The notes below the pieces were generated by a model, which was given only the letters and a program-made list of their open reading frames with translations, searched no databases and was not told where the DNA came from. A stretch of 33,520 bases of DNA from Marinoscillum sp. (GTDB lineage Bacteria > Bacteroidota > Bacteroidia > Cytophagales > Cyclobacteriaceae): NCBI GenBank assembly GCA_024305105.1, contig JAMWZA010000048.1:1-33520 (forward strand), in the 5' to 3' direction. Below, in pieces: positions 1 to 33,520 of the stretch. Position 1 is the stretch's first letter. Every line of letters starts with the position of its first letter. The position numbers and the translations under genes are program-made.

Positions 1-37
1 CCTATGAGATAGCCTCTTTACTTTTTAATATATTTTT

Positions 38-235
38 TTATAACAACTTCGAGTCAATTTCTACCAACTCTTCTTCAAGCTGCTCTTTGGTTTTACCCGT
101 TTTCTGCTGGAGTATCCCGATGAGTTCTTCAGCCTTACCTTCGGCCATCTTTAAATCATCATCAGTCAATTCTCCGTATTTCTCTTTTAACTGTCCTTTC
201 CATTGGTTCCAGTTTCCTTTTATCTGTAAATCCAT
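38..235 (-). CDS. CsbD-like small stress protein
   Basis: A 65-residue, highly charged, helix-forming protein with no signal peptide or membrane segment. The start ([21 protein letters not shown]) and the later helix with [16 protein letters not shown] match the CsbD family, whose members are about 60-70 residues long and typically begin with a W-x2-W/K-G-x2-K-x2-W/Y-G-like pattern. In other bacteria CsbD-like genes are general-stress genes of unknown biochemical role. It lies downstream of fabF on the same strand but about 80 bp away, so co-transcription is uncertain. The family call is confident; the function is not known. Confidence 0.85.
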
Positions 236-313
236 AATTATAAGGTCGTTAAGTTCAACAAATGTTTATCCTTATTAACGTCCTAATAATGAGATTGTTA
301 TCAGTAATTCAGA

Positions 314-1555
314 TTAACTGAATTTTTTGAACAAGGTAATCGCATTGTGACCACCAAATCCAAAACTGTTGTTCATGGCCACATTTACTTCACTTTCTAC
401 AGCGGTATTGGCAATGATGTTGAGCGCGTTTGGTACTTGGGGATCCAACTCTTCCAGGTTGATGGTAGGAGGCATAATGCCATCCTCAATAGCTTTAACA
501 CAAAAGATGCTTTCAATGGCACCTGCAGCACCAAGTAAATGTCCTGTCATGGACTTGGTAGAGCTGACGTGTAGCTTCTTTGAATCTCCGAATGTGTTCA
601 TTATCGCCTTGGTTTCACTGATGTCACCAACAGGTGTAGAGGTGGCATGTGCATTGACATAGTCCACATCAGCAGGATTAAGACCAGCTTCTTTCAGCGC
701 GTTTTCCATTGCTCTGGAGGCTCCTTTACCTTCTGGATGTGTAGCGGTCATGTGGTAGGCATCTGCTGTCATGGAAGCACCAACAATTTCAGCGTAGATG
801 TGAGCACCCCGCTTTTTTGCATGTTCGTATTCTTCCAAAATCAAAGCGCCTGCTCCTTCACCCATGACAAATCCATCCCGATTAACGTCAAATGGTCTTG
901 ATGCTTTTTCAGGTGCGTCGTTTCGTGTAGACATGGCTTTCAATGCATTGAACCCGCCAATAGAAGCTGGAGTGACTGGTGATTCAGATCCACCTGTGAT
1001 AAATGCTGTAGCCTTGCCCATTTTGATGTAATTGAATGCGTCCATGATCGCCGCGTTGGCTGTGGCACAGGCGGCTACTGTGGTGTAGTTGATTCCCATT
1101 AAACCAAATTTCATGGAGATCATTCCGGAGGCCATATTGGTGATGAGACGTGGGATGAAGAACGGACTGTATCTGGGAGTACCATCTCCTTTGGCAAATT
1201 CAGAAACTTCCTTTTCGAACGTATCCATGCCACCCTGGCCAGAGCCCCAGATTACTCCAAGCTCAAAAGGATCGATTTTTTCCAAGTCCAGTCCGCTATC
1301 AGTTAAGGCTTCTGTAGCGCAATACAGTGCGTATTGGGTGAACGCATCAGATCTCTTAATTTCATTGCGATCCAAAACGCCTGCCGGATCAAATCCCTTG
1401 AGTTCGCACGCAAACTGTGTTCTGAATTTTTCAGAATCGAAATAGGTTATTGGTTTAGCTCCGGAGACTCCGTTTGTGGCATTCTTCCAGGTCTCCTCCA
1501 AATTGTTGCCGAGTGGGGAGAGTGCTCCCATTCCGGTTATTACTACTCTTTTCAT
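314..1555 (-). CDS. fabF: 3-oxoacyl-[ACP] synthase II (FabF)
   Basis: A 413-residue cytoplasmic ketoacyl-ACP synthase that condenses malonyl-ACP with acyl-ACP in fatty-acid elongation. The start MKRVVITGMGALSPLG and the length are normal for FabF. The catalytic Cys163 sits in TVAACATAN, His303 in NAHATSTPVGD, and Lys334 and His339 in KSMTGHLLGAAGA, so the Cys-His-His machinery is complete. The C-terminal NNSFGFGGHNA motif is also intact. It is not next to acpP, fabG or other lipid genes here, so it may be a second FabF copy or serve a specialised acyl pathway; the sequence alone does not decide this. The family assignment is certain. Confidence 0.96.
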   Translation of the reverse strand: MKRVVITGMGALSPLGNNLEETWKNATNGVSGAKPITYFDSEKFRTQFACELKGFDPAGVLDRNEIKRSDAFTQYALYCATEALTDSGLDLEKIDPFELGVIWGSGQGGMDTFEKEVSEFAKGDGTPRYSPFFIPRLITNMASGMISMKFGLMGINYTTVAACATANAAIMDAFNYIKMGKATAFITGGSESPVTPASIGGFNALKAMSTRNDAPEKASRPFDVNRDGFVMGEGAGALILEEYEHAKKRGAHIYAEIVGASMTADAYHMTATHPEGKGASRAMENALKEAGLNPADVDYVNAHATSTPVGDISETKAIMNTFGDSKKLHVSSTKSMTGHLLGAAGAIESIFCVKAIEDGIMPPTINLEELDPQVPNALNIIANTAVESEVNVAMNNSFGFGGHNAITLFKKFS

Positions 1556-1665
1556 ACTTCTTGCTTAGACGGATTGTTCAACTAGCTTGCAAGATAATGT
1601 GCAAAGGCAGATTATTACCCTGATTGACTCGACGAATTAATAAAAACAGTATATACAATGATGAA

Positions 1666-2736
1666 TTAGTTCTCTTTGAAAGGATCAGCAAACTGAGGAT
1701 CAGAGACAACAATCTCATCGGTTAGTGTATGTAAAAATGCGACCAGGGCATCACGTTCTTCTATTGTTATGTTTAAAACCAGTGGATTGCCTTGTTCATC
1801 CATTAATTGTTGATCGAGATTAGGTGAGCGTCTCATTTTATCGCTGTAATGTTCGATCACGCTATCCAGGTTCGCAAACCGGCCATCATGCATGTAAGGT
1901 GCTGTTAAAGCCACATTGCGTAGCGAAGGGATTTTGAACTTCCCAATGTCAGCTGATACACCCGTAGTTCTAAATCGGCCCTCATCCTCAGGGTTTTCAT
2001 CCAGACCAATGTCAGCAAAGCCGCCATTGTTTACTGCTAAGTATCCAGAAGGGTTGTCTACCTGATGGCAGGAATTGCAATCGTACTTTTCAAAAAAGAG
2101 ATCCAGTCCCTGAAGCTCCAACTCTGTCAGGCCTTCACCAGTAATCATAAACTCATCCAGTCTCGTTTGGCTCGTTTGAATGCTTAAAACAAACATACTG
2201 ATAGATTGTGCAATTAACTCTGAGGTTACCTGACTTCCGTATACTCTGTCAAAAGCCTTTCGGTAATAATCCAGATTCTCCACTTTTTTCACGAGCTCAT
2301 TGACATCCCTTAAGCCATGTTCATTATGATCTGTAAAGGGCATGAGTACCATTTGTTGTAAATCCATTTCACGTCCATCCCAAAACAGCGGTGTAGGGCC
2401 AATGGTATCCTCAGTCATGTTCATGGAATCAAACACGATTGAATTATCAATTGAGATGTTTTGAATGGGCATTGAATTTCGAGAAGTCATTCGGCCGTTG
2501 ACACCGGGACTTAGTTTTACATTATCAGCAAACCCAAATTCTTGTTTGTGGCATGAGCCACAGGAGACGGAGTTATCTGCAGATAGCTGTTTGTCATAAA
2601 ACAACACGCGTCCGAGTTGAAACTCATCGTAGATGGCATCTTCCGGCTCGGGAATATGCTCTTCGACCTTCACAATATCATTACAGGAAGCGGTAATAAT
2701 TAAAGCAGTGATGCAACTTAGGTAGAATGTTTTCAT
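1666..2736 (-). CDS. Di-haem cytochrome c peroxidase / MauG-family lipoprotein
   Basis: A 356-residue periplasmic protein with two c-type haem sites: CGSCH at residues 59-63 and CNSCH at 220-224. The spacing and the segments LFYDKQLSADNSVSCGSCH and APYMHDGRFANLDSVIEHY are typical of the cytochrome c peroxidase/MauG superfamily. I chose the ATG at 2736 because MKTFYLSCITALIITASC is then a proper lipoprotein signal with Cys18; a longer reading from 2772 adds twelve residues that do not look like a signal peptide. Family members reduce hydrogen peroxide or oxidise protein side chains. Which applies here is unknown. The gene stands alone, with about 110 bp to fabF downstream. Confidence 0.88.
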   Translation of the reverse strand: MKTFYLSCITALIITASCNDIVKVEEHIPEPEDAIYDEFQLGRVLFYDKQLSADNSVSCGSCHKQEFGFADNVKLSPGVNGRMTSRNSMPIQNISIDNSIVFDSMNMTEDTIGPTPLFWDGREMDLQQMVLMPFTDHNEHGLRDVNELVKKVENLDYYRKAFDRVYGSQVTSELIAQSISMFVLSIQTSQTRLDEFMITGEGLTELELQGLDLFFEKYDCNSCHQVDNPSGYLAVNNGGFADIGLDENPEDEGRFRTTGVSADIGKFKIPSLRNVALTAPYMHDGRFANLDSVIEHYSDKMRRSPNLDQQLMDEQGNPLVLNITIEERDALVAFLHTLTDEIVVSDPQFADPFKEN

Positions 2737-2833
2737 GGTAGTAAAAAATAGGCTTAACATAAAGACAGACACCCGATTTGCTTAAAAGGTTGTGCACTAG
2801 TGGTTTATGAGTCAATGTCGTTTAGTTAAGAAT

Positions 2834-2931
2834 GTCATCCCGAAGCATTGAGGTGCTCGACAAGAGGGATCTTCCTTATCAAAGAAACCTTCTTATTATA
2901 GAGTGGAAGATTTATCCTGTGTCGAAATGAC
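2834..2931. repeat. REP-like imperfect palindrome
   Basis: The left arm begins GTCATCCCGA and continues with GACAAGAGGGATCTTCC. The right arm holds GGAAGATTTATCCTGTGTC followed by GAAATGAC, which is approximately the reverse complement. The loop is about 30 bp. Short palindromes of this GTCAT-type sequence are common as dispersed intergenic repeats in Bacteroidota; whether this one is multicopy cannot be seen here. It separates the divergent peroxidase and helical-repeat genes. Confidence 0.6.
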
Positions 2932-2972
2932 CGGGTCGCGGAGACCGGGTCGCGGAGACCGAGTCGCGCAGA
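2931..2972. repeat. Three tandem 14-bp repeats
   Basis: Two identical copies of CCGGGTCGCGGAGA (2931-2944 and 2945-2958) are followed by a third with two changes, CCGAGTCGCGCAGA (2959-2972). The array abuts the right arm of the palindrome and is far more GC-rich than its surroundings, so it probably belongs to the same repeat element. Reading through it gives an open frame that I do not consider coding. Confidence 0.75.
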
Positions 2973-3100
2973 CAATATTTAAAGACTTAACTAAGCGACA
3001 TTGGTATATGAGTTTATTTTCCTGTTTACACATCAATTGGGATATTATCTTAATAGCCAGAGGTTTAAATTACTCTCAAAGAAAAATCCGTAAGAAACAA

Positions 3101-3610
3101 ATGAATGAATTGATGCATGTATTGGTGGATCGGGTCAGTAAAGACCGGATGGTAGATTACATCAAAACGCACCCAGAGGTTTTGCCCAGAGTGTTAGAGC
3201 TGGCAGCATCTAATGAAGTACCTGTCGGTTGGAGAGCTTGCTGGATGCTGTATCATTATTTGGGAAAAGATGACTCACGGGCAAGACCTTCTATTACAAG
3301 ACTAATAGCTGCGATTCCCGGTAAAATCGATGGCCATCAGCGTGAATTGATTAAGCTGATATCCAAAATGAAGCTTGATGATGAACAAGAGGGGGCGATG
3401 TTTGATCAGTGTATGAATGTCTGGGAGTCTGTTAAGAAAATTCCCTCTACCAGATTGATGGCTTTTCGTTTCATTATGAGTGTACTCCAGAAGTATCCGG
3501 AACTGATCAATGAAGTAAATTATATCGCTCAGGACCATTATTTGGATTCTTTGTCACCGGCCATCAGGAAATCAGTCAGTCGGCAACTGGAGATCTTAAA
3601 AGTAAAGTGA
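3101..3610 (+). CDS. Small HEAT-like helical-repeat protein, function unknown
   Basis: A 169-residue, all-helical cytoplasmic protein with no signal peptide. The pattern VLPRVLELAASNEVPVGWRACWMLYHYL, followed by further amphipathic helices, resembles HEAT/Armadillo repeats and a family often annotated as hypothetical in Bacteroidota. The open frame extends upstream to 2903, but that part reads through the REP-like palindrome and the 14-bp tandem repeats, so I place the start at ATG 3101 (MNELMHVLVDRV). The 3' end faces and partly overlaps a decayed response-regulator fragment on the other strand. HEAT-like proteins usually act as protein-binding scaffolds; no specific role can be stated. Confidence 0.65.
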   Translation: MNELMHVLVDRVSKDRMVDYIKTHPEVLPRVLELAASNEVPVGWRACWMLYHYLGKDDSRARPSITRLIAAIPGKIDGHQRELIKLISKMKLDDEQEGAMFDQCMNVWESVKKIPSTRLMAFRFIMSVLQKYPELINEVNYIAQDHYLDSLSPAIRKSVSRQLEILKVK

Positions 3611-3867
3611 TCGCTGTGCTTAACAGTCATTCGGTACCCTATCGATCTAAGGTTTGCAATCTTCAGTGTTGGGTCATTTTTAAGGTGTTTTCTGATTCGG
3701 GTGATGAACACATCCATGCTGCACGCCACGAAAAAGCCATCTTTTTTCCAAACCTCTTGAAGGAAAGTCTCCCGTTCCATGACCTGATTAGGGTTCTCGA
3801 TAAAGAGCTGCAGGATCTTATTTTCTTTGTTGGTTAGCTGATACCAATTGTTCTTAGTTGTTACGCG
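3538..3867 (-). pseudogene. C-terminal remnant of an OmpR-type response regulator
   Basis: Read on the minus strand from about 3867, the open frame gives QLTNKENKILQLF, then PNQVMERETFLQEVW, SMDVFITRIRKHLKNDP and NLRSIGYRM. This is the winged-helix DNA-binding domain of OmpR/PhoB regulators (LT-x-KE-x2-IL; SMDV-I-x-RLRK-L-x2-DP). Upstream there is an in-frame stop at 3868-3870 and then the end of the PAS gene, so the receiver domain is gone. After GYRM (about 3628) the frame runs on into non-homologous sequence and overlaps the 3' end of the helical-repeat gene. There is no credible start for the domain; the ATG at 3780 lies inside it. I read this as a truncated, dead gene. Confidence 0.75.
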
Positions 3868-3930
3868 CTATGCTTAACCAGCCTTGGAAACAAAGCCTTA
3901 GCTGGGAGCGACATAGGTGTTTACAATTCA

Positions 3931-4647
3931 TTAGCCTACCAATTTCTTGATTACCACGAGGATGTTTTTATGGTAAGTGTGAAATGATACCTCAATTGGG
4001 AATTGAGTGCCGTTTCTAATTGATCCGGTCGCAGAAACGCGTTGTTTGGAATGATTTAGTAGTGTTTTGCGCAGTGAAGTCATTATATCTTTCTGACTTT
4101 TTTCACCAAAGGGATCTATTAGGTTCACAATGTTCATGTATCGAAGCTCATCGCAAGGACATGCAAAGGTTTTACTAGCGGATTCATTACACAGAAGGAT
4201 GCGCCCGTGAATATCACATACAAGTAACGAGTCTGGATGGTCATCAAAAAGTGTATGGTGAAGGCTTTGAATTTGCCTTAGCTGAGTTACATCCTTATGT
4301 ATCAATACGTAGTTTTTACTACCTGAATTAGTAAAAACCGGATAAATCGAGATCTTACACTCTTTGTATCCACAGACTTTAGAGTCTAGTAAGAAAGCGT
4401 TTTTGCTGATGATCGCATCATCAGCGTTGATTAGAAGTTTTTCAAGATCCTCGATTTCTTCTTCGTTCGCCAGGAAGCCACTATACTTTCGACCGATAAT
4501 ATCATATGTAGCCAATCCAACCAGTTCTCTGAATTTTTGGTTTGTATCACATATTATTCCCTGATAATCCAGGGTACAAGTAATCAATTCGTTAGCAATG
4601 TAGCGTGTGATAACGCTGTTTGTTGATTCGGCGGTAATCATAGTCAT
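3931..4647 (-). CDS. Tandem PAS-domain protein without output domain
   Basis: A 238-residue soluble protein. The first PAS domain is at about residues 13-118 (ITCTLDYQGIICDTNQKF ... LVGLATYDIIGRKYSGFL) and the second at about 125-236 (DDHPDSLLVCDIHGRILLCN, ending in VEVSFHTYHKNILVVIKK-like strands). No histidine-kinase, cyclase, phosphodiesterase or DNA-binding domain follows, so it is a stand-alone sensor or adaptor. Two in-frame ATGs (4647 and 4641) could start it. It is divergent from the hybrid kinase at 4968 and ends near the dead response-regulator fragment, so it may itself be the rest of a degraded sensor system. Ligand and partner are unknown. Confidence 0.75.
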   Translation of the reverse strand: MTMITAESTNSVITRYIANELITCTLDYQGIICDTNQKFRELVGLATYDIIGRKYSGFLANEEEIEDLEKLLINADDAIISKNAFLLDSKVCGYKECKISIYPVFTNSGSKNYVLIHKDVTQLRQIQSLHHTLFDDHPDSLLVCDIHGRILLCNESASKTFACPCDELRYMNIVNLIDPFGEKSQKDIMTSLRKTLLNHSKQRVSATGSIRNGTQFPIEVSFHTYHKNILVVIKKLVG

Positions 4648-4967
4648 AAAGGTTTAGTCAAAGGACATTAAATGATTTCAGTTTATCAGATGCATCTCGT
4701 TGATATAGCAGATTTACTCGTTGAGTGATTATAAAGTCAGAAAACAAACGGTTGGTTTACCAGTGGAGGTTTTGGAAATGAAAGGAATCGCTGACCACCG
4801 CAACAATACCTTTGGATATGGTGGTAAAATGAACTGTAACGGATGCTTACTCGTCTAGAGTGTTTTTAGATGAAAATGAAGTGTCTGCTACATTTAGGCT
4901 TTTTTGTCATTGTTGATTTATTTAAACTCTTCTACTTGATTATCTTGGTGCAGAGAAATTGTTAACT
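4648..4967. other. Divergent intergenic region between PAS protein and hybrid kinase
   Basis: About 320 bp without a gene. It must carry promoters for both divergent genes, but I see no convincing TTTG-N19-21-TAnnTTTG pair. The only structure noted is a 6-bp inverted repeat, ACCACC near 4795 and GGTGGT near 4822, with a long loop; its meaning is unclear. Confidence 0.4.
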
Positions 4968-7900
4968 ATGATAGAACCTCAAATTCCGAAGAATGAACAG
5001 CAAAGGATTGACTCCCTTCATTCATTGGATATTTTGGATACCTTGCCAGAAAAGGATTTTGACGACATTGTTCGACTAGCTTCACAATTGTGCGATACGC
5101 CCATTTCTCTTATCACATTTGTAGACAGGGATCGTCAATGGTTTAAGTCAAAAATTGGCCTAAACGTAGATGAGACTCCCAGGAAATTTGCATTCTGTGC
5201 GCACGCCATTAATGAGCCCGATAAGATCTTGGAGGTAGAGGACTCATTTAAGGATGATCGTTTTGTAGACAACCCACTAGCAGTTGGAGAACCACACGTA
5301 CGTTTTTATGCGGGTATGCCCATCGTTAACGACGTTGGTCATGCACTTGGGACAATTTGTGTGATTGACAACAAACCCAACAAGTTGACCAAAGAACAGG
5401 AGCAGTCTCTCAGTGTTTTAGCTTCACAAGTTTCATTGCTCCTTAAACTAAGATCTGCAAACAAGGATTTAAGTGAAAGTGAAAAGAATTTTTCAAGACT
5501 GGTTAATGGATTAGATGACATCATCTTTGAGCTGAATGATGATTTCACTTTTAAGTTTGTCAATAAGAAATTCATCGATCATTCTGGATATTCTGAGAAG
5601 GAATTGATGGCTAAGTACTTCTGGGATATCGTAAAAAAAGGCTACCGAAAGGAGCTATTGGGTTTTTATCAGAACCAGTTGGACAAGGGGATAAAAAAGT
5701 CTTATTACGAATTTCCGTTTCTTACAAAAAACAATAAGGAAGTTTGGGTTGGGCAAAATGTGGTTCTTGATAAGGAAGATGATAAAATTCGCGTACTTGC
5801 TACATGTCGAGATATCACCGAAAAACGCAGTAAAGAGCGGCTGTTCAGGTTGCTCTCTGAGAACTCCAAAGACTTGATTTGTCTGCATAATCCAACGGGA
5901 GATTACGTCTACATTTCTAAATCAGTGAAGGATTTGTTGGGGTATGATCAGGAGGATTTGATAGGGAAAAACCCTTATGACTATATGCATCCAGATGATG
6001 CGCAACGTCTGAGAGAATATCCTCAGACGGGTTCCTTGGAAGAGAAAGGAGAGGAGTACCGTCTCAAGGGTAAGTCGGGTAAGTATGTCTGGTTTGAATC
6101 ATATACTAAACCAATTCTGGATGTAGCAGGAAATGTGGAATCATTCCAAACGAGCTCTCGGGATATCTCCGATAGAAAGGAAGCCGAACAGTTACTTGAG
6201 CGAAACCGAAATAGCATTGAAGCTATCATCGAAAATACCGATGCGGCGATATGGTCTATCGATACTTCATACCACTATAAAATCATCAACAAAGTATATG
6301 CTGATTTGGTACGAGCAGTTACTGGCAAGCCTCCGAGTGTGGGAGATAATTGTTTAGAACTAAACAACCCCCAATTTAAGACTCTCACTCCCTATTACGA
6401 GAAAACTTTGAAGGGGGAAAACTTTGAAAAGGAGTTTAGACTGAAAATAGAGGGGGGGACACGTTATTATAAAAATTATTTCAACCCAATAAAGGACCTC
6501 AATGATCAGGTAGTCGGAGTTTCGGTCTATGCACGGGACATCACTGAGGAGAAAAATGTTAAAAAGAGAACAGATCGTTATGGTGATGGATTAAAGTTAC
6601 TTAATTCCATTTCATCTAATAATTACCTTTCTACCGAAACCAGACTTAAAAAAAGTCTGGAATTGGCTTGTTTTTTCTTCGGGATGAAGCTGGGGGTGTT
6701 ATCAGAGATTGTTGATGATGAAATTGTGATAAGGGCTATTCATTCGGAAGTAAAGGATGATTTAGGGAAGGATACACGCCTTCCATTAAAGGGCTCGATT
6801 ACCAAGATGCTCATTGATAAGAAGGAGCTAATATACCTTGATTCCAGTAATGATTCGACCTTCATTCCAAGTGATGAGTTGCAAAAAATTGGGTTAAAGA
6901 CACTTTTTGGGGTTCCGCTGTATGTTCATGGAGAGCTATATGGCGCACTAACTTTCGGCGCAAAGACAAAAAAGCAAAATGAGTTTGATTCGCATGATGT
7001 TGATTTTTTAAACCTGATGGCCTCCTGGGTGAGTTCTGTGTTGGAGCGTGATCAGTACGAAAGCCAACTCATAGATGAAAAGGAAACCTTGCGGGAATTT
7101 GTGCGTTCCGCTCCTGCTGCCATAGCTATGCTAAATCGGGACCTGGAGTACATAGCTGCCAGCGTAAAGTGGATGGAAGACTATGGACTGAATAATGTGG
7201 AGATTTTGGGTAAAAATCACTACGAACTTTTCCCGGAAATAGTTGACGATTGGAAAAATGTTCATAAAAGGTGTCTTGCAGGGGAAGTAATTAGCAAAGA
7301 GCGAGACACATTTATACGAAGCAATGGAGAAACGCTGTGGTTAAAATGGGAAATTCGTCCCTGGTATGAGAAGAAGGGTAAAATTGGCGGTGTTGTCATG
7401 TTTACCGAGTTGATTACTGAGATTGTAAAACAAGAGGTAGAGCTACGAAAGGCCAAGGAAGAAGCTGAGAAAGCCGCTCAGGCCAAAGAGACATTTTTGT
7501 CCACCATGTCACACGAAATCAGGACACCTATGAACGCAATCATTGGTATTTCCAATTTACTAATGAGTGATAAACCACGTCCTGATCAATTGGACAATCT
7601 TTCGTTGCTAAAGTTTTCCAGCACCAATCTGCTGTCATTGATAAACGACATCCTTGATTTCAATAAAATAGAGGCTGGAAAAATGGACCTGGAGTCCATT
7701 GACTTCAATTTGAAAGAAGTGGCCAATAATGTGGTCCAGACACTTAAGTTACGCGCGGAGGAAAAAGGGTTGGCATTGATGTTTAATTATCAAAATGGAG
7801 TTCCCGAGCATTATATTGGAGACTCTGTAAGATTGACTCAGGTTCTAACCAATCTGGTAAGCAACGCCATTAAGTTTACATCAGCAGGGTTTGTAAACCT

Positions 7901-8924
7901 GGAGATCAACGGTACTAAACTAGACGATGCTTATGACCTACACGTGAGTGTGACTGATACAGGTATCGGAATACCGGAGGATAAGCAGGAGAGTATTTTT
8001 GAGAATTTTACGCAGGCGGCATCTAATGTAACCAGAGAATACGGGGGAACAGGGCTTGGGCTGACTATATGTAAAAAGATTCTTGCCTTAATGGGATCGA
8101 AAATAAGCGTCTCTAGTCAAGTTGGAGATGGATCAACATTCTCGTTTACGCTTAGACTACCAGTAGGCAAAGTAAAGTCTCTTAAAAAGTCCTTCAAGCG
8201 TAAAATTAATGAGCAACAGGTAAGTGAAAACACAAAAATTCATTTACTAATAGCCGAAGATAATCAGGCTAATCAAAAGGTGCTTTCCAGGTTTTTGGAT
8301 CGATGGGCTTTTAAGTATGACTTTGCTGACAATGGATTGGAAGCACTCCATATGATCAAAGAAAAACCTTACAGTATGGTATTAATGGATATCCAGATGC
8401 CCGTAATGGATGGGTTCGAAGCAGTCCGTCAGATTCGAGCTATTAAAGAACCCTTCCATGAGCAGGTTCCCATTTTCGCACTGACTGCATCAGTTCTTCT
8501 AGGCGTACAGGAAAAGGTAATGGCCGCAGGAATGAATGGATATTTGGGTAAACCGTTTGATCCAGATGAACTTTACGAGAAGATATTAGAGTTTGCTCAA
8601 CCATTACCATCTGAAGAGCCAACAAAGCCTGTGGTTACACTCATAGAGTCAGTGACCTTAAGTGATCCAGATTTTGAGCGTTATCTGGAAGAATCCTTTA
8701 AAAGCCAGGTGATACCACAACTGCAGAGATTGTTGATGTTGGTCAAAAGCGGTGATAAACCAGGAGGTGAGGAGCTATTCGCAACGCTATCAAAAAATGG
8801 AGTATTAGGCGCTTTTAGTCCATTAAATGAGATCTTCTTAGCTGATTTTAAAGAGGTTATTAATGGAACGCATTTCAGTACATTAGAAGAAATTGTTTCG
8901 CGATTCGACCATACCAGCGTTTGA
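4968..8924 (+). CDS. GAF/PAS hybrid sensor histidine kinase
   Basis: A 1318-residue soluble hybrid kinase. Approximate domain order: GAF (20-160, with ITFVDRDRQWFKSKIG and FCAHAI), three PAS domains (173-285, 290-410, 415-530), a second GAF (545-690), a fourth PAS (700-820), a short coiled coil, HisKA with the acceptor His849 in STMSHEIRTPMNAI, HATPase_c with NLVSNAIKFT, DTGIGIP and GGTGLGLTI, and a receiver (1090-1205) with Asp1141 in MDIQMPVMDG and GKPF. A tail of about 100 helical residues follows, with no clear match. I chose ATG 4968 over a TTG three codons upstream. The lack of membrane segments implies cytoplasmic sensing. The next gene supplies the HPt domain that such a receiver would need for a phosphorelay. 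Confidence 0.92.
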   Translation: MIEPQIPKNEQQRIDSLHSLDILDTLPEKDFDDIVRLASQLCDTPISLITFVDRDRQWFKSKIGLNVDETPRKFAFCAHAINEPDKILEVEDSFKDDRFVDNPLAVGEPHVRFYAGMPIVNDVGHALGTICVIDNKPNKLTKEQEQSLSVLASQVSLLLKLRSANKDLSESEKNFSRLVNGLDDIIFELNDDFTFKFVNKKFIDHSGYSEKELMAKYFWDIVKKGYRKELLGFYQNQLDKGIKKSYYEFPFLTKNNKEVWVGQNVVLDKEDDKIRVLATCRDITEKRSKERLFRLLSENSKDLICLHNPTGDYVYISKSVKDLLGYDQEDLIGKNPYDYMHPDDAQRLREYPQTGSLEEKGEEYRLKGKSGKYVWFESYTKPILDVAGNVESFQTSSRDISDRKEAEQLLERNRNSIEAIIENTDAAIWSIDTSYHYKIINKVYADLVRAVTGKPPSVGDNCLELNNPQFKTLTPYYEKTLKGENFEKEFRLKIEGGTRYYKNYFNPIKDLNDQVVGVSVYARDITEEKNVKKRTDRYGDGLKLLNSISSNNYLSTETRLKKSLELACFFFGMKLGVLSEIVDDEIVIRAIHSEVKDDLGKDTRLPLKGSITKMLIDKKELIYLDSSNDSTFIPSDELQKIGLKTLFGVPLYVHGELYGALTFGAKTKKQNEFDSHDVDFLNLMASWVSSVLERDQYESQLIDEKETLREFVRSAPAAIAMLNRDLEYIAASVKWMEDYGLNNVEILGKNHYELFPEIVDDWKNVHKRCLAGEVISKERDTFIRSNGETLWLKWEIRPWYEKKGKIGGVVMFTELITEIVKQEVELRKAKEEAEKAAQAKETFLSTMSHEIRTPMNAIIGISNLLMSDKPRPDQLDNLSLLKFSSTNLLSLINDILDFNKIEAGKMDLESIDFNLKEVANNVVQTLKLRAEEKGLALMFNYQNGVPEHYIGDSVRLTQVLTNLVSNAIKFTSAGFVNLEINGTKLDDAYDLHVSVTDTGIGIPEDKQESIFENFTQAASNVTREYGGTGLGLTICKKILALMGSKISVSSQVGDGSTFSFTLRLPVGKVKSLKKSFKRKINEQQVSENTKIHLLIAEDNQANQKVLSRFLDRWAFKYDFADNGLEALHMIKEKPYSMVLMDIQMPVMDGFEAVRQIRAIKEPFHEQVPIFALTASVLLGVQEKVMAAGMNGYLGKPFDPDELYEKILEFAQPLPSEEPTKPVVTLIESVTLSDPDFERYLEESFKSQVIPQLQRLLMLVKSGDKPGGEELFATLSKNGVLGAFSPLNEIFLADFKEVINGTHFSTLEEIVSRFDHTSV

Positions 8925-9029
8925 CCTGATTGATAGACAACTTAACTGGGTAAAACCTTCGGTTAACGAGTAGTGAAGATTAGGACTTGTGAGTTGAAGT
9001 AAATTTGAATTGAATTTATATTGAGATAA

Positions 9030-10163
9030 GTGGAAGAGATTAATGCTTTAAAAAGACGTATTACAGGCGAATACTGCCAGGTGATTATCTATACCCAACA
9101 GGGGTTGGCAATCGATAGTTGCAATACCCTTTTTAACATTCCCAAAAACACACTCATCCAAAAATTGAAGAACTTTGAATCCATAGATTTCCAGGAAAAT
9201 GGTGTCAACTGGGTAGCAAATGATTTAGTAGAGATCGGGAGTTACCAAGAAGACATGAAATACGCTAAAATCATGCGGATTGGGAAAGTTTCGCACATAG
9301 AAGCTCAGCTAAAGTCTCGGCTGGATATTTTATCCGTATGGTTAAAATCAGATATCGGGAGACAAGGTGAAAATGTCGATAGCCCTTCTTTCAGGTTACT
9401 CAAGCAGTACTTCCAAAAAATAACCGAAGCATCTAGGGCGGAGCCTTATGAACAAGTACCCTTTAAGATAGAGCATGTCTTAGATGCAATTCATCACTGT
9501 TTTGGGAATCTGTTGTCTACTCAGCACACTACTCTTGAGCTCAAAACTAATTTTAGTTCCAAGTTTTTGATAGGCAATCGCATGGGGTTACTTAATGCGC
9601 TTTTGCAGGCTATTTATAAAGTTTTGGATGTTTCTAGTTTTGGTTCTGTGCAGGTACAGTTTGATTTTTCCCTGAAGAAATCATCGCTTTTTGTGCGCCT
9701 CAAAGGAGGTCAGGTTTCAGACTTACCAGAAACGCCAATGGGCTGGGTTCTTAATGGACTTGGACTCGAGTATCATATGGACTGTCAGATAGTGGGCTAT
9801 GAAGACATTGCTTCAGATAAACTACGCCTGACATCTGCCGAATTTCCATATCTGTTCAGTATTACAGGTGGAGATAGCACATTGGTAGAAGATATTTTAC
9901 ACACTATTTTAGACCAGGTAAGCTCAGATTTGGTCTTATTGGAGAAAGCGAGTGAAAATAAGAAGTGGGAAGATCTTGAGCGACTTACTCACAAACTGAA
10001 ACCAAATTTCACAAGTATTGAAAGGGTAGACTTGGCTGAAATGCTTCAGCAGATGGAGGAATACGCAATTAAAAAGAATCAAAACCGATTTACAGAAATA
10101 TTAGACACTTTTCTTCCAGTGGCCATAAAGTCAGTGGAAAAGCTTAAAAATTATCAATTATGA
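9030..10163 (+). CDS. Degenerate kinase-like protein with C-terminal HPt domain
   Basis: A 377-residue protein starting at GTG 9030; the first in-frame ATG is some 76 codons later, inside conserved-looking sequence. The N-terminal 90 residues resemble a PAS fold. The middle part (about 140-265) resembles a degraded HATPase domain: MGLLNALLQAIYKVLD sits where an N box would be, but the N box Asn and the G boxes are missing. There is no clear HisKA H-box. The C-terminal 100 residues match HPt, with His321 in LTHKLKPN (family pattern aHKLKg). It probably carries phosphate between the hybrid kinase and a receiver rather than making it. It overlaps the next receiver gene by 4 bp (ATGA), suggesting coupled translation. 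The HPt call is strong; the rest is moderate. Confidence 0.75.
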   Translation: MEEINALKRRITGEYCQVIIYTQQGLAIDSCNTLFNIPKNTLIQKLKNFESIDFQENGVNWVANDLVEIGSYQEDMKYAKIMRIGKVSHIEAQLKSRLDILSVWLKSDIGRQGENVDSPSFRLLKQYFQKITEASRAEPYEQVPFKIEHVLDAIHHCFGNLLSTQHTTLELKTNFSSKFLIGNRMGLLNALLQAIYKVLDVSSFGSVQVQFDFSLKKSSLFVRLKGGQVSDLPETPMGWVLNGLGLEYHMDCQIVGYEDIASDKLRLTSAEFPYLFSITGGDSTLVEDILHTILDQVSSDLVLLEKASENKKWEDLERLTHKLKPNFTSIERVDLAEMLQQMEEYAIKKNQNRFTEILDTFLPVAIKSVEKLKNYQL

Positions 10164-10519
10164 CTACAACTTGTTTAATTATTGACGATGATGCTGGAGC
10201 TCGTTCCATTCTTAGAAGCCTCATCAAACTCGACCCAAGGCTAGAACTGGTAGGTGAAGAAGACGGTTCTACCAAGGGGGCCATGCACATTACTAAGAGC
10301 AAACCTGAGCTCATATTTTTGGATTTACAAATGCCTGGATTGGATGGCTATGAGATGCTGGAGGTTCTGGAATACATGCCCAGGATTATTATCTATTCTA
10401 CGGAAAGAGACTATAAATCTGAACTTTTCCTTGATAAAATTTCTGCGTACCTCTATAAGCCGGTAAAGGATTTCAACACGTTTAAAGAAGCTGTGGACAA
10501 AGCGTTGAAAATAAATTAA
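10160..10519 (+). CDS. Single-domain response regulator (receiver only)
   Basis: A 119-residue receiver domain with no output module. The acidic pocket is IIDDDAG at residues 7-13, the phospho-acceptor is Asp55 in LIFLDLQMPGLDG, the switch Ser/Thr lies in IIIYSTERD, and the conserved lysine is in YLYKPV. Its ATG overlaps the stop of the HPt protein (ATGA), and the LytTR regulator starts 9 bp after it, so the three are very likely one operon. Stand-alone receivers usually act by binding a partner protein or as a phosphate sink; the HPt protein is the natural phosphodonor. The domain call is certain; the target is unknown. Confidence 0.9.
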   Translation: MTTTCLIIDDDAGARSILRSLIKLDPRLELVGEEDGSTKGAMHITKSKPELIFLDLQMPGLDGYEMLEVLEYMPRIIIYSTERDYKSELFLDKISAYLYKPVKDFNTFKEAVDKALKIN

Positions 10520-10528
10520 CTTTAGTGC

Positions 10529-11227
10529 ATGGATAAAGTAAGTTGTATAGCCATTGATGATGATTTTGTAGCACTAAAGATTATCAGCTCATTAATCAAT
10601 CAGACCGAATTTCTTGAGCTCAAAGGAACATATAATGATGCAATAGAAGGAGCAAATGCCATTACGAAATTAAAGCCTCAAGTCGTTTTTTTGGATGTTC
10701 AAATGCCTGATTTGTCTGGAATGGATATTTTGAAAAACATGGAAAACCGACCAGAGGTTATTTTGGTCACCTCTCAGGGGAAGTTTGCTGTAGAAGCCTT
10801 TGAGTTTGATGTAACGGATTACTTGTTGAAGCCAATAGAAAACTATGGACGCTTTCTCAAAGCTGTCAATAAAGCAGTATCCAATCTGAAGAATGAGTCA
10901 TCAGTGGATGTGGAAGATAAAAAGTTGTTTGTCAAGTCAGACTCCTTGCTTGTGAGTTTAGATATAAGTTCGATTAACTATTTGGAAGCATATGGTGATT
11001 ACGTGAAGATTCATACAGATGAAAAAACACACATAGTGTATTCGAAATTTAAGAGCGTTGAAAATAAGCTTTCACCTAAGGAGTTTGTTCGGGTACACCG
11101 GTCATTTATGGTTCGCGTTGATAAAATCAGGAATATCGATCAGGCTAATTTGCAAATAGGGGAGAAAATTATACCAGTGAGCAATTCGTATAAAAGTGCA
11201 TTGCTGGACAGGATCAAGACCCTTTAA
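10529..11227 (+). CDS. LytTR-family response regulator
   Basis: A 232-residue transcription factor. The receiver (residues 1-120) has AIDDDF, Asp56 in VVFLDVQMPDLSG and the lysine in YLLKPI. The C-terminal LytTR DNA-binding domain (about 130-230) includes SINYLEAYGDYVKIH and EFVRVHRSFMV, typical motifs of LytTR regulators. It is the only recognisable DNA-binding output in the signalling cluster, so it is the best candidate for the final target of the phosphorelay. LytTR regulators often pair with membrane LytS/YehU-type kinases, but none is present here; the neighbours are HisKA-type kinases. Confidence 0.93.
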   Translation: MDKVSCIAIDDDFVALKIISSLINQTEFLELKGTYNDAIEGANAITKLKPQVVFLDVQMPDLSGMDILKNMENRPEVILVTSQGKFAVEAFEFDVTDYLLKPIENYGRFLKAVNKAVSNLKNESSVDVEDKKLFVKSDSLLVSLDISSINYLEAYGDYVKIHTDEKTHIVYSKFKSVENKLSPKEFVRVHRSFMVRVDKIRNIDQANLQIGEKIIPVSNSYKSALLDRIKTL

Positions 11228-11276
11228 GGTAATAGAGGGATTAGTACCATCAACCAAATAGTATTAAAGATGATAC

Positions 11277-12809
11277 ATGGAGGCTAAAGACATTTCTTCC
11301 AAACTTACAGCGCAGCTTATAAGAGAAGCTACAGAGCGAAAGCATGCAGAAGCACTGATCAATCTATTCGTAAAAAATGCCCCTGGTGCATTGGCGGTTG
11401 TTGACTCATCATATAATTACCAGGCCATTAGCGATAAGTGGTACGAGTATTTTGACTTGGGCCTTGACGATCTTATTGGGCAGTCCGTGTTAGACTTTTC
11501 TTCTTCATTAAAAAGCCCGGCCTGGAACGATCGCTTTCTAAGAGCGCTGGCCGGTGAGCATCTGAGAGGTGAAGATGAAAAGATTCAGGTGATAAATGGT
11601 ACGGATTATTGGATTGATTGGGAGCTTGTACCCTGGACGAATAAAGATTCTCAGGTGGCCGGGTTGGTCATATCTGTGGAGGTCTTGAATGAGAAGAAAC
11701 AGTTAGCTGATCAATTGGAGCAAACCAGTGAGGCTTTGAAAATGGCTATCCAATCAAGTGGTTTTGGTTTTTGGCAATGGGTGGAAACAACCGATGAACT
11801 GATTTGGGACGATGGAATGTATGCATTATTCGAGGTAGATCGTGAGCAGTTTACAGGTAAGGGCAGTTTCTTTATGCAATGTTTAGTTAGTGATGATCGT
11901 CCTGCTCTTGAAGAGGTTTTGGCTGATACTTTAAGCAAACGGGGAGAGTACCACATCAAATACATGATTAACACCCAGGCCGGCGTTAAAATCATCAAAG
12001 AGCATGGTAAGGTGTTTGAGGCAAACAGTCAGGTCAGAATGACTGGTATCTGTGAGGATATCACGGAGGAAGAGCGATTAAAACAAGATTTAGCACAGCT
12101 TAATCAAAATCTGGAGCAGAAAATCCAAGATCGGACAGAACAGCTGGAGCGCTCATACGAAGAAACCAGATCACTCACATACTCTTTGTCTCATGACCTA
12201 CGGGCTCCTTTAAGGGCTATCTCAGCCTATACCGAAGCGATTGCGGAAGATAATATGGTTCCGTTTGCTAAAGAAATCGAAGGATACTTTGGAAGAATAA
12301 AATCGAATTCTAAAAAAGCAATAGAACTTATCGATGACTTGTTGGCCTACAGTAGGGTAATTCATCAAAAACTTCAATTCGAAGAGCTGGACTCACGAGT
12401 GTTTCTAAAAGAAGTGATAAATGAAATTGGCGAAGAGGCAACTACTCGTGTGGAGTTAGGAGAAGTTCCCCACTTTTATGGAGATGCCACTACCCTTAAG
12501 CAGGCCTTTCTAAACATTCTGGATAATGCCTTGAAATTTAGCAGTGAAGATGTGGTGATTTATGGAGAACATAAGTCTGGAAGTGTTTGTGTGCATGTAC
12601 AAGACCAGGGTATTGGTATTGCTACAGAGGATCAGGATAAAATATTCGAGGTGTTCAGAAAGCTAAATCCTGACGATGAATACGAAGGCTCCGGTATCGG
12701 TTTGTCTTTGAGTAAGCGTATATTGGAGATAAACAATGGACAGATCGTTCTGAAGTCTAATTCAGCGAAAGGGTCTACGTTTACCCTTGTACTTCCACAA
12801 CCTTCCTGA
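11277..12809 (+). CDS. PAS-PAS sensor histidine kinase, phytochrome-type
   Basis: A 510-residue cytoplasmic kinase. PAS 1 lies at about residues 22-140 (NAPGALAVVDSSYNYQAIS) and PAS 2 at 150-270 (GFGFWQWVETTDELIWDD), ending in GICEDITEEERLKQD. A coiled coil of about 35 residues (LNQNLEQKIQDRTEQLERSY) follows. The HisKA acceptor is His306 in YSLSHDLRAPLRAIS, and HATPase_c (385-508) has NILDNALKFS, DQGIGI and GSGIGLSLSK. There are no transmembrane segments and no receiver, so it must pass phosphate to a separate receiver such as one of the neighbouring stand-alone ones. It begins 49 bp after the LytTR gene and ends in a hairpin that may terminate the transcript. Confidence 0.92.
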   Translation: MEAKDISSKLTAQLIREATERKHAEALINLFVKNAPGALAVVDSSYNYQAISDKWYEYFDLGLDDLIGQSVLDFSSSLKSPAWNDRFLRALAGEHLRGEDEKIQVINGTDYWIDWELVPWTNKDSQVAGLVISVEVLNEKKQLADQLEQTSEALKMAIQSSGFGFWQWVETTDELIWDDGMYALFEVDREQFTGKGSFFMQCLVSDDRPALEEVLADTLSKRGEYHIKYMINTQAGVKIIKEHGKVFEANSQVRMTGICEDITEEERLKQDLAQLNQNLEQKIQDRTEQLERSYEETRSLTYSLSHDLRAPLRAISAYTEAIAEDNMVPFAKEIEGYFGRIKSNSKKAIELIDDLLAYSRVIHQKLQFEELDSRVFLKEVINEIGEEATTRVELGEVPHFYGDATTLKQAFLNILDNALKFSSEDVVIYGEHKSGSVCVHVQDQGIGIATEDQDKIFEVFRKLNPDDEYEGSGIGLSLSKRILEINNGQIVLKSNSAKGSTFTLVLPQPS

Positions 12810-12829
12810 CTGGTTCGGCCTAACCAGTC
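12808..12829 (+). terminator. Hairpin at end of kinase gene
   Basis: A perfect 8-bp stem, GACTGGTT and AACCAGTC, with a 6-base loop, starts inside the stop codon of the kinase gene. It lacks a strong T-run, so it may be a weak terminator or an mRNA 3'-end stabiliser. Confidence 0.45.
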
Positions 12830-13010
12830 TCTTACTCTGGATAAGCCTAAAGAGTACTGCTCTTAAAGAGCATGAGCCCTGGTTAACTCAATGTAAAATT
12901 AGATACAATTAACGAGCCTTTTAAGTAATGAGCGGATCATTGAAATCAACCAGACCAGTTTTCATCACCTTTTTTGTCTCATGGTTGTCGGTCTGATTGT
13001 AAGTGCTGAC

Positions 13011-13190
13011 ACGTTACTTTTGGGTGCCTCTTCGAGATCACTTGATGCTTTCCATACATTGGTAGGTTCCCAGATTAATCCACGGATGCGAATTGGTTAG
13101 GCTTATGATTTTACAGGGTCAGATTTAAATCAGGGTGCAAGAGGTTCTCATGAAATTATGATAAATTATAGACTGGTGATTGTTAGGTAA
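13011..13190 (+). pseudogene. C-terminal relic of a PorP/SprF-family membrane protein
   Basis: The plus-strand frame starting near 13011 reads TLLLGASSRSLDAFHTLVG, then SQINPRMRIG, a TAG stop at 13098-13100, and without any frame change AYDFTGSDLNQGARGSHEIM, INYRL and a stop at 13188-13190. PorP/SprF proteins end in a similar pattern: xGASYRxGDAxxALVGxQINPxxRIGYxYDFTxSDL, then a Gly-rich turn and SHEIMLxY. The TAG falls where that family usually has Tyr. Sequence upstream (12830-13010) has no matching N-terminal part. PorP/SprF proteins are outer-membrane components linked to type IX secretion and gliding in Bacteroidota. This copy is clearly dead. The family call rests on motif memory, not a search. 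Confidence 0.6.
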
Positions 13191-13235
13191 CGAACTGTGA
13201 CTCCCAGGAATTTCTAATGTCAAAAATGAATAGAA

Positions 13236-15590
13236 TTGAATAGTCGATTATTTAAGGGATATAGAATTAAGTCAGCAATAACCATGATTATTGCTGCCTT
13301 TGTCATGTTAGGGTGGTTCTTGGAAATACCTATCCTCACCAGGTTAAATGAAGCTTTCCCCTCTATGAAGTTTAATACTGCCCTCTCGTTTTTTCTGATG
13401 GGCTTAACCATGTGGTTTTATCAGCATAGGGTCAGATATCTATTAGTGATAATTGTTTGCATCTTGGGGATTTCATCAATGTTCCAAAGCATTTTAGGAG
13501 TCGATCTTTTCCTGGAGGAGCTTTTTGTAGAAGACTTCATTGAAAATAGCGGTTTGATGTCATCGGCTACCGCTATTTGTTTTTTGTTGATGTCGGTTGG
13601 TTGGATAATTCGTGACTCTGAGAATCGTAAGACCATTCAGGCAGCACACCTTTTATTCAATACTGTATCGATCATTTCTTTTTTATCACTAATTGGTTAT
13701 ACCTTCGGAATTGAAACAAGCGATAGACTGGAGTTTATGTCAAGCATGGCGCTGCATACGTCAGTGTTGTTTATCGTGATCTCTACGGGTTCGTTGTTAC
13801 CTTTTGTCAATGTTGGAATTTCCAAGATATTCATTGGTGCCAATTCGGGAAGTAAGCTGGCCAAGAAAATGTACTTGCTACTCATTTTGGCAGTGCTTTT
13901 TGTAGGATTTGGTGTAGTGCGGCTGGCAAGAGCTGGTCTTGTTTCATTAGAGGGGAGTATTACGCTCACGGGCGTTTTGATATTAGTAGTTTCATTAATA
14001 GGCGTGACACTTATCGCTTTTCAACTGTTTCGAGAAGAGGAGGTAAGAACCAGCTTGGAGCATAAATTGAAACGAATCAACACTGAATTAGAAACTCAAG
14101 TAGAAAAACGAACAAAAGAACTTAAGGAAACAGTCGATTTACTTAATCGAACCAACGATTCCGCGAAGATTGGTTATTGGACTTTGGATGTGAATACGCA
14201 CGAAGTGAGCTGGTCCGCAGTGACCAGAACGATACATGAAGTAGATAGCTCTTTTGTTCCAGATTACAGTACTGGCGTACAGTTTTATAAAAGTGAGAAA
14301 GATAAACAGGACATAACCAATGCCGTAACCAAAGCTGCCAATCAGGGAGTGTCATGGGATCTGGAGTTAGAAATCATCACAGCTCAAGGTAACGTAAAAT
14401 GGGTTCGCACCATTGGTTTTGCTGAACATGATTCAGCGGGAAATTGTGTAAAAATAGCAGGTACGTTTCAGGACATTCATGAACGGAAAATGGCCGAAAT
14501 TAAGCTATCAGAAGAGCGTCAATTCTTGCAGTTGGCGATTGATACTATCCCTGTCAATGTTTATGCCAAGGATTTGGAATCCAGAAAAACGTTAGTCAAT
14601 AAACAGGAATTAGAATTGCTTGGCGTAAGCAACGTGGAAGATGTTTTGGGTAAAAATGATTTTGACCTGTACCCGGAAGAATCGGCAAAAATATCCCGCG
14701 CAGAAGATCTTAAGGTTTTTGAAACGGGGGAATCTTATGAGTCTGAAGAAACATCTATACAATTCTCGGACGGGAGGCAAGAGTGGTTCATTACATCTAA
14801 AATTCCATTCAAGGATTTTCAAGGCGTTGTTAAAGGATTGATTGGCGTATCTGTAAACATTACTGAGCGGAAGAAGCTTGAATACAAATTACAAAATTAT
14901 GCCATTTTAGAGGCTAAGGCCAAAGAAATGGAACAGCTCGCTTATATAGCATCTCATGATTTGAAGGAGCCTTTACTCACAGTAAAGGCTTATATATCTG
15001 AACTTTTTGCGGATTTTGGTCATCAACTGGATGGTGAAGCCAGGTATTTTCAAAAGACGATTGAAAAAGGGATTGATCGAATGCAAACGCTGGTTGATGG
15101 GTTGTTGGATTATTCCAGAGCCAGCGCCAGAGAGGAATTGAAAGTAATCAATGTGAGAGAACTCTTAGGTGAAGTTTGCGAAAGCTTGAGCCAAACCATC
15201 GAAGCTTCCGGGGCAATTATCCAGAAGGATTTTGAATTGCCTGATATTAAGTGTTACCCGATAAAGCTCAGATCACTCTTTCAAAACCTGATTAGTAACG
15301 GGATAAAATATCAAGATGAGCAAACACCGAAAATTCAGGTTTCTGCTGAGCAGTTTGATGAATATTGGCAGTTTTGTATTGCTGATAATGGTATTGGGAT
15401 TGAATCGCAGTATTATGATCAAATATTTTCTATGTTTAAGAGACTCCATTCCAGACATGAGTATGAGGGCACTGGGATTGGCTTAGCACAGTGTCAAAAA
15501 ATTGTAGAGTTTCATAATGGCAAGATTTGGGTGGAATCCGTAAAAGGAAAAGGAAGCAATTTTTATTTCACTATAGCAAAAGACTTATGA
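13236..15590 (+). CDS. Membrane-bound PAS-PAS sensor histidine kinase
   Basis: A 784-residue kinase with about eight hydrophobic segments in the first 265 residues, including FPSMKFNTALSFFLMG, a segment seen in several uncharacterised membrane sensor modules. A coiled coil (LEHKLKRINTELETQVEKRT) leads into PAS 1 (about 308-425) and PAS 2 (about 430-548). HisKA has His574 in AYIASHDLKEPLLTV. HATPase_c (675-784) has NLISNGIKYQ, DNGIGI and GTGIGLAQC. No ATG fits the full membrane module: an in-frame TGA lies just upstream (13227-13229), leaving TTG 13236 as the start; ATG 13284 would trim the first helix. It overlaps the following receiver by 4 bp, which suggests that receiver is its partner. 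Confidence 0.88.
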   Translation: MNSRLFKGYRIKSAITMIIAAFVMLGWFLEIPILTRLNEAFPSMKFNTALSFFLMGLTMWFYQHRVRYLLVIIVCILGISSMFQSILGVDLFLEELFVEDFIENSGLMSSATAICFLLMSVGWIIRDSENRKTIQAAHLLFNTVSIISFLSLIGYTFGIETSDRLEFMSSMALHTSVLFIVISTGSLLPFVNVGISKIFIGANSGSKLAKKMYLLLILAVLFVGFGVVRLARAGLVSLEGSITLTGVLILVVSLIGVTLIAFQLFREEEVRTSLEHKLKRINTELETQVEKRTKELKETVDLLNRTNDSAKIGYWTLDVNTHEVSWSAVTRTIHEVDSSFVPDYSTGVQFYKSEKDKQDITNAVTKAANQGVSWDLELEIITAQGNVKWVRTIGFAEHDSAGNCVKIAGTFQDIHERKMAEIKLSEERQFLQLAIDTIPVNVYAKDLESRKTLVNKQELELLGVSNVEDVLGKNDFDLYPEESAKISRAEDLKVFETGESYESEETSIQFSDGRQEWFITSKIPFKDFQGVVKGLIGVSVNITERKKLEYKLQNYAILEAKAKEMEQLAYIASHDLKEPLLTVKAYISELFADFGHQLDGEARYFQKTIEKGIDRMQTLVDGLLDYSRASAREELKVINVRELLGEVCESLSQTIEASGAIIQKDFELPDIKCYPIKLRSLFQNLISNGIKYQDEQTPKIQVSAEQFDEYWQFCIADNGIGIESQYYDQIFSMFKRLHSRHEYEGTGIGLAQCQKIVEFHNGKIWVESVKGKGSNFYFTIAKDL

Positions 15591-15979
15591 AAAAGCTTGA
15601 CTGTATTTTACTCGTTGATGATGATGAGGATTGTAATTTTTTTCATCGGCGTTTGATCAAGAAAATGGGCTGTGCCGAACGAATAGAAGAAGCAAAAAAT
15701 GGGCTTGAAGCTCTGGAGTTAATCAAAAGTGAACGAGCCTGTCCAATAGATATGATTTTGCTGGATATCAATATGCCAGTAATGGATGGCTGGACATTCT
15801 TAGCGGAATATGAAAAATTACCTCTGGAGAAACGCGCGTGCATAGTTGTGGTGATGCTCACCTCATCTGTTAATTCTGATGATGTCAACCATGCGCACTC
15901 TCAGAGTGTGGTTTCAGCATTTGTCAATAAATACTTGGATGAGTCCAGACTGAGAAGTTTAATTGAGAGTAAGTTTTAA
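15587..15979 (+). CDS. Rcp1-type single-domain response regulator
   Basis: A 130-residue receiver. I start it at ATG 15587, which overlaps the kinase stop (ATGA) and gives the usual beginning MKKLDCILLVDDDED. The phospho-acceptor is Asp60 in MILLDINMPVMDG, the switch Thr is in VVMLTSS, and the conserved lysine is in FVNKYLDE. In that last motif the Pro normally following the Lys is replaced by Tyr. Receivers of this type sit next to phytochrome-like or PAS kinases in many Bacteroidota and cyanobacteria and act through protein contacts. Its partner is most likely the kinase it overlaps. Confidence 0.9.
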   Translation: MKKLDCILLVDDDEDCNFFHRRLIKKMGCAERIEEAKNGLEALELIKSERACPIDMILLDINMPVMDGWTFLAEYEKLPLEKRACIVVVMLTSSVNSDDVNHAHSQSVVSAFVNKYLDESRLRSLIESKF

Positions 15980-16289
15980 TGCTACGATTGATAGTGGTAT
16001 TAGATTAATTTTTGACAAGAATTGATTTTTTGGTCGAAAGAGAAAAGACCATTATGGGGGACATAAAACGACTACACTGAGCTTAAATAGGCAGATAGCC
16101 TTCGAAATATCTTCCCAATTCCAGGCACTTTGTAATCATTCTCATATCAAAACAAACTCTTTGTCTTGAGTCCGAAATCACCGTGGAAGAGCTGAAAGCC
16201 TTTGGGCGAATGGTGAAGTTTGAAGGAGTTTGAATATCAAAATTCCTCAATGAGGCGACAGTTTAGTTAGATCGTCCGAATAAATTAAA
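15980..16289. other. Intergenic region, possible coding relic
   Basis: About 310 bp without an intact gene. A weak 5-bp hairpin (TGGTC/GACCA) lies near 16031-16051. On the plus strand at about 16165-16232 an open stretch reads LESEITVEELKAFGRMVKF and stops; this resembles the last helix of some receiver domains (VEELKAFG), but too little remains to name it. The region ends at the promoter/operator of the metal operon. Confidence 0.3.
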
Positions 16290-16304
16290 TGCAATACAGT
16301 TGCA
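16290..16304. promoter_or_regulatory. Fur/Zur-type operator 1
   Basis: TGCAA-TACAG-TTGCA is a perfect 5-5-5 palindrome, extended to 6-bp arms as ATGCAA and TTGCAT. It is the first of four sites with this pattern, all upstream of metal-related genes. It overlaps the proposed -33 element. Confidence 0.7.
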
Positions 16305-16330
16305 TAAATTAATGTTCATCAATATAATTG
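16299..16330 (+). promoter_or_regulatory. Candidate promoter of the metal operon
   Basis: GTTG at 16299-16302 and TATAATTG at 16323-16330 are 20 bp apart. This fits the Bacteroidota pattern TTTG-N19-21-TAnnTTTG with one mismatch in each element. Both elements are overlapped by a palindromic operator, as expected for a repressed promoter. The ATG of the MerC-like gene follows 18 bp later, so the leader would be very short. Confidence 0.45.
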
Positions 16331-16343
16331 CAACATAATTGCA
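16329..16343. promoter_or_regulatory. Fur/Zur-type operator 2
   Basis: TGCAA-CATAA-TTGCA is a perfect 5-5-5 palindrome, 5 bp before the start codon at 16349 and centred 39 bp from operator 1. It overlaps the end of the proposed -7 element. Confidence 0.72.
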
Positions 16344-16348
16344 TTTAT

Positions 16349-16717
16349 ATGATTTACATCAATCTTGATAAAGTAGGAGTTTGTACTTCCAGCGTCTGTG
16401 CGCTACACTGCATGCTCATGCCCTTTGTTTTGGTCAATGCCGGTTCATTGGGAGTTCTGGCCTTTTTGGGGAATCCAATCCTGGAATGGCTAGTTCTGGC
16501 GATGGTTCTGCTAGTCGGTATGGTGGCCATTTTACCCTCCTTCATGAAGCATAGAAAGGCCTACGTTCTGGTCTTATTCTTTTCTGGCTTATTGCTAATC
16601 ATCAATGCGGAGTTTGTTGAATTAATGGGAGCAAAAGTTTCCTTATCCGGTATTGGCGGGGCTTTGATGGCATATGCACACTATGAGAATTTGAAGCTCA
16701 GAACCTCGCGTTTATGA
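16349..16717 (+). CDS. MerC-domain membrane protein
   Basis: A 122-residue inner-membrane protein with about four hydrophobic helices. The N-terminal motif VCTSSVCALHC puts Cys12, Cys17, His20 and Cys21 at the start of the first helix, as in MerC-like proteins, which move or bind Hg(II) in mercury resistance. Without merA or merR nearby, a mercury role is unlikely; in Bacteroidota such genes are often found beside Fur-type regulators. ATG 16349 is preferred to an upstream in-frame TTG that lies inside operator 2. It is the first gene of a putative five-gene operon and overlaps the next gene by 4 bp. Metal transport or sensing is inferred, and zinc is the most likely metal. Confidence 0.8.
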   Translation: MIYINLDKVGVCTSSVCALHCMLMPFVLVNAGSLGVLAFLGNPILEWLVLAMVLLVGMVAILPSFMKHRKAYVLVLFFSGLLLIINAEFVELMGAKVSLSGIGGALMAYAHYENLKLRTSRL

Positions 16718-17145
16718 AGTTGCTCTTGTTGGCTACTTTTTTAACCACGCAACTGGAAGGTTGGGAACTTTTGAATGATGTCAGGTTCAAAAGCGAATTT
16801 AGTGAGGAGCTGGACGTATACGTTGATATTCCCTCATTTGGTGAGAAGCTGCAGGCCCTGGATGGAAAACGGGTCAAAATCAAAGGACATTACATTCCCG
16901 CAGAACTAAATGATCCGAATGGAATCATTCTATCCAAATTCCCCTATGCTGCTTGTTTTTTCTGTGGCGGGGCTGGACTGGAGTCTGTTGTGGAGGTTCA
17001 TTTTTCTGCACCTTCCCGGCATTTTAAGCCCGATGAAGTAATCACCGTGGAAGGGACTTTAAAGCTCAACAGGGATGATTTTGAGCACCTTGTATTTATT
17101 CTCAATGATGCAAAGCGAATGGTATGGGAAGATCGGGAGCAATAG
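16714..17145 (+). CDS. Small secreted CxxC protein, DUF3299-like
   Basis: A 143-residue protein with a short signal-like start (MKLLLLATFLTTQLEG). The body (LDGKRVKIKGHYIPAE ... VVEVHFSAP ... ITVEGTLKLN) looks like an OB-fold-type beta barrel. FPYAACFFCGGAG carries Cys81 and Cys84, a likely metal or disulfide site. The pattern is reminiscent of DUF3299 proteins, which also pair a KIxGY strand with a Cys-containing loop, but I am not certain of the family. Its ATG overlaps the MerC-like stop (ATGA), and the next gene starts 22 bp before its end. A periplasmic metal-binding role is inferred from the operon and operators. Confidence 0.72.
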   Translation: MKLLLLATFLTTQLEGWELLNDVRFKSEFSEELDVYVDIPSFGEKLQALDGKRVKIKGHYIPAELNDPNGIILSKFPYAACFFCGGAGLESVVEVHFSAPSRHFKPDEVITVEGTLKLNRDDFEHLVFILNDAKRMVWEDREQ

Positions 17146-17594
17146 TTCTAATAACGTGTTTTTTGTGGAACTGCATGGGCAAAAGCGATCAGAAGTTGGA
17201 GGAAGCGATGCAAATACATGTCATGTCAGTAAAAATAAGCCAGCACATTGATGAGAAGATTACAAAGCTGGAGCACTATGCGATGATGCAAAGTAAGGAG
17301 TTGCAAATCAGTTTGATGGACTCTGTAAAAGCACTAAACGCAGATCTTTTTTACTGGAGAAGCAATTTGATAGAGGTGCCCGGCATGGAGCACGAGCATC
17401 AACATGGGCATACGCATGGCTATCAACCTTTAGCTCATTTAACCCCTGAAATGGTATTGGATATTCAGAAAGACCTAAGAAATCAGATCATTCAACTGAA
17501 TATTCGAACTCAAAAATTACTCGATACACTGGATAATAAGAATGAAAATGAACTTATTGAAAAAAAAGAAAAAGCTTCCCGTTACGGTGCTTAG
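17124..17594 (+). CDS. His-rich lipoprotein of the metal operon
   Basis: A 156-residue lipoprotein. The signal sequence ends in LWNC with Cys17 as the lipidation site. The rest is two long amphipathic helices ([39 protein letters not shown]) joined by a loop with the metal-binding cluster [10 protein letters not shown] at about residues 90-99. I do not recognise a named family. The cluster is the type of motif that binds Zn(II) in periplasmic zinc chaperones. The gene overlaps its upstream neighbour by 22 bp and the following GTPase by 53 bp. It plausibly buffers or passes zinc in the periplasm, which is an inference from motif and context. Confidence 0.75.
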
Positions 17595-18771
17595 TGGTTT
17601 TTTAGGAGCTGGTAAAACCACATTACTCAATCATGTACTCAACAATCGTGAAGGTCTGAAAGTAGCTGTGATTGTCAACGATATGAGTGAGGTAAACATA
17701 GATGAAAAGCTTATTGCCAGCGGCAGTGAGCTTTCTCGTACGGATGAGAAATTGGTGGAAATGAGTAATGGCTGCATCTGTTGTACGCTCAGAGAGGATC
17801 TGATGATCGAGGTAGAGAAGCTGGCCAAAATGAACAAGTTCGATTATCTGCTCATCGAAAGTACCGGGATCTCTGAGCCGATTCCTGTAGCGCAAACGTT
17901 CTCCTATGCTACAGGTGATGAATTGTATGACTTGACTAAATTCAGTCAACTGGATACGATGGTTACAGTGGTCGATGCCTATAATTTCTTCAAGGATTTT
18001 GGGAGTGCTGACACCATCCTGGATCGAGAGATGACTGATGATGAGCAAGATGAGCGCTCTATTGTGAACCTGCTAACAGATCAGGTGGAGTTTGCCAATA
18101 TCATTATTCTGAATAAGACTGATCTGGTAGAGGCATCACAACTAGGCCTATTGGAAAAAACGCTGCATAAGTTAAACCCTGGCGCCAAAGTCATTCGCTC
18201 AAGCTTTGGCAAGATAGACCCTAAAGAGATTCTGAATACCAGGCTGTTTAACTATGATGAAGCGGAGCAATCAACCGGCTGGCAGAAGGAACTGGAACTG
18301 TCCCAAAAAGGGATTGCTCATAGCCCGGAAACCGAAGAGTATGGTATAGGCTCTTTTGTTTTTAGAGATCCCAGACCGTTCCACCCAGAGCGATTTATGA
18401 ATTATGTCGCTGAGCACTTTTCCTCCACTGTTATTCGCAGCAAAGGAATTTTTTGGTTGGCTTCCAGGCCTGACAAAGCGGTGCTTTGGAGCCAGGCGGG
18501 AGGTTCACTACGAGCCGAGCTGTATGGTCGATGGTGGGCAAGTGTACCTTTTAAGGAGCGAGCCTTGAACCCCGTTTATTTAGAAAATCAATCCCTCATA
18601 CAAGAAAAGTGGAATAAAAAATGGGGAGACCGGATGAATGAACTGGTTTTTATTGGTCAGGAAATGGACCAAAAAAAGATGATTGCAGATTTGGAGTCTT
18701 GCTTGTTGACAGACTTAGAAATAGTAGGTATGGAATCGGGGAATGAGTTTGAAGATCGTTGGCCGATATGA
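17542..18771 (+). CDS. COG0523 G3E-family GTPase (CobW/ZigA/YciC-like)
   Basis: A 409-residue cytoplasmic GTPase and putative metal chaperone. Walker A is GFLGAGKTT (residues 19-27), the family metal site is GCICCTL (77-83, Cys78, Cys80, Cys81), the switch region has [11 protein letters not shown], and NKTD gives guanine specificity. The C-terminal CobW_C region contains [10 protein letters not shown] and [11 protein letters not shown]. Members under Zur control (YciC/ZagA, ZigA) help deliver zinc to enzymes during starvation. ATG 17542 or 17548 are the only starts before the core fold, so the 53-bp overlap with the lipoprotein gene appears real. The next gene overlaps by 4 bp. The family call is certain; zinc specificity is inferred. 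Confidence 0.94.
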
Positions 18772-19679
18772 GTAGTATTATAACAAATTTTGAAGTAATC
18801 ATTGTTGGAGGTAGCTATGCCGGACTTTCAGCAGCTATGGCACTAGGAAGATCTCGTAGAAAGACCCTTATTATAGATGCAGGGGATCCTTGCAATAAGC
18901 AAACACCCCATTCACATAATTTTTTAACACAGGATGGTGTTCCACCTGCTCAGATTGCCTCTTTAGCAAAAGAGCAGGTCTTGGCTTATTCAACAGTGAG
19001 TTGGCAAAATGATGCTGTTGGCAAACTCAAAAAGACTGATAACTCGGTTGAGGTAAGTACAGAGAGTGGTGCTTCCTTTAGTGGCAATAAACTAATTATT
19101 GCAACAGGCCTTACAGACGTACTTCCTACTATTCCCGGTTTCAAGGAGTGTTGGGGCAATTCCATCATTCACTGTCCATACTGCCATGGCTATGAGTATA
19201 GAGATCAGAAAACGGGAATTCTTGCATCTGGAGAACAGGCCATGGAGATGGTGAAGCTCATCGATCACTGGACTAAGGATTTGACTCTTTTTCTAAATGG
19301 TAAGAATGACTTACTTCCTGAGCATCATGAATTGATTCTTGATAAGGGTGTACGCATAATTGATGGGACGATTCAGGAAGTTATTCAGGAGCAAGGAAAA
19401 CTTCAGTATCTGGTGATGGCTGATGGTTCTCAGGAATACTTAGATGCACTTTACGCAAGAGTACTTACTCAGCAGAGAATTCGCTCCATTGCCGAACTTG
19501 GTTGTTCGTTAACAGAAATGGGACTTTTGGAGGTCGATATGTTTGGTAAGACCAAGGTTAAAGGTGTTTATGCTGTTGGAGATTGTGCTCACCCTATGAG
19601 ATCTGTTGCCACAGCGGTTTATTCAGGCAATATAGCTGGAGCAATGATCAATAAGGAACTCATTGATGAAGATTTCTGA
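18768..19679 (+). CDS. GliT/thioredoxin-reductase-like FAD oxidoreductase
   Basis: A 303-residue flavoprotein. The FAD-binding motif is [19 protein letters not shown] at the N-terminus, and [12 protein letters not shown] at about residues 268-279 is the second FAD motif. The redox pair is in HCPYCHGYE at about 136-144. This CxxC-HGYE form is found in the GliT/HlmI group of dithiol oxidases and in low-molecular-weight relatives of thioredoxin reductase, not in classical TrxB (CATC). The NADP-binding part looks reduced: there is no clear GxGxxA motif after the CxxC. I chose ATG 18768, which overlaps the GTPase stop (ATGA), over TTG 18759. It closes the metal operon; its substrate is unknown. 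Confidence 0.85.
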
Positions 19680-19725
19680 GTTGAAATAAAACGATATTTC
19701 GCTTAATTCTGTTGATAATGTAATC

Positions 19726-19740
19726 TGCAATGAATTTGCA
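19726..19740. promoter_or_regulatory. Fur/Zur-type operator 3
   Basis: TGCAA-TGAAT-TTGCA is a perfect 5-5-5 palindrome, 19 bp before the start of the Fur-family gene. A further half-site, TTTGCAA, lies at 19752-19758 next to the start codon. The position suggests that the regulator represses its own operon. Confidence 0.72.
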
Positions 19741-19759
19741 TTTACATTACATTTGCAAT

Positions 19760-20182
19760 ATGAAGTACAGTGAGCTAAAGCAAAGTCTGAAAAACCACAA
19801 ATTACGCATCACCGATTGTCGAATGGATGTACTGGAGTATTTCCAGCAGCAGAAGAAGGCGCTTTCATTCAGGGACTTGGAGTATAAGTTTCAGGAATAT
19901 GATCGGGTAACGCTTTACCGAACCTTGCATTCATTTGAAGAAAATGGATTGCTTCATAAAATACCCGGGGATAGTGGATCTGCGGTTTATGGACTCTGTA
20001 ATGATTGTGGAGTGGAAGCGCATCACCACAATCACATGCACTTTAAATGCGATACCTGTGGTACCACAGAGTGTATTGATGTTCCAGTAGAAATCCCCAC
20101 CATATCTCTCCCGAAAAACTACAAAATGACAGACATGGATGTTATTGTCAATGGTATTTGTAATCACTGCAATTCCAACTGA
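19760..20182 (+). CDS. Fur-family metalloregulator (probably Zur)
   Basis: A 140-residue repressor. The winged-helix part contains LRITDCRMDVLEYF and the recognition region DRVTLYRTLHSFEENGLLHK. The metal part has the His cluster HHHNHMHF (88-95) and two Cys pairs, C97-x2-C100 and C134-x2-C137, the structural zinc site of Fur proteins. I chose ATG 19760 (MKYSELKQSL) because the upstream in-frame ATG 19730 lies within operator 3 and would add an odd decapeptide. It precedes the TonB receptor by 5 bp, so the two are co-transcribed. Fur, Zur and PerR cannot be separated by sequence alone; the COG0523 GTPase and His-rich neighbours favour Zur. Confidence 0.92.
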   Translation: MKYSELKQSLKNHKLRITDCRMDVLEYFQQQKKALSFRDLEYKFQEYDRVTLYRTLHSFEENGLLHKIPGDSGSAVYGLCNDCGVEAHHHNHMHFKCDTCGTTECIDVPVEIPTISLPKNYKMTDMDVIVNGICNHCNSN

Positions 20183-20187
20183 TCTAT

Positions 20188-22554
20188 ATGCGGCAATTTT
20201 ATTTAGGGGTAATAATGATGGTCGCTTCAGCATCATTGGCCCAAACCAGTCTGAGGGGAAATGTTACAGATCCTGCTGGTGAGCCTTTGATTGGGGCCAC
20301 AGTACTCATTCATGAGTTGGATAAAGGGATGGTAACCGACCTGGATGGTCAGTTTAGATTCGACAACCTGAGGGTCGCCGACTATCATTTACACATCAGC
20401 TATATTGGCTATGAAGCCAAGACCATTGCTATACATCCGAGAGACGGGGATGGTGTCACGATCGTATTGGAGCCAACTTCACTGGAGCTTAGTGAGATAG
20501 TGGTGGAGTCCAACCATTACAAAACAGGTCCCAGGGAGCATACGCTGGCGATGGAGATCATAGACATGGAGTACCTAAAGAAAAACAGGAAGGGCACTTT
20601 GGTTAATTCGCTGGAAGACTTACCGGGAGTTAATGCGATCAACACTGGTGTGGGTATTTCGAAGCCTGTAATTCGGGGCATGAGTTTCAATCGCGTGATT
20701 GTAAATGATAAAGGAGTAAAGCAAGAAGGCCAGCAATGGGGTACCGATCATGGGTTGGAGATAGACATGTTTGAGCCTGGCCGAGTGGAAGTGGTCAAAG
20801 GTCCAAGTTCGCTGATGTACGGCTCGGATGGACTTGGAGGAGTTCTGAATATTTTTCCGCCATCGCTACCAGATCCCGGCACGCATCAGGGTGCTGTTCA
20901 GAGTATATATAAGACCAACAACCAGTCTGTCAGCACGTCTACATCTTTGGAGGGAAATTTCGATGATAAAGTCTACCGGCTAAGGTTCAGCACCCAAGAT
21001 TTTGGAGACTATCGCGTGCCAGCTACTAGTTTCAATTATAATAATTTTAACCTTCCCCTGTATGACAATCAGCTAAAGAATACCGCAGGAAATGAGCGAA
21101 ATCTCACGGCTATGGTAGGCTTGAAAAAGAATTGGGGATACTCAACGCTCACAGTAAGTAATTTCCATCAGACGGCTGGTTTTTTTGTAGGAGCAATAGG
21201 CATACCCAGATCTTATCAGCTCACACCAGATGGTGATAGTCGAAACACTGATTTGCCAAAACAAGTCATCAATCATTTTAAAGTGATATCCAATAGTAAT
21301 ATCCTTATTGGGAAGAATTGGTTGGAGTTGGACATGGGCTATCAGAATAACTATCGTCAGGAACAGTCAAACCCACACGCACATGGCAAGGGCCCAAGGC
21401 CGGATGGCACTCAGGCACATGCTTTACGCCTTCAAACTTACAGCCTAAATGCGCGTTATTTCATTCGATTATCTGATAGACACTCCAGGATACTCGGGGT
21501 GCAGGGCCAGCAGCAGAGTAATTCACGTGGTGGCTTTGAATTTCTTTTGCCAGAGTTTTCAAGTGCCTCAGTAGGGGCGTTTGTTTTTGAAGAATTTAGT
21601 TTTAAAAAGCAAGTTACAGCCACGGCAGGCGTGAGGTTTGATTATGCCAACAGAAGTATCGACTCCTATTCAGAACCAATATATAGTGATGAAACGACTA
21701 TAGAACGCTACTATCAACGTAATGGAGCTATCAATTCGGATTTTTACAATGTTTCCGGAGCGCTAGGTTTGAGCTATTATCCAAGTCGTTCATTTAATGC
21801 TAAATGGAATTTAGGCACCAGCTTTAAAGTCCCAACCGCAGCAGAGCTTTCTATGAATGGAATCCACCATGGTACCTTTCGACATGAAGTCGGAGACAGC
21901 ACATTGACTTCCGAGAGAGGATTGCAAGCAGACTTGAGCCTGAGTTATCAAAAGAGTAATATTAGCCTGGTGGTAAGCCCTTTTATCTCCTGGTTTAATG
22001 ATTTTATCTATTTGGCTCCGACTGCAATGTTTTCATCCAGTATGGATTCAGATGCCTTTCCGGAGGGTGGGCAAGTATTTCAATATAAGCAGAACGATGC
22101 ATTTTTCGCTGGAGGTGAGGTGGCAGCAGAGTATCACCCGATCGAGGAATTACATATTCGGGTAGCATATGAGTATGTGTATAATTACAACCTGGATACG
22201 AAGTTGCCCTTACCATTCACTCCGCCAGCCTCCATTTTTACTGAGTTGCAATATGAGCTTGAATCATCCATGACCTGGCTCGATGGAGTCAATTTCGGAG
22301 TGAACTTCAAGAAGGTTTTTGACCAAAAAAGGGTAGATAGAAATGAGCGGACCACTCCAGGGTATTATTTGATTGGTTTCAATATGGGTACTCAGTTTGT
22401 TTTCAATGGATTCAAACCCGAATTGGTTTTTTCAGCACTTAATCTTACTGACACACGATATTTCAATCATTTGAGTAGGTATCGCCTACTTAATCTACCA
22501 GAGCAAGGTAGAAACTTCATGATTTCATTGAATATACCTTTTGCAATTAAGTAG
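20188..22554 (+). CDS. TonB-dependent outer-membrane receptor, metal uptake
   Basis: A 788-residue outer-membrane protein. A signal peptide (MRQFYLGVIMMVASASLA) is followed by a carboxypeptidase-regulatory-like domain (about 22-100, LRGNVTDPAGEPLIGATVLI), a plug (about 115-230, GINAxNTGVGISKPVIRGMS-type sequence and MYGSDGLGGVLNIF) and a beta barrel ending in FAIK. A loop with NPHAHGKGPRPDGTQAHA is His-rich. It forms an operon with the Fur-family regulator. Its length is that of siderophore/metal receptors, not of SusC proteins. With operator 3 upstream it is most simply a zinc receptor of ZnuD type. Substrate is inferred. Confidence 0.9.
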   Translation: MRQFYLGVIMMVASASLAQTSLRGNVTDPAGEPLIGATVLIHELDKGMVTDLDGQFRFDNLRVADYHLHISYIGYEAKTIAIHPRDGDGVTIVLEPTSLELSEIVVESNHYKTGPREHTLAMEIIDMEYLKKNRKGTLVNSLEDLPGVNAINTGVGISKPVIRGMSFNRVIVNDKGVKQEGQQWGTDHGLEIDMFEPGRVEVVKGPSSLMYGSDGLGGVLNIFPPSLPDPGTHQGAVQSIYKTNNQSVSTSTSLEGNFDDKVYRLRFSTQDFGDYRVPATSFNYNNFNLPLYDNQLKNTAGNERNLTAMVGLKKNWGYSTLTVSNFHQTAGFFVGAIGIPRSYQLTPDGDSRNTDLPKQVINHFKVISNSNILIGKNWLELDMGYQNNYRQEQSNPHAHGKGPRPDGTQAHALRLQTYSLNARYFIRLSDRHSRILGVQGQQQSNSRGGFEFLLPEFSSASVGAFVFEEFSFKKQVTATAGVRFDYANRSIDSYSEPIYSDETTIERYYQRNGAINSDFYNVSGALGLSYYPSRSFNAKWNLGTSFKVPTAAELSMNGIHHGTFRHEVGDSTLTSERGLQADLSLSYQKSNISLVVSPFISWFNDFIYLAPTAMFSSSMDSDAFPEGGQVFQYKQNDAFFAGGEVAAEYHPIEELHIRVAYEYVYNYNLDTKLPLPFTPPASIFTELQYELESSMTWLDGVNFGVNFKKVFDQKRVDRNERTTPGYYLIGFNMGTQFVFNGFKPELVFSALNLTDTRYFNHLSRYRLLNLPEQGRNFMISLNIPFAIK

Positions 22555-22571
22555 TGTATAGTTTATACTTG
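22540..22571 (+). promoter_or_regulatory. Candidate promoter of the His/Asp-rich lipoprotein gene
   Basis: TTTG at 22540-22543 and TATACTTG at 22564-22571 are 20 bp apart. This matches the Bacteroidota consensus TTTG-N19-21-TAnnTTTG with one mismatch. The -33 element lies within the last codons of the receptor gene. Operator 4 begins at the end of the -7 element. Confidence 0.5.
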
Positions 22572-22584
22572 CAATATAATTGCA
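22570..22584. promoter_or_regulatory. Fur/Zur-type operator 4
   Basis: TGCAA-TATAA-TTGCA is a perfect 5-5-5 palindrome, 19 bp before the lipoprotein start codon. It gives the lipoprotein gene its own regulated promoter even though it directly follows the receptor gene. Confidence 0.72.
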
Positions 22585-22603
22585 TTAAATAATAAATGAA
22601 TAT

Positions 22604-23446
22604 ATGAAAAGATTAATACTAGGCCTGGGACTACTTTCAATGTTTTTTCTAATGGCTTGTGAAGACGATGAGGTCGTGGATGTAACAGCTCCAACCATCG
22701 AAATGGAAGAGCCAGAATATGGAGAATCTTTCGTTGCTGGCGGAGACATTCATTTTGATGCACTCTTTGAAGATGATGTGGAGCTGGCTACCTTCAATTT
22801 GACTATTCATGACAACTTTGATGGTCATAATCATGGTAGAGTAGCTGTGACAGCTTTTGATTTTGATCAAAGCTACGAATTGACCGGAAAATCGGACGAT
22901 GTTCATGAGGATATTGAAATTCCAGCAAATGCCACAGCTGGGCCTTACCATCTCATTGTGGAGGCGATTGATGCAGCAGGTAACTCTACTACGTTCGCAG
23001 ATGGTTCATCCAAGGAGATTGAAATCTGGATTACTAACGACGAGATGCCACATGTGCATTTTGAAGATGCCAACGAAACGGGAGTAGATGAATACGAAGG
23101 TGAAGTAGGTGTGGCATTGATGTTTTATGGAGAGGTAGAAGATGAGGTAGGAGCACTAGACCATGTAATGATTATGGTTGGTCATCTGGAAGAAGGCGCA
23201 GAGCATGATGATCACGATCACGGTGGCCGAACATTACAGGATGATGATCATATTTTTGAGAAGGAAATAGAGGTAGAAGGAGAGACTTCTGTTTTGCTTC
23301 AGGATTTACTAGAAGGTGAATCAATCGTGGTGGCTCAAAGTGATCTCGATGAGTTAGAAGAAGGTGAGCACCTTTATCTAATAGTACAGGCAGAAGATGA
23401 AGATGGCAACATCTCCCGTCACGCCATAGAAATACACTTTGACTAA
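22604..23446 (+). CDS. His/Asp-rich lipoprotein (DUF4625-like), metal binding inferred
   Basis: A 280-residue, very acidic lipoprotein with lipobox LMAC (Cys19). Two Ig-like modules follow: APTIEMEEPEYGESFVAGGD ... DAAGNSTTF (about 28-135) and a second ending in IVQAEDEDGNISRHAIEIHF. The first resembles DUF4625. Metal-ligand-rich stretches are HDNFDGHNHGR and EHDDHDHGG. It has its own operator and promoter and is followed by an intrinsic terminator, so it is probably a single-gene unit of the same regulon. Surface or periplasmic capture of zinc for the adjacent TonB receptor is the likely role. That role is inferred. Confidence 0.8.
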   Translation: MKRLILGLGLLSMFFLMACEDDEVVDVTAPTIEMEEPEYGESFVAGGDIHFDALFEDDVELATFNLTIHDNFDGHNHGRVAVTAFDFDQSYELTGKSDDVHEDIEIPANATAGPYHLIVEAIDAAGNSTTFADGSSKEIEIWITNDEMPHVHFEDANETGVDEYEGEVGVALMFYGEVEDEVGALDHVMIMVGHLEEGAEHDDHDHGGRTLQDDDHIFEKEIEVEGETSVLLQDLLEGESIVVAQSDLDELEEGEHLYLIVQAEDEDGNISRHAIEIHFD

Positions 23447-23492
23447 GAAATTAAGATAATTTCGGGTTTTAACATTCCGTAATTAGGTAGAA

Positions 23493-23520
23493 GGCTGTCA
23501 TGAAATTGACAGCCTTTTTT
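23493..23520 (+). terminator. Intrinsic terminator of the metal cluster
   Basis: A perfect 8-bp stem, GGCTGTCA and TGACAGCC, with a 6-base loop, is followed directly by six or more T residues. It lies about 45 bp after the lipoprotein stop codon. Confidence 0.88.
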
Positions 23521-23651
23521 ATGTTTGCTAAGCAACATTCGCTAGTTATAATAGAACCCACAAACGAGAGAATTTGAAGTTTGATCTCATTACGAATCTT
23601 AGGTGCAAAAAAATGAATATGGCAAACTTGCGGGAAAATAGTTGTTCACAA

Positions 23652-26600
23652 TCAACCCACCTGTGATGGATTTTTACCAAAATATTTCTTAAAACTGGTA
23701 GCAAAGTAATTAGGGTCTGAAAACCCGGTTTTATAAGAGGCTTCACTGACGGTGAGATTGTGATCAGCCAGCAGTTTGTAAGCAGTGTTAAGTCTGTAAG
23801 TCCTCAGAAAGGCCATTGGAGTGATTCCGGTCAGTCCTTTCACCTTTCTGATCAGGCTTGATTTACTGCAGTTCATGGTATCCGCCAGTGTTTCTATAGA
23901 CAGCTCAGGGTTAGTGATATTGGCCTTGATGTAGTCCTTTAATTTGTTCATAAATTCCAGATCATGCTTGCTAAGGCTGTCTTCGGGCTCACTTATTTTT
24001 TGCAGTCCCTGAAATTTCTCCCTGAGTTTTTGTCTGTTTTCCAGTACAGATACTACTGAGGCTTGCAAAAATTCTGTCTTGAAAGGCTTTGTGATATAGC
24101 TATCAGCTCCATAGCTCATTCCTTTTATTTGTTTGTCTAAAGAGCTATTGGCAGTTAATAGTATGACTGGGATATGTGAGGTGTCAATACTGGATTTAAT
24201 TCTCTTGCAAAATTCATAGCCGTCCATTTTAGGCATCATCACATCACTGATGATCAGATCCGGGGTCTTTTTCTGTGCCAGGTTCAACCCTTCTTCTCCG
24301 TCAAAGCAGTGAATGATCTTGTAATCTTGTTCAAATAATTGGACAAGGAACAGGTTCAGCTCGGGGTTGTCTTCACAGATCAGCAAGGTAGGGATATTGT
24401 ACCTCGTGGTTGTAGGGGATTGGATGGGTTCACGACTGGTAAGCGTTGGAGTCAAATACCTGTAATTGCCTTTAGGTTTAGAATTGAATTCTTCTTTGCT
24501 AAAGGACTCCTTTATGAAAGGTACACTGACGTGAAATGTGGAGCCAACTTCTGGTTGCGAGGTTACTTCTATGAATCCTCTGTGGCTATTCACCAGCCCT
24601 TTGACAATGGCCATGCCGAGACCAGTTCCAAACTCCTTGTTTTCCACTTCATGTCCTGTCTGATAGTACCTGTCAAAAAGTAAGTTCACTTCATGAGATG
24701 TCATCCCTTTCCCAGTGTCACGGATTATAAAGTTCAGAAGTGAATCATTGTGAATACTGCAGCCAATATGAATCTTGCCTCCCTTTTGGGTGAATTTCAA
24801 CGCATTCGAAAGGATGTTCCATAAAATTCGTTTTACTTTTTCAGTATCTATGTATACAGGCCGGTCACATTGATTATCAAGTGATAAGACAATCCCCTGA
24901 TGTACACATGCACTGTTGAAGGGCTCATAGAGGTCTTCTAAAAATCGCTCAATATCGGTTTCCGATATTTCCAGGCTGAGCGTATCTGGATTGTTGATTT
25001 TTCGAAAATCCAGCAGATCAATAATGAGATGGTGCAGTCTGTCGGAGTTTCGCTTAATCAACCCAAGATTGGATTGACCTCTTTCACCTATAGTACTATC
25101 CTGCAGCAAGTCTTCCAGGGGTGCAGAGATCAGTGTAAGTGGCGTTTTGAAATCATGGGTGATATTGGTAAAAAACTGGAGTTTTTTCTCATTGAGATCT
25201 CTGGTAGTTTGGAGCTTGTATTCCGAAAATTCCAACTCCTTTAGCATGTGCGTACGGTAAAGCATTAATCTATAGATCAGGTATCCTGATACCATGCCTC
25301 CGCACAGGTAAATGAGGTATGCCCACCAGGACATGTACCAGGGCGGTGCTATGATGATGCTTAGCTTAGTGGCCTGATCATTTTGTGTGCCGTACTTATT
25401 AGATGAGCTCACCTGAAACTGATATTTGCCGGGGGAAAGGTTGGTATAGGTGGTTTGGGTGTTTTCATCCAGATCGATCCAGTTTTCCTCAAGCCCCAGC
25501 ATTCTGTATTTGAATTTATTGAATTTAGGCAGGGAGTAATCATTATTGAAGAAATGAACTGTGAAAGAATTCCGGTAAAATGGAAGCTCAAGCCTGGAGC
25601 TGGTTTCAACCGGTTCTGTCAGTAGTTCTTCTTCCAGGGTTTTAATGCTTTGATTTTGGAAAGTGATGTCTGAAATGATCGTTTTAGGAGGCGGCGAACC
25701 TTGCGGGTTTGTGTTGGTATTTGCAAGAACAAAGCCCCTCACGGTACCAAAGAGTAAGTGACCATTGTGCAATACTGAGGAGGTGAAAGGAGTAAACTCT
25801 CTGGAAGGAAGCCCGTGCCTGTGATCATAAGGAGTTATTTGTCCCTGAGTATTGATTTTGGAAAGACCTGAAATGCTACTTACCCAGAGGTTACCTAAGT
25901 GGTCTTTTTCCACTCTTAAGAGAAAATTGGAGGAAAGTCCTATTTCCATGTCTAACCGCTCCAGCGTTTCTCCCTTAGGGGAGGTGAGAATCAAGCCCTC
26001 ACCTCTCGTAGCCAGCCAGAAAGTACCATCTTCGTTTTGACAGAAATCATTGATGGGTAAAGGCGGTGTGAGTACTGGTTCGAGGGTTGCCTCCACGGTG
26101 TTTATGCGGTAAAGGGCTTTGCCAAAGACGTAGACATATAGATTGTCATTGAATTTTCTGACTGCTTGTGATTGAAACTTGATCACTTTGCTGTCATTCT
26201 CTACCAATGATATAGGGTTGGCCTTGGCCGTACTTGGATCGAATATGACCATTCCCTTATACATGGAGTTGACCAACACCTTGCCACCAGGCAGATTGAA
26301 TAGAAAACTGATATTTTGTTCCTGTCCTTCATTACCAAACGGATAGTAGGTATCAATATGCTGCAAGTCTGGTGTGAAATGGCCTAACCCGCCATCGTAA
26401 GTTCCCACCAGTACATTGTGGTTGTTGGTTTCCAGGATGGATAAGACCTTGGTGCCACCCAGAAGCTGTTTACACTTTTCAAAACCCAGTTCGGTGCTTA
26501 CGCCAGTGGATCGGTCTATTCTGACAAACCCACCGGGAGAACCCAGAAGCAAGTTGTGATCATGGTCTTCGTATGAGGCAGTAGCACTTTCATGGAGGTT

Positions 26601-27578
26601 CACCACACTTGTCTTATGAAGGTCCTGTAGTTTTTGAAACTGAAGTTGATTTGAAGATAAAACGCTGACTCCTGCGTCGTAGGTGCCTATCCAAATGCTC
26701 GTAGCATCCATGGCCAGGATACTTTGTATGTTGTTGCTACCTATCAGGTTTTCGGCACCCTGCTTATGGGTGATATGAGCCACTACCTGCTCCATTTGAT
26801 CAAGCACGAACACACCATTGCCGTCAGTACCAGCCCACAGTTGGTCTTTGTGCAGTGCTATATCCTTGATAGGATGACTGTTTCTGAGCGGTACTTGTAT
26901 TAAACTATCCTTTTCAAGGTAGTATATCTGGCCATCTGATGTGCCTACCCATACCTGATCATCGATAGCTCTAAGGCATGTTATCACTTTGGTAGTTAGC
27001 AGTTGTCTTTTAACAGATAGCTGCCCGTTGTGAACCTCCCCTTGAATCAATCCGCTGTTCTTTCCCTGGCCCAGGTATATGTGGTTATCCTGATAGACTA
27101 TCTGTCGGAGGTAAGATTCTCCACCCAGTTCAATACCTGAGACTTCATCGTTTTTCAGAGTGTACATCTTCTGTGGAGTGATGAAGTAAATCCTGTCTTG
27201 AGATGAGGATAAGTGTCTGATATCTCCCAATGATATCTTCTGAAAGCGGTCGTGTATTCTGTCAAGCAGAAACATGCCCTGATGTGTACCTACCCAAACG
27301 TCATTTTGACCAGACAGGAAAATGGAAGTTATCTCAATCCCGTTGAGGGCAGAGTAGGTTTTGAACCTGTAGCCGTTGTACTGTGCTATCCCATTTTGGG
27401 TACCGATCCAGATATAGCCGGTAGAATCCTTCACAATGCTTTTGATTTTGTTCTGGGGTAGCCCATCTCTGTCTGTGATATTAACCGAGTGATAATTGGC
27501 CTGAGAAAATACGGTTATTTGCCACAAAAGAGAGAGGAAAAAGAAGCCAATTCGGTACATAGCTCTATTAAAAATCAT
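23652..27578 (-). CDS. SusR-like hybrid two-component system regulator (HTCS)
   Basis: About 1308 residues, combining sensor, kinase and transcription factor in one protein. Order: signal peptide (MYRIGFFFLSLLWQITVFS), a periplasmic beta-propeller of Reg_prop-type repeats (GYIWIGTQNGIAQYNGYRF, DVWVGTHQGMF, SIWIGTYDAGVSVL), a Y_Y_Y domain (about 660-740), one membrane helix (about 749-772), HisKA with His808 in NITHDFKTPLTLIS, HATPase_c (NILSNALKFT, GTGLGMAIV), a receiver with Asp1112 in ISDVMMPKMDG, and an AraC-type HTH (about 1215-1308, FSDPNYFATSFKKYFGKNPS). Starts at ATG 27578 or 27560 are both possible; a TTG lies at 27587. It is divergent from susC and most likely activates that locus on binding an oligosaccharide. 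Confidence 0.95.
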   Translation of the reverse strand: MIFNRAMYRIGFFFLSLLWQITVFSQANYHSVNITDRDGLPQNKIKSIVKDSTGYIWIGTQNGIAQYNGYRFKTYSALNGIEITSIFLSGQNDVWVGTHQGMFLLDRIHDRFQKISLGDIRHLSSSQDRIYFITPQKMYTLKNDEVSGIELGGESYLRQIVYQDNHIYLGQGKNSGLIQGEVHNGQLSVKRQLLTTKVITCLRAIDDQVWVGTSDGQIYYLEKDSLIQVPLRNSHPIKDIALHKDQLWAGTDGNGVFVLDQMEQVVAHITHKQGAENLIGSNNIQSILAMDATSIWIGTYDAGVSVLSSNQLQFQKLQDLHKTSVVNLHESATASYEDHDHNLLLGSPGGFVRIDRSTGVSTELGFEKCKQLLGGTKVLSILETNNHNVLVGTYDGGLGHFTPDLQHIDTYYPFGNEGQEQNISFLFNLPGGKVLVNSMYKGMVIFDPSTAKANPISLVENDSKVIKFQSQAVRKFNDNLYVYVFGKALYRINTVEATLEPVLTPPLPINDFCQNEDGTFWLATRGEGLILTSPKGETLERLDMEIGLSSNFLLRVEKDHLGNLWVSSISGLSKINTQGQITPYDHRHGLPSREFTPFTSSVLHNGHLLFGTVRGFVLANTNTNPQGSPPPKTIISDITFQNQSIKTLEEELLTEPVETSSRLELPFYRNSFTVHFFNNDYSLPKFNKFKYRMLGLEENWIDLDENTQTTYTNLSPGKYQFQVSSSNKYGTQNDQATKLSIIIAPPWYMSWWAYLIYLCGGMVSGYLIYRLMLYRTHMLKELEFSEYKLQTTRDLNEKKLQFFTNITHDFKTPLTLISAPLEDLLQDSTIGERGQSNLGLIKRNSDRLHHLIIDLLDFRKINNPDTLSLEISETDIERFLEDLYEPFNSACVHQGIVLSLDNQCDRPVYIDTEKVKRILWNILSNALKFTQKGGKIHIGCSIHNDSLLNFIIRDTGKGMTSHEVNLLFDRYYQTGHEVENKEFGTGLGMAIVKGLVNSHRGFIEVTSQPEVGSTFHVSVPFIKESFSKEEFNSKPKGNYRYLTPTLTSREPIQSPTTTRYNIPTLLICEDNPELNLFLVQLFEQDYKIIHCFDGEEGLNLAQKKTPDLIISDVMMPKMDGYEFCKRIKSSIDTSHIPVILLTANSSLDKQIKGMSYGADSYITKPFKTEFLQASVVSVLENRQKLREKFQGLQKISEPEDSLSKHDLEFMNKLKDYIKANITNPELSIETLADTMNCSKSSLIRKVKGLTGITPMAFLRTYRLNTAYKLLADHNLTVSEASYKTGFSDPNYFATSFKKYFGKNPSQVG

Positions 27579-27777
27579 ACCGATCAATATAGGCTAAATT
27601 GCCTGAATAATCAGGTGATTGGTTATTTGAAGTGGTTTTGATATATCAGATTGCAATTATTTCCAAGATATTTGCTCCTTTTTTAAAGACGGATCAGACA
27701 ACTCCTTATTTGCTTTGTGAATGATGAATTTATTGGTGTGCTACATGCCTTTTTAAATCAACCTAAAAGTGAGAATT

Positions 27778-30700
27778 ATGAAAATAACAAAACGATGTTG
27801 GATGGGCCTGGCTCTACTTTGCCTCTTGACCATAGAGGTGCTAGCCCAAGACATAAAAGTAATGGGGAAGGTTAGCTCTGCTGATGATGGAGATCCATTA
27901 GTAGGGGTGACTATTCAGGAAAAAAATACTATGAATGGTACCATCACTGATGTAGATGGTGACTACTCCATGACGGTAAATTCTGAGAATGCCGTTCTGG
28001 TTTTTAGTTATATCGGTTTTCATAAAAAAGAAGTGTCACTGAATGGCCGTTCCCAGATCAATACCTCATTGCAGTTGGATATGTCCGAGCTGGAAGAGGT
28101 AGTGGTAGTGGGGTATGGTACCCAGGATAAGAAAGATGTAACTGGTGCCATCTCTTCTATCAAGGCCCAGGATATTCAAAATCTCCCAATTCGCAGTGTA
28201 GATCAGGCCTTGCAGGGCAGATCAGCAGGTGTATTTTTTGTGCAAAGCTCTGGAATGCCAGGAGCGGGAGCATCGGTGCGTATAAGAGGGGGAAATTCGA
28301 TCAATGGGAGCAATGAGCCACTTTATGTGGTGGATGGAGTGCCTATTTCTTCGGGACAGGGAGATGCGAACTCGCTTAACCCACTGAATACCATCAACCC
28401 AAATGACATTGAGTCAATTGAAGTACTGAAGGATGCTTCTGCAACATCCATCTATGGATCGCGTGGAGGAAATGGTGTGGTTTTGATTACTACCAAGAGA
28501 GGAAATAGCGGTGAAGGAAGGGTAAGTTTCAATGCCTACAGAGGATTCCAGAAGGAAACCAATCGTTATGACTTGCTCAACGCTCAGCAGTTTGAAGCCC
28601 TCGCCAACGAGGCAAGTCTGGCAGATGGTGGGCCACTGCTTTACGACCCTAGTCTGAATCCTGTTTCTACAGACTGGCAGGATGCCATGTTCAGAGACCT
28701 GGCTCCAATGAGTAACTATAATGTATCGGCAACCGGAGGGGTCAATGGTACCAATTACCTTATTTCTTTTGATTACTTCAATCAGCAGGGAGTCATCAAG
28801 ACTTCTGACCTTGAGCGATACTCATTCCGCCTTAATTTGGACAAAGAAGTCAAGAACGGGCTGAAAGTAGGCAACAGCCTTACCGGGAGCTATGTGAAAA
28901 CCAATAGGGCCAATAGTGGATCTATCTTTTCCATGCTCACTACTGCGCCAAACTTGCCCATTAAGCAGCCGGATGGAAGTTACACCCAGTACAACAATCA
29001 GGGAATAGGTTTTAACAATCCCATCGCCCTGTTGGACGGATATCAAAACCTCAACAAGACATTTCGGACCATTGGCAACGCCTATGCTTCATGGGAGATC
29101 ATTGATGGTCTGACGGCTCGTACATCATGGGGGTTGGATGCCAGTTTCAATAAGAATGACACCTATCTGCCTCAGAGCGTGTTTTCAGGTGGTCAGGTAG
29201 GGGGTAATGCTTCAGTCTTTTCCGCTCATACCTACACCTGGTTAAATGAAAATACCATCAACTACAAGAAGTCATTTGGTCAGCACAGCCTGGATTTGCT
29301 TGGTGGATTTACCCAACAATCATCCAGGTATGAATCTCTGGGAGCTTCAGCTCAGGGCTTTCTCAATGATGTGACAGGCACTTATGACCTTGGCCTGGGC
29401 AATCCTGATGCAGCACAGCTTCCCAGCTCAGCGGTAGCCAACTGGGTGATCCATTCCTACATTGCCAGAATCAATTATGGATTCAAAGACCGCTATCTAC
29501 TTACCCTTACAGGGAGAGCAGACGGTTCGTCCAGGTTTGGAGCCAACAATAGATTTGGATACTTCCCATCAGCAGCGATAGCCTGGAGAGCCATAGAGGA
29601 GGACTTTCTGCAGGATCTCAATGTTTTCTCTGACCTCAAAGTCAGAGCAAGCTACGGCATCACAGGAAATCAGGATGGTATTGGCAACTATCCTTCTCTC
29701 GATCTTTGGGATGGAACCAAGTACGTGTTTGGTGATCGGATCGTAACAGGGATCACACCTTCGCAGGTGGGCAATAGAAACCTGAAATGGGAGCGAACTA
29801 CCCAGGCGGATGTTGGTCTGGAAATGGGATTCTTTAAGAACAGACTCACATTTGTTGCAGATGCCTATTATAAAGAAACCAATGATTTATTACTCAGGGT
29901 AACTATCCCCACCACTTCTGGTTTCAGCTCCGGGATGAAAAACATCGGTGCAGTAGAAAATAAAGGAGTAGAGCTATCGGCCAACGGGGTGATATTCGAT
30001 AGAGGGTTTAAGTGGTCGTCAGGCTTCAATATTACCTTCAATAAAAATAAGATTACCAGTTTGGGCGGGGAAGATGAAATCATCCCGGCCTCATCTCCTA
30101 CAGTATTGAGAACCAATCAGAGTCTGGGTACATTCTACGGTTATGTTTCAGACGGTTTATTTCAAAGTACTGAAGAGGTTGCTGCCTCAGCACAGCCATC
30201 AGCCAAGCCTGGTGATGTGAAGTTCATAGACTTTGATGAAGACGGTATAATTAATGAAAGTGATAGAAGGATCATTGGAAATGCTCAGCCGCAGCTTTTT
30301 GGCGGGTTTAACAACACTTTCTCCTACAAAGGATTTGACCTTTCGGTATTGCTGCAATACGTGTATGGAAATGATCTCTATAACCTGAATATCCTGACAT
30401 TGGAAAACCTTACGGGTAACCAAAACCAAAGAGCCGCCGTGCTGGACAGGTGGACTCCGGAAATTACAGATACCGACGTGCCCAGAGCAACGGCCACAAA
30501 GCCAACCAATGTGCCTTACGACAGGTATGTGGAGGATGGGTCCTACCTCAGGGTGAAAAATGTGCAGTTGGCCTATACCATACCATCTGATGCGCTTGGC
30601 AAGATAGGGGTGGAGGTGCTCCGAGTGTATGTCAATGCGCAAAACCTATTCACCTTCACTGACTATACCGGGTTAGACCCTGAAGTGAGCCGGTACGGGT

Positions 30701-30783
30701 CTGACAATATCAGTCAGGGGTTTGACTCAGGAGCATACCCGAACACTAAAGTGTTTACAGCAGGTTTCAATCTATCATTTTAA
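27778..30783 (+). CDS. SusC-like TonB-dependent transporter
   Basis: A 1001-residue outer-membrane transporter for oligosaccharides. A signal peptide ending in VLAQ is followed by the carboxypeptidase-regulatory-like domain (VMGKVSSADDGDPLVGVTIQ), the SusC signature EEVVVVGYGTQDKKDVTGAI, the plug (VRIRGGNSINGSNEPLYVVD) and a large barrel ending in FTAGFNLSF. I chose ATG 27778 over the in-frame GTG 27769. The susD-like gene starts 12 bp downstream. The intergenic gap to the divergent regulator is about 200 bp and must hold both promoters. The glycan substrate cannot be told from sequence. Confidence 0.95.
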   Translation: MKITKRCWMGLALLCLLTIEVLAQDIKVMGKVSSADDGDPLVGVTIQEKNTMNGTITDVDGDYSMTVNSENAVLVFSYIGFHKKEVSLNGRSQINTSLQLDMSELEEVVVVGYGTQDKKDVTGAISSIKAQDIQNLPIRSVDQALQGRSAGVFFVQSSGMPGAGASVRIRGGNSINGSNEPLYVVDGVPISSGQGDANSLNPLNTINPNDIESIEVLKDASATSIYGSRGGNGVVLITTKRGNSGEGRVSFNAYRGFQKETNRYDLLNAQQFEALANEASLADGGPLLYDPSLNPVSTDWQDAMFRDLAPMSNYNVSATGGVNGTNYLISFDYFNQQGVIKTSDLERYSFRLNLDKEVKNGLKVGNSLTGSYVKTNRANSGSIFSMLTTAPNLPIKQPDGSYTQYNNQGIGFNNPIALLDGYQNLNKTFRTIGNAYASWEIIDGLTARTSWGLDASFNKNDTYLPQSVFSGGQVGGNASVFSAHTYTWLNENTINYKKSFGQHSLDLLGGFTQQSSRYESLGASAQGFLNDVTGTYDLGLGNPDAAQLPSSAVANWVIHSYIARINYGFKDRYLLTLTGRADGSSRFGANNRFGYFPSAAIAWRAIEEDFLQDLNVFSDLKVRASYGITGNQDGIGNYPSLDLWDGTKYVFGDRIVTGITPSQVGNRNLKWERTTQADVGLEMGFFKNRLTFVADAYYKETNDLLLRVTIPTTSGFSSGMKNIGAVENKGVELSANGVIFDRGFKWSSGFNITFNKNKITSLGGEDEIIPASSPTVLRTNQSLGTFYGYVSDGLFQSTEEVAASAQPSAKPGDVKFIDFDEDGIINESDRRIIGNAQPQLFGGFNNTFSYKGFDLSVLLQYVYGNDLYNLNILTLENLTGNQNQRAAVLDRWTPEITDTDVPRATATKPTNVPYDRYVEDGSYLRVKNVQLAYTIPSDALGKIGVEVLRVYVNAQNLFTFTDYTGLDPEVSRYGSDNISQGFDSGAYPNTKVFTAGFNLSF

Positions 30784-30795
30784 CAGAGCAAGACG

Positions 30796-32256
30796 ATGAA
30801 AAAATTATTTTATACGATTCTTACGGCAATCACTCTGGGCGCATGTTCTGACCTGGACGTAAAGCCAGACGGCATCAATACGGCAGAAAATCTTTTTGAA
30901 ACCGAGCAGGACGCAGAAGCGGCAGTGAATGCGATGTATGCTTCCATGCAAACACATGATGTATACAATCAATTCATGGAAGTGGTACAGTCACAGGGTA
31001 CAGATGACGCAGAGTGGGGGTACGGACGTAACACCAGCAATATCAATAAGCTCCAAATGGATAAATTCCAGTTTGATGCATCTTCTGATCTCATTTACCG
31101 CTTTTGGGAAAATCATTATAAGAACATCAACAGAACCAATATTGTACTGGATCGGGTAGCCGACATGACCATTGACGAGGAGGTCAAGGGCAGATTTCTG
31201 GGTGAGGCGCATTTCTTGAGAGCCATGATGTATTTCAATATGGTTAGACTGTTTGGTGAGGTGCCTTTGGTTACTGCACCCACTACTACGCTGGAAGGAT
31301 TGCAGGTGAAAAGGGCATCCGTAGACTCGGTTTACCAACTCATCATTAGTGATTTGCAGGCTGGTGAGAGTAGTCTCCCTACCCAGTACAGCCCTAATGA
31401 CTATGGTAGACCTACAAAAGGCGCTGCTACAGCCCTCCTTGCTAAGGTATACCTGACCAACAGGGAATATGATAAAGCCAAAGAGTCTGCGCAGGATGTG
31501 ATGGTAATGGGGCAATATGCACTATGGTCATCTTACGAGCAGGTATTTGATATCGCCAATGAAAACACTGGAGAGTCCATCTTTGAAATACAATTTGTAA
31601 GTACCGGTGGTACGGATGGCTCGGTGAGTTCTTCTTATCAGGGTTTCTTCAAGCCTCCGGCTTCAGTGAAGTCACCCGAAGAGGGTGAATTTTCAGGGTA
31701 TGGAGATAATCCTGTCACGGAGAATCATTATCAAATCTATTCTTCGGGAGACCAGCGCAGAGATGTGAATGTGCTATACGTGCCCGGCGCGCCGGCTTCA
31801 GTACAGTTTCCATACTATGTAAACAAATATCAGGATCCTCAGGCCACCAATGTGGGCGATGGAGGCAATAACTATTACATCCTCCGGTATGCTGATGTAC
31901 TGATGATGTATGCGGAAGCTGAAAACGAACTCAACGGTCCTACGGTCCTTGCCTATGACGCCTTCAATCAGGTAAGGAGAAGGGGCTTTGGATACCCAAT
32001 AGAAGTAGCATCTCCTGTAGACCTTACTGCCGGCCTTTCCAAGGAGCAGTTTATGGACAGTTTAATGGTAGAGAGAAGACGTGAATTTGCCTTTGAAGGG
32101 CAGCGGCGGTTCGATCTGCTCAGATGGGGCCGATTACAGGAAGCTGTGAGCGCTCAGGATCCATCCATTTTGGTGCTGGACAAGCACATATTGTTTCCCA
32201 TTCCTGAGCAGGAAATCCTGGTGAATGACCTCCTGGATCAAAATGATGATTACTGA
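30796..32256 (+). CDS. SusD-like glycan-binding lipoprotein
   Basis: A 486-residue surface lipoprotein with a lipobox at TLGAC (about Cys17). SusD/RagB motifs are clear: the TPR-forming helices FLRAMMYFNMVRLFGEVPLV and GAATALLAKVYLTNREYDKA, and the C-terminal signature VERRREFAFEGQRRFDLLRW. Length is typical. It partners the preceding SusC-like transporter, acting as the lid that captures oligosaccharides. The next lipoprotein gene follows within about 10 bp, so all three are one operon. Confidence 0.95.
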   Translation: MKKLFYTILTAITLGACSDLDVKPDGINTAENLFETEQDAEAAVNAMYASMQTHDVYNQFMEVVQSQGTDDAEWGYGRNTSNINKLQMDKFQFDASSDLIYRFWENHYKNINRTNIVLDRVADMTIDEEVKGRFLGEAHFLRAMMYFNMVRLFGEVPLVTAPTTTLEGLQVKRASVDSVYQLIISDLQAGESSLPTQYSPNDYGRPTKGAATALLAKVYLTNREYDKAKESAQDVMVMGQYALWSSYEQVFDIANENTGESIFEIQFVSTGGTDGSVSSSYQGFFKPPASVKSPEEGEFSGYGDNPVTENHYQIYSSGDQRRDVNVLYVPGAPASVQFPYYVNKYQDPQATNVGDGGNNYYILRYADVLMMYAEAENELNGPTVLAYDAFNQVRRRGFGYPIEVASPVDLTAGLSKEQFMDSLMVERRREFAFEGQRRFDLLRWGRLQEAVSAQDPSILVLDKHILFPIPEQEILVNDLLDQNDDY

Positions 32257-32266
32257 TACCCAAAAA

Positions 32267-33493
32267 ATGAAAACCATGAAAAATATTCAATATATCATAG
32301 CCTGGATCTTTGCACTGTGCATACTCGGTGCATGTGAGTCTGAATCAATCGGAGAAATAGGCGATCCGGACTTTTATGTCTACGTTCCGTCTACGGCTCC
32401 TCAAAAGGCTTTTCCTAATAAGGCAATTAGCTTTCCAATAGAAGTATTTGCAGAATCGGGTCTGGAAAAAATAGAATTGAAAACCGACTTTCAGACGGTG
32501 AGTGGAACAGAAGTTACTTCTTTCGATTCGCCATCAAGTCACCTGTACCAGTTTAGTTATACACCTACCAATGCCGATCTGGGTAGCACACTGGAGTTTT
32601 CAGTAGTAGCTCATGATCAGCGCGGATATACCTATGATGTCGTCTATTCTGTAGAGATAGTGCTGGAGCCTGTCAATATGGAGTTCATCCTTCCGGAGGT
32701 GTTGCCAGATACCCTTGAGGTAGGTGATACGCTCGATTTTCAAGTACAGATTAAATCAGAAGATGAGCTGGCAAAGATAGAGACCATGTTGTACGACAGC
32801 CTGATTGAGGCCCTCACCGTAGCATCTTTTGAAAACCCTTTCGCTCACACTTATCATTTTCATTATGTGCTTTTGTCCGAAGATGGTGGAAAGGATGTTA
32901 CGTTTTCCTTTAAGGCAACAGATGATGAGCTCAAGTCCGATGAAGCCAGCTATACCTTGTATGTGATAGGGGAGCGGGTACCTTTACCGATTGACACACA
33001 CCTCGATGTGGTGTTGGGTATGCAAAGCAATTCTGACGTTGGGCCATTCATAGATCTCTCGGAAAATGTTATTTACAATGTGCCGGAGGCTAAGGCCAAT
33101 AGCGCAGCAGTTGATTTAGGAACTTTTAGAAGTGGATCCAGTGGTATCAACTTATTCGCACCTATCTATAGTAATGCTGCACAGTTCATTTACAATTCTA
33201 GCAACTGGGGAGACGATTGGTTGGGCGCCTGGACGGTAAGAAACACCGTGGAAATCAGAAGAGTGTCGCCTGATTTGATGTCAGCGGACGACTTCTATGC
33301 GATAGCAGATGATAAATTGATTCTGGAAGCTTTTGAAGCAAGCGAACCATCCGCGGAGAACATCACCAAAACAGAAGAAGGTGAAATCATTGCAATCAAA
33401 ACGGTGAATGAAGAGTACGTTTTGATTCTGGTGAAGACCATAGTGGCAAGCTCGTCTGGCTCTATCACCTTCGATTATAAAGTACAACAATAA
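32267..33493 (+). CDS. Surface lipoprotein at the SusE/SusF position
   Basis: A 408-residue lipoprotein with signal MKTMKNIQYIIAWIFALCIL and lipobox LGAC. The ATG at 32267 is preferred over 32225, which lies inside susD and would hide the signal sequence. Two Ig-like or cadherin-like modules of about 90 residues follow (FPNKAISFPIEVFAESGLEK ... YTYDVVYSVEI and LPDTLEVGDTLDFQVQIKSE ... ASYTLYVI), then a C-terminal beta domain. It is not clearly homologous to SusE or SusF, but its place after susC-susD suggests an accessory glycan-binding protein. Confidence 0.75.
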   Translation: MKTMKNIQYIIAWIFALCILGACESESIGEIGDPDFYVYVPSTAPQKAFPNKAISFPIEVFAESGLEKIELKTDFQTVSGTEVTSFDSPSSHLYQFSYTPTNADLGSTLEFSVVAHDQRGYTYDVVYSVEIVLEPVNMEFILPEVLPDTLEVGDTLDFQVQIKSEDELAKIETMLYDSLIEALTVASFENPFAHTYHFHYVLLSEDGGKDVTFSFKATDDELKSDEASYTLYVIGERVPLPIDTHLDVVLGMQSNSDVGPFIDLSENVIYNVPEAKANSAAVDLGTFRSGSSGINLFAPIYSNAAQFIYNSSNWGDDWLGAWTVRNTVEIRRVSPDLMSADDFYAIADDKLILEAFEASEPSAENITKTEEGEIIAIKTVNEEYVLILVKTIVASSSGSITFDYKVQQ

Positions 33494-33506
33494 GAGAAAC
33501 GGAGGG

Positions 33507-33520
33507 GAACCGAGAGGTTC
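33507..33520 (+). terminator. Short hairpin at window end
   Basis: GAACC-GAGA-GGTTC is a perfect 5-bp stem starting 13 bp after the lipoprotein stop codon. It is cut by the window edge, so a following T-run cannot be checked and the terminator call is tentative. Confidence 0.35.

Follow-up and report, generated by a model that had tools for sequence, protein, structure and literature searches.

The window (the whole 33,520-nt stretch of DNA analysed) contains a gene cluster organised in three transcription units, each preceded by the palindrome TGCAA-N5-TTGCA. Unit 1 consists of the overlapping genes merC-p2-p3-zigA-like-trxR-like, unit 2 of fur and a TonB receptor gene separated by 5 bp, and unit 3 of a DUF4625 gene. 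The consensus of the -7 promoter element is TAnnTTTG; "register" denotes the distance between a palindrome and this element. The features are as follows.

16290..16304, + strand: candidate operator site 1, TGCAATACAGTTGCA; exact match; one-mismatch -7 element in register +18
16323..16330, + strand: -7-like element, TATAATTG; one mismatch to TAnnTTTG; lies between sites 1 and 2 and overlaps them
16329..16343, + strand: candidate operator site 2, TGCAACATAATTGCA; exact match; register -21; 39 bp after site 1
16349..16717, + strand: MerC-family membrane protein, first gene of unit 1; PF03203, 71.8 bits (cut-off 27.6)
16714..17145, + strand: p2, small protein; no Pfam or NCBIfam match
17124..17594, + strand: p3, small His-rich protein; no Pfam or NCBIfam match; N-terminus lipoprotein-like by eye
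17542..18771, + strand: ZigA-like COG0523 GTPase (zinc metallochaperone type); PF02492, PF07683; NF038288, 545.6 bits
18768..19679, + strand: TrxR-like FAD/NAD(P) oxidoreductase; PF07992, 91.2 bits; start read from the sequence
19726..19740, + strand: candidate operator site 3, TGCAATGAATTTGCA; exact arms, without the R of the refined motif
19748..19755, + strand: -7 element of fur, TACATTTG; exact TAnnTTTG; 7 bp after the end of site 3
19760..20182, + strand: Fur-family regulator, Zur-type; PF01475, 50.2 bits (cut-off 23.1)
20188..22554, + strand: TonB-dependent receptor, weakly ZnuD/heme-receptor-like; PF00593, PF07715; NF038289, 126.6 bits
22564..22571, + strand: -7-like element, TATACTTG; one mismatch; overlaps site 4
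22570..22584, + strand: candidate operator site 4, TGCAATATAATTGCA; exact match; register -21
22604..23446, + strand: DUF4625 protein with His-rich stretches; PF15418, 104 bits (cut-off 27)

The putative zinc-acquisition roles of the genes behind the palindromes were assigned by homology. The COG0523 protein of unit 1 is ZigA-like in sequence; neither its score nor those of its homologs at L295 and L231 (557.2 and 562 bits) reached the ZigA equivalog cut-off of NF038288 (600 bits). The TonB receptor likewise scored below the ZnuD cut-off of NF038289 (950 bits). A p2 homolog at L101 matched DUF3299 with an E value of 0.0074, below the cut-off.

The window holds four exact copies of TGCAA-N5-TTGCA against 0.09 expected, and none of 100 dinucleotide shuffles reached four. 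These counts bear out the four perfect-armed palindromes described in an earlier, sequence-only reading. That reading noticed no other close match in the window; there is a one-mismatch place at 1577-1591, and up to two mismatches are found at 25 places (24.6 expected). The MerC-family ATG (16349) is separated by 44 bp from the end of site 1 and by 5 bp from that of site 2, and sites 3 and 4 each end 19 bp before an ATG, that of fur (19760; distance taken from coordinates) and that of DUF4625 (22604), respectively. The sites thus lie within about 60 bp before start codons and precede all three units, the Fur-family gene included, as had been noted. A longer alternative ORF start, at 19730, is overlapped by site 3. 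In the fetched loci, close site pairs were spaced 36-41 bp apart in 11 of 14 cases, as compared with 39 bp for sites 1 and 2.

The proposed N5 architecture was correct as to the arms, which are exact in all four sites, but the motif is tighter than a free spacer implies. The refined form TGCAAY-N3-RTTGCA fits sites 1, 2 and 4; site 3 has T instead of R. Both arms were exact at the site 3 position in five of the seven genomes compared, and the two closest relatives (G001 and G002) do not have both exact arms there.

A scan of the 5.76-Mb genome for TGCAA-N5-TTGCA revealed six sites. Four are those of this cluster with its COG0523 gene, the fifth precedes a czc operon for heavy-metal efflux, next to which lies a second Fur paralog; the sixth is inside a gene. 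The earlier reading had proposed such a scan to see whether hits fall at zinc genes; none of the six sites was at this genome's ABC-3 (ZnuB-type) genes, its ZIP gene or a ribosomal-protein gene. The regulon, described earlier as local, is not confined to this cluster.

In relatives, the refined motif recurs before genes for the regulator, MerC, TonB receptors, lipoproteins, and TrxR-like and ZigA-like proteins. The Y-N3-R refinement was derived from sites in the genus (50 sites, 48 distinct by their flanks, all 48 classified) and afterwards tested on family sets. Of the distinct refined genus sites, 28/29 lay within 300 bp before a gene, and 22 of these 28 preceded fur, merC, DUF4625, lipoprotein, TrxR-like, TonB-receptor, ZigA-like or ABC ATPase genes, as grouped by us from the start regions of the proteins; 9 of the 19 distinct unrefined sites were inside genes. 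Y-N3-R took the place of the free N5 spacer. Across 41 genomes of the family, the refined pattern occurred 187 times (163 without G007, which alone has 24), versus 64 for the same arms with inner bases swapped. Sampled refined sites (n=69) were upstream of genes in 50 cases, inside genes in 14 and neither in 5; control sites (n=20) gave 6, 13 and 1. Our simple ORF caller takes the longest ORFs first, which makes start codons and this upstream/inside split approximate. The 138 genes directly downstream of refined sites included 21 Fur, 20 MerC, 17 TonB-receptor, 15 lipoprotein-like, 6 ABC ATPase, 4 DUF4625, 4 TrxR-like and 3 COG0523 genes; the Fur count is inflated because many loci were fetched via the regulator, some of the species are closely related, and at divergent genes a single site may be counted twice, here and in the register set below. 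We also considered MerC as a replacement of the ABC-3 importer. ABC-3 was present in 22/41 and MerC in 20/41 family genomes, with no clear pattern, and the window's own genome has both.

Among relatives retrieved with the regulator's sequence, a palindrome was found no more than 250 bp 5′ of the regulator gene in 20 of 27 loci at ≥50% identity and in 10 of 53 below 50%; two control patterns each gave 0/80. Among the sites listed in a phylum search, 15/75 refined sites were within 1 kb of a regulator homolog, versus 0/75 control sites. The refined motif is not commoner than the control phylum-wide (90 versus 105 of 148 genomes with a match); at this scale, it stands out only by lying near regulator homologs.

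At the relatives' loci, exact -7 elements were concentrated at fixed distances from the sites, with uptake registers of +7, +17/18 and -21, in a set that likewise has many loci found via the regulator and some closely related species. All three window units have registers of this same set, which is the arrangement needed by a repressor.

Alignment of 43 regulator sequences showed that H66, C80 and the CxxC pairs of the structural zinc site (C97, C100, C134, C137) are invariant (43/43). C80 aligned with C88 of E. coli Zur and with the Cys of M. tuberculosis Zur; the Fur and PerR sequences aligned have no Cys at this position. H66 aligned with the hinge His H77 of E. coli Zur, where M. tuberculosis Zur has Asp. 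In E. coli Zur, H77 and C88 bind the sensing zinc, and C88 is described as the best-conserved B-site residue of Zurs (PMC4219657). The NCBIfam Zur model NF008646 gave 36.8 bits (cut-off 167), with a similar score from a Fur model; the top match of the 43-row profile was E. coli Zur, with a Fur close behind.

The proposal of a Zur-like repressor operator is supported computationally by the recurrence of the sites before the same kinds of gene, the Zur-type residues and the promoter registers. We infer that the regulator at 19760-20182 binds the four palindromes, that zinc is its metal, and that it represses, shutting off the three units when zinc-bound and releasing them at zinc scarcity (probability about 0.83). 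The zinc-bound dimer would dock within the promoter on the 7-1-7 inverted repeat TGCAAY-N3-RTTGCA and cover the -33 or -7 element, silencing merC-p2-p3-zigA-like-trxR-like, fur-TonB receptor and DUF4625. When zinc becomes scarce the regulator would leave the DNA, allowing synthesis of the outer-membrane receptor, the His-rich proteins, the MerC-family membrane carrier, the ZigA-like chaperone and more regulator. The rarity and clustering of the sites, their recurrence, the invariant H66 and C80 and the fixed -7 registers argue for this reading. It is weakened by the NF008646 score alongside a similar Fur-model score, the Fur close behind in the profile search, the absence of an ABC-3, ZIP or ribosomal site, the state of site 3 here and in the two closest relatives, the 10/53 low-identity regulators with a 5′ site, and a phylum spread not above control.

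The second Fur paralog belongs to a sister clade that adjoins Czc/ZntA-type exporters and often has the palindrome around the stop codon of its own gene. These 3′ sites, in loci chosen without regard to register, had a -7 element 12-13 bp downstream in 14/14 cases, a position offset by half a helical turn from the uptake registers; seven of the 14 (L060, L063-L068) belong to the genus of the window or have nearly identical sequences. A 3′ site was present in 14/21 sister-clade loci, a share inflated because L284-L292 and L293-L296 were fetched for a refined site near a regulator homolog. Among 11 protein-match loci (L060, also known from its site, and L062-L071), eight had a 3′ site and ten had exporter neighbours; the loci fetched without a listed site (L300-L303) had 0/4 and 4/4, respectively. 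This efflux-side sister regulator is tied to the same palindrome as the uptake regulator.

Both paralogs might cross-bind one common set of uptake and export targets, with no private Zur regulon. The own-genome czc site has the same arms and the recognition-helix stretches of the two clades are alike (DRVTLYRTL and DKATLYRTL in this genome), but the clades place the site differently, have different neighbours and use different promoter registers, and we regard such sharing as unlikely, though worth serious weight. A nickel-sensing, Nur-like regulator with the palindrome as Nur box of nickel-uptake genes is suggested by the Streptomyces coelicolor consensus tTGCaa-N5-ttGCAA, which matches the palindrome in arms and spacing (PMC3919588). 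Nur of that species is a nickel regulator of SOD and nickel-transport genes, whereas the sites here are at ZigA-like and TonB-receptor genes, C80 and H66 are Zur-type, and no nickel-linked or SOD gene kind stood out among the 138 downstream genes, most of them not individually annotated; nickel sensing is accordingly very improbable. The low-identity homologs that mostly have no nearby site, and the sites that relatives carry far from a fur gene, would fit sites that serve a different regulator, or an activator of scarcity genes, with the Fur-family gene a passenger. Proximity to regulator homologs in the phylum search and the match of the 7-1-7 palindrome to a published Zur box form (PMC6103462) leave that explanation a slender prospect. 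TGCAA-N5-TTGCA does occur inside unrelated genes too, but chance was rejected as the origin of these palindromes, its likelihood being negligible in view of the window count (4 versus 0.09), the genome count (six), the family excess (187 versus 64), the upstream placement, the 0/80 controls, the regulator proximity and the -7 registers.

A Zur regulon at this locus would resemble those of E. coli, Bacillus, Streptomyces and others in its Fur-family protein with two CxxC pairs and a sensing Cys, known here from sequence, and in palindromic, here candidate, operators at zinc-acquisition genes. Targets of Zur commonly, but not universally, include znuABC or zinc-free ribosomal paralogs; no target of these types was among the six own-genome sites. 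COG0523 and TonB-receptor genes are among known targets (PMC6103462, PMC2770081). In contrast to known Zur regulons, MerC, DUF4625, TrxR-like and small lipoprotein genes recur downstream, and the operator differs from the E. coli Zur box GAAATGTTATA-N-TATAACATTTC as given in PMC4219657. In the open-access literature searched, with subscription papers and regulon databases outside its scope, we found no Bacteroidota Zur operator, and the main texts of a 2009 COG0523 survey and a 2018 Zur review do not contain "Bacteroid". A defined operator would allow candidate zinc-starvation genes to be listed across this large phylum and offers a lead to the function of the DUF4625, MerC-like, TrxR-like and small lipoprotein families.

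A wider model is possible, although we hold it tentatively and rather doubt it: two sister Fur proteins would split zinc control in Bacteroidota on one palindrome, with spacing setting the sign. Uptake sites (+7, +17/18, -21), lying on promoter elements, would repress; the export site, 12-13 bp before the -7 element, would replace the -33 element and activate Czc/ZntA-type exporters at high zinc, a sign of control that we infer; and the regulon's MerC-family members would import zinc across the inner membrane. The system lends itself to a clean test of whether spacing within the promoter is enough by itself to turn a Fur-family repressor into an activator. Zur is reported to activate exporter genes, zitB in Streptomyces, where the Zur box is upstream of the -35 site, and a CDF exporter gene in Xanthomonas (PMC6103462). 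As in those cases, a Fur-family site precedes an exporter gene here. However, one Zur serves both sides there, whereas here a separate sister clade stands beside the exporters, and its palindrome lies around the sister regulator's stop codon at a fixed 12-13 bp from the -7 element.

The sequence-only reading had described four perfect copies of the palindrome TGCAA-N5-TTGCA in the window. These were borne out at 16290-16304 (site 1), 16329-16343 (site 2), 19726-19740 (site 3) and 22570-22584 (site 4), a count far above chance (4 found, 0.09 expected). One further place in the window matches with a single mismatch, and at up to two mismatches the number of matches was at chance level. The metal cluster comprises three gene units, in which genes named by profile match are homologs with putative functions:

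Unit 1: MerC, p2, p3, a ZigA-like COG0523 GTPase and a TrxR-like protein
Unit 2: the Fur-family gene (19760-20182) and a TonB receptor
Unit 3: a DUF4625 protein

Read by eye, the flanks of the cluster (window 3931-15979 and 23652-33493) contain genes resembling sensor kinases and response regulators, as well as a hybrid two-component protein accompanied by SusC/SusD-like genes.

The window's own genome (G000; 5.76 Mb, 296 contigs) contains six exact sites, and its three Fur-family genes lie on contigs C290, C240 (the window's regulator) and C270. The genome scan suggested as a check on the candidate operator thus placed four sites in the window cluster, one before efflux genes and one inside a gene. 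The two sites outside the window are:

C270:7630, 5 bp 3′ of the second Fur-family gene and before genes for a DUF6660 small protein, CzcA and CzcB
C262:943, 34 bp inside a gene

Within the genus, 50 palindrome sites were counted in six genomes, 48 of them distinct by their flanks. Among distinct sites of the refined form TGCAAY-N3-RTTGCA, 28 of 29 had a gene starting no more than 300 bp downstream, and the remaining one was intragenic. Downstream of 22 of these 28 were fur, merC, DUF4625, lipoprotein, TrxR-like, TonB-receptor, ZigA-like or ABC ATPase genes. Of the remaining six, two preceded the gene of a 176-residue protein, and one each preceded the gene of an 81-residue protein, a pyrF-like gene, an unnamed gene and the gene of the export-side regulator (291 bp away). 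The 19 distinct unrefined sites fell inside genes (9), before genes (9, including site 3 and four efflux sites) or in neither position (1); the C270 site (locus L060) was scored as inside a gene solely through an over-long ORF call. In two genomes a 176-residue protein is encoded 3′ of refined sites (L230:14005-14535 and L176:8255-8785), and locus L250 has a similar protein; a Pfam search of the L230 protein gave no match. An unrefined palindrome at L307:5032 (G003:C51), 21 bp 5′ of a gene whose start resembles peptide deformylase, a metalloenzyme, may be a chance occurrence.

At family level (41 genomes), the refined pattern occurred 187 times and in every genome, whereas a control with the same arms and swapped inner bases occurred 64 times, in 30 genomes. 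In a sample of fetched loci, refined sites were upstream of a gene in 50/69 cases, inside one in 14 and neither in 5; control sites were upstream in 6/20, inside in 13 and neither in 1 (Fisher p = 0.001). The 138 distinct genes directly downstream of refined sites belonged largely to a few families. Across 148 genomes of the phylum, the refined pattern was present in 90 and the control in 105, and the pattern itself is thus not enriched at this level. Among the matches listed, 15 of 75 refined sites and 0 of 75 control sites had a regulator homolog no more than 1 kb away (Fisher p = 3e-5).

Searching with the regulator's protein sequence gave 566 confirmed loci, of which the best 80 were analyzed. 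The 250 bp 5′ of the regulator contained the N5 palindrome in 20/27 loci at ≥50% identity and 10/53 below, the refined palindrome in 16/27 and 10/53, respectively, and each of the two control patterns in 0/80. In two more distant kinds of genome, the palindrome lies between the regulator and divergent merC-TrxR-like-TonB receptor genes (L293, L294) or merC-ZigA-like genes (L295). In Chitinophagaceae-type loci (L135, L154, L160, L171, L287, L296), a SCO1/SenC-like gene stands between site and regulator, divergent from merC; of these proteins, the one from L135 was searched against Pfam. At L048 (822-1792), the Zur-like gene has as its neighbour a second Fur-family gene, strongly diverged (25% identity) and placed on a long branch of the tree.

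Residues H66 and C80 of the regulator were invariant across 43 aligned sequences from both clades of homologs. The printed alignments pair H66 with H77 and C80 with C88 of E. coli Zur, and place C80 opposite the Cys of M. tuberculosis Zur; no Cys was found at this position in the printed Fur and PerR alignments. H77 and C88 bind the sensing zinc, and the C88S substitution abolishes function (PMC4219657). A 43-row profile ranked E. coli Zur top in the PDB (1.9e-13) and a Fur next (1.2e-12), so the profile score alone is not decisive; with a 13-row profile, a Fur ranked first.

Promoters in Bacteroidota have TAnnTTTG as their -7 element and TTTG or TTG at -33. In a register scan of 185 site-gene pairs (export loci left out, site 3 included), exact -7 elements clustered at +7 (21), +18 (10), +17 (6) and -21 bp (23) from the site end, and 69 pairs had one at -21, +5 to +7 or +17 to +19. 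Within 0-40 bp downstream, 191 pairs, which take in nine export-type or mixed loci (L284-L292), had 73 exact elements vs 6.1 with downstream bases shuffled. Of the 21 pairs at +7, 14 have a TTG formed with the left arm 20 nt 5′ of the -7 element; at +18 the right arm's TTG takes this place, as the register forces. In 48 background promoters the 20-nt gap was the commonest yet rare (6). At site 3 the -7 element is exact and lies at +7. A one-mismatch element is flanked by site 1 (register +18) and site 2 (register -21), and another, at -21, is overlapped by site 4; further one-mismatch words occur nearby. Of 14 close site pairs, 11 have a spacing of 36-41 bp. Such overlap of site and promoter is what a repressor needs, and repression is the inferred mode of control. 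Between the end of the exact fur -7 element and the ATG lie 4 bp (window 19748-19760), so the fur transcript may be nearly leaderless.

Of 131 distinct homologs in fetched loci, 110 were closer to the window's regulator and 21 to the C270 paralog. Window-type homologs had a palindrome within 300 bp 5′ in 41/110 and near the stop codon in 1/110; within 9 kb, czcA or czcB was found in 0/110 and a P-type ATPase in 1/110. C270-type homologs had a palindrome around their own stop codon (-30 to +60 bp) in 14/21 and 5′ in 2/21, and czcA, czcB or a P-type ATPase within 9 kb in 20/21. A 90-row tree, built on few columns with an unsettled bootstrap and a long-branch outgroup, gave a 12-row clade (support 100/96) in which 11 rows carry a label for an exporter neighbour or a 3′ site; two further labelled rows, L050 and L098, fell in the uptake clade, and the 3′ site of L098 precedes a TonB receptor. 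The C270 CzcA passed the NCBIfam subfamily cut-off for CusA/CzcA, and three of the P-type ATPases passed those for cadmium-family heavy-metal ATPases; these three did not reach the ZntA cut-offs. In 14/14 cases a -7 element (11 exact, 3 one-mismatch) started 12 or 13 bp after the stop-codon palindrome, a spacing that puts the -33 position mid-palindrome. Control on the export side may be activation at high zinc or, alternatively, repression that is lifted by zinc. The C270 paralog lies in a heavy-metal island (L060, 1549-19788) with czcBA and a DUF6660 protein, a pyridine nucleotide-disulphide oxidoreductase, a MerT/HMA protein and, by eye, ArsR-type-regulator-like and P-type-ATPase-like genes.
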